A stretch of 64,000 nucleotides of DNA, taken from assembly GCA_006969385.1 (NCBI GenBank), contig CP030884.1:1178001-1242000 (forward strand). Direction: 5' to 3'. This document shows positions 1 through 64,000 of this stretch, in pieces; position 1 is the first letter of the stretch; each line of letters opens with the position of its first letter. Both the position numbers and the translations under genes were made by a program. This DNA is from Planctomycetaceae bacterium. Its GTDB lineage: Bacteria > Planctomycetota > Phycisphaerae > UBA1845 > UTPLA1. Under the pieces are notes generated by a model. It searched no databases. It saw only the letters and a program-made list of their open reading frames with translations, and had not been told where the DNA came from.

Positions 1-21
1 CACGGCCCGGAGGAGGCATTC

Positions 22-2436
22 GTGTCGATCATTGCGCGCTATACCCACTGGCTGCATACCCGCTGGCCCGCCGGCAAACCCGAAAAACTGCCCGAAGTCA
101 ACGAAGACGGCACCACCGCCGTGCCCGGCCTGCGAGTGGTCGGTGATTTGACGGGCATACCGTTACTCAAGTTTGCCGTCGACAGCGGGGCGAAGGCCGT
201 TCATCGCATTCTCGACGAACCCGATTTCGAGCCCGGCGGCACCGATGCGAAACTTCTCGATATCGCCATCGTCGGCGGCGGTCTATCCGGCATTGCGGCG
301 GCGATTGAAGCCAAGAAGAAGAACTTGCGCTTTGAAGTATTCGAGGCGGCGCGCAGTTTTGCCACGATCAAGGACTTCCCCAAAGGCAAACCCATCTACA
401 CCTATCCGACGAACATGAAAACGGCCGGCGATCTCACGATGAACGCCGACGTCAAAGAAAAGCTCGTCGAAGAATTGGAGATGCAGCGGGCCCAACACGG
501 TATCGAACCGCGCACGCTGCGTATCGAACGCGTCGAGCGCAAGGGGGGCGAGTTTATTCTGCACCATGCCGAAGGCAAAACGCGCGCCAAGCGCGTGATC
601 GTCGCCATCGGGCGCAGCGGCAACTTTCGCAAACTGGGCGTACCCGGTGAAGAAACGGATAAGGTTTTCAACCGGCTGCACGATCCGAAAGAATTCAAAG
701 GCAAATGCGTGTTGGTCGTAGGCGGCGGCGATTCGGCGATGGAAGCGTCGATCGCGCTAGCGCTGGCCGGTGCCAATGTGACGCACAGCTATCGCAAGTC
801 GTCTTTCTCACGGCCCAAGCCCGACAACGTCGAGAAGCTCAAGCAGCTGCAGGCCGATCCCGATGCCGATGTTGCCATCGATCAACCCAGCTCCGAGCGC
901 GTGACGACGTCTTATTCGCGGGCGATGTGCGGCGACGACGCGGGGCAAGGCAGCGTCAGCATGGCGATGGAGACGAACGTCACCGCGATACGCGATGGTG
1001 AAGTCGACATCAAAACCAAGGATGGTAAGAAGGTCACGATCCCCAACGACGTGGTCTTCACCATGATCGGGCGCGAGCCGCCGTTGGATTTCTTTCGCAA
1101 GGCGGGCGTGCCGATTCGCGGCGAATGGCGCGCGAAACAATACGTAACGTTCGGCTTATTCCTGCTCTTTTGTTTGTGGATGTATCATTGGAAGAAGGGC
1201 GACTGGATCTTTGGTGGCGAAAACCCAATTCATAAGTTGTGGGCCAAGAAAGAGTGGTTTCCGCTGGGTGTAGTCGAATGGTTCGGATCGATCGCCCGCG
1301 ACCCGAGCAGTTTTCTTTACACGCTCAAGCATTCGATGCTGAGCCCGAGCTTTTATTACACGCTTGCCTACTGCACCTGCGTTACGGTCTTCGGCATCAA
1401 ACGCATTAAGCGCCGACGCACACCGTATGTAAAGCAGCAAACGATGTTGTTGATCGCCATTCAATGCGTGCCGCTGTTTGTGTTACCCGAACTGCTGCTA
1501 CCGTATCTGGGGCGCAACGGCTTCTTTGATGACGGCACGCGCACAGGCAAGGTCATGGATGTGTTCTGCGAACCGACGGGGCCGTCGGGGGCACAGCTAA
1601 AGGAGGCGGGATACGGAAAGCCCGAGTATTGGCCTTACCCCAAAGGACAAGAGCGCGCTTATTGGCGGTCGTACGGGCTCATCCTTGCGTGGCCACTGTT
1701 TATCTATAACTGGTTTACCAACGATCCCATGTGGGGTTGGCTCTTGTTGGGCGGGATTCAAACATTTGTCCTCATACCGCTCATGATACGCCGCTGGGGT
1801 AAGGGCTCTTACTGCGGCTGGATATGTTCCTGCGGGGCACTGGCCGAAACGATGGGCGATCAACATCGCCATAAAATGCCGCACGGTCCGTTCTGGAATC
1901 GCATGAACATGGCCGGGCAGGTGATTCTCGTGTTTGCCACGTTCCTGATGTTGATTCGCATTCTCGGCTGGCTCGGTCTCGGCTTTGCCAACACCGCCTT
2001 TGAATATCTCCTGAGGAAAGCGCCGCTGATCAACTACGCCTGGTCGGTCGATTTGATGTTGGCCGGTGTGTTGGGGGTGGCGTGCTACTTTTGGTTTTCG
2101 GGGCGCGTGTGGTGTCGCTTTGCCTGTCCGCTGGCTGCGCTGATGCATATCTACACGCGCTTCAGTCGCTTCCGTATCTTCGCGGAAAAGGAAAAGTGCA
2201 TCTCGTGCAACGTATGCACCAGCGTTTGCCATCAGGGCATCGATGTGATGAACTTCGCCAACAAAGGCCGACCGATGGAAGACCCCCAGTGCGTGCGCTG
2301 CTCGGCCTGCGTGCAAAGCTGCCCGACGGGTGTGTTGTACTTTGGGCGGTACGATAAAGATGGAAAGGTTCATCCCGATCGATTACCGGCGTCGTTGATT
2401 CGTGTGGAAGAAGTCGGCCTGCCGGCGAAGAAATAG
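22..2436 (+). CDS. FAD/NAD(P)H oxidoreductase fused to NapH/CcoG-like membrane 4Fe-4S protein
   Basis: Seen: an N-terminal two-dinucleotide-binding flavoprotein half with the FAD motif VGGGLSGIAAA (about residue 83) and the NAD(P)H motif VVGGGDSAMEA (about 233). I see no CxxC redox pair of the thioredoxin reductase type. Hydrophobic segments follow from about residue 375 to 695, with the NapH/CcoG-like cysteine motifs CGWICSCG (about 598) and CRFACP (about 699). The C-terminus has two classical 4Fe-4S motifs, CISCNVCTSVC (about 726) and CVRCSACVQSCP (about 757). Known: NapH/CcoG-type proteins move electrons at the cytoplasmic membrane. Inferred: electrons pass from NAD(P)H through FAD to the membrane iron-sulfur chain; the acceptor is unknown. 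The GTG start at 22 follows an AGGAGG at 10-15, but the frame stays open to base 1, so a longer N-terminus is possible. Confidence 0.8.
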   Translation: MSIIARYTHWLHTRWPAGKPEKLPEVNEDGTTAVPGLRVVGDLTGIPLLKFAVDSGAKAVHRILDEPDFEPGGTDAKLLDIAIVGGGLSGIAAAIEAKKKNLRFEVFEAARSFATIKDFPKGKPIYTYPTNMKTAGDLTMNADVKEKLVEELEMQRAQHGIEPRTLRIERVERKGGEFILHHAEGKTRAKRVIVAIGRSGNFRKLGVPGEETDKVFNRLHDPKEFKGKCVLVVGGGDSAMEASIALALAGANVTHSYRKSSFSRPKPDNVEKLKQLQADPDADVAIDQPSSERVTTSYSRAMCGDDAGQGSVSMAMETNVTAIRDGEVDIKTKDGKKVTIPNDVVFTMIGREPPLDFFRKAGVPIRGEWRAKQYVTFGLFLLFCLWMYHWKKGDWIFGGENPIHKLWAKKEWFPLGVVEWFGSIARDPSSFLYTLKHSMLSPSFYYTLAYCTCVTVFGIKRIKRRRTPYVKQQTMLLIAIQCVPLFVLPELLLPYLGRNGFFDDGTRTGKVMDVFCEPTGPSGAQLKEAGYGKPEYWPYPKGQERAYWRSYGLILAWPLFIYNWFTNDPMWGWLLLGGIQTFVLIPLMIRRWGKGSYCGWICSCGALAETMGDQHRHKMPHGPFWNRMNMAGQVILVFATFLMLIRILGWLGLGFANTAFEYLLRKAPLINYAWSVDLMLAGVLGVACYFWFSGRVWCRFACPLAALMHIYTRFSRFRIFAEKEKCISCNVCTSVCHQGIDVMNFANKGRPMEDPQCVRCSACVQSCPTGVLYFGRYDKDGKVHPDRLPASLIRVEEVGLPAKK

Positions 2437-2742
2437 ACGCCCGTCAACGTCCGCATAGGCTTAAAGGCCAAACGCCGGGAGCAATAACGTTGCTATCGCG
2501 TAACACGTTTTCACGCGACCCAAATATAGATACAGCCCCACGGGTCTAGTACCGTTAGTTCCCTTAGCGATCGGCCATAATCATTCAACTGCGGACGTTG
2601 CATCGCGTCGTCCCTCAATTTTAAAACATTATCGATGCAAGGACCGATATGCAGTTGCCGCCGTCATGTGCATAGCGCATTTTGATGTTGAAGGAAACTG
2701 CAAACCTCGCTTTGGATGAGGTTGCTGGAGGAAAGAAGTAAA
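2437..2742. other. intergenic, nothing recognised
   Basis: About 300 bases between the oxidoreductase gene and the next small gene. I see no convincing reading frame, RNA gene or strong terminator here. Confidence 0.5.
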
Positions 2743-2985
2743 ATGCTAACTGGTGATCATCGAAAAGACTGGGCACTTCCTGATACCGACTGTTGGGTGG
2801 CAGACGAGAACGGCGATTGGCTCAAGGGCAAAGTGATGTCCTTCGCCCCCGGCGGTTATCTCGTCATGTTGATGGGACAACACAGCAGCGTTCGCAAGGT
2901 CCGCGAATACGAAATTCGCCCGCGCGACATGTACAGCTATGACAAAGACAAGCCCGACAACGGCCCCATGGAGAAGCGCAAGTAA
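2743..2985 (+). CDS. small conserved-looking hypothetical protein (80 aa)
   Basis: I do not recognise a family. The ATG at 2743 is chosen because GGAGG lies about 12 bases upstream; an in-frame ATG at 2716 lacks a comparable site. The protein is hydrophilic with no signal peptide or membrane segment. The stretch DCWVADENGDWLKGKVM followed by a Gly-Pro-rich turn and YEIRPRDMY suggests a small beta-barrel such as a Tudor/SH3-like fold, which is inference only. It converges on the secreted dockerin-type gene, ending 15 bases from it. Coding potential is supported by the ribosome binding site and by an amino acid composition unlike random sequence. Confidence 0.6.
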   Translation: MLTGDHRKDWALPDTDCWVADENGDWLKGKVMSFAPGGYLVMLMGQHSSVRKVREYEIRPRDMYSYDKDKPDNGPMEKRK

Positions 2986-2999
2986 GCTGGCGGGGTGGG

Positions 3000-3833
3000 C
3001 TAAAAACCGCCGACAAACGCGACGACATCGAGACCGTCGCGCGAACCGTCTTCATTCACGTCGGCAAGGTCCAGCGAGCAGCCGTTAAACGCGGCTTCGT
3101 TCAACAAAGCCTGCACCAATAGGGGAACATCGTCGATGTCGATGTTCCCCGAACAATTCATATCGCCCGGTTCTACCTGCGTACCGCTCGCCACCACCGT
3201 GCTATCGACAGTCGTTTCCGTCGTTACGCCGAGTTCCATGTCGGTCTCGGAAATCGTGGCGTTGATTTGAACCGTGAGTTGCAACACGCCCATCGACTCG
3301 GAAAGATCTCCGCCAAAATCACCGACCGTCATACCGTCGAGCAGGAACATTCCTTCAGGGATTTGCCCGTCAGCCAAACCGGTGCCGTCAACAAATACCA
3401 TGCCGGTAACGGCGACTTCGTTGTTGGTTTGCGTGAAGCTGCCCGCTGTGACGGTCGCTACAGCACCCGGCGTAATGAGATCGACCTGGATATCGCCGGG
3501 GCCGGCGTCGACTTCGGCAGCCGCCAAACAACCAATGAACTCGACTACGCAAATGCTGAACTCAACAGCCTGCGTGTTCGTCAGCGACAAATCGAGCACG
3601 CGTGCGGTTCCGAATGGCGCGGCGGCAGTACCCGTTTCGATCAACACGTAACCGCTTAACGGCGACGTGTCGCTATCCGATCCGTTGCCGACCGGCGTGA
3701 ACAAGTCGATATCGACCGATGCGGACGACTGCGCGGGCTGCACGTTGAGCAGATACACTGCGGCGTTTGACATCGTAGCTGTCATCAACACGGCACAGAT
3801 AGCCGCCGAAAGCGCGAAAGCATTGCGTTGCAT
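3000..3833 (-). CDS. secreted protein with C-terminal dockerin-like segment
   Basis: Seen: a signal peptide (hydrophobic AICAVLMTATMSNA, cleavage probably after SNA) and a Ser/Thr/Asp-rich beta-type body of about 190 residues with the style of cohesin-like domains. The C-terminal segment GDMNCSGNIDIDDVPLLV...DVNEDGSRDGLDVVAFVGGF carries two calcium-loop-like Asp/Asn repeats. Known: planctomycetes encode many exported proteins ending in this dockerin-like element, whose partner is generally unknown. Inferred: exported to the periplasm or cell surface. The 277-aa length is typical of a single-domain member. No catalytic domain is visible. Confidence 0.75.
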   Translation of the reverse strand: MQRNAFALSAAICAVLMTATMSNAAVYLLNVQPAQSSASVDIDLFTPVGNGSDSDTSPLSGYVLIETGTAAAPFGTARVLDLSLTNTQAVEFSICVVEFIGCLAAAEVDAGPGDIQVDLITPGAVATVTAGSFTQTNNEVAVTGMVFVDGTGLADGQIPEGMFLLDGMTVGDFGGDLSESMGVLQLTVQINATISETDMELGVTTETTVDSTVVASGTQVEPGDMNCSGNIDIDDVPLLVQALLNEAAFNGCSLDLADVNEDGSRDGLDVVAFVGGF

Positions 3834-4044
3834 AGCCAGTCCTCGATCTTGGATTCAGGATGTTGGGTTTACCGGTTGCGGCGAAGCTACGAGAAGCGCT
3901 GCGCCTGATGAACGCAACCGATTGTATACAGGTCAAAGCCGCATTGCGACTGTCGGAGCGATGCCGCAGGTGGCCGCTTCGTCAATCACCGCAGCTAATC
4001 CCGCTTACCGTTTATGCCAACCGGGGTTATCCACTTGGCGACGT

Positions 4045-4155
4045 CTAAATTCGGTCACCCGCGTTATCGAGCGCCATTTGCAGCCAGCCGATCAGAAACT
4101 CGATCAGCAGGGTGAGCATTTCGTTTATCGCGCCGGCCAGGTCGAAGCCATCCAT
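4045..4155 (-). CDS. possible 36-aa amphipathic/hydrophobic peptide
   Basis: Seen: a short frame beginning at an ATG at 4155 preceded at good spacing by AAGGAGA on the minus strand. The product is acidic at its start, then strongly hydrophobic and amphipathic (INEMLTLLIEFLIGWLQMAL). The frame extends further upstream, but that part has no ribosome binding site and looks non-coding. No family is recognised. The single hydrophobic helix would fit a membrane-associated microprotein. The ribosome binding site is the main support, so this remains tentative. Confidence 0.35.
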   Translation of the reverse strand: MDGFDLAGAINEMLTLLIEFLIGWLQMALDNAGDRI

Positions 4156-4532
4156 CGTTTTCTCCTTAGATTTATCAACCGTGTTGGAATTCAAATCGGC
4201 CCTTAGGCGACGGTGGTGCAGGTTATATCGTGCGTGGCGAGTTATCAGACCCGACTGCGACAAAGTCGGCATAGAACCGTTACCGCAGAGCAGGTACTCC
4301 AGCGACGATACCGAGACGCCGGGAATTTGACCGGGAATCGCCGGATTCCTAGACTTTTTAATGGACTCGCGCGAGTTACCGGTCGATTTTTAGCTGACTA
4401 ACGTGTCGAAAATGGACAATCCAGTATCCTGCAGAGCGCCCCGTATCCAATTGATTTTGTGGGCGGCAGGCGTTTTCACAGGGAAATTAGCATCGCCGTC
4501 GATCGGGTCTGACCGGCGCTTCTGGGAATATC
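4156..4532. other. intergenic, nothing recognised
   Basis: Divergent intergenic space between the possible microprotein and the histidine kinase. It presumably holds the kinase promoter, but I could not pick a convincing -35/-10 pair and saw no RNA gene. Confidence 0.4.
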
Positions 4533-6197
4533 GTGGCAACATTGATGGTGCTTCAGGGCCCCGACAAGGGTCAGCGGTTTCGTATCGGTGACGCCGAGGA
4601 GTTGCTTCTCGGCCGCGCCAGCCCTACGACCCCGCTAACCGATTACACCGTCTCACGGCGGCATGCGCAACTGCATCGCGCCGGTCGCTCTTGGCTCATC
4701 GAAGACTTGCGCAGCGCCAACGGTACCTACCTAAACGACAAGCGGCTCGAGCGTCGGATACGTTTGAAAGACGGCGACCTCATCCGGATGGGCGGAACCG
4801 TGCTCGTTTGGGACGCGTCGCAGGAATCCACGCTCGACGATCACGGTATCAGCCCCGCATCGGATTTGGTCGACCTCGAATCAGATTCGCGCGAGGCGGC
4901 CTCGATCATCGGCTCTGTCGGCGCCGGCGACGACAGCATGATCCTGGCCACGCCCGCCGCTGCCGAAGCGGTGCGCTCGTGGCGCGTAATCTCCACGTTG
5001 CTCGACGCCGTCGGTGCGGGGCTAACGCCGCATCGCATGGTGCAGCGCGTGCTCGATATCGTATTTGAAGAAGTGCCCGCCAAGCGCGGCTTCATCTTGC
5101 TCAAGCAAGACAAGACCGGCCGCTACGAAACCGAAGGCGCACGCTCGGAGGAAGGCGAGACCGACAAGGTGCGTGCGTCGCGTTCGATCGTCGATCACGT
5201 GATCGATAAGCGCGAAGGCGTACTATGCTCGAACGCGATGAACGACGAGCGTTTCAACAGGCCCGGCGATACGGCGATTCAGGCGATTGGACTGAGTTCG
5301 ATTATTTGCGTGCCGATGATCGCCCACGAGGACATCGTGGGCGTGTTGTATATCGATTGCCCCATGGCGCGGCATATCTATTCCGAAGAACAACTGCGAC
5401 TGGTCGCAACGATCGGACAGATGGCGGCCATTGCGATTGAAAATTCGCGTCTCGTTACCGAGCGCATGCGCACCGAACGATTGGCGGCCGCCGGCGAAAC
5501 CGTGGCGGCGCTGTCACATTACATTAAGAATATTCTGCAGGGCCTACGCGGCGGTAGCGACATCGTGGAGATCGGCTTGCGCGAAGATAAGGTTGAGACG
5601 GTCGAGCAGGGATGGGAGATCGTCCGGCGTAATCTCGATAACATCTTCGGCCTCACGATGAACATGCTGGCCTTTGCCAAGCAGCGCGAGCCGCGCCGCG
5701 AACCGGTGCAACTCAACGCATTGCTCGACGATGTGCTGAAACTCGCCAATCCGCGCGCCGAAGAGCGCGGCATCTTACTGAAGCATACCATCGACGATAA
5801 CGTGCCGGCCATCCCGGTCGATGAAAATGGGATTCATCAGGTCGCGCTCAACATCATCAACAACGCCATCGACGCCGCACCGCGCGCCGAAGGTGTTGTC
5901 AACGTCACATTACAATTTGATGCGACCGCCGAGACGGTGACGTTGACCGTCGGCGACAATGGCGAAGGTATTCCCGACGACCTGCGCGAACGCATCTTCG
6001 ACGCGTTTTATTCGACCAAGGGCCACGGCGGGACCGGCCTCGGCTTGGCCGTTGCGAAGAAAATCATCGACGAACATCAGGGGCGCATCACGGTGAAGTC
6101 GGTCTCCGGCCAAGGCACGCTGATTCGGGTGGTATTACCGACCAACCCGCATGGCACGAATATCGATAATGCGGCCACGCATGGCCCGGCGATGTAA
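4533..6197 (+). CDS. FHA-GAF domain sensor histidine kinase
   Basis: Seen: an N-terminal FHA domain (about residues 20-95) with the phosphothreonine-binding signature residues GR, SRRH and NGTYLN; a GAF domain (about 155-310); and an H-box ALSHYIKNILQGL with His329. The ATPase domain shows an N-box (NIINNAIDAA), G1 (DNGEGIP) and G2 (GTGLGLAVAKKI). No membrane segment or signal peptide is present, so the protein is cytoplasmic. Known: FHA domains dock phosphothreonine proteins, so this links Ser/Thr kinase signalling to a two-component output. No response regulator is adjacent, so the partner is encoded elsewhere. The start is GTG at 4533; the ATG at 4545 is an alternative. Confidence 0.88.
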   Translation: MATLMVLQGPDKGQRFRIGDAEELLLGRASPTTPLTDYTVSRRHAQLHRAGRSWLIEDLRSANGTYLNDKRLERRIRLKDGDLIRMGGTVLVWDASQESTLDDHGISPASDLVDLESDSREAASIIGSVGAGDDSMILATPAAAEAVRSWRVISTLLDAVGAGLTPHRMVQRVLDIVFEEVPAKRGFILLKQDKTGRYETEGARSEEGETDKVRASRSIVDHVIDKREGVLCSNAMNDERFNRPGDTAIQAIGLSSIICVPMIAHEDIVGVLYIDCPMARHIYSEEQLRLVATIGQMAAIAIENSRLVTERMRTERLAAAGETVAALSHYIKNILQGLRGGSDIVEIGLREDKVETVEQGWEIVRRNLDNIFGLTMNMLAFAKQREPRREPVQLNALLDDVLKLANPRAEERGILLKHTIDDNVPAIPVDENGIHQVALNIINNAIDAAPRAEGVVNVTLQFDATAETVTLTVGDNGEGIPDDLRERIFDAFYSTKGHGGTGLGLAVAKKIIDEHQGRITVKSVSGQGTLIRVVLPTNPHGTNIDNAATHGPAM

Positions 6198-6326
6198 TGA
6201 GTTGGTGCAGAGCGGGACGCGAGGGGGGCGCCGCGAAGCGCATATGAATTAGTTCATAACCGTATAATTGACGGATGATGACCCACCTCTTCAAACCACA
6301 TAGAAAAGCCGAATCGCGCTGGGCTC

Positions 6327-6441
6327 GGGTGCCCCATTCTTCGCGGCAGCGAAGGGTGGGGAATCGTGGTGCCTGACTCGATATTTCCTTTCGGGCGAAT
6401 GACGATTCCCCAACCTTTCCTGCGGAAAGGATGGGGCACCC
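6327..6441. repeat. 115-bp imperfect inverted repeat, dispersed-element type
   Basis: The outer arms are GGGTGCCCCAT at 6327 and its exact complement ending at 6441. Similarity continues inwards for about 40 bases with few mismatches (inner sequence GATTCCCCA on both arms). It lies between the kinase and thiE, a common place for dispersed hairpin elements. Whether other copies exist in the genome cannot be judged from this window. Confidence 0.6.
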
Positions 6442-6557
6442 GACGATTATTCGGTGGTTAGCACATTGTGCTCCATCATTAGCAGTCAACGGATTTGAGT
6501 TTCAATCTGAGAGTCCATTCTTGGTGCGGCGCGGGACGCACTCTACAATTCTCGTCG

Positions 6558-7655
6558 ATGGATGCACCACCACCCAATCGCTCTAATCACGCCAAGGATG
6601 CGACCGTCTTTCGCATTCTCGACGCCAATCTGAATCGAGCGCGCGAAGCGTTGCGGACGATCGAAGATTTTGCGCGTTTTATTCGCAACGATGCGACCGC
6701 CGCCGCGCAATGCAAGCAAGCGCGCCATCGACTCACGCAATTTGCAACCCAGTTCGAGCGCGAACTGTTGCAGCAGCGCGATACCGTCGGTGATGTCGGT
6801 ACAACCATCACAACGACCGAGGAAGCAAGGCGCCTATCCACCGATGCAGTTGCAAAAGCCGCGTTGGGTCGTCTTACCGAAGCGCTACGCTGCATCGAAG
6901 AATACGGCAAGATGGTTAGCCCAACCGACGCCGCCGATGTCGAACAGATACGTTACGGTTGCTACACGCTGGGCCAACGGTTGTTCGAGCGACACGAATT
7001 GCTGCAGCGCATACGGACCGCGCGGCTGCACGTTTTGCTAACGGCCTCGCTGTGTCGGCACGAATGGCAACGAACGGCGATCGCCACGCTGCGCGGTGGT
7101 GCCGACGTGATTCAACTGCGCGAAAAGGAGTTAAGCGATAACGAGTTACTCGAGCGCGCCAATTGGCTGCGCGAACAAACGCGCGAACACGATGCTTCGC
7201 TTATCATCAACGATCGCGCCGACATTGCGAAACTGGTCGACGCCGACGGCGTGCATCTCGGGCAAGACGATGTACCGCCGGCAGCCGCGCGACAGATCGT
7301 TGGGCCGCTAAAGCTGGTCGGTGTCAGCACGCATAGTGTTTCGGAAGCGACGAACCCGAGAGCGCAAGCTGCCGATTATCTCGGTGTCGGTACGATGTTT
7401 GCCTCTGCCACCAAGCCGGATGTCGGCGTGGGCGGACCGACGCTGCTTTCCCACGTTGCCGATGCGGTCGCAGACGTGCCACTGGTCGGCATCGGCGGCG
7501 TCTCTGCAGAGAACGTCTTGCAAGTCGTATCCGTCGCCCCGGCTCGCACTGCCGTGGCCGTGAGTCAGGCCATCCTTGGCGCCGCAGACGTCGAAGCCGC
7601 CACGCGTGCGATGGTGGACGCGCTAACATCCGTCCGCGCGGTCGTGCCGGGCTGA
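6558..7655 (+). CDS. thiE: thiamine phosphate synthase with N-terminal ThiD2-type domain
   Basis: Known reaction: ThiE joins HMP diphosphate and the thiazole phosphate to give thiamine phosphate. Seen: the TIM-barrel C-terminal half has the family motifs QLREK (pyrimidine site), INDRADIAKLVDADGVHLGQ, YLGVGTMFASATKP and a phosphate-binding IGGV. The N-terminal ~150 residues (ILDANLNRAREALRTIEDF) match the ThiD2-type domain found fused to ThiE in planctomycetes and some other phyla. The ATG at 6558 is preferred because the protein then begins just before the conserved domain; a TTG at 6495 would add 21 residues that look non-coding. No TPP riboswitch was found upstream. Cytoplasmic. Confidence 0.9.
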   Translation: MDAPPPNRSNHAKDATVFRILDANLNRAREALRTIEDFARFIRNDATAAAQCKQARHRLTQFATQFERELLQQRDTVGDVGTTITTTEEARRLSTDAVAKAALGRLTEALRCIEEYGKMVSPTDAADVEQIRYGCYTLGQRLFERHELLQRIRTARLHVLLTASLCRHEWQRTAIATLRGGADVIQLREKELSDNELLERANWLREQTREHDASLIINDRADIAKLVDADGVHLGQDDVPPAAARQIVGPLKLVGVSTHSVSEATNPRAQAADYLGVGTMFASATKPDVGVGGPTLLSHVADAVADVPLVGIGGVSAENVLQVVSVAPARTAVAVSQAILGAADVEAATRAMVDALTSVRAVVPG

Positions 7656-7658
7656 GCC

Positions 7659-7688
7659 TTGACACATTCGCGGGCTCGGTGTGATATA
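7659..7688 (+). promoter_or_regulatory. sigma-70-type promoter of tRNA-Ala
   Basis: A perfect -35 TTGACA at 7659-7664 is followed after 17 to 18 bases by TGATAT/GATATA (7682-7688). This places transcription start a little upstream of the tRNA 5' end at 7713. Confidence 0.6.
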
Positions 7689-7712
7689 CATGGCTCAACA
7701 AAGCCCGTTTAC

Positions 7713-7785
<73 letters not shown>

Positions 7786-7847
7786 GTTTATAAGTCACGC
7801 CGAACGCATAACTTAGCGTACCTGTTAAACGGATAACAGAGCGGCTC

Positions 7848-7883
7848 ATCAAAGCAAAATTGTGTCACTGACACCTTTTTGAT
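7848..7883 (+). promoter_or_regulatory. palindrome upstream of integrase (candidate operator)
   Basis: A 13-bp perfect palindrome, GTGTCA-C-TGACAC (7862-7874), lies inside a wider dyad ATCAAA (7848-7853) and TTTGAT (7878-7883), about 20 bases before the integrase GTG. It could bind a repressor or the integrase/excisionase. The CTTTTT that follows also leaves open a weak tRNA terminator. Confidence 0.4.
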
Positions 7884-7901
7884 GTTGAGGAGTGTGCTCT
7901 C

Positions 7902-9116
7902 GTGTCATCCGTCAAAACTATCACCCCCAAATATTGCCATCACAAAAGTTCCGGGCGTGCCTATGTGACGCTGGCCGGACGGCGGAGTTACCTCGGCTCT
8001 TACGAGTCACCGGAATCATGGCAAAGGTACCATCGCCTAATCGCCGAATGGCAGACAGCAGGTTGCCCAAAGTCTGATAGACCCTCGGTACTGCTGATCG
8101 ACGATCTTATTGTCCAATATCTCAAGCACGCGGACCACTACTACCGAAAGCGGGGCAAACCCACGAGCGAAGTAAACGCCATCAAATGTTCGCTGCAGGA
8201 GTTGCATTCACTTTACGGCTCCTCGCCTGCGGCTGAATTCGGGCCCACGGAATTCAAGGCGATTCGGCAGTGCTTGATCGCCAAGGATCTAACTCGCACC
8301 ACCGTCAACGGCTATATGACCCGCATTCTGCGAATGTTCAAATGGGCCGTCAGTGAGACTTTGGTCAATGTGACGGTATTTCAGACGTTGGATTGCATCC
8401 CCAGTCTCCGGAAAGGTCGATCTACCGCTCGCGAAAATCCCCCAGTTTCACCGGCCAAACAAGAGAAAATCGACGCTGTTCTCCCCTTGTTACCGCCACC
8501 AGTTGCGACCATGGTGCAACTACAGCTTCTCACGGGTATGCGATCCGGTGAAGTCACACAGATGCGACCGTGCGACATCGATCAATCCGGTGAAATCTGG
8601 CGGTACAAGCCAGAATCCCACAAAACCGCACATCACGGTAAACGCCGCATTATCCCCATTGGACCGCGAGCCCAACAACTATTGCATCCATACCTTGATC
8701 GCGAATCGACTGCATTCCTATTTTGCCCAATTGAGGCCGAGATCGATCGCCGGAAGGTCAAAACCGGAGCGATACTTCGCTCGATTCAATCAGGCGTAAC
8801 GGAAAGCGAACGCGTTTATCGGCGACTCCCCGGGCAGCACTACACCACTGCATCATATGGGCGGGCCGTTAAGCGAGGATGCGAATCTGCGTTTCCTCCA
8901 CCGGCTGCACTAAAAGGGAATGAGCGGCGAATGTGGTGCAAGCGGCATCACTGGCACCCTCATCAGCTACGACACAACTTTGCGACTTCACTGTGCCGGG
9001 CATCGAACTTGGAATTGACCCAGAAAGTGTTAGGCCATTCTTCTCGGTCGATGACAGAGCTTTATGCGGAGCGGGACGTTGGAATGGCGGACGTCTTTAT
9101 GAAGGAAATCGGCTGA
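7902..9116 (+). CDS. int: tyrosine-type site-specific recombinase (island integrase)
   Basis: Known: catalyses integration and excision by strand exchange at att sites. Seen: a SAM-like core-binding region (about residues 60-165), then the catalytic domain with Arg214 (TGMRSGE), His354 and Arg357 (HQLRHN), His379 (GHSS) and the nucleophile Tyr388 (TELYAERD). All key residues are present, so it should be active. The 404-aa length is normal for the family. It begins 117 bases after the tRNA that forms attL, the usual position for a tRNA-targeting integrase. The GTG start at 7902 is preceded by GAGGAG. Confidence 0.93.
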   Translation: MSSVKTITPKYCHHKSSGRAYVTLAGRRSYLGSYESPESWQRYHRLIAEWQTAGCPKSDRPSVLLIDDLIVQYLKHADHYYRKRGKPTSEVNAIKCSLQELHSLYGSSPAAEFGPTEFKAIRQCLIAKDLTRTTVNGYMTRILRMFKWAVSETLVNVTVFQTLDCIPSLRKGRSTARENPPVSPAKQEKIDAVLPLLPPPVATMVQLQLLTGMRSGEVTQMRPCDIDQSGEIWRYKPESHKTAHHGKRRIIPIGPRAQQLLHPYLDRESTAFLFCPIEAEIDRRKVKTGAILRSIQSGVTESERVYRRLPGQHYTTASYGRAVKRGCESAFPPPAALKGNERRMWCKRHHWHPHQLRHNFATSLCRASNLELTQKVLGHSSRSMTELYAERDVGMADVFMKEIG

Positions 9117-9529
9117 AGCACAAAACGCTCGTTTGGTAATAAAACATCAACCGTAATAGCGGCGGAGCTGGCTAACCAGAATAACGACATTTGTCAAGTT
9201 AGAAAATTCTATTTTGAATTGCGAAATCTACAGATCCTCGCCCGCTTCGGATTTTCTTCGACAAGTTGCAACAGGTCCCATTCATTGCTATACTTTTGAC
9301 GTTGAAATGAGCGATGCTGCCTGAGGCTTCGATTCACTTGCGAGCTCAGCCCACTCATGTCGGCAACCACTACACCAAATCGATATAAGTGATCCCCGAA
9401 TCACGTCCAAAACTCGGGCCATTACCGAAAAAACTGAAGTTCGTGCCTTCGATTTTTATGTCGACTTCGGCAAAACGTTCGTCTTCACATTGTGAAGCAA
9501 CCGCCGGAGCATTGTATCAAGGGAGAATT
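9117..9529. other. intergenic region carrying the promoter of the following operon
   Basis: About 410 bases with no convincing gene. It contains the strong promoter described at 9266-9294. The open frame continuing upstream of 9530 lacks a start with a ribosome binding site. Confidence 0.5.
9266..9294 (+). promoter_or_regulatory. sigma-70-type promoter for the 9530-12943 operon
   Basis: TTGCAA (9266-9271) and TATACT (9289-9294) are separated by the ideal 17 bases. It lies about 235 bases before the first gene of the operon, leaving a long 5' leader. Confidence 0.5.
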
Positions 9530-9919
9530 ATGTCGATTTCGACTGATGCGTCTCAGATTGACGCCAACAACATACCGGTTCATTCAGAGTCCCACGCCGC
9601 TTCCCATCCGATTCCGCTGCGGGAAGTCCCCCAGTACCTACCCCGCAGGGCGAATAAGCCGGTTTCATACAACACCGTGTGGCGATGGGCCCGTAAAGGC
9701 GTGGGCGGTGTAGTGCTGAAAACGCTCAGGGGGCCCAGCGGCCTCTACACCACCCGAGCTTGGATCGAACAATTCTTGCTTGAATACAACGAGCTCAAAC
9801 GGTTGCAGGAAACCGAGTGTGCCCCTCGCTCAAGTCTCACCACCGAGCAAAGGCGGGCCCGCGAGGTTCACCGCTCAGTCGAAAACTTGCTCTTTTCGAA
9901 GGAAGGTGAGACACGATGA
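9530..9919 (+). CDS. DUF1580-like helix-turn-helix DNA-binding protein
   Basis: Seen: the central part, IPLREVPQYLPRR...VSYNTVWRWARKG...LKTLRGPSGLYTTRAWIEQF, has the layout of excisionase/MerR-type helix-turn-helix proteins and resembles the planctomycete DUF1580 family. The start is ATG at 9530 after GGGAGA. It is the first gene of an operon and overlaps the next gene by 4 bases (ATGA). Inferred: it controls this operon or serves as the recombination directionality factor for the integrase; the position two genes from the integrase fits both. 129 aa; cytoplasmic. Confidence 0.7.
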   Translation: MSISTDASQIDANNIPVHSESHAASHPIPLREVPQYLPRRANKPVSYNTVWRWARKGVGGVVLKTLRGPSGLYTTRAWIEQFLLEYNELKRLQETECAPRSSLTTEQRRAREVHRSVENLLFSKEGETR

Positions 9920-11079
9920 CGACCCTGCTTCCCAACGTCCAACTCGTCGAACCTGACACCATCTCCCTCGACCGAATGGCAAAGGCGATGATGACAGAGT
10001 TTGGACCAAACGCCTCCGGTGCATTGATCGTCTTGCTAAATGCTGCCGCCTTCGAGGGGTGTGTGGCAATGACGCGAGATTCAGCAACCCAAGATCAGCT
10101 ATCACGAATTGCCAAGAAAATCGTAGGAAATCGGCGGGAAACTTTCGTAATAGACGTGTCGACTATCTACCTTGACTTAGTCCAAAGCCGTCGATATGCG
10201 ATGGATGTACTAGGGGACCGTGTCGGCTATGCCGACGAAGATCGGTCTCCGACGATCATCAAGGGAGCCACCAAAAACTTGTGGCCGGTAGTCACTCCCC
10301 ATGTCATCCAAGTCCCGTTCTCCGCTCGGAACAGCGGAGAAAAGTCAACCCTGATAAAGATGCCCCCCTCGTGTTGGGAACACCATCGGAAAGAGCTTGA
10401 ATTATGCATTGAGACCCTTCGCCCTATCCGGTCATGCAGCTGTGTCTGGCCGGACGGGCTCCCCGATTGGGTGAACGTCAGTGATCATCGATTGCTTTCA
10501 ATCCCTGAGCAGACAGTGTTGCGGCTCGCCCAAGTGGTTCAGCACCTTGTTTTTATAGACGACGCTTCCCAACCCGAAGGGGTAATCCAAGAAGTGGTTG
10601 CTTTTGTGCGAGACCTGATGCAACAAGCGAAGGCATTCATGGTGGCGTCAAGCCTGACCGACGCGGCCTCAATGGTCTTGAAGTCTGTACAACAATGCCT
10701 CCCAGTATCTCAAACGACTGGAGCTGATTTGCATAGATCGTGCAAAGGGCGGTGTCGCGAATCCTGGTGTTTTACAATCGAATACCTGCAAAGTCATTCA
10801 AAACTTGGCGACAGATCACCCGCCACCATCAACGAACACCTTCGGTCACTCGAGAAGCACGGCTACATCGAGGCCGCGGGCAAATGTGGGCAAGCGGCGG
10901 TTTATCGGCTTCCCGTTCGCGGCCAGCGACCACCCCGTGAGAACTGGTTGGCCGATATCGACAACCGGTTCTCATTGCCTGCAGCAAGAACAGAGTCGTC
11001 ATTATCAAGTCTCGTAGCGAATCTGTCACAAACGATTGCAGCCCGACGCTCAACTCTAGGGGCAAATCCCAATGCCTAA
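9916..11079 (+). CDS. hypothetical protein with C-terminal winged-helix domain
   Basis: The overall family is not recognised. Seen: the C-terminal third contains a winged-helix-like segment (SPATINEHLRSLEKHGYIEAAG followed by a beta wing, AVYRLPV), as in MarR/replication-initiator type proteins. A Cys-containing stretch (CKGRCRESWC) lies just before it. The N-terminal two thirds are alpha/beta without a motif I can name. It is translationally coupled to the DUF1580-like gene and is followed by a clamp-loader-like ATPase. Inferred: a DNA-binding protein of the island's replication or maintenance module; regulation is equally possible. Confidence 0.6.
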   Translation: MTTLLPNVQLVEPDTISLDRMAKAMMTEFGPNASGALIVLLNAAAFEGCVAMTRDSATQDQLSRIAKKIVGNRRETFVIDVSTIYLDLVQSRRYAMDVLGDRVGYADEDRSPTIIKGATKNLWPVVTPHVIQVPFSARNSGEKSTLIKMPPSCWEHHRKELELCIETLRPIRSCSCVWPDGLPDWVNVSDHRLLSIPEQTVLRLAQVVQHLVFIDDASQPEGVIQEVVAFVRDLMQQAKAFMVASSLTDAASMVLKSVQQCLPVSQTTGADLHRSCKGRCRESWCFTIEYLQSHSKLGDRSPATINEHLRSLEKHGYIEAAGKCGQAAVYRLPVRGQRPPRENWLADIDNRFSLPAARTESSLSSLVANLSQTIAARRSTLGANPNA

Positions 11080-11134
11080 TTCAATTGTTCGTAATGACTT
11101 ACAACACATTCGGAATGTTCGCGGAGATGATGAC

Positions 11135-12007
11135 ATGACAACAGATAACCGATTCACGGATCGTGAGGCTTTAGGCTTCAATAAATTTGAATCGCGGTAT
11201 CGCCCGTTCTGGTGGGAAGAATATTGCGGTTACGACAGCTCGCAGAGTTTGCATCGTCTTCGGAGGCTCGTATCTAAAGATGAGCTTCCACCAGTAATCG
11301 CTTTGATTGGACCGCCAGGTACCGGAAAGACTTCACTGGGTCGAACGCTGCAAGCCTGGGCGTTCTGCCAGCAACCTGTTCATCCAGATCGCGGATGTGG
11401 CACATGCAACGCTTGCCGCTCTATTCGTAGGGACCCCGCGTGCCATCGATCAAGCGAATGGCGTGTCGAGTATGACGGAGCCAACGACTCTGTAGATTAC
11501 ATTAACCGCGAAGTCGATCATGGTTGTGGCAACCTGTCCCGGGCTCTTTTTCAGACGAATGAAGAATTCGCTAGCACTCGCGGCGTCGTCGTGGTCATCG
11601 ACGAGTTCCATCGTATTCGAAACGATCAGCAGGAGAAGCTACTCAAGCGAATCGAGGACTTAGACTGCATCAATTTTGTCCTGATGACGACCCACAAGGA
11701 CAAGATTGACCCTGCTATCCTTGATCGTCTCGCACTGAACTGCTTCTACTTCAACGACCCGTCGATTGACGGCCTCAAAGAGCATCTTTGCCTGATTGCA
11801 AACCGCAACAACAAGAAACTCGAGGCCGATGGTGCCGTCCTTATCGCACAGCAGTGCAAACAGAAAATGCGAAGCTGCATCAGTGCCATGAAGGAGCTCT
11901 GCCTCACGAACTCCGAGACCATCACCAAGAGTGACGTTGAAGAATTGTTCGGTATCGTCCAAACGAATTCAGATAAGACAGGAGATATCGATGTCGCCTT
12001 CATTTAG
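11135..12007 (+). CDS. DnaX/HolB-like clamp-loader AAA+ ATPase
   Basis: Seen: Walker A GPPGTGKTS (about residue 59), a zinc-binding-type Cys cluster CGTCNACRS...C (about 88-103) in the position of the DnaX zinc module, Walker B/DEXX VVVIDEFHR (about 156), and sensor 1 LMTTHKDKIDPAILDR with the arginine-finger-like region. About 290 residues, matching a clamp-loader AAA+ core without the DnaX oligomerisation tail. The ATG at 11135 has GGAG 8 bases upstream and is preferred over ATG 11072, which overlaps the previous gene and has no such site. Known: clamp loaders open sliding clamps using ATP. Inferred: an element-borne helper for replication or for loading onto DNA ends. Confidence 0.75.
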   Translation: MTTDNRFTDREALGFNKFESRYRPFWWEEYCGYDSSQSLHRLRRLVSKDELPPVIALIGPPGTGKTSLGRTLQAWAFCQQPVHPDRGCGTCNACRSIRRDPACHRSSEWRVEYDGANDSVDYINREVDHGCGNLSRALFQTNEEFASTRGVVVVIDEFHRIRNDQQEKLLKRIEDLDCINFVLMTTHKDKIDPAILDRLALNCFYFNDPSIDGLKEHLCLIANRNNKKLEADGAVLIAQQCKQKMRSCISAMKELCLTNSETITKSDVEELFGIVQTNSDKTGDIDVAFI

Positions 12008-12251
12008 CGATTGGTGGATTTCCGTTCAGGGCCGTTCTACTGATATCTGCAGTTTTTGGCCTTTTTGGGAGCGAGCATTCGAATGTCTGGCGTTGTCGGG
12101 CCTCGTGTATGCCGTCAGTGATATCCATTCGGTCGAATCGGGAATGACGAGGTCAACGATTCATCATTGTGGACTGCACTTGAGGATCAGCGAATCCCTT
12201 GGGTTCGATCCCAAGCCCAAATCGGACTACGTGACCAAGGAGGCCCTATGA
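11991..12251 (+). CDS. small hypothetical protein (86 aa)
   Basis: No family recognised. The start ATG at 11991 has AGGAGA five bases upstream and overlaps the ATPase gene end by 17 bases. The stop overlaps the next start as ATGA, so translation coupling is likely. The protein is rich in aromatic residues near its start (FWPFWERAFECL) and has no membrane segment strong enough to call. The tight packing suggests a partner of the clamp-loader-like ATPase. Confidence 0.5.
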   Translation: MSPSFSDWWISVQGRSTDICSFWPFWERAFECLALSGLVYAVSDIHSVESGMTRSTIHHCGLHLRISESLGFDPKPKSDYVTKEAL

Positions 12252-12943
12252 TCACCTTACCGCTAAAAAATCAGCAGCCGATGATCGCCAGCGAGTCACG
12301 CAAACAGGCAGTCATTCGTTGCAAGAAGTATGGCCCGCACGCAGAAGGAATTTTCGAGTTATCAACGTTTCAGAAGATACGTTGGTTGGAACTCAAATTG
12401 ACTGGAATCGATTCATCGATCAGCGACAAGATGATCTACGACGGTAGCGAGGAGTTTAACTATTGCTCAGACGATCGAATTAGAGCTCTGGACACGCACC
12501 TGGAACGCCTCACCGGTGACCAAGGCGGCGATCACGTTTTTCGGCTGGTGCGACGGGGCTATCCATCCGACCCAAATGTAAAGGGCCACTTCGATCTGAT
12601 GGAACTTCTCATTTGCATCCCCAAGAAAGGGCTAACAGTAAGTCGCTTTAAGGGAAGCCCAAAATACAGGGGCGTCGCCTCGAAGACACATTCAGAAGCT
12701 GGCCAAGAACTCACAAAAAAGAGTCTGGCAAAGATCGTGAAAACTTGCGATCTCTTAGTCGTTGACCAGCCTTACACCATCGACCTCCCGCAAATGTTCA
12801 TCGAGGGGCCACTGACTAAAGTACGTAATCCTAAGCTATCGAGAATACGACTCGCAGAGCTTGCAAAACATGGGATACTCCGCACCAGATTGCCTGCGAG
12901 GGCGTTTCTTGACGATCGCGATAGCGATTTGTTCCTGCTGTAG
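12248..12943 (+). CDS. hypothetical protein (231 aa), last gene of the ATPase operon
   Basis: I do not recognise it. The ATG at 12248 overlaps the preceding stop by four bases and has GGAGG nearby. The sequence is alpha/beta, with a basic region in the second half and a hydrophobic end. No catalytic motif, signal peptide or membrane helix is evident. It belongs to the operon 9530-12943, so a role with the DnaX-like ATPase is inferred. Confidence 0.55.
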   Translation: MITLPLKNQQPMIASESRKQAVIRCKKYGPHAEGIFELSTFQKIRWLELKLTGIDSSISDKMIYDGSEEFNYCSDDRIRALDTHLERLTGDQGGDHVFRLVRRGYPSDPNVKGHFDLMELLICIPKKGLTVSRFKGSPKYRGVASKTHSEAGQELTKKSLAKIVKTCDLLVVDQPYTIDLPQMFIEGPLTKVRNPKLSRIRLAELAKHGILRTRLPARAFLDDRDSDLFLL

Positions 12944-13505
12944 TGAGGGCGGAACGGAATTCGTCCACCGATTTGGAGTCGATGAGAATCCAAGTCCGAA
13001 TCACAAAGGCATGATGCTTTCTCATTCACAGATAAGTCGACGCGTCTGGTGAACGGACAACTCCTTATCGGTGGCGAGTAGGAATGAGTTTCTGCTCGGG
13101 ATTTACATCCGTGAACAATTAGATCATCAAAGCAATAACACTAGTAGCAAAAGAAAAAGTAAAAGCAAAATAATTAGAACAAGAAGTAAGAGTAAAACAA
13201 ACTCTCCTTTTTGGGCATATTATTTTAAGGGGTATTGTTACTGATAGAGAGTAATTAATGCTGCTCTCTATCAGTCAACCCCTAACTTCCTCATCACCTG
13301 ACCGTCTTCAACACATGTTTCCGATCAGCCTTTCGATTCGGCCCCTTCTCATAATCCCTGCCATCGACGGTTTCCATGATGCAAGAACAAGTGATTGTAA
13401 CCAATCATTTTTACATGATGCATCCTCGCAAGGTACGGGAGCACTGACCTGTTCAGCGGGGTATCTCTATTAGTGATTATTCAACTCATCAATGGAGACC
13501 CAAAC
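12944..13505. other. 560-base non-coding region with purine tract and hairpin
   Basis: No gene is supported. It contains an A/G-biased tract (about 13142-13199, almost no pyrimidines) and directly after it the long hairpin at 13229-13282, in strikingly AT-rich DNA compared with neighbours. Candidate functions are an island replication or transfer origin, a small RNA locus, or the control region of the DUF932 gene. Confidence 0.45.
13229..13282. repeat. long stem-loop (perfect 12-bp stem plus outer 5-bp stem)
   Basis: Inner arms ACTGATAGAGAG (13240-13251) and CTCTCTATCAGT (13264-13275) are perfectly complementary around a 12-base loop. Outer arms GGGGT (13229-13233) and ACCCC (13278-13282) add a second stem after an internal bulge. 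There is no T-run, so it is not a standard terminator. Confidence 0.75.
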
Positions 13506-14483
13506 ATGCAGATTTCCCCGAATCGTCATACCGAAACCGAAACCCGATCATCATCACAACTTCCATGGCTTCGCCAGAGCATTGAAACAATTGGTGCTCA
13601 ATCCGCAGCAGAAGCTATCGCCGCCGCAGGCCTGGACTTTGAGGTGCAGAAGCAACCGCTCTACACCGGGTATGATCGCAACATTCGAGTACCGGACCGA
13701 TTCGTCACCTGCCGCACTGACCGCTTGGAAGCCGCCGATGGCGGTATCCTCGGAATCGTCGGTAAACATTACCAACCGTTGCAGAACCGAGACGCCTTTG
13801 GCGTTGTGAACGCATTGGTACAGAACGGTGACGCGACCCTTGAACGCGTCGGAAACATCCGCAACGGACGACAAATCTGGTTACTTGCCCGTTTGAAGGG
13901 TGAAATGGTGGTCACTGATGAAGATGTCTCCCGACCGTATCTATTGATGACCAACTCCCACGATGGCTCTACTGCCGTTCGCATTGGCCTGACTGCGGTT
14001 CGCGTCATCTGCCAGAACACCCTGCAGCTCGCTCTGCGAAGCATGCGGGGGGTATCAATTCGGCATCATGCCGATGTCGAAGCCGAAGTGCAGGCTGCTC
14101 GCGACTTGCTCGGTCTGGCTCACCAAGCGTTTGATGAAGCCGCCGATGCGATGCGGCAATTGACCCGGATCTCTATGCCCGCTAATCGCCTAGATGAATT
14201 CGTTTCGACCCTTCTACCGAAGCCAGAACACGACGATCAAAGCGAGCGAATAGCGAAGCAACGCAATCGCATCAAAGAGCTCTTCGAAACCGGTGATGGC
14301 AATTCCTTGCACGGCGTTCGCGGATCGGCATGGGCCGCAGTCAATGCCGTCACGCAATTCGTGGACCGTGAATCTTACACGACCCGAAACAAAGAACCGC
14401 TTCGATCTATTTGGTTTGGCGAGGGTGCCAAATTGAAAGCTGAGGCCTGGCGGCTTGCGAGTCAGAGCCTCATCGACAACTAA
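13506..14483 (+). CDS. DUF932 / phage-plasmid-like protein
   Basis: Seen: the family-like middle region GIVGKHYQPLQNRDAFGVVNALVQ, RPYLLMTNSHDGSTAVRIGLTAVRVICQNTLQLAL and the C-terminal GSAWAAVNAVTQFVDRE. Known: DUF932 (phage/plasmid-like TIGR03299 family) proteins are carried on plasmids, phages and integrative elements; the molecular role is not established. The ATG at 13506 follows GGAGA; about 325 residues, the usual length. Cytoplasmic. It stands alone between the hairpin region and the restriction operon, so it is likely an element accessory gene. Confidence 0.85.
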   Translation: MQISPNRHTETETRSSSQLPWLRQSIETIGAQSAAEAIAAAGLDFEVQKQPLYTGYDRNIRVPDRFVTCRTDRLEAADGGILGIVGKHYQPLQNRDAFGVVNALVQNGDATLERVGNIRNGRQIWLLARLKGEMVVTDEDVSRPYLLMTNSHDGSTAVRIGLTAVRVICQNTLQLALRSMRGVSIRHHADVEAEVQAARDLLGLAHQAFDEAADAMRQLTRISMPANRLDEFVSTLLPKPEHDDQSERIAKQRNRIKELFETGDGNSLHGVRGSAWAAVNAVTQFVDRESYTTRNKEPLRSIWFGEGAKLKAEAWRLASQSLIDN

Positions 14484-14785
14484 GTAGGGCTCATTCATGG
14501 GGCCTGCAGGCATCGACCGAAAACTCGGAGGCCATTAGCCCACGATGTTTAGGATGCTGATCAGATCGAGTCACCTATTCAGTCGTCAACCCCGACCGAT
14601 GGCGTCGTTCCGATTCCGTCGATTCATCCACGACGCTGGTCGGGGATGCCGCCGGCATCTATGTCGCCGATCCGAGCTCTATCGCGTGCATGCCTGCCAC
14701 TAATCGTCGATACTGGAATTTGAGGGATAAATGCGATAAATTTCGACTTTGTAAGTGACCAAGTGTTCGCCAGAGTAGATTTGTC
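14484..14785. other. leader region of the helicase-restriction operon
   Basis: About 300 bases without a gene. It holds the GC-rich inverted repeat at 14590-14645. The promoter of the downstream operon should lie here, but I could not choose one with confidence. Confidence 0.4.
14590..14645. repeat. GC-rich inverted repeat before the restriction operon
   Basis: CCCCGACC (14590-14597) pairs with GGTCGGGG (14638-14645), and the stem can be extended by GCGTCG/CGACGC with a small bulge. It could terminate DUF932 transcription imperfectly (no T-run) or act in control of the operon at 14786. Confidence 0.5.
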
Positions 14786-17700
14786 GTGGAACTCATTGAT
14801 AACATTAATCGTCTTTTGGGCGATGATATCAAGCAATCGGTAACACCGGGGGCGAAGATTCGGATCGCCGCCTCGTGTTTTTCGATCTATGCCTACGAAA
14901 CCTTAAAGAAGGAATTCGAAAGCCTCGATTGCTTCGATTTTATTTTCACGAACCCTACGTTCGTTCCAGACGAAGTAACGGACAGTGGCAGAAAACAACG
15001 TCGCGAATTCCACATCCCTAAGTCTAGACGAGAACGAAGTTTCTACGGTACAGAATTCGAGATTCAGTTAAAGAACAAGCTCACCCAAAAAGCGATTGCA
15101 AAGGAATGTGCTGACTGGATTAAACGAAAAGCTCGTTTTAAGTCCAATCGCACCGAAGCTCCGATGCAGCCCTTCGCGTGCATCGCAAATCCTGAAAACA
15201 ATGTCGTTTATCAACCCCTTCATGGGCTCACCGCTGTTGATCTCGGCTACCAGCAGGGTAACGCTATTTCGAATTTCGTTAATAAGTTCAGTGAAGTGCC
15301 TCACACCCAGGCATACTTAAGCCTCTTTGACCAAATCTGGAATGATAATGATAAGGTCGCTGATGTTACCGACCGGCTTTCAGAACACATAGCCGCCGTC
15401 TATCAAGAAAATTCGCCGGAGCGAATTTACTTCCATATGCTGTTCCATATTTTTAATGAGTTTCTGGAGGACCTCAATGAAGACCTTCTTCCCAATGATC
15501 TTACTGGCTACAAGAACAGTCTCGTTTGGAAAAAGCTCTATAACTTTCAGCAGGATGCCGCAACAGGAATCATTAATAAACTAGAGACGTTTAACGGATG
15601 CATCTTGGCCGACAGTGTCGGTCTTGGAAAGACATTCACGGCACTCGCCGTAATTCGCTACTACGAGCTACGGAATCGTGCAGTACTGGTCCTTTGTCCG
15701 AAGAAGCTCGCCGATAACTGGACCAACTACAATCGCAACCTTAAAACCAATATCTTCGCTCGTGATCGTTTCAACTATGACGTTCTGTGCCACACAGATT
15801 TACTCAGAACCAGCGGTGAGTCACTTGGCACACCGCTGAGTCGCGTGAATTGGGGGAATTATGATCTCGTCGTTATTGATGAGTCCCACAATTTTCGCAA
15901 CAACGATCCTTATAAGGAAAAGGAAACTCGTTACGAACGTCTGATGCGAACGGTCATTCGTGAGGGTGTCAAAACAAAAGTATTGATGCTTTCTGCGACT
16001 CCGGTCAACAACCGGTTCAATGATCTCAAGAATCAGCTCGCACTCGCCTACGAGGGTGACTCCGAAGCGTTCAGCAAACAGGTGGGCACTGAAAAGAACA
16101 TTGAGGAGGTATTCCGGCGTGCCCAAGCTGTATTTAATGACTGGTCAAAGGCCCCTGCTGAAGAACGAACCGCAGAGTCCATTCTGCAGCGTCTCGACTT
16201 CGACTTCTTTGAGTTGCTGGACCGAGTGACGATTGCCCGCTCGCGTAAGCACGTCGAGACGTTCTATGACACATCAGAAATCGGCAAGTTTCCTGAGCGT
16301 CGTAAGCCAATGTCGTTCCGGCCACCGCTCACCGATAGGGACGATGTCATGGGCTTTAATGACATCTACGGCAGCCTTTCACGCTTAAGCCTATCAATAT
16401 ATACACCACTAAACTACGTTCTACCTACTCGCCGTTCCAAATACGAGTCAATTTACGATACGGAGGTCGAGGGAGGCAAAGGTCGCCTGCGGCAGATCTA
16501 TCGAGAGCAGGGATTGCAAGCCCTGATGACCACAAATCTATTGAAGCGGCTTGAGAGTTCGGTTGAGGCATTTCGTATTACATTAACCAAGCTTAAAAAG
16601 GCTCATGAGACGATCCTTCAGCTAATTGAAGTATTCCATAAGCATGGAAAAGACGTTGAGATTGCAGGACTGTCTGGCGACCTTGCCGATTTTGACGCCG
16701 ACGACGACGATCTCCCCGACGCTGGCGAAGGCGTGATCGGAGGCAAAGTCCGTATCAAACTGTCGGACATGGATCTAACTTCATGGGAGCATCTGTTACG
16801 CGAAGACGAAAAAGAAATTGATGCTCTTCTACGGGAGATGGCAAAAGTTACTCCCAAGCACGATGCGAAACTTCAGCATCTTCAAGCTCACATACATGAA
16901 AAAATCGCATCGCCTCTCAATCCCGGCAATAAGAAAGTCCTCATCTTTACTGCTTTTGCCGATACTGCAAATTACCTTTACCGCAATTTAGCACCAATAT
17001 TAAAAAGCAGCGAGACAATAGACGTCGGCCTAGTCACTGGATCTCAACGACCGAAATCAACCATTGATAAGCGGTTTGAGTTTCAATCATTGCTGACCCT
17101 ATTCTCGCCGCAATCCAAAGAGAAGCACTCAATATTGCCCGAAGAAACCGCTGAAATCGATGTACTCATCGGCACAGATTGTATTTCCGAAGGCCAAAAC
17201 CTACAGGACTGTGACTGGGTCGTGAATTACGATATTCACTGGAATCCAGTCCGCATTCTTCAACGATTTGGGCGTATCGATCGTATCGGATCGACCAACT
17301 CAAGTATTCAACTTGTAAACTACTGGCCGGATATCACGCTTGACGAGTATATCAATTTGAAGGAACGGGTCGAAAACCGCATGGTCATCGCCGACGTTAC
17401 GGCAACTGGAGATGACAACGTTCTGACGACGGAATCGAATGACGTATCCTATCGAAAGGAGCAACTGCGACGCCTGCAAGACGAAGTCATCGACATCGAG
17501 GACCTTCGAACTGGCGTGGCCATTACCGACCTTGGTCTGAATGACTTCCGGATGGATTTGCTGAATCACATCAAAGATAACCCGGAACTCGATACGATGC
17601 CGAATGGACTGCATGCTGTGGTCCCAGCAAACTCTGAGCGGGGATTACCACCCGGGGTTATCTTCACGCTTCGTAATCGGCACCAATCCGTCAATATCAA

Positions 17701-18058
17701 TCAGCAGAATCGCCTACATCCCTTCTATTTAGTTTTCGTATCAATGGATGGTGAAGTCGTCATCAATCACACCGAAGTGAAGAAGATTCTCGATTTGGCT
17801 CGGGCCTCTTGCAGAGGCCACAACACGCCCGATTCAGCGGCCTGTCGCCTCTTTAATGAGGGAACGGACGATGGTAAGAGCATGGAAATCTACTCCGGCC
17901 TGCTCGGTGAAGCCATCCGTTCGATCATTGAGGTGAAAGAGGATAAAGACCTTGACAGCCTATTTACTGGAAAACGCACTTCTGCACTTACAAGCCAAAT
18001 AGCTGGCCTAAGTGATTTCGAGCTGATCTCCTTTATTGCAGTGCAGAATGTGAAATGA
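14786..18058 (+). CDS. SNF2-type DEAD/DEAH helicase with N-terminal PLD-like region
   Basis: Seen: an N-terminal ~150 residues in phospholipase-D style (GAKIRIAASCFSIYAYETLKKE) but without an HKD motif, so the nuclease site looks lost. The helicase core follows: Walker A ADSVGLGKTFTA (about residue 275), DEAH-box variant IDESHNF (about 364), motif III LSATPVNN, and C-terminal motifs V/VI GQNLQDCDWVVNYDIHW...QRFGRIDRIGS (about 800-837). Known: SNF2 family ATPases translocate on double-stranded DNA. First gene of a tight operon; its stop overlaps the DUF4391 gene as ATGA. The GTG start at 14786 is the first plausible one. Inferred: the DNA-sensing or remodelling motor of an extended type III restriction-like system. 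Confidence 0.85.
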   Translation: MELIDNINRLLGDDIKQSVTPGAKIRIAASCFSIYAYETLKKEFESLDCFDFIFTNPTFVPDEVTDSGRKQRREFHIPKSRRERSFYGTEFEIQLKNKLTQKAIAKECADWIKRKARFKSNRTEAPMQPFACIANPENNVVYQPLHGLTAVDLGYQQGNAISNFVNKFSEVPHTQAYLSLFDQIWNDNDKVADVTDRLSEHIAAVYQENSPERIYFHMLFHIFNEFLEDLNEDLLPNDLTGYKNSLVWKKLYNFQQDAATGIINKLETFNGCILADSVGLGKTFTALAVIRYYELRNRAVLVLCPKKLADNWTNYNRNLKTNIFARDRFNYDVLCHTDLLRTSGESLGTPLSRVNWGNYDLVVIDESHNFRNNDPYKEKETRYERLMRTVIREGVKTKVLMLSATPVNNRFNDLKNQLALAYEGDSEAFSKQVGTEKNIEEVFRRAQAVFNDWSKAPAEERTAESILQRLDFDFFELLDRVTIARSRKHVETFYDTSEIGKFPERRKPMSFRPPLTDRDDVMGFNDIYGSLSRLSLSIYTPLNYVLPTRRSKYESIYDTEVEGGKGRLRQIYREQGLQALMTTNLLKRLESSVEAFRITLTKLKKAHETILQLIEVFHKHGKDVEIAGLSGDLADFDADDDDLPDAGEGVIGGKVRIKLSDMDLTSWEHLLREDEKEIDALLREMAKVTPKHDAKLQHLQAHIHEKIASPLNPGNKKVLIFTAFADTANYLYRNLAPILKSSETIDVGLVTGSQRPKSTIDKRFEFQSLLTLFSPQSKEKHSILPEETAEIDVLIGTDCISEGQNLQDCDWVVNYDIHWNPVRILQRFGRIDRIGSTNSSIQLVNYWPDITLDEYINLKERVENRMVIADVTATGDDNVLTTESNDVSYRKEQLRRLQDEVIDIEDLRTGVAITDLGLNDFRMDLLNHIKDNPELDTMPNGLHAVVPANSERGLPPGVIFTLRNRHQSVNINQQNRLHPFYLVFVSMDGEVVINHTEVKKILDLARASCRGHNTPDSAACRLFNEGTDDGKSMEIYSGLLGEAIRSIIEVKEDKDLDSLFTGKRTSALTSQIAGLSDFELISFIAVQNVK

Positions 18059-18771
18059 CGGAGACAGCTGCAGTTAAGTCAGGTGCGACTCCTCTATTCG
18101 AGTATCCGCACTCGGCGAAATTCGGACGACTATTGCCGAAAAACAAGATCTATGTCCATGCTCGACCAAGCAATAAACAGAAGAAAATGTTCACGGAGGA
18201 GGTTGCACAAATCACATGGGCTTACAAGCTCGCCCCAGAGACGATACACCTATCTGCTCGCCCCGAAGTCCCTGAGATTCAAATTTTTCTTATCACGCTA
18301 AAGGATGAGCGGGCAACCGAATTATCCGTGGATGTGTCGCGGTGTATTGACCGAGCGATTGGATTCCCGATCATATTCGAGGTCGTTGCCGGGAACCGCG
18401 TTCAAATAATGGCCGCCTACAAGCGTCCAAGCGATTCCGACTCAAGTAAATGGGTCATTGGAGATTATCTACGGTCGGATTGGCATAATCGTGACGCTCA
18501 GCGAGCACAGCTACCGGTTGCACTTGACCTTGCTGCCCTCTACCGACACTTGCTTACTCCGTTGATTGCTATTCCAGCACAAAATGAAGAGTCATTGAAA
18601 GACCACCATGACCGTTTGGAACAGATTCGTCGCCTTGAGAAAGAGCGAGTAAAGCTTGAAAAGAAGCTTTCCCGGGAGAAACAGTTCAATCGGAAGATTG
18701 ACATCAACGCAAGAATTCGTGAGCTTCAGGAACAAATCGATAGTCTTTTGAAGGCAAAATCATCTTCCTAG
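18055..18771 (+). CDS. DUF4391 domain protein
   Basis: Seen: an N-terminal alpha/beta domain (LFEYPHSAKFGRLLPKNKIY...ITWAYKLAPETIHLSARPEVPEIQIFLI) of DUF4391 type, and a C-terminal charged coiled coil of about 50 residues (LEQIRRLEKERVKLEKKL). Known: DUF4391 proteins are found next to helicases and type III-like methyltransferases; no activity is assigned that I know of. Starts at 18055 in a 4-base overlap with the helicase gene. Inferred: an adaptor joining the helicase to the Mod-Res complex through the coiled coil. 238 aa, cytoplasmic. Confidence 0.8.
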   Translation: MTETAAVKSGATPLFEYPHSAKFGRLLPKNKIYVHARPSNKQKKMFTEEVAQITWAYKLAPETIHLSARPEVPEIQIFLITLKDERATELSVDVSRCIDRAIGFPIIFEVVAGNRVQIMAAYKRPSDSDSSKWVIGDYLRSDWHNRDAQRAQLPVALDLAALYRHLLTPLIAIPAQNEESLKDHHDRLEQIRRLEKERVKLEKKLSREKQFNRKIDINARIRELQEQIDSLLKAKSSS

Positions 18772-18789
18772 ATTGAGGGTGTTAACAGT

Positions 18790-20763
18790 ATGACAAAACT
18801 CAAAATGCACACCCCCGACCTTGTTACCGAGAATATCGAGTGGGTTGCCGCTCGGTTTCCGGGGTGTATCACCGAGTCTCGAAACAAAGATGGAGAAATT
18901 ATACGAGCGGTCGATTTCGATTTACTGAGACAGGAACTTTCGTCGAACGTTGTCGACAGCCCAAGTGAGCGATATCACCTAGATTGGCCAGGTAAACGTG
19001 AGGCAGTGCTCGCTGCCAATGCACCGATCGCAAAGACTCTTCGCCCGTACCGAGAAGAAAGCTCCGAATTCGACACCACAAGGAATATTTTTATTGAAGG
19101 TGATAATCTAGAAACTCTAAGGCTGCTACAGGAGGCCTATTTAAACGAAATCAAAATGATCTATATCGATCCGCCGTATAACACGGGCAAGAATCGACTT
19201 TACGCAGACAATTTCGCCGAGAGGGTTGATGCATATCTAGTGCGTTCTCAACAATCAGGTTCGAACGGCATGCACTTGGTTGCAAACAGTGAGAGCAATG
19301 GTCGTTACCATTCCGATTGGCTTTCGATGATGCTCCCACGGATTCGTACTTCATACAGTCTTCTTGCTGCTGATGGGATAATGTTTATTTCCATTGGAGA
19401 CCATGAAGTTCATAACGTCCGGCATTTGTGTGACCAGGTTTTTGGACGAAGAAACTTTCTTGCACAATTCGTTTGGCGAACTGATGGAAATTTCGACAAT
19501 CAGGCCAAAGTCAAATCTTGCCATGAATACATTATTGCATACGCCCGCGACGTCGATGCCTTCCCGCACCCCCCTGTCATTGACCCTGGTACTCCGAAAG
19601 GCAGTAAGCTTTTTAAGGAGGAGATTCGAAATACAATTGTCAAAAATGGGCCTCGAAACCCAGTAAGTTCAGTACAACTCCCAATTGGATTTCCTGCTTC
19701 GTTCGAGCATGGCCAAATTCGAGCGAGAGATGATGAGTGGCCCCATTTTGATTCAGACGCTGAAGTTTCGGGCGGCAAACTAGCGAAGCCCGTAACGGTT
19801 TCAAGCGGTTGGAGTTCAAAAGAGCTGCTAAATGACTTTCTTCGGAATGAATGTCTAGCGATAAGGGACAGTAAGGGCCAAGAAACCATCTTTGAGCTGA
19901 CAAGAACTGGAGCCATCGAGGCAGTGAAGAAGCGGTCAGAATCTCAAAGCCATGTAATCTCAGTCATTGGTGGAATGGGAGGTTCTCAAAAAGCCGCTGC
20001 AGAACTTGATGAGCTTGGAATCGTCTTTGACGACTATCCAAAACCAACACAGTTGATTCGATATTTTATGCAAATGCAGACCGGTGATGATTATATAGTC
20101 CTCGATTTCTTTGCAGGATCAGGAACGACATTCGATGCGATGTTGCAGATGAACGCGGCAGACGGTGGCAGACGACAGTCAATAATATGTCAATTAGCGG
20201 AGCCAGTTTCCCCGGAAGAGCCGTTACAGCGTCGAGCTGTAGAATTCTGTGATTCGATTAATCGGCCTCGAAATATAGCGGAAATCTGCAAGGAAAGGAT
20301 GCGTCGTTGTAGCCAAAAAGTTAAAGACGCCGCTGCACTTACCAGTGCTGATCTCGACACTGGCTTCCGCGTCCTCAAGGTTGACTCCTCCAATATGAAA
20401 GACGTTTACTATCGTCCCGACGATGCAGACCGCGAGCTTCTCGGCGGACTTGTCGACAACATCAAGGACGATCGCACCGACGAGGACCTTCTCTTTCAAG
20501 TTCTGCTCGACTGGGGTGTTGATCTATCACTCCCGATCAAGAATGAAAAGATCAAAGACAAGACCGTTTTCTTCGTGGATGAGAACGCACTGGCCGCCTG
20601 CTTTGAATCTGGCATTGACGAGCCGTTCGTGAAGGAACTGGCACAACGTAAGCCGTTACGCGTCGTATTCCGCGATGCCGGGTACGCCACCGACGACACC
20701 AAGATCAACGTCGAGCAAATCTTCAAGCAGCTTTCACCCGGCACTGAAGTCAAAACGTTGTAG
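18790..20763 (+). CDS. mod: type III restriction-modification DNA methyltransferase (Mod)
   Basis: Known reaction: transfers methyl from S-adenosylmethionine to adenine N6 in the recognition site. Seen: catalytic DPPY at about residue 127 ([12 protein letters not shown]) placed before the cofactor motif FFAGSGTT (about 439-445), the beta-class order normal for type III Mod. The region between them should contain the target recognition domain. 657 aa is typical. It starts 18 bases after DUF4391 and ends 17 bases before Res. It should both modify the island host and direct the Res subunit. Confidence 0.92.
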
Positions 20764-20780
20764 GTAAGGAGTCCTTCATC

Positions 20781-23700
20781 GTGGCAATGACGCTCAAATT
20801 TAAGAAGCAGGCATATCAGACTGACGCGGTGGAAGCTGTTGCTGATTGCTTTGCCGGACAACCGAAGGCTGACCCTCTTAATTACCGAGTCGATTCGACG
20901 CTCCGCGAAAATGAAAAAGACAACGTATTAGGCTTTGCGGATTATGTGCTTGGCTTCAAAAATAGCCCCTTGGACCATGGGCTGCCGATTCTAGAGAACA
21001 TCAAGGAGGTGCAGCGGCGTCAAAATCTCCCCATGTCAGAGGAGCTAGTCGGTACCACTCTCGGCAAGGGGAGTACGGCAAGAGACGCCGTAGTCAATCT
21101 TGATGTTGAGATGGAGACCGGTACCGGTAAGACCTATTGCTACATTAAATCGATGTTCGAACTCAACCGCCGCTACGGCTGGAGCAAGTTCATTGTCGTT
21201 GTACCCAGCATCGCCATTCGGGAAGGTGTTTATAAGTCCTTTGAAATCACCGCCGAACACTTTCTAGAAGAATATCACAAGCGAGCTCGCTTCTTTATTT
21301 ACAACTCAAAACGCTTGCATGAATTGGAGAGTTATTCGTCCGATTCTGGCATCAACGTCATGATTATCAATGTGCAGGCTTTTAATGCCCGAGGCAAGGA
21401 CGCCCGTCGTATCTATGAGGAGTTAGATGACTTTCAATCGCGACGGCCCATTGATGTCATCAAAGCGAATAACCCGATACTCATTCTCGATGAACCACAG
21501 AAAATGGAAGGCAAGAAGACGATGGACTCGCTCGCCGAGTTTAATCCGCTCATGATTCTTCGCTATTCTGCCACCCATAAGACCCAATACAACAAAATCT
21601 ATCGCCTCGACGCTTTAGACGCATACAACCAAAAACTCGTGAAGAAGATTGCAGTACGAGGGATTTCGACAAAGGGCCTCAGCGGCACCAATGGATTTCT
21701 CTATGTCGAGTCAATCCAGATTTCCGCATCCAAGCCACCAGTGGCTCGCGTGGAGATGGAGATCAAACAAAAAAGCGGTATTAAGCGGGTCATCAAAAAG
21801 TTAGGCCGGAATGACAACCTTTACGATGTGTCCGGTGGTCTCGATCAGTATAAGGGCTTTGTTGTCGCCGACATCGATGCACGCACCGATATCATTAGCT
21901 TTACCAACGGGGAGGAATTGCAAGCTGGAGAGGCAACCGGCGATATCAATGAAACAACGCTCCGTCGCATTCAAATCCGCGAGGCCATACGAGCCCACCT
22001 CGAACGAGAACAGCAGTTATTTGAGCAAGGCGTAAAGGTACTGACCCTTTTCTTCATTGATGAAGTCGCGAAGTATCGGCAATATGACGACGATGGCGAG
22101 AAGCAGGGTGAATATGCCATCATGTTTGAAGAAGAGTACAGTCGTCAGGTTGCGGACAGCATGAAACTCTTCGAGGATGCATATCTCCGTTACCTAAAGC
22201 AAATCGATCCCAGCAGCACGCATAATGGATATTTTTCTATCGATAAGAAGAATCGACTTGCCAATCCTAAGACGGTCAAACGTGGGGAATTTGCGGGGCA
22301 GAGTGAAGACGTGGATGCATACGATCTGATCCTTCGCGACAAAGAGAGGCTACTCTCACTGGAGGAGCCGACCCGCTTCATATTCTCGCACTCAGCATTG
22401 CGAGAAGGCTGGGATAATCCGAATGTTTTTGTCATCTGCACCCTAAAACACAGTGACAGCACGGTTTCGAGGCGACAAGAAGTTGGGCGGGGTATGCGGC
22501 TTTCAGTTTTTTCCGACGGACCTCGAAAAGGCGAACGAAGTGACGATCCAGCCACAGTGCACGACGTTAATGTTTTGACCGTCGTAGCAAATGAAAGCTA
22601 TCGCGACTTCGTAACCGGGTTGCAGAAAGATATCAGTGAGTCGCTATCTGATCGGCCGCGACTTGCAAATGTCAAATTCTTCACCGGCAAAGTACTTAAG
22701 ACCGACACTGACGAGCTGGTCGTAACGCCCCAGTTGGCGAAGAAGATCTATCGATATCTCGTGAAGAATGACTTCACCGATGACAACGATCGCATTACCA
22801 AGGCTTACCACGACGCCAAGTCCGAAGGGAGCCTGGCTGAGCTACCCGACGACCTTCAACCGTACGCTGAGCAAGTCTTCAAACTTGTGGACAGCGTATT
22901 TAGCGACGCTCAGATTCCGCTCCCAGAAGACAGTCGCAAGCCCAAAGTCAATCCTTTAAACGAGGCCAATTTCCGGAAGAAGGAATTTCAGGAGCTATGG
23001 AGTAAAATTAACCAGAAAGCAGCTTATACAGTCCATTTTGATTCAGTAGAACTCATCACCAAGTGCATCAAGGTGATTGATCGAGAGCTGAATGTAGCTC
23101 GGCTTCAGTATTTCGTAGAACGCGGGGAGCAACACGCGGAGACAACTATAGATGAGGTCAAAAAAGGTTCGGCATTCGAAGCACCACGGACATCGCGTGA
23201 GCAACACGATGACTCGATACGCTCGGCGGTAAGGTATGACCTTATTGGAAACCTCGCTGATAATACTCAACTCACACGTCGAACGACCGCCGCGATATTG
23301 ACCGGCATATCGCCAGCCACCTTTGCATTATACCGAATAAACCCAGAGGACTTCATTAGCCAGGCCAGTCGCCTCATCAATGAGCAAAAAGCGACTGTCA
23401 TTGTCGAACATTTGACCTACAGCCCAATCGATGATCGACATGACATCGATATCTTCACGAAGAATAATACCAAGGCTGATTTGTCGGAGGCCTACAAGGC
23501 AGCTCGCCATGTCTATGAGTATGTGTTAACTGATTCGAAGAACGAAAAAAAATTCGTGGAGCTCTTGGACAAGGGTGATGAAGTGGTCGTCTATGCCAAA
23601 CTTCCTCGCGGCTTCTCGATACCCACACCTGTCGGAAACTATAACCCAGACTGGGCGATCGCTTTCCAAGATAACAAGGTCAAGCATGTATTCTTTGTCG

Positions 23701-23855
23701 CCGAGACGAAAGGTTCGCTTTCGAGCATGGAACTGCGGGAAATAGAGCAGCGGAAGATCGAATGTGCTCGTAAGTTCTTTTCGAAAATCACCTCAGACAA
23801 AGTGAAATACGAGGTCGTCGATACTTTCGAAAAGCTGATGGAGGTTGTGGCGTAA
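20781..23855 (+). CDS. res: type III restriction endonuclease subunit (Res)
   Basis: Known: ATP-dependent SF2 translocase/nuclease that acts with Mod on unmethylated sites. Seen: Walker A ETGTGKTY (about residue 112), DEAD-box variant LDEPQKM (about 237), motif [12 protein letters not shown]-terminal helicase motifs including [14 protein letters not shown] and [11 protein letters not shown], and a C-terminal PD-(D/E)XK nuclease with Pro-Asp about residue 957 and Glu-Thr-Lys about 975-977. All catalytic parts are present. The GTG start at 20781 follows AAGGAG. 1024 aa is typical. Last gene of the four-gene operon. Confidence 0.92.
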
Positions 23856-23883
23856 TAAGGGTGCGATGAGGAGAAGAACCCCG

Positions 23884-24234
23884 CTACTTCAAGTGGTACT
23901 GCCATACCCCATCACGAATTGCTTCGAATGTTTCCGGATGATCTTGACACACCATCCAAAGCGAGCAGCCAAGTACTTTCTCAAATTCATACTTCTGCAA
24001 ACTTGTTCCCCAGAGATAATTCTTTGGATCTGAACCACCAAGTGCGGCGATTACTTCACTGATTATTGTTTTTGCACGGATTGGCGAAGATCTTGATCGC
24101 ACCAAATCATCGACTATTTGACGGACGATCGATTCAAGCTCGCTCACTTTCGGTTCCCTACGGCTCGGGTGATAGTCTTCCCAAATATGCGTCGACTTAT
24201 TCCGTAGTCTTTGTCCACTTTGATCAACAAGCAC
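23884..24234 (-). CDS. hypothetical protein (116 aa)
   Basis: No family recognised. Supported by an excellent ribosome binding site (AAGGAGG, six bases before the GTG start at 24234, minus strand) and by protein-like composition (SELESIVRQIVDDLVRSRSSPIRAKTIISEVIAALGG). It converges on res and stops 28 bases from it. The helical first half could be a small DNA-binding or dimerising domain. It is the last gene of a minus-strand group with the HEPN and zinc-ribbon genes. Confidence 0.55.
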   Translation of the reverse strand: MLVDQSGQRLRNKSTHIWEDYHPSRREPKVSELESIVRQIVDDLVRSRSSPIRAKTIISEVIAALGGSDPKNYLWGTSLQKYEFEKVLGCSLWMVCQDHPETFEAIRDGVWQYHLK

Positions 24235-24373
24235 CGATAGCCTCCTTCTTGCTGGGGGTAAAAGCGGTTCGATTCACTTGCAAGACCCTACACCTGTCGT
24301 CTATTGGCTCCTATTCGGAACCTCACCGGCTCCTATTTGGGTAATGCTAATTCGAGTGTACCGGGATATCTAC

Positions 24374-25024
24374 TCACTTCGGTGGATAGCAGACCTTCCC
24401 CCAATCTTCCGTTACCCCGTAATCCAGCATGATATCGATACACGCCGGTAGAAAATCCGAAACGATGTTGGTGCAGTTGTTTAAGGCTCGGCGATTGAGT
24501 GAGCTTCCTTTCGTACTAGCACCGTGAAACACTTGGTTTCGCATCATGTAAAGGCGTTCCACAATTACTCGCCAAAGCTTTAGTTGATGGTATTGATGCA
24601 GCAAGAGAATTGACTCCTTTGCCACTGCCTGAAGTTCCTTGGCGGCGGCGGGCTTGTCCAGCCAAAATGCTTCATGCAAATACTTGTTGTCGATAATGCT
24701 CAAAATCGCTTTCTGGCGGCGATCTATGATCCCTGCAAATCGCCGCTTGGTATCAAGATAGTAGATACGAGTTAGGTAGGCTTTCTGAGCTTCGCGGTCA
24801 CCCCAGGGCTTATGCGTCCTATCAAGTTGGCCGTAAAGTGCATTGAATCCTATCCAGCACGCAATGTACCGCCCTTCGACATCGTCGTTTGCAATACCTT
24901 CAGCTCGCTCCAGCCAAGAGATCGCCCGCCACACCCGAATCGCATAGTCCTGGTGCTGATCGCGGGTGTCGCGTGGAATTAATCGGAATCGTTGACGAAG
25001 TCTGTCGGCGACGTACTCGCTCAC
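24374..25024 (-). CDS. HEPN-like domain protein
   Basis: Seen: an all-helical protein ending with MMRNQVFHGAST, which contains the HEPN RNase signature R-x4-H (Arg162, His167), preceded by a polar residue-rich helix. Upstream helices (ISWLERAEG...GRYIACWIGFNALYGQL) match the usual HEPN arrangement of apparent helix-turn-helix segments. Known: HEPN proteins often cut RNA as toxins or abortive-infection effectors, sometimes held in check by partners. Start GTG at 25024. The neighbouring 358-aa gene ends 47 bases upstream, so they probably form an operon. Inferred: an RNA-targeting effector of a defence module. Confidence 0.7.
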   Translation of the reverse strand: MSEYVADRLRQRFRLIPRDTRDQHQDYAIRVWRAISWLERAEGIANDDVEGRYIACWIGFNALYGQLDRTHKPWGDREAQKAYLTRIYYLDTKRRFAGIIDRRQKAILSIIDNKYLHEAFWLDKPAAAKELQAVAKESILLLHQYHQLKLWRVIVERLYMMRNQVFHGASTKGSSLNRRALNNCTNIVSDFLPACIDIMLDYGVTEDWGKVCYPPK

Positions 25025-25070
25025 TTACCAACCCCCGCTAAGTAGTTCGTAGTCTCATTGACTTGTGCGG

Positions 25071-26147
25071 CTAATCATGCGGTGGAACGAAGAAGGGGCC
25101 CTCATACCAAGTCGCGTAAGCTTCATTCCCCTTTGATTTGGCATTGACCAAATAACGCCTCTGCATTTTCATCTCCATGATCAATCGTTCAGTAGCTAGT
25201 CCTTCTGTTTGAAGTAGCTTTCTCGCTTCCGCAGAGAAAACTGGGAGCCAAAGTGAAGCCTGAGAATCATCCCCATCGTCCCAGTCGATAAGCTCTGCAA
25301 ACACAGATAGAAACTGCTGCCCACAAGCTTCACATTTGATAATCCCCGCAGAGAAATGGGAGTCGCCTACCATTGACCCTACTTGATCACAATTAAGCAA
25401 AGCTTGTTGTGCAACCTTGACGTCTTCATTCTGGCAGCGGCACTCCCGACAATTTCTCCAAACTTGTAGGTCAGCTTCAGACACCAGTCGAAGAGCAGAA
25501 CGATCGATATTCAGAAATCCATCAATGACATCGACGCAAACCGGATCCCTCATAAGTCGTTTTGGAAGCCAACGAAGCGACTTCACCATCAATCGATACG
25601 ACTGTTTCCATGGCTCACCACCTGCAGAAACCGGAACCACCTCACTCGGTAGCGAGAAACGAAGCATCTCACCATCAAAATGCACCTCAACTAATTCGTC
25701 ATCCAGAAACCCCGTAATCTTTGTACGAAGAGTCTTGATCGCCAGCTTCAACCAATCTCGTTCGACCATACATGCGTCTCGCGTCTCGTAATCTTTCAGG
25801 TTCTTTTTCCAAGGAAGCAGATCTTCGTATTCCTTTCCCTCGACCAACCATTGCGGGACGTCGGGACGTCCCCTCATCTCGTTCCAGGGTGTGTCCAAGT
25901 AGTACGCGATATATGCCTTTAGGAGATTGAGCGACTCGACGCTTTCAGGAAGTGAAAAATCGATCTCCCCAAAACTACGCTGACTACTAAACGCTCCGGA
26001 AAATTGTACACCGTAATAACCGTCTGGTCGGAGGCCGAGGATGGCATTCATATCGACAAATGCGAACCTGATTCGCATCCGTAATCCGTAGGAACTCTCT
26101 TCTTCTACAAACCCGAGCTCTTCAAGGCTGTCGTATACCGTTATCAT
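25071..26147 (-). CDS. hypothetical protein with paired zinc-ribbon cysteines
   Basis: Family not recognised. Seen: 358 aa with CRECRC at about residue 233 and CEACGQ at about 275, a spacing that fits a zinc ribbon. The N-terminal half is alpha/beta and the C-terminal tail is charged. Start ATG at 26147 follows GGAGAG. First gene of the minus-strand group that continues with the HEPN gene. Inferred: it may act as sensor or antidote for the HEPN protein; equally it could be an unrelated element gene. Confidence 0.6.
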   Translation of the reverse strand: MITVYDSLEELGFVEEESSYGLRMRIRFAFVDMNAILGLRPDGYYGVQFSGAFSSQRSFGEIDFSLPESVESLNLLKAYIAYYLDTPWNEMRGRPDVPQWLVEGKEYEDLLPWKKNLKDYETRDACMVERDWLKLAIKTLRTKITGFLDDELVEVHFDGEMLRFSLPSEVVPVSAGGEPWKQSYRLMVKSLRWLPKRLMRDPVCVDVIDGFLNIDRSALRLVSEADLQVWRNCRECRCQNEDVKVAQQALLNCDQVGSMVGDSHFSAGIIKCEACGQQFLSVFAELIDWDDGDDSQASLWLPVFSAEARKLLQTEGLATERLIMEMKMQRRYLVNAKSKGNEAYATWYEGPFFVPPHD

Positions 26148-26374
26148 GAAGATTCTCTCCGGTTCATGGTCTGGTACATCTTGCCAATCAAGATTTTACA
26201 GGTGATCAGGGATTATTCGAAGAGTTGACATTCCTTCGAATTTCGGCTCAATACGGTGATGCACGCCGTCCGGCTTTAATGACTCAGAGCGGCCAAGCTG
26301 TTCACCTTTGCATTCGAGGCAACACGGATTAAGGCGTTGACATCATCAGCAAGTGGCGAATTGGGGAGCCAATC

Positions 26375-27265
26375 ATGGTATTAAAATACGTCCAGCATGA
26401 GAAGATCAAATTGCAAACCCATCCCGGCTTCAACGAAAGATGGCTGCAGGAGACCATCGTTGATGATCCGACCATCTTGGGATTGGGTGAGCTGAGGGTT
26501 ATTGACAGCGAACGAACCGTAACAGGTGGCGGCCGCCTCGATCTATTGCTGTTTGATGACGACAATAATCGTCGCTACGAAGTCGAGCTAATGCTCGGAG
26601 CCACAGACCCAAGCCATATCATTCGCACCATCGAATACTGGGATATCGAGCGGCGAAGATATCCTGCTTACGAGCATGTGGCCGTACTAATCGCTGAGGA
26701 TGTAACGAGTCGATTCTTGAATGTTATGAGCCTAATGTCTGGAAGTATCCCGTTAATTGCCATTCAATTGGATGCCCTAAAGATTGGCGACCAGATCATT
26801 CTCAATTTCGTGACGGTCTTGGATCAAACAGACCTTAGATCGGACGACACCGACGACACCGATAGTGGAGGTGGCGAGGCTAACAGGCAATACTGGGAGA
26901 AGAAGGCAGGCGGTTCACTGTTAAACATTTGTGACGAGTGCATTCAGACAATTAATAATGCAGCATCTTCGCCGAAGGAGTTCAACTACCTTCGTGGTTA
27001 TCTTGGGCTTCGCTCAAATGGGCTCGTCAAGAATTTCATTTCCTTTCATCCGAAGCGGACGAAGAACTTCATCCACATTGTGTTCAGGAACGAAAATGCA
27101 GCAACATGGAAAGATTCTTTCGAGGAGGCTGGCGTAAGAGTTCAGAGCCGCCATAAAGGCAGAGTGAGAATCACGGTGACACCATCGGAGTTCAAAGAGC
27201 ACGCTGACATCATTCAGAAAGCGATAATTGACACAGTCAATAAATTCGAAGGCAAAACGGCATGA
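26375..27265 (+). CDS. PD-(D/E)XK nuclease-like hypothetical protein
   Basis: Seen: WLQETIVDDPTILGLGEL...GGGRLDLLLFD (Asp56) then RRYEVELMLG (Glu69, Glu71) followed by HIIRTIEYWDIERRRYPAYEHVAVLIAEDV. This is the layout of the restriction-endonuclease fold, but with Glu-Val-Glu where Glu-x-Lys is usual, so catalysis is uncertain. I recognise this as a widespread uncharacterised family often found singly in variable regions. The C-terminal ~130 residues form a separate domain. Start ATG at 26375 with GGAG 6 bases upstream; the site lies in the loop of a small ATTGG/CCAAT hairpin. Converges with the next gene. Confidence 0.7.
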   Translation: MVLKYVQHEKIKLQTHPGFNERWLQETIVDDPTILGLGELRVIDSERTVTGGGRLDLLLFDDDNNRRYEVELMLGATDPSHIIRTIEYWDIERRRYPAYEHVAVLIAEDVTSRFLNVMSLMSGSIPLIAIQLDALKIGDQIILNFVTVLDQTDLRSDDTDDTDSGGGEANRQYWEKKAGGSLLNICDECIQTINNAASSPKEFNYLRGYLGLRSNGLVKNFISFHPKRTKNFIHIVFRNENAATWKDSFEEAGVRVQSRHKGRVRITVTPSEFKEHADIIQKAIIDTVNKFEGKTA

Positions 27266-27290
27266 CCCATTCTGCTGGTTCTTACCTGCT

Positions 27291-27935
27291 TTAAACACCC
27301 AAAATAACTGATAGCCCGGTCCCTAGCACTGCAAGCGTCCCATCGGCAGACCTCTCAGCCAGTGTGTCGACGTATTTCTCGACAAATCTGTCAATCAGCT
27401 TCCTCATTGAGTTAGCATTTGTGACGGTTTCGTCGACCTTATTTGAAAGGCGTTCCTTTAGCTCCCCCAATCTCATTGGGACTAATTGTTCAATCACCGC
27501 AATCAAGATGTCCCGACTCAAAACCACAGTCATCGAGTTGAAGGACGAGTCAAATATTCCATTGACATTATCGACCCATTCCGTGACATATTGGCGTAGC
27601 AGTGGATTGCGAATCTGAAGCTTGTATTTGTCGCCGACAACCTGAAACCTCTGGTTCTGAAACAGCTCTACAAACTCCTTCTTTGCTTGCAATTCATTGA
27701 AGGTCTCGTAACGAAGCTGTACCTCCTGATACAAATTGCGAACCTTACGTTCACTCATTTTCAATAGCCTGCTGAGATCGAAGAAATTCACGTCCTCGAA
27801 ACCATCGCCATGCTTGATTATCAAGTAAAGTACCAATACTTCCAAGTCACGCTTTCCCATCACACCAAAAGATTGCTCAACGTACATTCGAGTAAAGTCG
27901 TCGGAAAACGCCACAGGGTTTTTTAGGATCGACAT
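27291..27935 (-). CDS. hypothetical protein with helix-turn-helix-like N-terminus and hydrophobic C-terminus
   Basis: Not recognised. Seen: the N-terminal part (GKRDLEVLVLYLIIKHGDGFEDVNFFDLSRLLKMSERKVRNLYQEV) reads like a winged-helix fold. The C-terminal 15 residues (TLAVLGTGLSVILGV) are hydrophobic and could insert in or touch the membrane. Start ATG at 27935 after GGAGG. It ends 25 bases from the convergent nuclease-like gene. Inferred: possible membrane-linked effector or regulator; the combination is unusual. Confidence 0.55.
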   Translation of the reverse strand: MSILKNPVAFSDDFTRMYVEQSFGVMGKRDLEVLVLYLIIKHGDGFEDVNFFDLSRLLKMSERKVRNLYQEVQLRYETFNELQAKKEFVELFQNQRFQVVGDKYKLQIRNPLLRQYVTEWVDNVNGIFDSSFNSMTVVLSRDILIAVIEQLVPMRLGELKERLSNKVDETVTNANSMRKLIDRFVEKYVDTLAERSADGTLAVLGTGLSVILGV

Positions 27936-27977
27936 CCTTACACCTCCGCCTCAAGGGTGAGTATCCTCCATTTACCA

Positions 27978-27996
27978 CTGACCATTTTAGCGTCAG
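27978..27996 (+). promoter_or_regulatory. operator-like dyad, copy 1
   Basis: CTGAC-N9-GTCAG, 40 bases before the PGN_0703-type nuclease gene. The 17-base block GACCAYTTTAGYGTCAG recurs at 29973-29989 near the WYL regulator gene with only two differences. Likely bound by that WYL protein. Confidence 0.5.
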
Positions 27997-28035
27997 CCCC
28001 TACATCTAGCCTCATCGATATTTCCGGAGGGTATG

Positions 28036-28911
28036 ATGACAGGGTCAGACTACATCATCGAAAAGCAGCGGCTTTGGGCACAGCGAGCAGGAATATGCCT
28101 TCAAGGTAGCAAAGGCAACCGGGGGCGAGCTCTCTATACGAAATCCCTCAACGCCAATTTGCTCCAACCACCTTCGGCAACCGCTCGGAAAGAGTTTCAG
28201 CAAGGTGACGGCAGCGAAATTCACTCCAAGACCAATGCTCCGGCGAAGATGCAGGCTCTTCATTCTTCATCTGCAATCGCTGCCAATGTCTTTGGGTATT
28301 GGAAAGACCACATCGATCAAGCCTGGATCGCCGCTAAGGCATTACGAATTCCGTCCAAGGGAATCAGCTCGATCTGCTTCGAGCAAAAACTTCCTATTCT
28401 TCGCTCCAGCGGGAAACGCAAAGTCAATTTCCATCCCAACATTGATGTATTAATCGAATATGAAGGCTCCACCAAGCTGCGAGCGGTAGGAGTCGAATGC
28501 AAACTGACCGAACCGTTTGGTCACCGCAACACGCGGTATTTCGCTGAAGCATATCTTGAGACGCCGCAAATCTGGGAAGCACTACCAAACCTTCGCAAGC
28601 TGGCGACCCGCTTGAACGACCCGAAGCGACAATTCCCGGTCTTGGATGCTCCGCAACTCATCAAACACATTCTTGGGCTTACTCATCGCTACGGCCTGAA
28701 TCGATTCCGACTCGTCTGCCTTTGGTACGACGCCCCCGGAGCCGTCGCTGTTCAACACAATGACGACCTACTCGAATTTACCGAAGTCGCGAGCGAGGAT
28801 GGTGTTCGTCTCCACACCATTACCTATCAAGAAATGATCACCGGGCTGAATAGATACGCCCGACCTGCTGATCAAGCCTACGTTCACTACTTGAGTAGTC
28901 GTTACTTCTGA
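28036..28911 (+). CDS. PGN_0703-type putative restriction endonuclease
   Basis: Seen: an N-terminal segment common to this family (RLWAQRAGICLQGSKGNRGR and MQALHSSSAIAANVFGYW) and a PD-(D/E)XK-type core with Asp137 (IDVLIEYEG) and Glu154-Cys-Lys156 (VGVECKL). All three catalytic positions are present. Known: PGN_0703 family proteins are annotated as putative restriction endonucleases; no activity is established that I know of. ATG 28036 is preferred over 28033 for spacing from GGAGG. First gene of a three-gene group with another nuclease-like protein and a WYL regulator. 291 aa. Confidence 0.75.
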   Translation: MTGSDYIIEKQRLWAQRAGICLQGSKGNRGRALYTKSLNANLLQPPSATARKEFQQGDGSEIHSKTNAPAKMQALHSSSAIAANVFGYWKDHIDQAWIAAKALRIPSKGISSICFEQKLPILRSSGKRKVNFHPNIDVLIEYEGSTKLRAVGVECKLTEPFGHRNTRYFAEAYLETPQIWEALPNLRKLATRLNDPKRQFPVLDAPQLIKHILGLTHRYGLNRFRLVCLWYDAPGAVAVQHNDDLLEFTEVASEDGVRLHTITYQEMITGLNRYARPADQAYVHYLSSRYF

Positions 28912-28966
28912 GCAGAGACCAATATGTTCCGTGTGGGGTATCTATTAAGTGATGGAGCGTAGGTCT

Positions 28967-29974
28967 ATGAAAAATGAGAATCCGCTACCGTGGGGACTAC
29001 CCGATCTCGATCCGCAGCCCCAATGGAGTGACAACAAGGACCGAATCAAGTGCTTTATTCGCGATTGCGATCACTACCTGATACCGCCCACCCGTAAACT
29101 CAATTCGGGAGAGGCGTGTCCGGTTCATCAAATCTTCTGTCATCGTTCCAAGACTTACCGTTACACCACACCAGCCCTCAACATCATTGCAAGTCGTCAC
29201 TACTACACTGAAAAGATTGATGGCCACGCATACAAGTTTGAATCACACCGGCTGGGCATGGAACGTTCAGAAGATGCTCTCTCTTGGAATGTCTTCAAGT
29301 CGCTCCAGAACGCGGGACGACTTGCATCGCTGGTCAACATGATGGTTGGAGAGAATCACGCCGACGAACCTATTCTGTTTCTGTGGGGCATCAATGTCGG
29401 TTCAGCTGGTGCGGATATTTGGCATTTGCTCGAAGATGCTCGGGAACGATTTGAAAGCCGCCTACCGGTTCGCCGCCCGAAAACGGAGCCGGACATCTCG
29501 TTGTGGCTACCGGGTGAATATCTGATTCACATTGAAGCAAAATTCACGAGCGGGAATGGTATCTACCAACGCGGGCCACGCCGCTCGGTTCAGGACCTCA
29601 CGTTCGATGAATTGCTCAACATCTATTGGGACGAGTCGACTCGCATCCTTAATCGATCCAACGCCCTTGAGGCGGGCCGGGTACATTACCAGCTATGGCG
29701 TAACACACTTTTTGCCGAATGGATGGCAGAGCGTGACGACCCAACTACCCGAGCTTATCACATCAATCTTGTCCGGGCGGGATCGGAAGAAGCGGCGGCG
29801 GTCGAATTTCAGCAACTCATCCAGCCCGCTTTTGCTGATCGGTTCCACCAAATCACATGGGAGCAGATCTATAACTTTGCGTCGCAACGACGCGATGAAC
29901 TGAATCATCTCTGCACTTACTTTGAGCAAAAAACAGAGCAATTAAAGCCCGCCTTCCGCATCAACCGCCTGTGA
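28967..29974 (+). CDS. zinc-finger/PD-(D/E)XK nuclease-like protein
   Basis: Family not recognised by name. Seen: N-terminal Cys/His cluster (KCFIRDCDHY...EACPVHQIFCH), then a nuclease-fold core with Glu174-Pro-Asp176 (EPDISLWLPG) and Glu190-Ala-Lys192 (IHIEAKFTSG). Inferred: a Mg-dependent nuclease reading DNA through its zinc module. The ATG at 28967 is chosen for GGAG upstream; ATG 28952 and GTG 28949 are in frame. It follows the PGN_0703-type gene by 55 bases and runs up to the WYL gene, so the two nucleases probably act together. Confidence 0.65.
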   Translation: MKNENPLPWGLPDLDPQPQWSDNKDRIKCFIRDCDHYLIPPTRKLNSGEACPVHQIFCHRSKTYRYTTPALNIIASRHYYTEKIDGHAYKFESHRLGMERSEDALSWNVFKSLQNAGRLASLVNMMVGENHADEPILFLWGINVGSAGADIWHLLEDARERFESRLPVRRPKTEPDISLWLPGEYLIHIEAKFTSGNGIYQRGPRRSVQDLTFDELLNIYWDESTRILNRSNALEAGRVHYQLWRNTLFAEWMAERDDPTTRAYHINLVRAGSEEAAAVEFQQLIQPAFADRFHQITWEQIYNFASQRRDELNHLCTYFEQKTEQLKPAFRINRL

Positions 29975-31011
29975 CCACTTTAGTGTCAGGGGGTGTACCT
30001 GAGGGTGCAAGTTTGCACGCGAGGGTACATCAGGCAGTGCGTGGCAAACGGCTCAATCGATTACTGCAGCTCATTGCTCTACTGCGAGGACCGACCTCGT
30101 GGAACGCCCGACGCTTGGCCGAACACTTTCAGACCAGTCGTCGCAACGTATATCGCGACTTAGCTGTCTTGGAACTCGCTGGGGTTCCCTATTACTTCGA
30201 CCCCGATTTTGGTGACGGCGGTGGCTATCGCATTCGGCCCGAGTGGTGGTTCCCATCCGTCGGATTAACGCAGCAGGAATGTTTAGACCTTGCCGTTCTC
30301 GTACGGATCGCCGAAACCGGCAACATTCCCCTGCTCGACCAAGTTTCAGAAGCCCGGGATAAACTACTCGGCACCCTTCCGGCTAAGCAGCAAGACATTA
30401 TTCGCACTGCATCCGAGCTCTTCGACATCTTCCGGATCGGGCTCGCGGAACACGGCCACTCCCGCTCGATCATGCTGTGCCTACAACAGGCTCTCATTCA
30501 GCGAATTCAGATTAAAGGCAGTTACCGATCACACGGTAAGAAACGAGCCGCGTCAGTAAGCCTTCAGCCACGAAGGATATTTCTTTGCGGCAACGCATGG
30601 TATCTGGCTGCCCATTGCAACAAAGCCAAAGACACGAAGCTCTATCGCATTGCCCGATTCACTCAGGCCGAACTCGTTGACCGGAGAGCGACGGTGGATC
30701 ATCGCTTCTCGTTACGCGAGTATCTCGGCAATGCCTGGACTGTTCACCGTGGCGACCGTGATTGGTATGTGGAAATCATCTTCACCGCAGAAGCGGCTCC
30801 CTTGGTTTCCGAAACATGTTGGCATCACACGCAGGAACTTGAGCTGCAGTCCGACGGCTCGCTCATATTTCGGGCGACCGTTTCCGGCTTGGAGGAGATT
30901 CAGTATTGGGTATTGGGATGGGGCCCAAGGGCTAGAGTGAAAAAGCCCAACGAACTAAGAGCTCAAGTGCAATCACTTTGTGCTTCTACGATGTCGAGCT
31001 ATCACGATTGA
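29971..31011 (+). CDS. HTH-WYL domain transcriptional regulator
   Basis: Seen: an N-terminal winged helix (RLNRLLQLIALLRGPTSWNARRLAEHFQTSRRNVYRDLAVLE), a central linker, and a WYL domain with Trp210-Tyr211-Leu212 (NAWYLAAH) and downstream RIARF, counted from GTG 29971. Known: HTH-WYL proteins such as BrxR and CapW repress phage-defence operons and respond to nucleic-acid ligands. The longest frame starts at GTG 29971 (4-base overlap with the nuclease gene). The family normally begins just before RLNRLL, so GTG 30037 is probably the real start, leaving the 36-bp dyad as an operator. Inferred: regulates the two nuclease genes. Confidence 0.85.
   Translation: MTTLVSGGVPEGASLHARVHQAVRGKRLNRLLQLIALLRGPTSWNARRLAEHFQTSRRNVYRDLAVLELAGVPYYFDPDFGDGGGYRIRPEWWFPSVGLTQQECLDLAVLVRIAETGNIPLLDQVSEARDKLLGTLPAKQQDIIRTASELFDIFRIGLAEHGHSRSIMLCLQQALIQRIQIKGSYRSHGKKRAASVSLQPRRIFLCGNAWYLAAHCNKAKDTKLYRIARFTQAELVDRRATVDHRFSLREYLGNAWTVHRGDRDWYVEIIFTAEAAPLVSETCWHHTQELELQSDGSLIFRATVSGLEEIQYWVLGWGPRARVKKPNELRAQVQSLCASTMSSYHD
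29972..29988 (+). promoter_or_regulatory. operator-like dyad, copy 2
   Basis: TGAC-N9-GTCA, part of the 17-base block shared with 27980-27996 (two differences). It lies at the end of the nuclease gene and just before the 36-bp dyad and the likely true start of the WYL gene. Confidence 0.5.
29994..30029 (+). promoter_or_regulatory. 36-bp nested dyad before the likely WYL start
   Basis: TGTACC-5-GTGCAA-GT-TTGCAC-5-GGTACA: two nested perfect 6-bp inverted repeats with equal 5-base spacers. Symmetry of this kind is typical for a dimeric repressor. It ends 7 bases before the in-frame GTG at 30037. Confidence 0.6.
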
Positions 31012-31037
31012 CAGTCGATTCAAACTCCCACCACGAA

Positions 31038-31421
31038 TCACAACTCAAGATCGATCCCCTCCACCACACCCACCAGCAATCCGAGAAGATATTCTCGCTC
31101 GTTCTGGAGTCCATCGTCTCGGATCTCCCAAAAATCAATCGCGAGATCATTGATACTATCGTAGTCCTCTTCGTCCTCGCCACTTAAAAGCCAAGCCAGA
31201 AAGACATGCGGCTCAAGCCCGTGCGTGCCCGTGTAAGCCTCGCTGATTAAGTCAGTCGCCCCATAGCTATTGATGCGGTCGACTACATTCTCTAATCGTT
31301 CGGTCTCACCTTCGTCATATTCATCCATCAACAAATCAGCATGCTGCTTTCCCCGCTGCTGGCCAACGAAGAAATAAAAACCAAACTCTCTTTTCATTCT
31401 GGGGCTCTTTGTTTCCGCCAT
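31038..31421 (-). CDS. hypothetical acidic protein (127 aa)
   Basis: Not recognised. The ATG at 31421 is chosen for the GAGAGA upstream on the minus strand; a longer GTG form from 31445 adds eight residues. The protein is strongly acidic in its second half (GEDEEDYDSINDLAIDFWEIRDD), soluble and compact. Convergent with the WYL gene. A small acidic protein inside a defence island could be a DNA mimic or an immunity-type protein, which is speculation. Confidence 0.5.
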   Translation of the reverse strand: MAETKSPRMKREFGFYFFVGQQRGKQHADLLMDEYDEGETERLENVVDRINSYGATDLISEAYTGTHGLEPHVFLAWLLSGEDEEDYDSINDLAIDFWEIRDDGLQNEREYLLGLLVGVVEGIDLEL

Positions 31422-31488
31422 GTTGCATCTCTCTCGAACAATCACACACTGCTGATTTACGTTCCAATGTCCACTCGTCTATTCGCCG

Positions 31489-31683
31489 TTAGCGAAAAGC
31501 GACCGATGGACTGCCTGCGTAAATAATAAGCACGTGATTCGGTCCGTTCCGATCGGGGTCGCAGGAAATTTTACGCTTTATTTCTACCCGATTGGGTTCG
31601 CTTTCATCGTCTTTCAATAGCTTGCATCCGCTCGGAAAATAACTTCTAATTTCCGGTTCAGGGCGGAATTCAGCAATAGTCAT
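31489..31683 (-). CDS. possible small protein (64 aa)
   Basis: The frame from ATG 31683 gives a protein-like sequence (MTIAEFRPEPEIRSYFPS...NHVLIIYAG), but I see no clear ribosome binding site. The longer frame to 31782 overlaps the start of the opposite helicase gene and is Arg-rich and implausible. Weakly supported. Confidence 0.25.
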   Translation of the reverse strand: MTIAEFRPEPEIRSYFPSGCKLLKDDESEPNRVEIKRKISCDPDRNGPNHVLIIYAGSPSVAFR

Positions 31684-31758
31684 TCGAGGCCGACGACGAG
31701 GACGGAGCCGCGTGTCGCCGATGTTCGGGCAGCCATTTAGTCGACAGAAAATCTCCGT

Positions 31759-34700
31759 ATGACGACCGACACATTCGAACAAGCTCCCCCTCCGGCGATA
31801 ACCATCGATCTGAATCTAGATCGAAACATCAACTACGCCTTACAGCAGAACGATGTTCCCATCATTCGCCAGCTCCGAATCACAAACCCAAGCGATACAG
31901 CAGTCGAAGACCTGCAGTTGATTATTCGAAGTGAGCCCGAGTTCTTTCCGCCATGCCATCAACACCTTTCGAAGATTGCACCGAATGGCACGTGGACCAA
32001 ATCGCCCATCGATCTACGGCCCGACGGTGCTTTCCTGCGGCGGATCACGGAACGGATTCGCGGCGATATTGTTGTTGAGTTGGCAAACGGCGAATCGTCA
32101 CTCGCACAGATTACCGAGCCGATTGAGTTCCTCGCCTTCGACGAATGGAGTGGACTGGACCGTTCCATCCCAGAGATCGTTGCCGCCTTCGTACTGCCGA
32201 ACGATCCAACCATTGAAGAGATTCTCAAAGAAGCGTCTCTATGGCTGAAGCAACACACCGGTCATTCGTCAATCGACGGCTACCAGTCAAAGAGCCCCAG
32301 AAGAGTTGGGCAGATCGCTCAGGCCATCTATCAAGTCGTGCAGAGCCGAGGGATTTCCTATTGCAATCCTCCGGCCAGCTTTGAAGCGAACGGCCAGAAG
32401 GTCCGCCTGCCCGACCGCATCATGCTGACCAAACTTGGTACCTGCCTTGACCTAACCCTGTTGCTAGCCGCTTGCCTGGAGCAAGCGGGCTTGCACCCAC
32501 TCGTGGTGATGACGCGGGGACATGCGTTCGTTGGCGTATGGCTGATCGACGAGTGTTTTTCAGATTGTGCGTCGGATGATGTCAGTCACCTTCGCAAGCG
32601 GCAATCACTAAACGAGCTACTGGTTTTCGAGTCGACATTGGTCACCGCCCCACCACCCAATGACTTCAATACCGCTTGCTCCATCGGCAAGAGCCATCTG
32701 GAAAAAGATGATGATTTCGTCGCAGTCATTGACATTCACCGCTGCCGCAAATCTCAGATTCGCCCGCTTCCGTCCCAGCGAATCGGTGGCGGCTCAGGCA
32801 CGACTGTGGACACCACTGAAGATGCCGGAGAGATCACCATCTTTGATTTGGCCGATCCAACCGAACGGGAGGCCGAAAAGGAACCACCGGCCACCCGAGT
32901 CGACCGCTGGAAACGCAAACTGCTTGATCTGTCGCTGCATAATAAAGTGATCAACTTCAAGCCCAACCAGAAGAAAGCCGTGCCGATCATCTGCCCTGAT
33001 CTTGGGCAAATGGAAGACTCACTGGCCGACGGACTTGAATTCGTTGTTCGCAGCAAACCCGATGATCTTCAGAATGAGGGTCGCCGCGACCAAGGACTAC
33101 ACTTGGCCCGCACCGGCGAAGATGGCACCGAAGCGTTCTTGCGAGACGAAATTGCCAGCCGCCGACTTTACGCCGACCTTACCGAAGAGGAACTCAATAA
33201 ACGCCTCACCGAAATCTATCGACACGCCCGCACCGCCAAGGAAGAAGGTGGTGCCAGTGCATTGTATCTAGGCGTGGGATTTCTGAAGTGGTTTGAATCC
33301 AACCACGCCGATACACCTCGACTCGCCCCGATCATCCTGGTGCCGCTCGATATTCAACGGAAATCCATCCACGAGGGATATCACATCGTCCAAAGTGATG
33401 AGGAGACGCGGGTCAACGTCACATTGCTCGAACTACTCAAGAAAGACCACGGCATCACCATTGATGGTCTCGATCCGGTACCCACCGACGACCATGGTGT
33501 CGATGTACCGTACATCCTCAACACGGTCACTCGGGCCATCAAAACCACGCCCCGTTGGGAAGTGTTGGAGTCGGCCAATATCGGCTTCTTCTCCTTCACC
33601 AAGTTCTTAATGTGGCTGGACCTGGAAAAACGCTCGGGTGATCTCGAACGCAACGATGTGGTTCGTCACCTAATCCACACCAGTTCGGAATCCTTTAGTG
33701 ACGAAGGCACATTCCCCGAAGAAGAAAAACTCGACGAAGAGTATCCGCCAGACCAGATTCTTTGCCCGATGCCTGCCGACTCGTCGCAGTTAAGTGCCGT
33801 ACTCGCAGGAGCACAGGGGAAAAATTTCGTCCTGTTTGGACCGCCCGGCACCGGTAAATCGCAAACCATCACCAACCTCATCGCTCAGTGCTTGGGGATC
33901 GGTAAGAGCGTATTGTTCGTTTCGGAAAAGATGGCAGCACTGGGCGTGGTGCACGATCGCTTGGAAAAATCCGGGCTCGGCCCGTTCTGTATGGAAGTGC
34001 ATTCCGCCAAATCCAGTAAACGACACATCATCGACCAATTAGGAGCCGCTTCCGATCATCGCGGTAGTCGAAGCTCGGAAGAGTGGGGCCGAGAAGCTGT
34101 TCGTCTTGCTCGCTTGCGGAATGATCTCAATGACTACACAACGGCCCTGCACCAACGCAACAGCTTCGGTGAATCAGCATTCATCGTCACGTCAAATTTG
34201 ATCGGGCTGCGATCACATCCACTGATCAATCTATCGCTCCCCAATATTGGCGAAACAAGTCGAGATCAATTGGACCGATGGCGAGACTTGTTGGCTCGCA
34301 TGAAAACCGCCGGTCTTGAATGTGGCGTGATTGCCGGAAACGCATGGAGCGGTGCGAATATCTCCACCTGGTCGGCACCGGCACAACAGCACATCGCAGA
34401 TTCGATTCGTCAACTTCACGAGTCAATTGGTCGAATGATCGAGCTCGCGAAGCAGTTGGGGCCCGTCTTCGGACTGGGCAAAGACTGGGCCTATGGGCAC
34501 CTAACCTTCATCGACAAATTGTTGCAGTTCTTCGTCAAACCCGGCGAAGCCCCATCATCATTATTGATCAGTCCCAATTGGGAGAAGGTCTCATCCTATG
34601 TGGGTGGCCTGATCAAGAAGGGCCGGGAACGCGACCAACAAGAAGCCGAACTATTTGGCACTTACGAAGAGACGGTACTTGCCCTCGATCTTGATGCCCT

Positions 34701-37680
34701 TTTGTTAGATTTTAATACGGCCAACGCCAAATGGTTCCTACCGAGATTCTTCGGTCTCGGACGCGTGCGACGCGTCTTGGCCGGTACATGCAAGGCCGGT
34801 GAGAAACCGGAAAAAGACAAACTCCTCTCTCACATTACGCAAGCTCAAGGGGTACGAGACCTGCGAGCATGGTTTACCGAGCATCATGATCGAGGCCGGG
34901 AATTGCTTGGCTCTCATTGGCAGGACGGTCGAGCCAAGTGGGATACCGTCGATGAAATGGTGAACTGGTCGGACGAGTTTCGGGGGCTCGCGTCCAAGGC
35001 TGCCGGATCGAAAGACGAAAACGCCGTTGCATTTCGGAAGCACTGGGCCAAATTGCTGGACGAGCATCGCGAGCAACTTCAGCCGGGCGGCAAGCTCCGA
35101 GGATTGATCGATCAATTCGCCAACGAGCTTGGTCAGACACAGACGCTTAAATCGCAGTTGGAACAACAACTGGTAATGGTCGACGATACCTTGCTTTGGG
35201 GTTCGCCGACCCAGCAATTGCGATTAACGTCGCTGAAAGATCGACTGGAACGATGGCAACAGCATCTCAATGGCCTACAAGCTTGGTGTTATTGGCGACA
35301 GGTCCGCAGAGAAGCCGTCGATGCCGGTTTACAGCCGGTTGTAGGTGCCTTTGAAGCAGGGTCTGTCTCCAACGATTCACTTCGCGATGCATTCGATCGC
35401 AGCTTTTATGAAGAATGGCTTACATGGGCCAATCAACAACATCACGTATTGGGCAAATTCTACAGTCCTGAGCACCAACGCAAGATTCAGGAGTACCAAC
35501 AATGCGACCAAGCGTATATGCACTTGACCCCAGCTGAATTGCAGGCTCGCATTGCAACCAAAAAGCCAACCACCACTGACGGAGCCAGCGAAAAATCGGA
35601 AGCGGGCATTCTCAATCGTCAACGACGATTGCGACGAGGTCACATGCCGGTTCGCAAGCTCTTTCAGGAAATCCCCAATCTCTTACCTCGATTAAAGCCC
35701 TGCTTATTGATGAGTCCGATCTCTGTGGCTCAGTATTTGGATGCCTCACACCCACCCTTTGATGTCGTGGTGTTTGACGAAGCATCCCAGATTCCGGTGT
35801 GGGATGCGGTTGGAGCTATCGCACGCGGAGCCAGTGTCATTGTCGTCGGAGATCCGAAGCAATTGCCGCCCACGAATTTCTTTATGCGGAGCGATGATTC
35901 CGAATTCGAGGATGAAGACATCGTCAAAGATATGGAGAGTATTCTTGATGAATGCCTTTCGGCGAGTATTCCTGAACGGTCACTGAAATGGCACTACCGC
36001 TCTCGCCATGAGAGCTTAATCACCTTCAGTAATCATCACTATTACGACAATAGCCTACTGACGTTCCCATCACCCGCCGTCAATCACGGTGTGTCACTGC
36101 GTTACCTGCCCGACGCGGTGTATGACAAAGGAAAGAGTCGTACCAACCGGGTCGAAGCCGACGCGGTCGTCGATGAAATCATCACCCGACTCAAAGACCC
36201 GGACCGCCAGCACATGAGCATCGGTGTTGTTACCTTTAGCCAAGCCCAACAAACACTGATCGAAGACCTCCTCGACGCTGAAATCCGCAAACATCCTGAG
36301 ATTGAGGTCTATTTCACCGACGAGGTAGATGAACCGGTCTTCGTGAAAAATCTGGAGAATGTGCAGGGCGATCAACGCGATGTCATTCTGTTTTCCGTCT
36401 GCTACGGTCCCGATCAAACTGGTCGCGTGTCGATGAACTTTGGCCCGCTCAACCGCGATGGCGGTGAACGTCGCCTGAATGTCGCCGTCACCCGAGCCTG
36501 CAATGAGATCGTGGTATTCAGCTCGATCAGGGCAGAGCATATTGACTTGGCCCGTACACGGTCTGTTGGAGTAACAGACTTTAAGTGCTTCTTGGATTAC
36601 GCCGATCGCGGACCAGCCGCAATATCCCAAGCCATTGCAATGGGAAGCTCGTCCGACTTCGATTCTCCGTTCGAACGAGACGTCTGCAATCACCTTCGCG
36701 ACCATGGCTACCAGGTTGATACACAAGTGGGCTGCTCAGGGTATCGCATTGATCTCGCTGTTCGCGATCCCGACAACCCAGGCCGGTACGTCATCGGAAT
36801 TGAATGTGACGGAGCCGCCTATCATCGAGCGAAGACGGCCCGTGACCGAGATCGATTGCGACAAGAAGTACTCGAAGGCTTAGGCTGGACCCTCACCCGC
36901 GTCTGGTCCACGGACTGGTGGAACAACCCACAGGCCTGTATCGAAAAACTCAAGAAAGCCATCGACGATGCCATTCGTTCAGCATCCGGCCAACCAGGAA
37001 TCATGGTGGGTTCCAACTCCAGCCTGGTCGAACCGAGCGTTTCTGATCAATCGACTGATCCCGATCAACAGGAACAACATGCCGAGGAAACGGCACCAGA
37101 TTCGGAAGTGGGCCCGACCCTGCCCGAGTACGACGCCTTTAAGATTGCAGGCAAACAAAGACCATCAGACGAGTTCTATGACAACGCTACCAACCGAAAG
37201 CTCCGGGAACTTGTCGAGAAGATCGTTCATCACGAATGGCCGGTCCATGTTGACGTCGTTACCCGACGCGTCGTTGGTCATTGGGGAATGAAACGGGTCG
37301 GCACTGCGATTCGCAACCGGATGGATGCCATCATTAGCCTCGCTAGTGTGGCGACGGTTGAGCATGACGAACGATTATTCCTATGGCCCCAAGACCGGCA
37401 GACACACGATTTGGAGGTGTTCCGTATTCAGGGTGCTCAAGCAGATCATCAACGGGATATTGACCACATTCCACCGGAAGAAATAGTCCTTGCGATTGTT
37501 CACGTCCTTCGCAACCAGATCAGCTTGCCCCGAGCGGAACTGATAAAGGAAACCGCCCAGCTCCTCGGGTTCGGTCGTGTGGGTCGCAGTATTCGCGATG
37601 CCATCGGCTACGCACTCACCCTCGCCGAACAGAGAGACGACGTAAGAGTCGAAGGAGATCAGGCCTCTTATTCGGGGTAG
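31759..37680 (+). CDS. transglutaminase-like/DUF4011/SF1 helicase/Vsr-like nuclease giant protein
   Basis: Seen, in order: a beta-rich N-terminus; a transglutaminase-like region with Cys229 (LGTCLDLTLLLAACLEQAG) and His255 (GHAFVGVWL); DUF4011 (KLLDLSLHNKVINFKP, about residue 390); SF1 helicase Walker A GPPGTGKSQT (about 694) and Walker B VVFDEASQIPVWDAV (about 1340); motif VI-type RRLNVAVTRA; an MTES_1575/Vsr-type nuclease (SPFERDVCNHL...YRIDLAV...IGIECDG, about 1636-1722); and a DUF3320-like C-terminus. Known: DUF4011-helicase-Vsr proteins give phage resistance in E. coli surveys (I recall the name Hhe, unverified). The extra transglutaminase-like part stands out. 1973 aa, cytoplasmic. Inferred: single-protein defence effector, perhaps with the next genes. 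Confidence 0.82.
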   Translation: MTTDTFEQAPPPAITIDLNLDRNINYALQQNDVPIIRQLRITNPSDTAVEDLQLIIRSEPEFFPPCHQHLSKIAPNGTWTKSPIDLRPDGAFLRRITERIRGDIVVELANGESSLAQITEPIEFLAFDEWSGLDRSIPEIVAAFVLPNDPTIEEILKEASLWLKQHTGHSSIDGYQSKSPRRVGQIAQAIYQVVQSRGISYCNPPASFEANGQKVRLPDRIMLTKLGTCLDLTLLLAACLEQAGLHPLVVMTRGHAFVGVWLIDECFSDCASDDVSHLRKRQSLNELLVFESTLVTAPPPNDFNTACSIGKSHLEKDDDFVAVIDIHRCRKSQIRPLPSQRIGGGSGTTVDTTEDAGEITIFDLADPTEREAEKEPPATRVDRWKRKLLDLSLHNKVINFKPNQKKAVPIICPDLGQMEDSLADGLEFVVRSKPDDLQNEGRRDQGLHLARTGEDGTEAFLRDEIASRRLYADLTEEELNKRLTEIYRHARTAKEEGGASALYLGVGFLKWFESNHADTPRLAPIILVPLDIQRKSIHEGYHIVQSDEETRVNVTLLELLKKDHGITIDGLDPVPTDDHGVDVPYILNTVTRAIKTTPRWEVLESANIGFFSFTKFLMWLDLEKRSGDLERNDVVRHLIHTSSESFSDEGTFPEEEKLDEEYPPDQILCPMPADSSQLSAVLAGAQGKNFVLFGPPGTGKSQTITNLIAQCLGIGKSVLFVSEKMAALGVVHDRLEKSGLGPFCMEVHSAKSSKRHIIDQLGAASDHRGSRSSEEWGREAVRLARLRNDLNDYTTALHQRNSFGESAFIVTSNLIGLRSHPLINLSLPNIGETSRDQLDRWRDLLARMKTAGLECGVIAGNAWSGANISTWSAPAQQHIADSIRQLHESIGRMIELAKQLGPVFGLGKDWAYGHLTFIDKLLQFFVKPGEAPSSLLISPNWEKVSSYVGGLIKKGRERDQQEAELFGTYEETVLALDLDALLLDFNTANAKWFLPRFFGLGRVRRVLAGTCKAGEKPEKDKLLSHITQAQGVRDLRAWFTEHHDRGRELLGSHWQDGRAKWDTVDEMVNWSDEFRGLASKAAGSKDENAVAFRKHWAKLLDEHREQLQPGGKLRGLIDQFANELGQTQTLKSQLEQQLVMVDDTLLWGSPTQQLRLTSLKDRLERWQQHLNGLQAWCYWRQVRREAVDAGLQPVVGAFEAGSVSNDSLRDAFDRSFYEEWLTWANQQHHVLGKFYSPEHQRKIQEYQQCDQAYMHLTPAELQARIATKKPTTTDGASEKSEAGILNRQRRLRRGHMPVRKLFQEIPNLLPRLKPCLLMSPISVAQYLDASHPPFDVVVFDEASQIPVWDAVGAIARGASVIVVGDPKQLPPTNFFMRSDDSEFEDEDIVKDMESILDECLSASIPERSLKWHYRSRHESLITFSNHHYYDNSLLTFPSPAVNHGVSLRYLPDAVYDKGKSRTNRVEADAVVDEIITRLKDPDRQHMSIGVVTFSQAQQTLIEDLLDAEIRKHPEIEVYFTDEVDEPVFVKNLENVQGDQRDVILFSVCYGPDQTGRVSMNFGPLNRDGGERRLNVAVTRACNEIVVFSSIRAEHIDLARTRSVGVTDFKCFLDYADRGPAAISQAIAMGSSSDFDSPFERDVCNHLRDHGYQVDTQVGCSGYRIDLAVRDPDNPGRYVIGIECDGAAYHRAKTARDRDRLRQEVLEGLGWTLTRVWSTDWWNNPQACIEKLKKAIDDAIRSASGQPGIMVGSNSSLVEPSVSDQSTDPDQQEQHAEETAPDSEVGPTLPEYDAFKIAGKQRPSDEFYDNATNRKLRELVEKIVHHEWPVHVDVVTRRVVGHWGMKRVGTAIRNRMDAIISLASVATVEHDERLFLWPQDRQTHDLEVFRIQGAQADHQRDIDHIPPEEIVLAIVHVLRNQISLPRAELIKETAQLLGFGRVGRSIRDAIGYALTLAEQRDDVRVEGDQASYSG

Positions 37681-37751
37681 TCATTCACCCCTCCGGTTTG
37701 GAATTTAGGCGAATTCATCCGAGGGAGCACGACATCATGAAAGGGGTATAG

Positions 37752-37781
37752 CAGGTATCTCAAACCGTTGGAGGATACCTG
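37752..37781 (+). promoter_or_regulatory. perfect 8-bp dyad masking a ribosome binding site
   Basis: CAGGTATC (37752-37759) and GATACCTG (37774-37781) are perfect complements. The GGAGG of the next gene (37770-37774) sits in the loop and touches the right arm. This could be an RNA hairpin controlling translation or an operator. Confidence 0.5.
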
Positions 37782-37784
37782 AAA

Positions 37785-38276
37785 ATGCCCCTTAAGATCA
37801 TTGCCGGTCAGAGCCGCAAGCTGACCGAAAACTACAACTCGCACGGCTTCTCCCTCAACATTGAGGCCGAGCTGCCCGCCTCTCATCTTGATCAACCAGA
37901 CGCTATCGCCGATTCCGCCAATCACCTGTTCCAATTGGTCGGTGATCTACTCGATGAACAACTCCGGCAGGCCAATCCAACCGCGTCACCCCAAAACCGT
38001 CGCCAACCGGCTCGTAACTCAGAGCCATCCAGTCGCCCTCGCCACCGCTCGAATGGCAACGGCAATGGGAACGGAAATGGAAACGGGAATGGCAATGGTC
38101 GCCCGGCCACTCAGGCACAAACTAAAGCCATCATGAACATGACGCGGCGACTGGATATGGACGCGGATGTTGTCGCCGAAGAATTGTTCGGCTTGGGCAG
38201 CGTCAATGAGCTGCATATTGCGGAAGCCAGCCAGATGATCGATCACCTCAAGACGAAATTCGAGGATCGCCGATGA
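37785..38276 (+). CDS. small protein with Asn-Gly repeat linker
   Basis: Not recognised as a named family. Seen: an N-terminal alpha/beta domain of about 70 residues, a linker with eight consecutive Asn-Gly pairs (DNA 38051-38099), and a C-terminal helical domain (ATQAQTKAIMNMTRRLDMDADVVAEELFG...INDAS-like helices) resembling the small C-terminal helical modules of phage recombination proteins. Start ATG 37785 after GGAGG. Its stop overlaps the next gene (ATGA), so it is co-translated with a Cas4/RecB-like nuclease. Inferred: DNA- or partner-binding cofactor of that nuclease. Confidence 0.6.
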   Translation: MPLKIIAGQSRKLTENYNSHGFSLNIEAELPASHLDQPDAIADSANHLFQLVGDLLDEQLRQANPTASPQNRRQPARNSEPSSRPRHRSNGNGNGNGNGNGNGNGRPATQAQTKAIMNMTRRLDMDADVVAEELFGLGSVNELHIAEASQMIDHLKTKFEDRR

Positions 38277-39112
38277 TCTCGCTGCCTCAATTGCCCGCCT
38301 CGCAGGCCCCCGTGCAAGATCATTCACTCTACCGCGATCATTTGTCCTATTCGGAAATCAGCACCTTTCAGAGATGCAGCCTGCAATGGTGGTACCGGTA
38401 CGTCGAAAAAGCCGAGCCGGATTTCATCTCTGCCGCATTGGTACTTGGGTCGGCAACTCACGCCGCCATCGAACACTATCTCCAATGCAAGATGGCAGCC
38501 TTACCGACGCCATCGATGGACGCGTTGGATCAAATCGTTCAGGACCGATGGAAGCGTGAAGCAGACTACGCTCCGATCCGACTGAGCAAGACGCAATCCA
38601 AACAAGCCTTGTTCGACACCGCACACCGGATGCTGGAAGCCTTTACCAGCAGCGAATTCGCTCAAGGTGATGCGGACGTCATCGGACTGGAAGAAAGTTT
38701 CGAGACGATGATCGATCACGATCTACCAAACCTCAAGGGAGTCGTGGACCTACTCACGTTCGCAGATGGCGTTCTCACGGTCACGGACTTCAAGACTGCC
38801 CGGTCAATGTGGACGACCGACACCCTCAACGAGAAGTCTGATCAACTAACGCTCTATGGTCAGGGCTGCCAGAGCATTGCCGATGAGCTCGACGCAGAAC
38901 TGAAACTGCGATTTGTGGTGATAACCAAACACAAGTCCCCGCAGATCAAGGCGATGGAAGTGTCCATTGACAATGATCGAGTCAAGCGTACGCGAACAGT
39001 CATTCGGCAAGTTTATCGACTGATGCGGGCGGGCGTGGTCGTGCCATCACCCTCCGCGATGAATTGCAGTAGCTGCCCCTATCAATCTCGCTGTCAATCG
39101 TGGCACCGGTAG
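38273..39112 (+). CDS. RecB/Cas4-like PD-(D/E)XK nuclease with Fe-S-type cysteines
   Basis: Seen: YSEISTFQRCSLQWWYRY at the N-terminus, GSATHAAIEHYL, the nuclease motifs GVVDLL (Asp about 159) and TDFKTARS (Asp172, Lys174), and a C-terminal CSSCPYQSRC. The one N-terminal and three C-terminal cysteines match the 4Fe-4S arrangement of Cas4 and AddB nucleases. Known: such enzymes trim single- or double-stranded DNA ends. 279 aa, no Cas genes nearby, so it is not CRISPR linked. Inferred: end-processing nuclease working with the preceding Asn-Gly protein; recombination or defence. Confidence 0.85.
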   Translation: MISLPQLPASQAPVQDHSLYRDHLSYSEISTFQRCSLQWWYRYVEKAEPDFISAALVLGSATHAAIEHYLQCKMAALPTPSMDALDQIVQDRWKREADYAPIRLSKTQSKQALFDTAHRMLEAFTSSEFAQGDADVIGLEESFETMIDHDLPNLKGVVDLLTFADGVLTVTDFKTARSMWTTDTLNEKSDQLTLYGQGCQSIADELDAELKLRFVVITKHKSPQIKAMEVSIDNDRVKRTRTVIRQVYRLMRAGVVVPSPSAMNCSSCPYQSRCQSWHR

Positions 39113-39126
39113 TAGAGTGAATCGGC

Positions 39127-39849
39127 ATGAGTATCGAAGTTGAGTTGCGAGGGAAGCGTGGCTGTGTCTGCCAACCCGCTCGACGCGGTGAAATCCGCTG
39201 CCCGTTGATTGTGCGACCGACCAGCGAAGACGTGGTCGTCGGCAACGTCTTCGGGACGCTGCAACATATTCCACCTCACCTATGGCTCAACGCGATCCTC
39301 AATCAAGCGTTGGGTACGGATGAGTTTCGGCAGGTGTGGTTTAAAGATTTCAGCTTACGGCTGTGGGAGAAGCAGCCACGATACCCACCAGAGTTGCTGG
39401 ATTTCAAAGAGGGTCGTACAGAACCGGACGTGATCATCGAGTGGGAGAATCCACCGACCACTGTTTGGATCGAAGCCAAATGGCTATCTGGGTTCAGTAA
39501 ACGGACAGCAAACAACGCCGAGAATGACCAAATATCTCGAAGTATTCGCACATTGCTATATCAGACTGGACATATTCAAGGCTCCACCTTGTTTGCCAAC
39601 CACAAACGGCGAGCGATCCTGCTATGCATAACCAATGGTGTATTCCTCTCTACTTGCAAGGAACGTAGAATTGACATAGGCCATCTACGTTGGAACACGG
39701 TAGGCAAAATCCTGCTGTCTCGTCCCGAATCAGTGACTTCGGATATTCAGAGCCGTATCTCGGATTATCTCAGGATCAAGGTCGCTCTGATTCCTAAGGC
39801 GACCGATGTTGATGATCGAATTTTCTCCCGCACCCAGCCGTTCAATTAG
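39127..39849 (+). CDS. PD-(D/E)XK nuclease-like hypothetical protein
   Basis: Seen: Glu99-Pro-Asp101 (TEPDVIIEWEN) and Glu116-Ala-Lys118 (VWIEAKWLSGFS) with a downstream Asn/Gln-rich helix, the core of the restriction-endonuclease fold. The N-terminus has three cysteines (CVCQ...IRC). No closer family recognised. It begins 14 bases after the Cas4-like gene, so it belongs to the same operon. Its stop is only 4 bases before the IS5-type element, so the natural C-terminus may have been altered by the insertion. Confidence 0.65.
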   Translation: MSIEVELRGKRGCVCQPARRGEIRCPLIVRPTSEDVVVGNVFGTLQHIPPHLWLNAILNQALGTDEFRQVWFKDFSLRLWEKQPRYPPELLDFKEGRTEPDVIIEWENPPTTVWIEAKWLSGFSKRTANNAENDQISRSIRTLLYQTGHIQGSTLFANHKRRAILLCITNGVFLSTCKERRIDIGHLRWNTVGKILLSRPESVTSDIQSRISDYLRIKVALIPKATDVDDRIFSRTQPFN

Positions 39850-39853
39850 TCGT

Positions 39854-41319
39854 CCCTGAATTAATCATTTTGGCCTTTGTTTATCTCGTGAATCGGCTGC
39901 GCGGTGCGGGTACACTTTGCAAGTAACCCGGCGGATTCGGGTCAAAACCTTGCAATTCAGGGACGAGTATTATGCAGCCGAAGAAGCAGGAACGTGGCAC
40001 GTTCGAGTTGTTTCGATCGCATTTCGATCAACTCCTCAATCCGAATCACGAACTCATCAAGCTGGCCCGCGCCATCGATTGGGACCGCTTCGATGTCGCG
40101 CTGGCCGAGTGCTTCAGCCCCGACATGGGCGCGCCGGCCAAGGCCACGCGGCTGATGGTCGGACTGCACTATCTCAAATACGCGTTCGATGAATCGGACG
40201 AAGCGCTGGTCGAACGTTGGGTCGAAAACCCTTACTGGCAATACTTTTGCGGCTTCACCCACATGCAGCACGACTGCCCGATCCATCCCACCAGCATGAC
40301 CAAATGGCGCAACCGCGTCGGCGCCGAACGGCTGGAAGCATTGTTGAAGGAAACGATCGACTTGGCGCAACGCGCCGGCTTGGTGCGACCGAGCGATCTC
40401 AGGCGCGTGAACGCCGACACGACCGTGCAAGAAAAAAATATCACGTACCCGACCGACGCGAAGCTACTCTATCGCGCGATCGAGAAGCTCGGCGCGGCGG
40501 CACGAGCGCGCGGTATCGACTTGCGTCAGTCGTACATACGGGTTGGCAAAAAGCTGTCGGTCAAAGCGAGTCGCTACGCCCACGCGCGTCAGTTCAAACG
40601 CATGAAGCGTTGTTTGCGCAAGCTGCGCACCTATGTGGGTCGCCTGATCCGCGACATCAAACGCAAGTCGAACAAACCCGATGCGGACTTGGAGACGTTA
40701 TTGCAACGCGCCGAACGCATTCACACGCAACAACCACAAGACAAAAACAAACTTTACAGCCTGCACGAACCCGAGGTGCAATGCATCAGCAAAGGCAAAG
40801 CGCACCAGCGTTACGAGTTCGGTCAAAAGATCGCGATCGCAACGACCAATCGCGACAATTGGATCGTCGCGGCGCGGTTGTTCGAAGGCAATCCGTACGA
40901 CGGTCATACACTCGGCGAGACACTGGCGACGGTGGAACAGGTCACGGGGGTCGCCGTGACGGACGCGTATGTCGACAAAGGCTATCGCGGTCACGGTTGT
41001 GGTGACGAGGTCACCGTGCACATCGCCGGTCAAAGAAAGAAAAACACGCCACGTTGCGAACGACGCCGTCGCAAACGCCGCAGTGCAGTCGAACCAAAGA
41101 TCGGTCATCTCAAAAGTGACAACCGAATGGATCGCTGCTTCCTGGCGGGCCTCGACGGCGATGCCATCAACGCGATTCTCGCCGCCGCCGGATCGAACCT
41201 CCGCAAACTCCTGCGGCGCTTCGCCGCTGCGCTGATCCAATGGCTCAGGCAGAACGTCTTCAACCGAATCGGTCAACGAACCACTTGCTGTGCTGCATAA
41301 ACAATGGCTTTTTCAGGGT
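39854..41319 (+). mobile_element. IS5-family insertion sequence
   Basis: It contains one transposase gene. The ends carry short inverted repeats, CCCTGAA at 39854 and TTCAGGG ending at 41319, with weaker similarity further in (CATTTTGGCC... against CATTGTTTATG). A target duplication could not be fixed with certainty; TCG occurs on both sides. Confidence 0.75.
39972..41300 (+). CDS. IS5-family transposase
   Basis: Known: DDE transposase that cuts and joins IS ends. Seen: the N-terminal IS5-group domain (RSHFDQLLNPNHELIKLARAIDW and GLHYLKYAFDESDEALVERWVENPYWQYFCG), first Asp in RRVNADTTVQEKNI, second Asp in VTDAYVDKGYRGHG, and Glu in AVEPKIGHLKSDNRM. The frame is complete at 442 aa, so it may be active. 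Start ATG 39972. It fills nearly the whole element. Its codon use is more GC-rich than the adjacent defence genes. Confidence 0.92.
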   Translation: MQPKKQERGTFELFRSHFDQLLNPNHELIKLARAIDWDRFDVALAECFSPDMGAPAKATRLMVGLHYLKYAFDESDEALVERWVENPYWQYFCGFTHMQHDCPIHPTSMTKWRNRVGAERLEALLKETIDLAQRAGLVRPSDLRRVNADTTVQEKNITYPTDAKLLYRAIEKLGAAARARGIDLRQSYIRVGKKLSVKASRYAHARQFKRMKRCLRKLRTYVGRLIRDIKRKSNKPDADLETLLQRAERIHTQQPQDKNKLYSLHEPEVQCISKGKAHQRYEFGQKIAIATTNRDNWIVAARLFEGNPYDGHTLGETLATVEQVTGVAVTDAYVDKGYRGHGCGDEVTVHIAGQRKKNTPRCERRRRKRRSAVEPKIGHLKSDNRMDRCFLAGLDGDAINAILAAAGSNLRKLLRRFAAALIQWLRQNVFNRIGQRTTCCAA

Positions 41320-41403
41320 CGACCAATTAGACACAAGAGGCAACGCAAAAAAATTTCCTAATTTCAACTTTACGAGGCAAAGTCGTTGAGTCTTAGAAAG
41401 GAA

Positions 41404-41433
41404 GGGTGTTGGTTCCTATAGAAACCAACACCC
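41404..41433 (-). terminator. strong hairpin terminator of the giant secreted protein gene
   Basis: GGGTGTTGGTT (41404-41414) and AACCAACACCC (41423-41433) form a perfect 11-bp stem with an 8-base loop. On the minus strand it is followed by TTCCTTTC, a pyrimidine-rich tail, 30 bases past the stop at 41463. Confidence 0.7.
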
Positions 41434-41462
41434 ATTCGTGGATACGACGCTAAAATTTGGCT

Positions 41463-44400
41463 CTAATTGCCGAGGAGTTCCGTCACGAAGAATGGAATAT
41501 CATCCACTGTGACCACCCCATCTCCGTCTCCATCGGCACCGCAAGTGAAGGAGGGTTCAGTGGAGCCAATTTGAATAATCTCGATGAAAGCCTCTATATC
41601 GTTGGCATTGACAAGACCATCGCGATTAAAATCCTTCACGCACGGCGGTTGATAGACTGCCCTCACTCCACGATCTGTGTCAATCAGCACCTCAAGCGTC
41701 GGATCGGTCGCGGGCGGATCTAGATCATTTCCAAATGCGTCGGTCCATTTTTCAAAGACCCACCGTCCATATTGTGGTTCGGCAGTCAGCAGGACTGTCT
41801 GCCCCTGGTTATAAGTACGCCTAAACTGCCCGCGGCCATCTAAGCGACTATTTATATCAGCGGTGTCCACAGATATATATGGCTTAATCTCAGGATCGGA
41901 CGGAGCTACCGTCAGCCGTTTCAGCACTGAGGAACGCGTGCGAAAGTCAAAATCAACTTCTACTCTAAGAGACGTCAACTTGATATCAGTCCCATTATCG
42001 GTGAGTCCTGGACTTTTACTGATCAGAATATCCGCGTTTGCACCGGGACGAGAAAATAGCAATATTGTCTCTGAGGGCGGTGGTGCCCCATCGGGTGAGA
42101 TTAATGAAATCAGCAGTGACTCATCAGCTTCTGACACTGTTTGTTGCTCCAAAAGGTCGTCTAATGCGTCGTACCTTGCAGACCAAATCAAGGGATTTTC
42201 CGTCCGGTCGGTAAAGTGCCGGAACTTCACTGGATCTCCATCGATTTCAACGATAGAGACACCGCTATGCTCAAAGTCAATGTCAAGAAGTGCACTACTT
42301 GTGGGAACTGGACCTGCAAACTCGGTCGTAATATTCGCAACGGAGATTTCAACAAGCCTAATATCTTCTTCGTCCGGGAAGAAAATTCCACGGTTCGTAA
42401 GATTGATTGCAATTGTCTCATTATTGTTCAAACGAGCCAACTCCTCATCCGTCAGCGAAAATCTTACTCCGGTCTCCCGCGACGGGGCGTTGAAGAGATA
42501 GTCGTTTACTATCCTATCGGTGACCGCAGCTAGTTGATCTTCATAAATTGACTTGAACGCACTGAACTGTTCGGGAGTCAACTGGGCCTCTTGGGTAGTC
42601 GTTGCCAACGCCACCATCTCGTCAAGCAGTGTATTCAAATTCAGCTCAATATCTGAAGGCAATGGCTCCAAGAATCGATACTCATAGGCTTTCCGCATGT
42701 AATACTGGTAACGCAAGAGCCGGTCGCGAGCTCGACGTTCTAGCTCGTCGAGTTGCTGCACCACCCGATCATTAATGACAGCATTCCCATCCGAAATGTC
42801 TCGATTAAGTCCGTCGATTGCGATGGTATTCCGAGTAATCTCATTAGCGAGCGTCGTGAGCCGTTGCATGATTTCGGCCAACTCGGTCGCCAATTGATTC
42901 TGATCCTCTGCCAACGATTCCGCTTTTCGGATTAGGTCATTAAATATCGGGTCCTGAGCTTTAAGCTTTGCGAGTTCCTGACTTAGTCGCTCGCTCTCAA
43001 TACCCGTATTGTCGATGACGGACGCAATGTTGCGGTACGATTCCGAGACGGGTTTCCAATTGTCCTGTAACACATCGATGGCATCCTGCGGATCGCTGAT
43101 ACTTGAAATGTCATCTACCACCCCCTTCCACTCTTGCACAGCTCCAGAAAAGTCGAGATCGCGAAACTCTTCTGCGACACTCCTTGCCTGATCGAAGATA
43201 CCGGACAAAGGTGCATTGAAATCGATGTTCGTGATCTTTTCTAAGCCTGATCCAACCTTGCCTAGGAACGGCTGACCATAAGGGATGAACGAAGCAACCT
43301 GACCAATGACTCGAAGGGCTTTTTTCCAGAATGGAACCTTGATGTTATTTTGTGCAGTTGCTAATAATTGAGCTTCCCGCAAAGAGATCTCAATTTCAAT
43401 TTCCTCGACACGCGTCGCTAGATTCGCCGCAGTCGTCTGAAGTTCCGGCACTCTCTGATTCGCGTCATCGAATTCAGAAACGAGGAAGTCCCTCTCTGCA
43501 CGCAACGCCATACGTTCATTTGTTAACGCAGTAACTTTTGCTTGTAGAGTAGCGTTTGATTCACGAATCCACGTGGCAAGGTAGATGGCACTGATCGCAC
43601 GATCAATTTCTTGATCGTACAAGAATCGAGTGAACTCGAACGAAAGCATTGGCACCCATCCAGCGGGGTTACCAAAATAGTCCAGCTTGTTTTCGATCCT
43701 GTGGAGAATCGCAGTGATTTCGTTTTCGAGCTGAAGCAGCTCGGCTTGATCCTCCCGTCCTACGGATGCCCACTCAGAACTTTCCTGATAATCTTGGAGT
43801 ATCCAGAAGTAATTACTGAGAATCGCTTCTACTTCGGCATCAAACCCACTCCGATATGAGTCTCTTGCATGGGCGACGACCATTCGAAGAGCAGCGGGCT
43901 TGAGCCACGAGAACTTGGCGGAGTCCTCAAAGATGGCTCCGGACGGGCCAAACGGATTCTCCGGCGGCGGGGCGGGTGCATCCGCCCCGTCTTGAGACAT
44001 TCGAGTTTCCGTGATGTTATTAAGTGCCGGGTTAGAAGGCCCTTGGCAGACATAAAATCGCCAGGATGCCGCTCTAGGAGAGCCGCCCTCACCCCCTAAG
44101 GCGACGGGGGGCATGTCGCCTGCCGAACCTCCGGACAGATCGAACAGCTGTTGGCCTACGTCGGTTGAACTGAAAACGAATCCACCTCGACCGCCTTCAC
44201 CCGGCTGACCACCGGGGCTAGCAGGGTTTCCATCCCCCGGCCAAATCTGGGCACCGCAGGAAAAATTACCAATCAGGTCAGCACACTGATTATTCTGGTC
44301 GGGCGGGCCAACAAACAAGTAAACGGTGCCTTCGGGAATTACTTCACCGTTTAATCCCACTGGGCCACATGTTGATGGCACTTCCACTCTATCCAGTCCA

Positions 44401-46364
44401 TCGCCACCATCTTGCCCTGGCCCCCCTTCCTGCCCGGCACCACCGCGAAGCACAAATCTTGCACTATCGCAGGCGTCTCCCGGAAAAATTGTCAATTTCT
44501 TAATAGCAAGTTCCAAGTCGCCTGCTTCGGCACCATCCTCTCCATCCTCGCCGATGTTACCTGCTGGCAACAGAAAAGAGTCCGGAGTTGTAACAAATTT
44601 CGCAGAGCCAATATTGCCCGGTTGATCCTCAAATCGTAGTTCACGGGCATTTAGCACCAAGCGGGATTGGGGAAGGTGAAGTTCCGAGCGAACTACAATC
44701 GTCTCGGCGTCGATACGGAAGATCGCTATGTCGTTGTTGAGGTGATAAGAATCGTAGATTCCATTGGGGTGCCCTTGTTCGATTACGACTGTTTTACCAG
44801 CAATGCTGATACTACGGGTCGTTCGCAACGCGAGGTTGAAGTACTCAGGTGCATCACTCAAAACCTCACTGCGAATGACATATTCACGTCCGCTAGCATC
44901 GGGCAGTGCAGACGCACTAGGCGTGATCCCAAACGAATCGGCCTCTGCTGGAAGAATTCTGTTCGGGGAGACTAAAACAACTTGATTGATCTCGGTTTCC
45001 CCGTCACTCGCCAGGAACGTCACCCCAAAGGTCTGTTTGTCTGAAGTATCTGGTGAGAAAGTAAAGAGCCCATCAACAAACGAGATTTCACCCAACGGCA
45101 GCGGACCGGACAGAATTGGTGCGAGTAACTCCGCTCCCGGCAGATTTGCAGGAGGCGTCACAAAGAATAGCAGCGAATTATCACCCCAAACGTCTTGATC
45201 TGGGATTGTCCCGATCTCGTAAGTCGGGAGCGGCTCTGGATCACATTCATCGGGAACACCATTTTGGTTGGCATCCAAGGATGACCCACTGCCCAAATCC
45301 TCCACATCATCCGTGCCATTGCAATTGCAGTCACTTTCGCACTCATCCGGGACGCCGTTTCCGTTACAGTCGTTTATGTCACGGAACTGGTTCGTGCACT
45401 CGTCAGGAATACCGTTTTGATCGCAATCGGTGGACGCCTGATCAGCAATGTCACATGCATCAGGGACTCCATTCAAGTTACAATCTAAAGATGGATCCGC
45501 TATCACTTCAGCAAAATCATCCTGACCATTGCCGTTACAGTCATCCGGCTGACAATCATCGAGGATGTTATTGCGATCACAGTCATTGAAACTAAGTTCG
45601 CACGCGTCCGGTACGAAGTTTGAGTTACAGTCGTCAGCATTTCCCGATACTTCGACTCGATCAGAAATATTATTTCCATTGCAATCGAAGAAGGTCTCGC
45701 GAGCCCCCATATCGACCTGCGAGTCGATTACACGAAGTGCACCTACAAGATCCAATGAAATGACTTCACCAGTATCCTCATCGTCGTCAAGATCTAAATC
45801 ATCGAGGGGCAATAAGGATAAGTCCCCCGCATCAATCAGCGGAGAACTGGGACGAAGCCGATAATCAGGGAATGAGCAAACATCTCCAGCAGTGACCGCT
45901 TGATTCAACGCCCCAAGGACGACAATTTCCTGAGAACCGGCATGTCCCAACACCAAAGTCGCTTCGACATTGGTATTACCCGGGTTAAATACGACTGCTG
46001 AGCCGACCAGGGGCTGAGTTGTGGGGTTAGGAAAATTCCCATTTACGACGGTCACCCCAGTAAACGGATCGTAAGTTGCCGCCTGTACAAGCCCTCCAGT
46101 GGCCGTTCGAAACTCCGGCTCAATGTCATCGACAGAGTTAACCGGATCAGGTGTCACCCCCTCAACCGACGAAGAGACAATGACCGAGTTTTGTGGTGAA
46201 GCATTACCTTGATAAGAAATTCCAGGAACCCCAGAGCTCGAGATGTTGTCGTAAACGATGGAGTTACTAATCGTAGGGAAACCGATCTGGCTGATACCAT
46301 TCCAGGTGACTCCACCACCTCCAGCAGCCCGATTTTCGGCGACCGTAGATGAACTCAGTGTCAC
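41463..46364 (-). CDS. giant secreted protein, downstream part after a frameshift
   Basis: Seen: the start continues a beta-helix repeat (TLSSSTVAENRAAGGGGVTWN). Then come about seven calcium-loop repeats (DCNGNGVPDECE type), a beta region, a long Gly/Pro-rich part, a ~400-residue coiled-coil region (ERLSQELAKLKAQD...ELAEIMQRLTTLANEI), and a C-terminal dockerin-like element (DFNRDGLVNANDIEAFI...GDGVVTVDDIPFFV). It has no signal peptide of its own. The GTG at 46364 is formal only: the upstream frame reads GALYSDSGFVTLSSS, which continues the preceding ORF if one G is restored at 46388-46393. Inferred: a cell-surface structural protein of about 2550 aa, together with the upstream part. Confidence 0.75.
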   Translation of the reverse strand: MTLSSSTVAENRAAGGGGVTWNGISQIGFPTISNSIVYDNISSSGVPGISYQGNASPQNSVIVSSSVEGVTPDPVNSVDDIEPEFRTATGGLVQAATYDPFTGVTVVNGNFPNPTTQPLVGSAVVFNPGNTNVEATLVLGHAGSQEIVVLGALNQAVTAGDVCSFPDYRLRPSSPLIDAGDLSLLPLDDLDLDDDEDTGEVISLDLVGALRVIDSQVDMGARETFFDCNGNNISDRVEVSGNADDCNSNFVPDACELSFNDCDRNNILDDCQPDDCNGNGQDDFAEVIADPSLDCNLNGVPDACDIADQASTDCDQNGIPDECTNQFRDINDCNGNGVPDECESDCNCNGTDDVEDLGSGSSLDANQNGVPDECDPEPLPTYEIGTIPDQDVWGDNSLLFFVTPPANLPGAELLAPILSGPLPLGEISFVDGLFTFSPDTSDKQTFGVTFLASDGETEINQVVLVSPNRILPAEADSFGITPSASALPDASGREYVIRSEVLSDAPEYFNLALRTTRSISIAGKTVVIEQGHPNGIYDSYHLNNDIAIFRIDAETIVVRSELHLPQSRLVLNARELRFEDQPGNIGSAKFVTTPDSFLLPAGNIGEDGEDGAEAGDLELAIKKLTIFPGDACDSARFVLRGGAGQEGGPGQDGGDGLDRVEVPSTCGPVGLNGEVIPEGTVYLFVGPPDQNNQCADLIGNFSCGAQIWPGDGNPASPGGQPGEGGRGGFVFSSTDVGQQLFDLSGGSAGDMPPVALGGEGGSPRAASWRFYVCQGPSNPALNNITETRMSQDGADAPAPPPENPFGPSGAIFEDSAKFSWLKPAALRMVVAHARDSYRSGFDAEVEAILSNYFWILQDYQESSEWASVGREDQAELLQLENEITAILHRIENKLDYFGNPAGWVPMLSFEFTRFLYDQEIDRAISAIYLATWIRESNATLQAKVTALTNERMALRAERDFLVSEFDDANQRVPELQTTAANLATRVEEIEIEISLREAQLLATAQNNIKVPFWKKALRVIGQVASFIPYGQPFLGKVGSGLEKITNIDFNAPLSGIFDQARSVAEEFRDLDFSGAVQEWKGVVDDISSISDPQDAIDVLQDNWKPVSESYRNIASVIDNTGIESERLSQELAKLKAQDPIFNDLIRKAESLAEDQNQLATELAEIMQRLTTLANEITRNTIAIDGLNRDISDGNAVINDRVVQQLDELERRARDRLLRYQYYMRKAYEYRFLEPLPSDIELNLNTLLDEMVALATTTQEAQLTPEQFSAFKSIYEDQLAAVTDRIVNDYLFNAPSRETGVRFSLTDEELARLNNNETIAINLTNRGIFFPDEEDIRLVEISVANITTEFAGPVPTSSALLDIDFEHSGVSIVEIDGDPVKFRHFTDRTENPLIWSARYDALDDLLEQQTVSEADESLLISLISPDGAPPPSETILLFSRPGANADILISKSPGLTDNGTDIKLTSLRVEVDFDFRTRSSVLKRLTVAPSDPEIKPYISVDTADINSRLDGRGQFRRTYNQGQTVLLTAEPQYGRWVFEKWTDAFGNDLDPPATDPTLEVLIDTDRGVRAVYQPPCVKDFNRDGLVNANDIEAFIEIIQIGSTEPSFTCGADGDGDGVVTVDDIPFFVTELLGN

Positions 46365-49114
46365 GAATCCAGAATCAGAGTAAAGTGCCCCCCATTCGCG
46401 TTGGCTTGATTGTGTGCTAATTCGCAGTTCACCATCACAAACGCGTCAGGTGCAGCGAGGTACACAGCACCACCATGGAAGATACTGATCCTATTACCAA
46501 AGAACTGAGAATTGGCTATGTAGCCGCTAACGAAGTTCGACGTGAAGATTGCTCCGCCGGTGAATCCCGACTGGTTACCAGCAAAAGCACTTCGTTCGAT
46601 CAACAATTCACCTTGGCCGCTCACCTCATAGACGGCGATCGCCCCACCTCGGCCAGCACTTCCGTCAGACGTTAAGCCAAGATTGTTGGCAAATTCTGAA
46701 TCCTCGATGTTTAGGACCGAATCAACGCCATAAATCGCCCCACCTTCGTCGGCTCGGTTACCAACAAAACGGCAATCCGACAACTGAAACTCACTATCAC
46801 CAACAAAAATAGCACCACCAGTTGCGGCCGTATTGTCGAAGAAGTAACTCCGCTCAATGATGATGGACGAATCTCCGTCGGCGAGTACGCCAATGGCAGC
46901 CCCTGAGTCGACAGCCACGCATCCCCGAAATGTGCAGTCTTTTACTTGAACGGCTCCATTTTCAAGCCGCAGTCCTGCTCCTACCCGGTCCGCCGTTGAT
47001 CCCCCGCTTGCTGATCCGCTGCTAACCGTCAACCCATCAAGCGAAATGCCTTCGGCACCAGTTACAGACACGACGTGCAAAGCGTTGACGCCAATAATAG
47101 AGCCGTCGTCATCGAAGCCCAGATCGCCTGTCAAAATCGTTTCGAAACGCTCGCCTGTCCCGTTATTGAAATCTGTGCGATCACTTGGGCTTTCGGCGGA
47201 CCCGTCATATGCACCACGGTAGCCGCCAGCAAGCTCAAGATTAGCTCTGAGGCTAAATGATTCAGCAGCACCACCTGTACCCAGTACCTGTGAGCCACCC
47301 GCCGCACGACGAGCTCCATCGGGGGCATAACTACCCTGGGCGATTTCAATCCTCGAAATCAAGTCAGATTGAGATGCCGCCAATAGGGCATCATTTAAGT
47401 GTTGGAACGCTGTTTGCCATGAGAGGCCGTCACCACCGCCGGGAGCCGCTGCGTCAACTCTAACAATTTGGCAAGTATCGGGAACACCATCCCCATTGTC
47501 GTCAGCAACCTGGCCGTTCAACACCTCGCAGAAGTCTGCAATGCCGTTGTCATTACAATCATTCGTGACGAGCTGGCACGAATCGAGAACCCCGTCGTTG
47601 TTGCAGTCGTTAGCCGCGAGTTCGCAGCTATCAATCACACCGTTTGAATCACAATCAGCGACGTTTGGGTCAGCATTTGACTGAAGGACTATCGAAAAAT
47701 TCACCCCAACAAAATCAGGAGCGAACTGCGTCGCTCCCGGATCGAGCTGAAGTTTAACGACGTCACCCGCACTTACCGCGAAAGAAAGAACACCAGCACC
47801 ACCAGTTCCCAACGCAAAATCAAACGGCGTCGTTGAGTCATAGGGATCACCTGTCCCAATGGAGCCCTTGCTGAAGGACTGGCCGTTGAGCTCTAACGAC
47901 CAGTCGGTGCTGCGGCCTGTTTCACGCGTGTGCCAAACGCCACCCGAGATCGTAATGACACCATCTGCCGGGCTCGCCCACTCGACCCCGCTTCCGGCGG
48001 CATCGATGTGAACACCAGTCGACCCGACCGGTAAATCCAATGTCACCAATTGCTGACTGGCTGTGACCTTAAACCACGCGGGAATATCATTTTCGCTATC
48101 AGCCCACGCCGCTTGCGGATCACTCCAATGAATCGAGTCCCAATCCGACAGGTTCGTCATTAGAACTGCATCGTTTTCCCCCAGATAAGTCCAAGGACCA
48201 ATAGGATTGACCGCGTTACTCCAATCAGCTGCGAGGTCAAACGCCTGGAATTGAACTCGTGCCAACTCGCATTGATCATCGATACCATTACTGTTGCAAT
48301 CACTGGCGACAAACTCGCATTCGTCTGGTACCTGATTGGCGTCGCAATCTGCAGGTGTCACGGGTACGAAGGCAATGTTGAGATCGACCCCGACGAAATC
48401 CGGATCAGGAGATGTCGCCCCTGGATCGAGCTGAAGTTTAACGACGTCACCCGCACTTACCGCGAAAGAAAGAACACCAGCACCACCAGTTCCCAACGCA
48501 AAATCAAACGGCGTCGTTGAGTCATAGGGATCACCTGTCCCAATGGAGCCCTTGCTGAAGGACTGGCCGTTGAGCTCTAACGACCAGTCGGTGCTGCGGC
48601 CTGTTTCACGCGTGTGCCAAACGCCACCCGAGATCGTAATGACACCATCTGCCGGGCTCGCCCACTCGACCCCGCTTCCGGCGGCATCGATGTGAACACC
48701 AGTCGACCCGACCGGTAAATCCAATGTCACCAATTGCTGACTGGCTGTGACCTTAAACCACGCGGGAATATCATTTTCGCTATCAGCCCACGCCGCTTGC
48801 GGATCACTCCAATGAATCGAGTCCCAATCCGACAGGTTCGTCATTAGAACTGCATCGTTTTCCCCCAGATAAGTCCAAGGACCAATAGGATTGACCGCGT
48901 TACTCCAATCAGCTGCGAGGTCGTAAACGACGATGCTCCCTACTTCGTCAGCGTCTGGCACACCGTTGTTGTTGCAATCTACGCCCCCTCGCAGGCTCGA
49001 TTGCTGTGCTTCGCGGTCGATCTGGTCACCTGCCAGCTCGGCCACATTGATCGAAACAGCAACTAAAGACGCGAAACTCACGAATGCGAAACGGAATGAT
49101 CTTGAACAGTGCAT
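46361..49114 (-). CDS. giant secreted protein, upstream part with signal peptide
   Basis: Seen: signal peptide (FRFAFVSFASLVAVSINVA), a calcium-loop repeat (CNNNGVPDADE), then two identical ~167-residue domains (from ADWSNAVNPIGPWTYLG to VVKLQLDPGAT), more calcium-loop repeats (DCNSNGVIDSCE), and a right-handed beta-helix of Pmp/pectate-lyase style (repeats such as IERSYFFDNTAATGGAIF). It ends abruptly in HFTLILDS where the frame breaks; homologous repeats would read NGGALYSDSG. Start ATG 49114 after GGGAGG/AGAGGAG. Known: planctomycetes export many such multi-repeat proteins. Inferred: a surface protein cargo gene of the island. Confidence 0.78.
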   Translation of the reverse strand: MHCSRSFRFAFVSFASLVAVSINVAELAGDQIDREAQQSSLRGGVDCNNNGVPDADEVGSIVVYDLAADWSNAVNPIGPWTYLGENDAVLMTNLSDWDSIHWSDPQAAWADSENDIPAWFKVTASQQLVTLDLPVGSTGVHIDAAGSGVEWASPADGVITISGGVWHTRETGRSTDWSLELNGQSFSKGSIGTGDPYDSTTPFDFALGTGGAGVLSFAVSAGDVVKLQLDPGATSPDPDFVGVDLNIAFVPVTPADCDANQVPDECEFVASDCNSNGIDDQCELARVQFQAFDLAADWSNAVNPIGPWTYLGENDAVLMTNLSDWDSIHWSDPQAAWADSENDIPAWFKVTASQQLVTLDLPVGSTGVHIDAAGSGVEWASPADGVITISGGVWHTRETGRSTDWSLELNGQSFSKGSIGTGDPYDSTTPFDFALGTGGAGVLSFAVSAGDVVKLQLDPGATQFAPDFVGVNFSIVLQSNADPNVADCDSNGVIDSCELAANDCNNDGVLDSCQLVTNDCNDNGIADFCEVLNGQVADDNGDGVPDTCQIVRVDAAAPGGGDGLSWQTAFQHLNDALLAASQSDLISRIEIAQGSYAPDGARRAAGGSQVLGTGGAAESFSLRANLELAGGYRGAYDGSAESPSDRTDFNNGTGERFETILTGDLGFDDDGSIIGVNALHVVSVTGAEGISLDGLTVSSGSASGGSTADRVGAGLRLENGAVQVKDCTFRGCVAVDSGAAIGVLADGDSSIIIERSYFFDNTAATGGAIFVGDSEFQLSDCRFVGNRADEGGAIYGVDSVLNIEDSEFANNLGLTSDGSAGRGGAIAVYEVSGQGELLIERSAFAGNQSGFTGGAIFTSNFVSGYIANSQFFGNRISIFHGGAVYLAAPDAFVMVNCELAHNQANANGGHFTLILDS
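47739..48238. repeat. exact 500-bp direct repeat, copy 1
   Basis: Identical base for base, as far as I can read, to 48423-48922 (offset 684 bases). It encodes most of one ~167-residue domain of the giant secreted protein. The flanking sequence diverges at once. Confidence 0.9.
48423..48922. repeat. exact 500-bp direct repeat, copy 2
   Basis: Second copy of the block at 47739-48238. The lack of any silent difference shows a very recent duplication or ongoing gene conversion. It could also confuse assembly. Confidence 0.9.
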
Positions 49115-49899
49115 CTCCTCTGCAACCTCCCCAAATTAAGACATCAAAAGTAATGAAATACAAAACCCGATAAGGATTTCGGATGATAGTTTTCGTAGAA
49201 CAAAGGGCAACCGCTCCGCGTAATTAATCTCGTTAATTTATCATGAAGAGCCACGAGTATTTCTAAGCTTCTGTTATTTCGAACACTACGAAGCATTGCC
49301 ACGTTAGGCGACACTAACACGCTGCAAAAATTGGCGAGCCGATACACCCGTTCGTATTAGTTGCTCCAATTGCAGGGTTTCTCTCTTTGCGGCTATCTCT
49401 CGGCAGCCATTGGGAGGACACTATCTTTTGGCGTCGCGAGTTCACGCCCAGGTCGGTCTTTGGGACGAGCCTTTGGTGTACCGACTTTCACTTTGGCAAG
49501 AACACGCACCAAACTCGCCCAACATCGGAGGTGCACTTTTATTGAAGGATCTGGCGAGACAGTTAAGGGCGGGAGCGGGTCCGCGTCTGAATCGTTCGCC
49601 GTGCCGCTCGATTGAAGCAGACCTCAATTGCAATCAGATTTCAGTGTTGGTCCCCTTCGCTTTGTGATTACGCGGCAGTAGTGGCTCACCTAAACGGCAA
49701 CTTTCAGGAAGGATGGGCAATGACTTCTTTCGTCATTTGCAAGCGTCAGAATCGATGTGTCATTGACACAAAACGACGTGAAATCGGGCGAAATCACATG
49801 CGAATTGTGTCAAATTCGATTTTTCTTTGATCTTCGTAAATGGCGTGTTATCATGCACATAGGTGCTTTAGCGAGCCGCTCAGAAAACGCTAGATGCCG
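49115..49899. other. right end of the island, no supported gene
   Basis: About 785 bases. Several short frames exist (for example 49410-49667), but none has a ribosome binding site or recognisable product. Probably the giant-gene promoter plus decayed DNA up to attR. Confidence 0.45.
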
Positions 49900-49941
49900 A
49901 TGGCATGCAAGAGGTCGAGAGTTCGAATCTCTTCGGCTCCA
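49900..49941 (+). repeat. attR: right attachment core
   Basis: Perfect 42-bp copy of the tRNA-Ala 3' half (7744-7785). The 5' half of the tRNA is absent, so this is not a second tRNA gene. Confidence 0.92.
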
Positions 49942-50203
49942 ATTATGACGCTCGTTGTCACTCGGTGACGGCGAGCGTTTTCTTTTGTCGCTAGCACGAC
50001 TTACGTTCGTTTGCGATTCACCTTTTATAGCGATTGGATTTCTCAACCAATGCCGCCCGGTTCGACGTTTCCATTATTTGCCGCGTTCAGTCAATCGCTC
50101 GACTCGTGATGAAACTGGCTTGCCTGTTCCTTCTTCCGTAACGCCGCCCATGATTACCGTTGCCGCCAGAGCACCCTGTCGTCATTCTCGGTAATTTTGG
50201 CTT

Positions 50204-50605
50204 TTGCCACACGCCACGCGGACTGAGGCCGACATCCTCCGTAGCCGAAATGAGTCGTTCACGTCGCTCATCGCCAATCTCAGCCAGAAGCCTGTGCCCG
50301 ATGAACGCGACGGTGGCCGCAAAACCGAATTGCAGCCGGGCGCGATTAGCAACACGCTCAAGGCATTTAACGACCGGTTTGGCAATATCGAATGGACCGA
50401 TCAGGATCGGATTCACAAGATCATCACGGACGAGCTTGCCACAAAGGTGAACGCGGATACGGCATATCAGACCGCTATCGAGCATAGCGACAGGGCCGCT
50501 GCGCGGATGGAACCCGACAGGGCATTAAAAAGTATCATCTTCGGTATGTTGGCGGATCATTCGGAGTTGTATAAAAGCTATCCCCTAGCCCATTTCCGAA
50601 TCTGA
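50204..50605 (+). pseudogene. remnant of type I restriction subunit hsdR (C-terminal part)
   Basis: Seen: NTLKAFNDRFGNIEWTDQDR, IHKIITDELATKVNADTAYQ and AARMEPDRALKSIIFGMLADHSELYK match the C-terminal helical region of HsdR proteins, whose usual form is FGNIEW.D.D + AKVAADKAYQNA.KNSD..NARIEHDKAL...ADHTELFK. The helicase and nuclease parts are missing, the true C-terminus is lost after ELYK, and no hsdM or hsdS is nearby. It lies just outside attR. Inferred: scar of an older restriction locus, possibly from a previous island at this tRNA. Confidence 0.65.
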
Positions 50606-51206
50606 GCGTGCTCGCAGAACTCCGGATCTCTTTGGAAAATGCCCCCTCACCCCTCTCTGCAAGGGAGGCGAAGCATTGGGACCGCCTCTGAACAGGTCTT
50701 TGAAAACCGTAGTCTTAAGAAGTGGCGTGCGGATTCCACTTTTGGCGTGACGAACGATCTCGCAGCATGAAATTGTCGAACGCCGGAGCCAAGCTCTCCT
50801 GTTCATATTTCGACTGTATTTACGCAAGGCGCTTGCAAGAATCCGGCCGAGCACAGCAATATTATAAAAAGTATTGACTTTATTCCGTATATTTTATAGA
50901 TTCTGATTCTGTTGCGACGAGGCGTGTTGAAGACGCTGACGTCGGGGATCGCTCGAGCCAAGCGCCGATATCCCGAGCGCATGAGATTCCGTATTGCTTT
51001 GGACTCTTGCGGCGACGGTTTCGTTAGGAATGTCCAATCGGGCGATCTTATGTTCTCGATCGAATCGCATCGTTGAATCATCGAACGGTAAAGCACTTCG
51101 GCCAATCAATTGCCTTTCGGGGGCTAATTGACTGCGTCGTATTGTGCCCGCACCTCGCGGATATGGCTCCTCGATTCTCGAGATCCATTTGATATTTGGA
51201 GAGGAA
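50606..51206. other. intergenic leader of the Rhs gene
   Basis: About 600 bases without a supported gene. A promoter candidate is listed separately. The piece near 50640-50670 (CCCCTCACCCCTCTCTGC type) looks like a dispersed repeat. Confidence 0.4.
50873..50901 (+). promoter_or_regulatory. candidate promoter of the Rhs gene
   Basis: TTGACT (50873-50878), 17-base spacer, TAGATT (50896-50901) in an unusually AT-rich patch, about 300 bases before the Rhs start codon. Confidence 0.35.
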
Positions 51207-54200
51207 ATGAACATCGAGCTTCGCACACGAGTTATCGTCGGTTTCTCAGTTGCTCTTACTTCAATGTTGGGGATTACATCTGAGGTAGAAGGCCAGGCCA
51301 CCGGCGCGTGCTGTTGGGCTGGAAACGGCGCCACAAATTGTACTGCGGGGCTTACCGAGACTGCGTGTGAGAATCTCGATGGTGTGTTGTACGAGCATGA
51401 AGTTGCCTGTGCAAATCTATGCACCACGGACCTGGGGCGGTGTTGTTATTGGGCGGATGGTGCGGCGGTTTGCGATGTCACTTCGCTGGCAGTGTGCGGA
51501 TTCCTCGGTGGAGACTGGTTGTCCGGTGCGAATTGCGGAGAGGACGTCTGCAATGTGGAGGGACGTTGCTGCACGTTCGATGACAAAACCGAAACCGCCA
51601 TTTGTTCCGTACGAAAGCCTTTTGACTGTTCCGGTTTGGGGGCGCACTGGGTACCGGGGGATTGCACGACAGGTACGTGCGACTACGGCCACTGTTGCTA
51701 CTTAACGCCCGGCGGAAATTCTGCGTGTGCGATTCTCGTTGAAGACGATTGCGATGAAGTTGCTGGAACTTGGATGGGCGGCGTCCTGACCCATGCTACG
51801 ACCACCTGCGATGCGCATGGCCGTTGTTGTAGCGACGGCGAATCGACGTACTGCAGAGTTATCGCCGAAGAAGAATGCCTCGGGCAGAACAAACCCCAGG
51901 ACCCGTCAGCACCGATTTACTCGTGGACTTGGGGGGCCGATTGTTCCGAAGCCTGCTACGGGCACTGCTGTTTTCTGGATGGCGGTGGCGCAGCAAAGTG
52001 CGACATCAATCTGGAAATCGAATGCGATGAGCTCGCCGGTATCTGGATTGCCCGCGCGGATTGCAAAACAGCGCCTACGTGCGACAACCACGGTCGTTGC
52101 TGCGATCTGAGCGATCCAAAGAATCCGACCTGCTCGATACAAGCGCCGTATAACTGTACGAAAGATACCGAATTCTGGGTGTGGGGAGAAGAGTGTGTCG
52201 CTGCAGATGCGTGTCCGATCTTAGGTGCGTGTTGCTACTACGATGGCTCTGACTATGCGTGCATCCTGTTCGAGCGAGAGGTCTGCACGTTCATCGATGG
52301 CGTTTGGTTTGAATTGGAACATTGCGATGAAGTGGATTGCCCGCCCAACGGGTGTGTATCCGATACCTACGGCGCGTGTTGTCACGTCAATGCTGCAGGC
52401 CTTAACGATTGTGTCGTAGAAGATCTATTGGGATGCGAAGCACTCGGCGGCGTCTTTGGTCTTTATCAAATCTGTGCGTTCACCAATTGCGAGTTCGGTC
52501 GCTGTTGTTTTGACGACAACGGCGTCTCTGCATGCGCCATGATGCTAAGTGACGAATGTGCCGTCGTTGGCGGAGTCTGGGACCTGAATAGCAATTGCAC
52601 GACGGGCTGCCCCACTGGCTCGTGCTGCATGACCACCGGCGGATATACCCACTGTGAAGAGCTGAACGAGGTTGAATGCGGCCTGGGCGGTGGATATTGG
52701 AAATCAGGCGCGACATGTGGATCGAGTGGGACAGCTATCGGTGCATGTTGCGATCCCATTGGTAGCTGCCAAGAGATTGACGAAGAAAACTGCCGCATGG
52801 GCGGTGGATATTACATGGGCGACGCCAGCATCTGCAGCGGTGTGGATTGCACGCCGCCCACAGGTGCCTGTTGTTTGAGCGATGCGACCTGCAGCGAAGT
52901 AGTTGAAACTGCTTGCGACGGCGCGGGTGGCTTTTACTCTGGCCCGAATACGATCTGTCAGCCGAATCCGTGCTTCGCGCCCGACAACGGTGGGCAGGTC
53001 GTGACGATGTATTCGACCTTCGGCGGCAACAGCATGGCCGCTTACGAGTATTGGCAGCAGCCCTCGGATGCGTATCTCCTCGATAACAGCGCCGCTATCG
53101 CCGTAAAGTTTAACTCGTCAGTTGGCGGTGAGATATCTGGTATTCATCTGCCCATTGCATACATTGGAGCGAGCCCTTCCGCGCCGCTCGATGGCCTCGA
53201 GTTGTTTATACGGGAAGACGACGGAGGTGTGCCCAAAGCGGACACGTTCAACAGTACGGCGTATGCGCGCTTCGATGTATGTGCGGACAGCAACGAGGGC
53301 TGCGGGCCGCTGGTTGCAACGGGCGGAATCGATCCGACGACGCCGCTGCACTACCAAACATTTACCGCCCAATTCGGAGTAGCGCTCGATGCCGATACGG
53401 ACTATTGGTTGATACTGTCACTTCGGGAAAGCACGTTTGGTATCTGCGACGGAACGCATCAATGGGTTTGGGCTGCCGGGCATTCTGGAAATGTGGTCGC
53501 ATCGTTGCCGATGGTCGGCACGGGCGTGTGTTACGCTGACGGAGACAATCCGACGATTCTCGATTGCCGCGCCGCGCCGGCATTTAGATTGCTTGGCGTG
53601 TTAAACACTTGCGATGAAACGGCGCTGCCGCTCTATGCGGATGGATGCGATTCCGAAAATCCGGCTGAGTTTATCTCCAAGTGTTGGTTCGGACCGTCAA
53701 CGCGCAATCAGACTCCGCAATGGGCGATTCCGGGCGGCCCTACGTCTCAGTATCAGGTTGGCGGTAATCTCAATATCGACCTGATGAACGCGACCCTCCC
53801 GCCCAACTTGCCGCCGCGCAAGTTAAATCCCGCCATGAGTTCGTCGCCATTGGTATCGCGCGAGGTAACCCACTTCGGCGGCGGCACACCCTATCGCGAG
53901 CGTGCGGCGCACAATGGTGTCGTCGACATCGTCACCGGCCAACCGTTGTTGCAAGCAATCGATTTCGAGTTGCCGTTCGGCAGTGCTGTGTTTCGGCGCA
54001 CGCGTACTTACTCTGAGATTCCGATCGCACGCGATAACGATTTGCTCGGCGGCGCCGGAACCGGTCTCAACAATCAAGTCCGGCCCTATTCGCAATACTG
54101 GGATTGGAACGGCATGTTCTGGATGACGGGCGAACAGCCGCTGCTGTTGATCGACTCGTCGCGTCAATTGATCGAACCCCCCGGAGCAAGTGGCGTCTGG

Positions 54201-57200
54201 CCGGCAGTTGCTTCGCATCCGATATACAGCAGCGAAGACGAAGTGAGGTGCATTCTCATCCCCGATGCGCACCACTCGATTCCATTCACGAAATCCGATA
54301 CGGGCGGCAACGTCACCTACACGGCACCGAGCTGGTACGATGCCAAGTTGATACCCAGTTCGCAGACCGACGCGGCCGGGCGGCCACTTTTCTTCGAAGC
54401 CTATCTGCATCGCAGTTCGATCAAATATACGTTTGAAGCCCATTACGAAGACCTGTGGACGTTTCAGGCACCGAATGATCCAACGAAATATAACGCCCAC
54501 GATCATCCCAATATGGGTGGTTTAGGCATTCCCTACTACGGTCTCGTTACCAAGATCGAAGATCGCTACGGCAATGTTGTCGAGTATCAGTATTGCCGGA
54601 ACTATCAATACGACTGCGATGACCCGTCGACGGCACCGTGCCAGGAATGTTGCCAATCTTGCGAACAGAAAGGTCAAATCCGCCGCATCAAACTGCGAAC
54701 GCCCAACGAGGCGGGCACCGGCTTGGAAACCGTGTGGACGCTGCTTTACACGCATCGCGATTTTGGCACTTCGCCATCGATCGATGATCCCGACGGTCAA
54801 AACGAGAACGACAATTACTATGGCGAAGATCGCACGCATCGGGCGGTTCATTCGATTCATGCGTTCGAGGGCGACGTCGATTTTGAAACGCATGGTGTCG
54901 ATCCGGCATTCATTCAATGCCCGACAATCCGCAAGTCGCAATTCTGTCATGCCGATGCGCTCGAAGAACTCGATAATATTCCCACGCCTTGGATTCCGGA
55001 TGGTTGGGCCATTGAAGCCAAATTCCTGTACAGCGAACGTGGACCGATTACGGGCTGTAATGGCGTCGGCGATTGCACAAGTAATGCCCTGTTTGGTGAC
55101 GCCATTTCGGGTAGTATCAGCGGCAATTGGGCGAGCGGATGGCGGCTGCACAAGGCGACCGTCACCAAGCGTACGGTGCTGAACGATTCGGTAAGCAGCA
55201 ACGAAGTCATCGAAGATGTCGACTACGCGATCTATAAAGATGCGCGGATTATCGAGTCGGATTCGTGGGTCCAACAGCAGAACCACACGTACTTGAAGTA
55301 CGTTTTCGAGTCGAGGACGATCGATGCCATCATCGAAGCGCTCAAGGAAGCCGACCCGCAACAATTTGCCGAAGCGAACGTCAACACCATTCTGGGGAAT
55401 GTCGGCTCTCTAATCGTTGAAATTGAAGACCCCACGGACCCCAGTGGAGTCGTCGCCAAGCCTATCAATCTCTTGGCGGATCTTTCGTTCACGCACAGTG
55501 GCACTTCCTACTACAACGGCAGTCTCTTTCCCACCGGTGCGCTACGCGACAGTTTGCTACTGACCGGGAGTGGGAATGACTATGGTGCCGGTGTCAACCC
55601 AAGCCTTACGCGATCTCATTACGGCGGTCACTCGGGTCTGGTCGACCGCAGAGCGGGCAGCCCCGATCGGGGCGACTTCGAGTTTTATCGATTCATTCAT
55701 TACCCCGATGTAACGCCCCCGGTGCAATTCAATCCCGGTGTTACCACCGAAAGCAACGATCAGTTTTATTCGTTACCCATGAAGTTCCAGCGGGAGTACG
55801 ACGAGCCCTGGGATATGGAGACGCCGCCACATGATCACGATTTCTTTTTGGCAATCGTCGACGAAGTAATCGACCGTGTGAAATACGGAAACTATCAGGG
55901 CGGCGGAAGCCTCGACGGAATCGCCAGCCGCAGAATCATCAAGCAGAGTCCGACGGGGTTTGTACTAAGCGACAAGACCTACACCTTCGACGGGACGTCG
56001 GGCGTGCTCACGTCCCAAGAGGGATTTGCGGAGACCTACATCTTCGATGGCGACGGTCGCGTTACCGAACGTCGCACCACGGGCTGGAACTCGGCCGACA
56101 ACGCCGATCCGGAGAACGAAGGCGCGATCGTCGTTTACGAATACAACGCCGAAGGTGAGTTGGTTGCGCAAGGTTATAAGCAGGGCGCACATGAGGCGGG
56201 AACGCCAACGATTTATTACACCCACGCGTTCGTCCGTCATCCGGATCGGTCGGAGTTTGTTACCGAGGAGATCGAATTTCCCACGCCGGTGACCGATTAC
56301 CTCAATCCGTCCGCGCCCGGAAACACCACGAAGACTTACTTCACATTCCGATCGTCGGGTGGCCCCGGGTTAGGGGACGATCCGGTGGAGACGAAAACCA
56401 CGGTGCTGCCTCCCGCCCCGACGACTGTCGGCGGTGCTAGTACCTATGTGAAACACGCCGAGTTGTTCGGTCGTAATGGCAATCCGATATGGCAGGGTAG
56501 CGGCACATTCACCGATGATGCGGCACTCACATCGAGCGCTACGCCGATCGAATTTTATCTCGTTGAGACCGAGCGCGATTACTACGGTCGGCCGACGCGC
56601 ATCGCCGTCGATTCCGTTGGAAGCCCGCCGGCGAATTGGCCGGCGCGCACGCCGCAAGACGGCGTAGCGCCTGCACTCAATCATACGACTGTCAACGAAT
56701 ACAACCCGGTGTTCGGCCTGATCAAGATCGAACATCCCAACGGGCGCGAAACCCATATCGTTTACCGATGGGAAGAGAATGACGGTTCGCTGACAACGTG
56801 GGCGTTCGACGACCTCGAACTGAAGACGCCGCCGTCGACGTATAAGCCATACGCTCCGGCAACGGTTACCAACACCCTGCACGGTCAAACCAGATGGACG
56901 GAAGTTCGAAAGTTTTTCGGCGAGATCAATCTGGCCATCATCAACACGTGGACGAAGGCCGACCCGACCGCGAACCCGCCGGTCGCGGGAACCTACGAAG
57001 TTGTCTCGCGCACCGAACCCGAATACGACCTGAACGGACGCGTTGTTGGGATGAATCGCACCGGCAGTACCGACGGCGCCACGGTCCGCGCCGAAGTCGG
57101 TTACGACGCGTTAGGCAATCTCTCGAAGGAAGTCGCGCCCGACGGCACCATCAAACGCAATATCTACGACGGACGCGGGCGCTTGGCGCGGGTGTATCGC

Positions 57201-60200
57201 GGGACCGACGACAGTCACGCTTTTTGGAGCACGGCCTTGCCGCCGTGCGCGTGCGACGACCCCGATCCGAATAACCCCGATTGTATTGCGATCGATGAAT
57301 ACACCGACAACCTAACGCTGGTTGAAAAGCGTTACTACGGTGAAGGTGTAAACAATGCCGATCGGTTGACGCAAGTTCGATACTACCGAGATCAACCTGC
57401 AAATCAGTATTTTGAAACGGCACCCGATCCGTTGCCGCAAGGCTGCACGGTCCCCGATGCAAACAACGAAGACGATATCGGTTGGCTCGAACTCACCGAA
57501 TACGACTGGCGCATGCGACCGGTCTTTACCGAAACGCGCAACGCGAGCGGGACGGTATTAGCGCAGCAAGTCACGTGGTACGATAATCTCGATCGCGTGC
57601 GCTTTAATGCGGAGTACGCCCATTCGGCCCCCACGGGCGCCTCCGTCGATCCGCGTCAGTTGGATGCGGGCGACGCGCTGCCGACGGCCGCGCAGATCAT
57701 TGCGGCAACCAGCGGCGTATCCGACGCGCTGTTGTCGTTAAACGAAGCGATCTACGACGCACGCGGGCAGGTCGAAGAATCGCGCCAGTACCAAGTCTCG
57801 GATACCACAGGCGCTACTTATACGTCGACGCTTACCTATCACGGCTATCACGGGCGCGTGGTCGAAATGCACGCACCGCAAGCGCCGATCGTGAAGAACA
57901 CGTTCGATGGTAAGGCGCGGCAAATTCGCAGTCAGTCATTCGTCAACGTCAGCGGCAATCTGGTGGAAATTCATCGGACCGAGTCCACGTACGACACGAA
58001 TGACCGCGTCATTTCCACCATCGATTGGGAGCGCAAGGCCAACGCCAGCGGCAACGACCTGACCGAAGCCAATTCGATTCGCACGTTCGTCTATATGTGG
58101 TACGACACGGCAGGCCGCATGATCGCGTCGGCAAACTTCGGTACCAACAATGCCGTGTTCGATTCTCCCGGTAGCACGGTGATTCCGTGGGCAACGTCCG
58201 CGCCGGCGCTACCGGCCACGACGGATGTCGATGGCAACATCACCAGCATCACGTCGGTCGCGGGGTATCCCGATGCGATCGTGTCGGCTTCCGCGTTCGA
58301 TCACGAAGGCAATCTGGTCGCCAGTTTTAATCCGAACGGCAGCGTCGAGCGCTCGGTGTACGACGATCTGGGGCGCAAGATTGTCGAATCGATCTATGCC
58401 GACAGTTCCGCCGCCGAGAGCGCTTTCATTCAGCGCACGGCGTATCAATACGATGATGCCGGTCGCCTTATCGGGATGGCCGCCGTCCTGCCCGGCTTCA
58501 GCGGCAGTCACGACGATATTTGGTCATCCACGGCCGACGTGCAGGTCACGGCCATTTTCTACGGTGCCGATGTCGTCAATCAAGGCGATGGCAGCACGGT
58601 CAGCCAAAACAACGGCTACATCAAAGAAGTTCACTTTCCCGACGACGTTACGGGCCAACCCGACCCGGCCGATTCGATCGCATTCACGTACTACGCCGAT
58701 GGCTTGGTGCATTCGCGCACCGATGCGCGCGGCGTGGTGCTCACGCACAAGTACGACGAACTCGGGCGGCGTTACGAAACGACCGTCGACGATTCCGCGC
58801 TTTACGCCGGTTCGGTGCCGGACAATGAGCCCGCCAATCGCGTCGGCAAGTTGCTCTACGAATACGAAGCGGACGGGCTGGTTAAGAAAATCACGATTCA
58901 AAATACGAGCGGCGCGATCATTGCGGAAAACGTCTTCACGTACGACGCCAACCGCAATCTCACGGGCGACTATCAGCAACACGGCGCGGCGGTCGACACC
59001 GCCAACTCGCCGGTCGTGAATTATTTTTGGGATTTCCGCACCGCCACGCTGCCGACCGGGAATTACAACCGATTGAAGTACATTCGGTATCCGGAGTACC
59101 CCGGCGCCACGGCGCAACCGCCGCTCGTTCCCCGGCGCGAGGTCAATCTCATCTACAACTCGGGAATTGATAGCTTGCTCAGTCGCGTCTCGTCGATTAC
59201 GACGCGCGCTGCCGAGGCGATTTCGCCACACAACGCCGCGCTGTATCAATACACCGGCCTCAACCGTCGCACGCGCGTGGAATATGGCAATCAAACCGTG
59301 CTCGATTATGCCGTTAGCGGTGTGCTGACCGGCCTCGATGCGTTCGGTCGTCCGATCGATCACAATTGGCAGCAGCCGGATACGTCCAACCCGGGGCAAT
59401 TGGGCTTGCGCTCTTTCGCGCGCTATCAGCATGGTTACGACACATCCGGCAACCGCACCTTCGCGCGGGTGATGCAACACACCGAAGACGAAGGCGGGGC
59501 CAACCCGGTCGCGCACGATAACGATCGCAGTTGGGCGTACGGCTACGACCAACTCAACCGTCTGGTCGCGGCCGACTTCGGTCAGCTCAATGTCGCCAAC
59601 GACGCGGTGGTGGCCAACAGCGCCCCCGCCGGTTTGCCGATGACGACCGACTGGTTGCTCGATTCGGTCGGCAACTGGTCGGGCGACGGCACCACGGCGG
59701 GTCGCGTGCAGACCGTCGATCCCGATGGTGCCGGTCCGCTGCCGGTCGAGAATCTGCCGTTCACACACAACGTGCTGGCCAACAACGAACTCACCGGCAT
59801 CAGCGATAACGGCACGACGACGACGCTGATTCACGATGTCTGCGGCAATTTGGTTGCCGATGATCGCTACGTCTATTTATACGACGGTCTAAATCGCCTC
59901 GTCGAAATCCGGCCTTACGATCCGATGACCGTCACCATCGACAGCGATGGCAACATCACGTCGGGCACGCTGCCGGCTGCCGTAACCACTTTCCGCTACG
60001 ACGGGCTGGGCCGCTTGATCGAAATCGAGCGACCGATACCCAACAGTACGACCGTCGCCGTTTGGCATTTCTATTACGACGGCGTGCGGCGCATTCAGGA
60101 AGTTAAGCAGTACGTCAGCGATCCGTTCGTTTTTGAAACGCAATGCGAATATGTGTACGGCGCGGGTTACGTCGACGAGTTCATCCTCGCGGCCAACCCC

Positions 60201-61298
60201 AACGACGACGTGCACTACCTGCATCAGGATGCCAACTACAACCTGATCGCGCAGACCGACGAGACCGGCGCGGTGATGTATCAGTCGACCTATTCGCCCT
60301 ACGGCGAGTTGCTGGCGTTCGAGCAGATCGAGACCGACCCGCTGGTGAACAAGCTGCCGCGCCTGGGCATCGGCCATCAGGGTTTGTTCCACATCAACAA
60401 CGAAGGCGGCGGCACCGGCGCGCCGACGACGGCCAACGATACGGGTCGCTATTACAACCGTAATCGCTGGTACGACGCGGCAGTGGGGAGGTTTACGCAG
60501 AGGGATCCGAATGGGACGGGGGCGCTGATTAATCAAATTGCTTCCGCTGGAGATTCTCCGCAACCGCAGGAGAGTCCATTATTCTCAATGCAAGTCTATA
60601 AAGATGGACCAAATCTGTATGGAGCATTGTTGAGCAATCCACTTTCCGGTGCAGACGCCCTTGGTCTCGCACGTCACCACTTTTATCCAATGTACTTGGG
60701 CGGTAATCCGAAAGGCCCTGGCATCGAATTAGACGATCTTTCTCATGGTGCTTTTCACCGCTCTCTAAGTGAATCGCTTGGCGGCAGCACATGGAAAAGC
60801 CAACGCGAACAGTGGCGAAAGCTCACTCCGGAACTACGCAAGACATACTTGATGGAGGCTGCTGATGCCGCAGGATTAGATGTTACCGACCCGTCGTTCA
60901 GTGCACTGCTGGACGAATCCTACGACAACGCAACCCACGGGCAAAAGATGAAACGACTTGGTATACCAAACAGTAATATGAGAGACGTGCCTAAGGCCCC
61001 CAAATCCGGTGCAAAGGGTCTTGTATTTGGCAAGCTCAAGGGTGCGAATAAACTACGGGTCTTGAAATACGGCGGGTCGGTCGCCAGCGCGGCATTGTCG
61101 GTTGCCACACTGGCAGCACTCGATATTTGGGACCCGAACATTCAACAGCTTGGATTTGCCGGATACCGGGCGCGCGCAAATGGCGGCTTGACCATCTGGG
61201 ACGAGGCCTTCGCTTTAGGGGATTTCTATAACTTAACCCAAGATCCGGTATCCGCAGGATACGCTTGGCGCGAATGGCAACGAGGAATCGACAACTAA
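51207..61298 (+). CDS. giant secreted Rhs/YD-repeat polymorphic toxin
   Basis: Seen: ATG 51207 after GGAGAGGAA (63 bases inside the longest frame), signal peptide (VIVGFSVALTSMLGITS), 13 Cys-Cys repeats of GxCC type (DNA about 51300-52975), a beta-sandwich-like domain (to about 53600), an Rhs N-terminal cap (VDIVTGQPLLQAIDFELPFG), a long array of YD repeats, and the core end GRYYNRNRWYDAAVGRFTQRD (about 60440). The C-terminal tip from about 60665 carries ARHHFYPMYLGG...LSHGAFHRSL, with His residues arranged as in HNH/endonuclease VII toxins. Known: Rhs shells encapsulate variable C-terminal toxins. The tip is visibly lower in GC than the core. About 3363 aa. Inferred: a contact-dependent or secreted nuclease toxin. 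Confidence 0.85.
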   Translation: MNIELRTRVIVGFSVALTSMLGITSEVEGQATGACCWAGNGATNCTAGLTETACENLDGVLYEHEVACANLCTTDLGRCCYWADGAAVCDVTSLAVCGFLGGDWLSGANCGEDVCNVEGRCCTFDDKTETAICSVRKPFDCSGLGAHWVPGDCTTGTCDYGHCCYLTPGGNSACAILVEDDCDEVAGTWMGGVLTHATTTCDAHGRCCSDGESTYCRVIAEEECLGQNKPQDPSAPIYSWTWGADCSEACYGHCCFLDGGGAAKCDINLEIECDELAGIWIARADCKTAPTCDNHGRCCDLSDPKNPTCSIQAPYNCTKDTEFWVWGEECVAADACPILGACCYYDGSDYACILFEREVCTFIDGVWFELEHCDEVDCPPNGCVSDTYGACCHVNAAGLNDCVVEDLLGCEALGGVFGLYQICAFTNCEFGRCCFDDNGVSACAMMLSDECAVVGGVWDLNSNCTTGCPTGSCCMTTGGYTHCEELNEVECGLGGGYWKSGATCGSSGTAIGACCDPIGSCQEIDEENCRMGGGYYMGDASICSGVDCTPPTGACCLSDATCSEVVETACDGAGGFYSGPNTICQPNPCFAPDNGGQVVTMYSTFGGNSMAAYEYWQQPSDAYLLDNSAAIAVKFNSSVGGEISGIHLPIAYIGASPSAPLDGLELFIREDDGGVPKADTFNSTAYARFDVCADSNEGCGPLVATGGIDPTTPLHYQTFTAQFGVALDADTDYWLILSLRESTFGICDGTHQWVWAAGHSGNVVASLPMVGTGVCYADGDNPTILDCRAAPAFRLLGVLNTCDETALPLYADGCDSENPAEFISKCWFGPSTRNQTPQWAIPGGPTSQYQVGGNLNIDLMNATLPPNLPPRKLNPAMSSSPLVSREVTHFGGGTPYRERAAHNGVVDIVTGQPLLQAIDFELPFGSAVFRRTRTYSEIPIARDNDLLGGAGTGLNNQVRPYSQYWDWNGMFWMTGEQPLLLIDSSRQLIEPPGASGVWPAVASHPIYSSEDEVRCILIPDAHHSIPFTKSDTGGNVTYTAPSWYDAKLIPSSQTDAAGRPLFFEAYLHRSSIKYTFEAHYEDLWTFQAPNDPTKYNAHDHPNMGGLGIPYYGLVTKIEDRYGNVVEYQYCRNYQYDCDDPSTAPCQECCQSCEQKGQIRRIKLRTPNEAGTGLETVWTLLYTHRDFGTSPSIDDPDGQNENDNYYGEDRTHRAVHSIHAFEGDVDFETHGVDPAFIQCPTIRKSQFCHADALEELDNIPTPWIPDGWAIEAKFLYSERGPITGCNGVGDCTSNALFGDAISGSISGNWASGWRLHKATVTKRTVLNDSVSSNEVIEDVDYAIYKDARIIESDSWVQQQNHTYLKYVFESRTIDAIIEALKEADPQQFAEANVNTILGNVGSLIVEIEDPTDPSGVVAKPINLLADLSFTHSGTSYYNGSLFPTGALRDSLLLTGSGNDYGAGVNPSLTRSHYGGHSGLVDRRAGSPDRGDFEFYRFIHYPDVTPPVQFNPGVTTESNDQFYSLPMKFQREYDEPWDMETPPHDHDFFLAIVDEVIDRVKYGNYQGGGSLDGIASRRIIKQSPTGFVLSDKTYTFDGTSGVLTSQEGFAETYIFDGDGRVTERRTTGWNSADNADPENEGAIVVYEYNAEGELVAQGYKQGAHEAGTPTIYYTHAFVRHPDRSEFVTEEIEFPTPVTDYLNPSAPGNTTKTYFTFRSSGGPGLGDDPVETKTTVLPPAPTTVGGASTYVKHAELFGRNGNPIWQGSGTFTDDAALTSSATPIEFYLVETERDYYGRPTRIAVDSVGSPPANWPARTPQDGVAPALNHTTVNEYNPVFGLIKIEHPNGRETHIVYRWEENDGSLTTWAFDDLELKTPPSTYKPYAPATVTNTLHGQTRWTEVRKFFGEINLAIINTWTKADPTANPPVAGTYEVVSRTEPEYDLNGRVVGMNRTGSTDGATVRAEVGYDALGNLSKEVAPDGTIKRNIYDGRGRLARVYRGTDDSHAFWSTALPPCACDDPDPNNPDCIAIDEYTDNLTLVEKRYYGEGVNNADRLTQVRYYRDQPANQYFETAPDPLPQGCTVPDANNEDDIGWLELTEYDWRMRPVFTETRNASGTVLAQQVTWYDNLDRVRFNAEYAHSAPTGASVDPRQLDAGDALPTAAQIIAATSGVSDALLSLNEAIYDARGQVEESRQYQVSDTTGATYTSTLTYHGYHGRVVEMHAPQAPIVKNTFDGKARQIRSQSFVNVSGNLVEIHRTESTYDTNDRVISTIDWERKANASGNDLTEANSIRTFVYMWYDTAGRMIASANFGTNNAVFDSPGSTVIPWATSAPALPATTDVDGNITSITSVAGYPDAIVSASAFDHEGNLVASFNPNGSVERSVYDDLGRKIVESIYADSSAAESAFIQRTAYQYDDAGRLIGMAAVLPGFSGSHDDIWSSTADVQVTAIFYGADVVNQGDGSTVSQNNGYIKEVHFPDDVTGQPDPADSIAFTYYADGLVHSRTDARGVVLTHKYDELGRRYETTVDDSALYAGSVPDNEPANRVGKLLYEYEADGLVKKITIQNTSGAIIAENVFTYDANRNLTGDYQQHGAAVDTANSPVVNYFWDFRTATLPTGNYNRLKYIRYPEYPGATAQPPLVPRREVNLIYNSGIDSLLSRVSSITTRAAEAISPHNAALYQYTGLNRRTRVEYGNQTVLDYAVSGVLTGLDAFGRPIDHNWQQPDTSNPGQLGLRSFARYQHGYDTSGNRTFARVMQHTEDEGGANPVAHDNDRSWAYGYDQLNRLVAADFGQLNVANDAVVANSAPAGLPMTTDWLLDSVGNWSGDGTTAGRVQTVDPDGAGPLPVENLPFTHNVLANNELTGISDNGTTTTLIHDVCGNLVADDRYVYLYDGLNRLVEIRPYDPMTVTIDSDGNITSGTLPAAVTTFRYDGLGRLIEIERPIPNSTTVAVWHFYYDGVRRIQEVKQYVSDPFVFETQCEYVYGAGYVDEFILAANPNDDVHYLHQDANYNLIAQTDETGAVMYQSTYSPYGELLAFEQIETDPLVNKLPRLGIGHQGLFHINNEGGGTGAPTTANDTGRYYNRNRWYDAAVGRFTQRDPNGTGALINQIASAGDSPQPQESPLFSMQVYKDGPNLYGALLSNPLSGADALGLARHHFYPMYLGGNPKGPGIELDDLSHGAFHRSLSESLGGSTWKSQREQWRKLTPELRKTYLMEAADAAGLDVTDPSFSALLDESYDNATHGQKMKRLGIPNSNMRDVPKAPKSGAKGLVFGKLKGANKLRVLKYGGSVASAALSVATLAALDIWDPNIQQLGFAGYRARANGGLTIWDEAFALGDFYNLTQDPVSAGYAWREWQRGIDN

Positions 61299-61309
61299 GA
61301 GGCCCTCAT

Positions 61310-62587
61310 ATGACGCTTGGACTCAGTGCAGATTCAATCTATCCGCTCGATCGCAATCAGAAAAACGACTTCATTGCGATTTGTGACTACATTAAGAAGA
61401 ACTCTGGGAGCGATTCTCTCGAGACGGTCGAGTGGGCATTGAGCTTCAAATCTGAGGGACAGCTGATAGATGTAATTGTGGACGGCTGGAAGTCGACTGG
61501 GTTTCCATTGAAATCATGGGCGGACCAGATCACGGAAGTGGGAATTTTTGCAGATGAAGAAGGCCTACCGCATGGAGCAATAGGCATCGGTGTGAGACTC
61601 GGGCCATATCCGGGGCGGGTCGTTCGTATCGAAAAGCCAATACCGGAACATGTTGTGCAATCAAAACTGGCGAATTTGATTGATGTCCGAGTTCCCGTTG
61701 AGTTGATACAACTCTTTTCCTTCGCTCCCGGTCTGATACTGGAGGCGGGAATCGAAATTGCGAGCAGAGGTTTTATTTTTGCACCACTAGATTCATTCGC
61801 GCGCGGCCAATCTGGCCCTACAGCATCGTACGAATTATGCAGAAAATCAGATATCGCTGTTTGGCCGCGCGAGCGATGCCGAATGGAACTGGTTTCCGTT
61901 TCTCTTGCTAGCGCGCAACGATGTTGGGTGATGATAGACAATAATGCCAACCCCTTCTTTTTCTTAGATGGAGTTACCCAGGAGCTGACAAGGTTAAGGA
62001 TTGAATTACCAGATTTGATCCACAAGTTCATGGTTGAGGAGAAGAGGGCACTAATTGCGTCACTTTCAAGTCCCACGAATCACCTGTCTGAGACGATCGA
62101 GTTTGTCCGCACGGGTAGCGCGGCACGCACGCAGTATGAGTCCTTATCAATGCGCCTAAAGCTCACGGTGTTCTGCTTGGTTGCACACGACGTGATAAAA
62201 GAAAGTACTGAAACATATGTAAGTAAAGAGCTTCAAAGTATCTTAGGTGGAATCCGGAGTCACTTAATCGACGGAATTCCAATCTCAAAGGAAATCGAGG
62301 TAAGGTCGAGGACTTTGGCAGCAGATTTTCTAAAATTGCGAAAGCTTGGTGTGCCAAAGCATATTATTCGTCTCTGCGCTTACCTTCCCTCTGTTATTGA
62401 CGCCGCAACCGGTAATACAAATAGCCTTCCGGTCTGGGAGTCTACTGGTGTTACGGATAATGGCACCGTTTCAGTTTCCAGCTTAACAAAGGAAAGTATC
62501 GAGTTGGTTTTTTCCGTAATGCAAAAATCTGATTTCGATGCTGAGAGTGAATTGATTGCCGAGATCTTCCAAGCGTCTATAAAATAA
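61310..62587 (+). CDS. hypothetical protein, candidate Rhs immunity or partner
   Basis: Not recognised. The ATG at 61310 lies 11 bases after the Rhs stop, so the two genes are co-transcribed; a frame beginning at 61265 overlaps rhs and is less likely. 425 aa, soluble, mainly helical in the second half, no signal peptide. Known: immunity genes follow rhs toxin tips directly. The position and lower GC match the toxin tip, supporting the pairing. However, immunity proteins are commonly much shorter, so another role is possible. Confidence 0.6.
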   Translation: MTLGLSADSIYPLDRNQKNDFIAICDYIKKNSGSDSLETVEWALSFKSEGQLIDVIVDGWKSTGFPLKSWADQITEVGIFADEEGLPHGAIGIGVRLGPYPGRVVRIEKPIPEHVVQSKLANLIDVRVPVELIQLFSFAPGLILEAGIEIASRGFIFAPLDSFARGQSGPTASYELCRKSDIAVWPRERCRMELVSVSLASAQRCWVMIDNNANPFFFLDGVTQELTRLRIELPDLIHKFMVEEKRALIASLSSPTNHLSETIEFVRTGSAARTQYESLSMRLKLTVFCLVAHDVIKESTETYVSKELQSILGGIRSHLIDGIPISKEIEVRSRTLAADFLKLRKLGVPKHIIRLCAYLPSVIDAATGNTNSLPVWESTGVTDNGTVSVSSLTKESIELVFSVMQKSDFDAESELIAEIFQASIK

Positions 62588-62998
62588 TATTTCTGAGAAC
62601 TTAGCTCATTTAGGACGTCAAGCAGTTCATCACCGGCCTGATTGGGTTTGAAACGCAATGCGAATACGTGTACGGCGCGGGTTACGTCGACGAGTTCATC
62701 CTCGCGGCCAACCCCAACGACGATGTGCATTACCTGCATCAGGACGCCAACTACAACCTGATCGCACAGACCGACGAAAGCGGCGCGGTGATGTATCAGT
62801 CGACGTATTCGCACCGAATTCGAGCGGATTCTGGTGGTCCTCGCATAATAACCGCCGGGCATTTTTATACGTTTGTCAATAAAAATCAGCGGGTTCGTAC
62901 CGAATATTGCCGCAGTCGCGTACAATATAAGGGTGGAGACGCGTCGCGTACTCCGTGAAAGGAAAGGCTGGGCGTTAGGCCGTGAAAGGAGGACGGGC
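62588..62998. other. region with an orphan Rhs-core fragment
   Basis: No intact gene. It contains the Rhs-derived fragment at 62647-62811, then about 190 bases without recognisable content. Confidence 0.5.
62647..62811 (+). pseudogene. orphan Rhs-core fragment
   Basis: 165 bases matching 60132-60296 of the main rhs gene with 8 differences, seven of them silent and one Thr to Ser. It encodes FETQCEYVYGAGYVDEF...MYQSTYS and then breaks off. No start or Rhs end follows. Typical scar of rhs tip displacement. Confidence 0.85.
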
Positions 62999-63199
62999 AT
63001 GTTTGCCGAATTCGATTGGCGCGTCGAGAACATCGCCGTTGCGGGTGCGTTTGCCGTTCCCATCGCCGCCATCGTCGCCTATTACTGGTTCCGCGCGACC
63101 AAAGCGCGCGCCGACGCCGGGCTCAAGCAAACGCTCGCCAAGCGCGGCATGTCTGCCGATGAGATCGAACGCGTGATCAACGCAGGTGGGCAGGATTAG
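62999..63199 (+). CDS. small single-pass membrane protein (66 aa)
   Basis: Seen: ATG 62999 after AAAGGAGGA, one transmembrane helix (IAVAGAFAVPIAAIVAYYWF, residues about 12-31), and a charged cytoplasmic-type tail (KRGMSADEIERVINAGGQD). The tail resembles the short helical ends of small planctomycete and proteobacterial membrane proteins, but I cannot name the family. The ribosome binding site is strong. It probably stands alone. Confidence 0.7.
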   Translation: MFAEFDWRVENIAVAGAFAVPIAAIVAYYWFRATKARADAGLKQTLAKRGMSADEIERVINAGGQD

Positions 63200-63313
63200 C
63201 GACTTCCGCACCGCAATTATTGATGCGACTTAAATGAGTATGGCGACGATCCGTGTTTGCGAAAGATGACGATTGGATCGTTCTTAGGGGGACACGCGAA
63301 AAGAATCGTTGAC

Positions 63314-63363
63314 TGTGGCACGGGCGTCTCGCCTGTGTTCACCGAAGACACCGCAGTGCCACA
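63314..63363. repeat. 50-bp inverted-repeat element
   Basis: Ends TGTGGCAC (63314) and GTGCCACA (to 63363) are perfect complements, with GGCGTCTCGCC inside. It resembles dispersed intergenic repeats; copy number is unknown. Confidence 0.5.
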
Positions 63364-63420
63364 ACAATTCTCTTTGCCGATCGACTTAGCAGCCCGAAAC
63401 ACCGTCAATCGTTCTTTCGC

Positions 63421-64000
63421 TCAATCGTCCAACGTGTTCACTCCGTCCGCACCTTTCTTCAATGTAAACGCGTCAAACTCTTTACCGTCGGCCGTGCGGG
63501 CGATGTATTGAATCGTCTTGCCGTCGACGTGAATCACCTGATAGAGCTGCTTCTGCTCGCCGCTCACCTTCATCCGTTCGCGCGCTTTTTCATCCACTTC
63601 GTACATCTTCGGCCCGCTGACGGAGACCACGTAAACGGTGCCGCCCTTCTCCGAGCGCCAATTCACGCCTTCCGGCACATTTTCCTCCGGCGCGATGAGA
63701 TTGCTGCGGCCGTAGGTATGGTCGTGACCGGTCAACACCAAATCGACATGATGTTTGTCAATAATCGGCTTCCATTGATCGCGCAAGACGGGGTTATCGC
63801 GACGCTTCGCCATCGAATAAATCGGATGGTGGAACGTGAGAATCTTCCACGTCTTGTTGGTTTCACTCAGTACCTTATCGAGCCACTCGATCTGCTCGGC
63901 GGTCTGTTCGTTGGAGTTGAGCGAAACCAAGCGGATGTTTTGATAGTCGAGGTAATAGGCCGATTCTTTCAAATCGCCGGGGCCGTTTTCGGGAAACGTA
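63421..64000 (-). CDS. calcineurin-like metallophosphoesterase (C-terminal part, runs off window)
   Basis: Seen: TFHHPIYSMAKR and LVLTGHDHTYGRS, the histidine motifs of the binuclear metal site of calcineurin-like phosphoesterases. The frame is open to base 64000, so the N-terminus with the first Asp/His motifs lies outside. The TTG codon at 63972 is not the real start. Known: the family includes purple acid phosphatases and 3',5'-cyclic nucleotide phosphodiesterases; the substrate here cannot be told. Often exported in planctomycetes. Confidence 0.8.
   Translation of the reverse strand, partial: TFPENGPGDLKESAYYLDYQNIRLVSLNSNEQTAEQIEWLDKVLSETNKTWKILTFHHPIYSMAKRRDNPVLRDQWKPIIDKHHVDLVLTGHDHTYGRSNLIAPEENVPEGVNWRSEKGGTVYVVSVSGPKMYEVDEKARERMKVSGEQKQLYQVIHVDGKTIQYIARTADGKEFDAFTLKKGADGVNTLDD

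Follow-up and report, generated by a model that had tools for sequence, protein, structure and literature searches.

This locus raises two questions: at which codon the gene of its WYL regulator begins, and which DNA element would serve as the operator of that gene. The window, meaning the whole stretch of 64,000 nucleotides that was analyzed, contains one shared open frame with two possible starts, GTG 29971 and GTG 30037. Read from the latter, the gene (30037..31011, plus strand) encodes a protein of 324 aa with an N-terminal HTH, a WYL, and a WCX domain, as in HTH-WYL-WCX regulators; the Pfam scores in bits, with cut-offs in parentheses, are 28.1 (25) for HTH_11, 44.2 (21.8) for WYL, and 57.8 (23.9) for WCX. 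A sample comprising 294 genomes from the phylum and 397 from the class yielded two close orthologs: L003 in genome G220 (66% identity), which is also present as WGMA01000043.1, a Phycisphaera MAG, and L037 in genome G369 (61%). Targeted searches in the orders of these two genomes returned no further close orthologs, and phages, plasmids, viral contigs, and GTDB contigs held no close WYL relatives at useful identity. Genome G369 also carries a truncated second WYL copy (L065, G369:C60:3435-3896; residues 169-322, 60% identity), apparently broken within other sequence. An AlphaFold model made from two sequences had a mean pLDDT of 46.6, and its HTH alone was usable.

Comparison of the orthologs supports GTG 30037 as the start of the WYL gene. 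In L003, a TAG closes the frame 54 nt upstream of the GTG that corresponds to 30037; a TAA does so at the same place in L037. Both stops fall inside the conserved block described below, and from the stop to the GTG there is no ATG, GTG, or TTG. A sequence-only reading of this DNA had suspected that the longer frame was mis-set, and this arrangement supports it. The same reading had taken 29971-30036 for a non-conserved N-terminus, in agreement with the homolog alignment, wherein residue conservation among the close orthologs begins exactly at V-R-G-K-R and none precedes it. It had also called 30037 the usual start of the WYL family; most distant WYL homologs examined do have their start codon at the equivalent residue or 1-2 residues before it. 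In the short form, predicted helix 1 starts with residue 2. Block and GTG are 65 nt apart here but 66 nt apart in both orthologs, so the frame from 29971 is not preserved.

The candidate operator of the WYL gene is a conserved cis-element, TGACCACTTTAGTGTCAGGGGG (29972..29993, plus strand), recognized by a three-locus alignment and an 18-mer search. This block, TGACCACTTTARTGTCAGGGGG, lies directly 5' of a nested dyad and is identical at 22 of 22 positions in the three orthologous loci if R is allowed at one position; its consensus is TGACCACTTTA(G/A)TGTCAGGGGG. The flanking DNA is otherwise unalignable, and the WYL proteins of the three loci are 61-66% identical. In none of the three loci is the DNA from block to GTG well conserved; upstream of the block, a diverged nuclease gene is shared with G220, and nothing with G369. 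The block is non-coding in G220 and G369. At the present locus, the block overlaps the stop codon of the upstream gene with its first bases, and the first two of these overlap the spurious GTG 29971 (29971..29973, plus strand), which can be annotated as a start, shares bases with the same stop codon, and is probably unused. At the core of the block lies the pseudo-palindrome TGAC-N9-GTCA, and two of four sites extend it to CTGAC-N9-GTCAG.

These four sites are all the occurrences of the 18-mer TGACCAYTTTARYGTCAG in the 397 genomes of the class, three at the WYL orthologs and one at the nuclease gene 28033, a count that is partly built in, since the Y/R positions were chosen from the four sites themselves. 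A reversed-pattern control gave 0 occurrences in the same 397 genomes. The absence of the site from the 394 genomes that lack a WYL ortholog counts as independent evidence. Distant WYL homologs (30-40% identity) showed nothing like the block above chance, and where viral contigs matched the 18-mer (L063, L083-L086), the match lay within coding sequence or beside unrelated genes. The recognition helix is near-identical in the three proteins (TSRRNVYRD, TSRRNIYRD, and TSKRNIYRD; TS[RK]RN[IV]YRD), so their operator should be conserved too. The block is conserved, whereas neither the inner nor the outer arms of the dyad keep their sequence across the three-locus alignment. The dyad had earlier been read as an autoregulatory operator; that idea gains from the conserved candidate site nearby, but the element would be 29972-29993 instead.

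Scanning the window with the block revealed a second copy, TGACCATTTTAGCGTCAG (27979..27996, plus strand). It lies in a 97-bp gap, with a minus-strand gene on one side and the REase-ARP gene 28033 on the other, and is 37 bp 5' of the latter. It is the proposed operator of a nuclease operon. Allowing up to two mismatches, the entire 5.48-Mb genome matches the block nowhere but at these two sites, and the chance of such a match to the WYL site in that 97-bp gap is, by arithmetic, about 1e-5. The proposed head of the operon is a REase-ARP / PDDEXK_13 nuclease-like gene (28033..28911, plus strand; HPNIDVLI...VECK; PF22558 5e-16, PF20796 4.7e-07), followed by a second REase-ARP nuclease-like gene (28949..29974, plus strand; EPDISL...IEAK; PF22558 3.7e-11). 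With the WYL gene they make up a tight same-strand run (28033 - 28949 - 30037), and the three probably form one operon headed by 28033. The second nuclease gene also adjoins the WYL ortholog in G220 (51% identity), and nuclease-WYL adjacency is thus seen in each of the two genomes carrying the close nuclease. No nuclease gene neighbors the WYL gene of G369, and a second site is absent at the nuclease gene of G220; the regulon part of the proposal therefore rests on one genome. Distant nuclease homologs in G313, G501, and G513 had no WYL neighbor or site on the stretches examined.

Judging from sequence comparison, it is likely that the CTGAC-N9-GTCAG sites are the operator of a WYL regulator that begins at GTG 30037 and controls itself and the two-nuclease operon. 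A homodimeric HTH-WYL-WCX regulator would recognize the pseudo-palindrome [C/G]TGACCAYTTTARYGTCAG, with half-sites TGAC and GTCA and a 9-bp spacer. Binding at 29972-29993, in the leader or promoter of the WYL gene, would give autoregulation, and binding at 27979-27996, in the promoter of the adjacent REase-ARP operon, would give control of the nucleases. Nuclease expression may then be tied to a ligand sensed by the WYL domain. By analogy with DriD, PafBC, and SiwR, this ligand could be single-stranded DNA; if the protein is DriD-like, it would be an activator responding to ssDNA. Repression is slightly favored over activation, because the TTTARY core of the site resembles a -10 box and because a promoter 3' of the site would have scant room ahead of the Shine-Dalgarno sequence of 28033 (GGAGG).

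The nested dyad is present exactly as it had been described, at 29994..30029, between the conserved block and the start codon. Its order is TGTACC (29994-29999), TGAGG, GTGCAA (30005-30010), a central GT (30011-30012), TTGCAC (30013-30018), GCGAG, and GGTACA (30024-30029), and the arms pair at 12 of 12 positions. A whole-genome scan for the 36-mer with free spacers found one copy in 5.48 Mb. If any two perfect arms of length 6 or more that share a center count as a nested dyad, a loose definition, the window holds two, whereas Markov-1 random sequence matched for dinucleotides averages 0.2 per 64 kb. The dyad is unusual, yet not unique in the window, and is not strong evidence alone. There is a substantial chance, somewhat below even, that it is a leader-RNA hairpin serving translational control or insulation independently of the operator. 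The stretch separating block and GTG varies in sequence from locus to locus, and a stem is predicted just 5' of the GTG in each of the three, so the position is shared while the sequence has changed; the stem ends read GTAC...GGGTA(C/T), and the right arm is constantly 8 nt ahead of the GTG. The fold z-scores relative to dinucleotide shuffles are -5.7 here, -0.4 in G220, and -2.8 in G369. Against this, only three sequences are available, G+C-rich leaders fold easily, an Rfam search gave no match, and the G220 score is not significant. The dyad may fit an RNA leader hairpin somewhat better than a protein operator. It is probably not the operator, and most likely an mRNA leader hairpin or incidental.

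An improbable alternative to the preferred reading, with the WYL protein acting at the 22-bp block, is that the block serves as a core promoter or marks where a mobile element ends. Its core, TTTA(A/G)T, is like a -10 box, and a transposase-like gene lies upstream in G369. However, the nuclease site aside, there is one copy per genome, the occurrence of the block tracks the WYL ortholog exactly, and 22 invariant bases are more than a promoter needs. A transposon end or a common promoter was rejected on the single copies per genome. A consensus promoter scan of the plus strand found no sigma-70-like promoter near either site, a point against the preferred reading. Slightly less probable again is the dyad as the WYL operator: it adjoins the corrected start upstream, is rare by chance, and has arms that are weakly echoed by the stem ends of the orthologs, but the arms are not conserved despite the near-identical recognition helix, the adjacent 22-bp block is perfectly conserved, and the genome holds no second copy of the dyad. 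A genuine start at 29971, with translation coupled to that of the upstream nuclease gene by the 4-nt GTGA overlap with its TGA in a frame that stays open, is very unlikely, since neither ortholog has the overlap or the frame, the codon overlaps the conserved site, and homologs begin at the 30037 position.

The WYL and nuclease genes probably lie in an island of ~42 kb integrated at a tRNA-Ala gene. The tRNA-Ala gene (7713-7785) is followed by a tyrosine integrase gene (7902-9116), and the 3' part of the tRNA gene recurs as a 45-bp direct repeat (7744-7788 and 49900-49944, 98% identity); these repeats would be the att sites. Several PD-(D/E)XK proteins are also encoded on the island. The region further contains a Snf2-like helicase gene (14786-18058), type III restriction-modification genes (18790-23855), and a small gene between them (18055-18771). 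A 1973-aa DUF4011 / MTES_1575 helicase-nuclease (31759-37680), a very strong PADLOC PDC-S37 match, begins at a start of its own some 750 bp beyond the WYL gene. Ahead of a DnaX-like clamp-loader ATPase (11072-12007) lies a protein showing weak DNA-binding similarity of the LexA type (9916-11079), and a DnaX-like homolog is found on the G220 island too. Inside a large minus-strand gene (46361-49114) lies a 300-bp direct repeat, 99% identical, with its copies 684 bp apart (47730-48713). The related set in G220 comprises a DUF932-like protein, the second nuclease (51%), the WYL regulator, and homologs of 37785 and 38273. Tentatively, and with the odds rather against it, the WYL regulator, its 19-bp operator, and the pair of REase-ARP PD-(D/E)XK nucleases may make up an unreported, mobile, self-contained module of tRNA-integrated Phycisphaerae islands. 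If so, the WYL ligand, which could be ssDNA, would switch the nucleases, making them an inducible defense or an island-maintenance device.

Few WYL regulators have a defined operator and defined target genes, and to our knowledge none has been characterized in planctomycetes. This study corrects the start codon of one such gene and moves its predicted operator to a specific, directly testable site. The proposed link between a WYL regulator and REase-ARP nucleases is the first in the material searched.

Among solved structures, the best match by sequence is PafBC (6sj9, E 1.2e-07). Further matches are 7tzv, 7u02, and 8tp8 (E about 1e-06; 1.5e-6 for 8tp8), which we take to be DriD, the 8tp8 entry being named only 'DeoR-family transcriptional regulator'. 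No chain named BrxR or CapW was among the phmmer matches to solved structures at E<=0.05, where several are named only 'WYL domain-containing protein'. PafBC, although the closest by sequence, differs in being a two-protein mycobacterial complex, which does not bind DNA without RNA polymerase (PMC11804915). BrxR/CapW resemble it in setting: a WYL regulator in a defense-rich island, here with the type III restriction-modification genes at 18790-23855 and the PDC-S37-like helicase at 31759, and candidate operators at its own and a target promoter. BrxR(Efer) has two operator boxes, R-BOX1/2, one of them at its own gene (PMC9122601). The BrxR box, an 11-bp inverted repeat with a 5-bp spacer, differs from the site here, and the targets of BrxR/CapW are BREX/CBASS as opposed to two nucleases. 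DriD of Caulobacter shares the HTH-WYL-WCX architecture, GAC/GTC half-sites, and a nuclease gene among its targets; its site is ATACGAC(N7)GTCGTAT, and the nuclease gene is bapE (PMC12340889). However, DriD is a shown ssDNA-dependent activator, and its longer arms ATACGAC/GTCGTAT are 7 bp apart, whereas CTGAC/GTCAG here are separated by 9 bp; the site is thus GAC-N9-GTC and not the DriD-like GAC-N7-GTC. SiwR of Mycobacterium likewise has an imperfect palindrome ahead of its target operon, 19 bp long (PMC10693628), and differs as an activator of a dinB-like operon. By analogy, the system most likely works like the WYL autoregulators BrxR, SiwR, and DriD; it would thus belong to a known class, in which the operator predicted here is unusually clean and specific.
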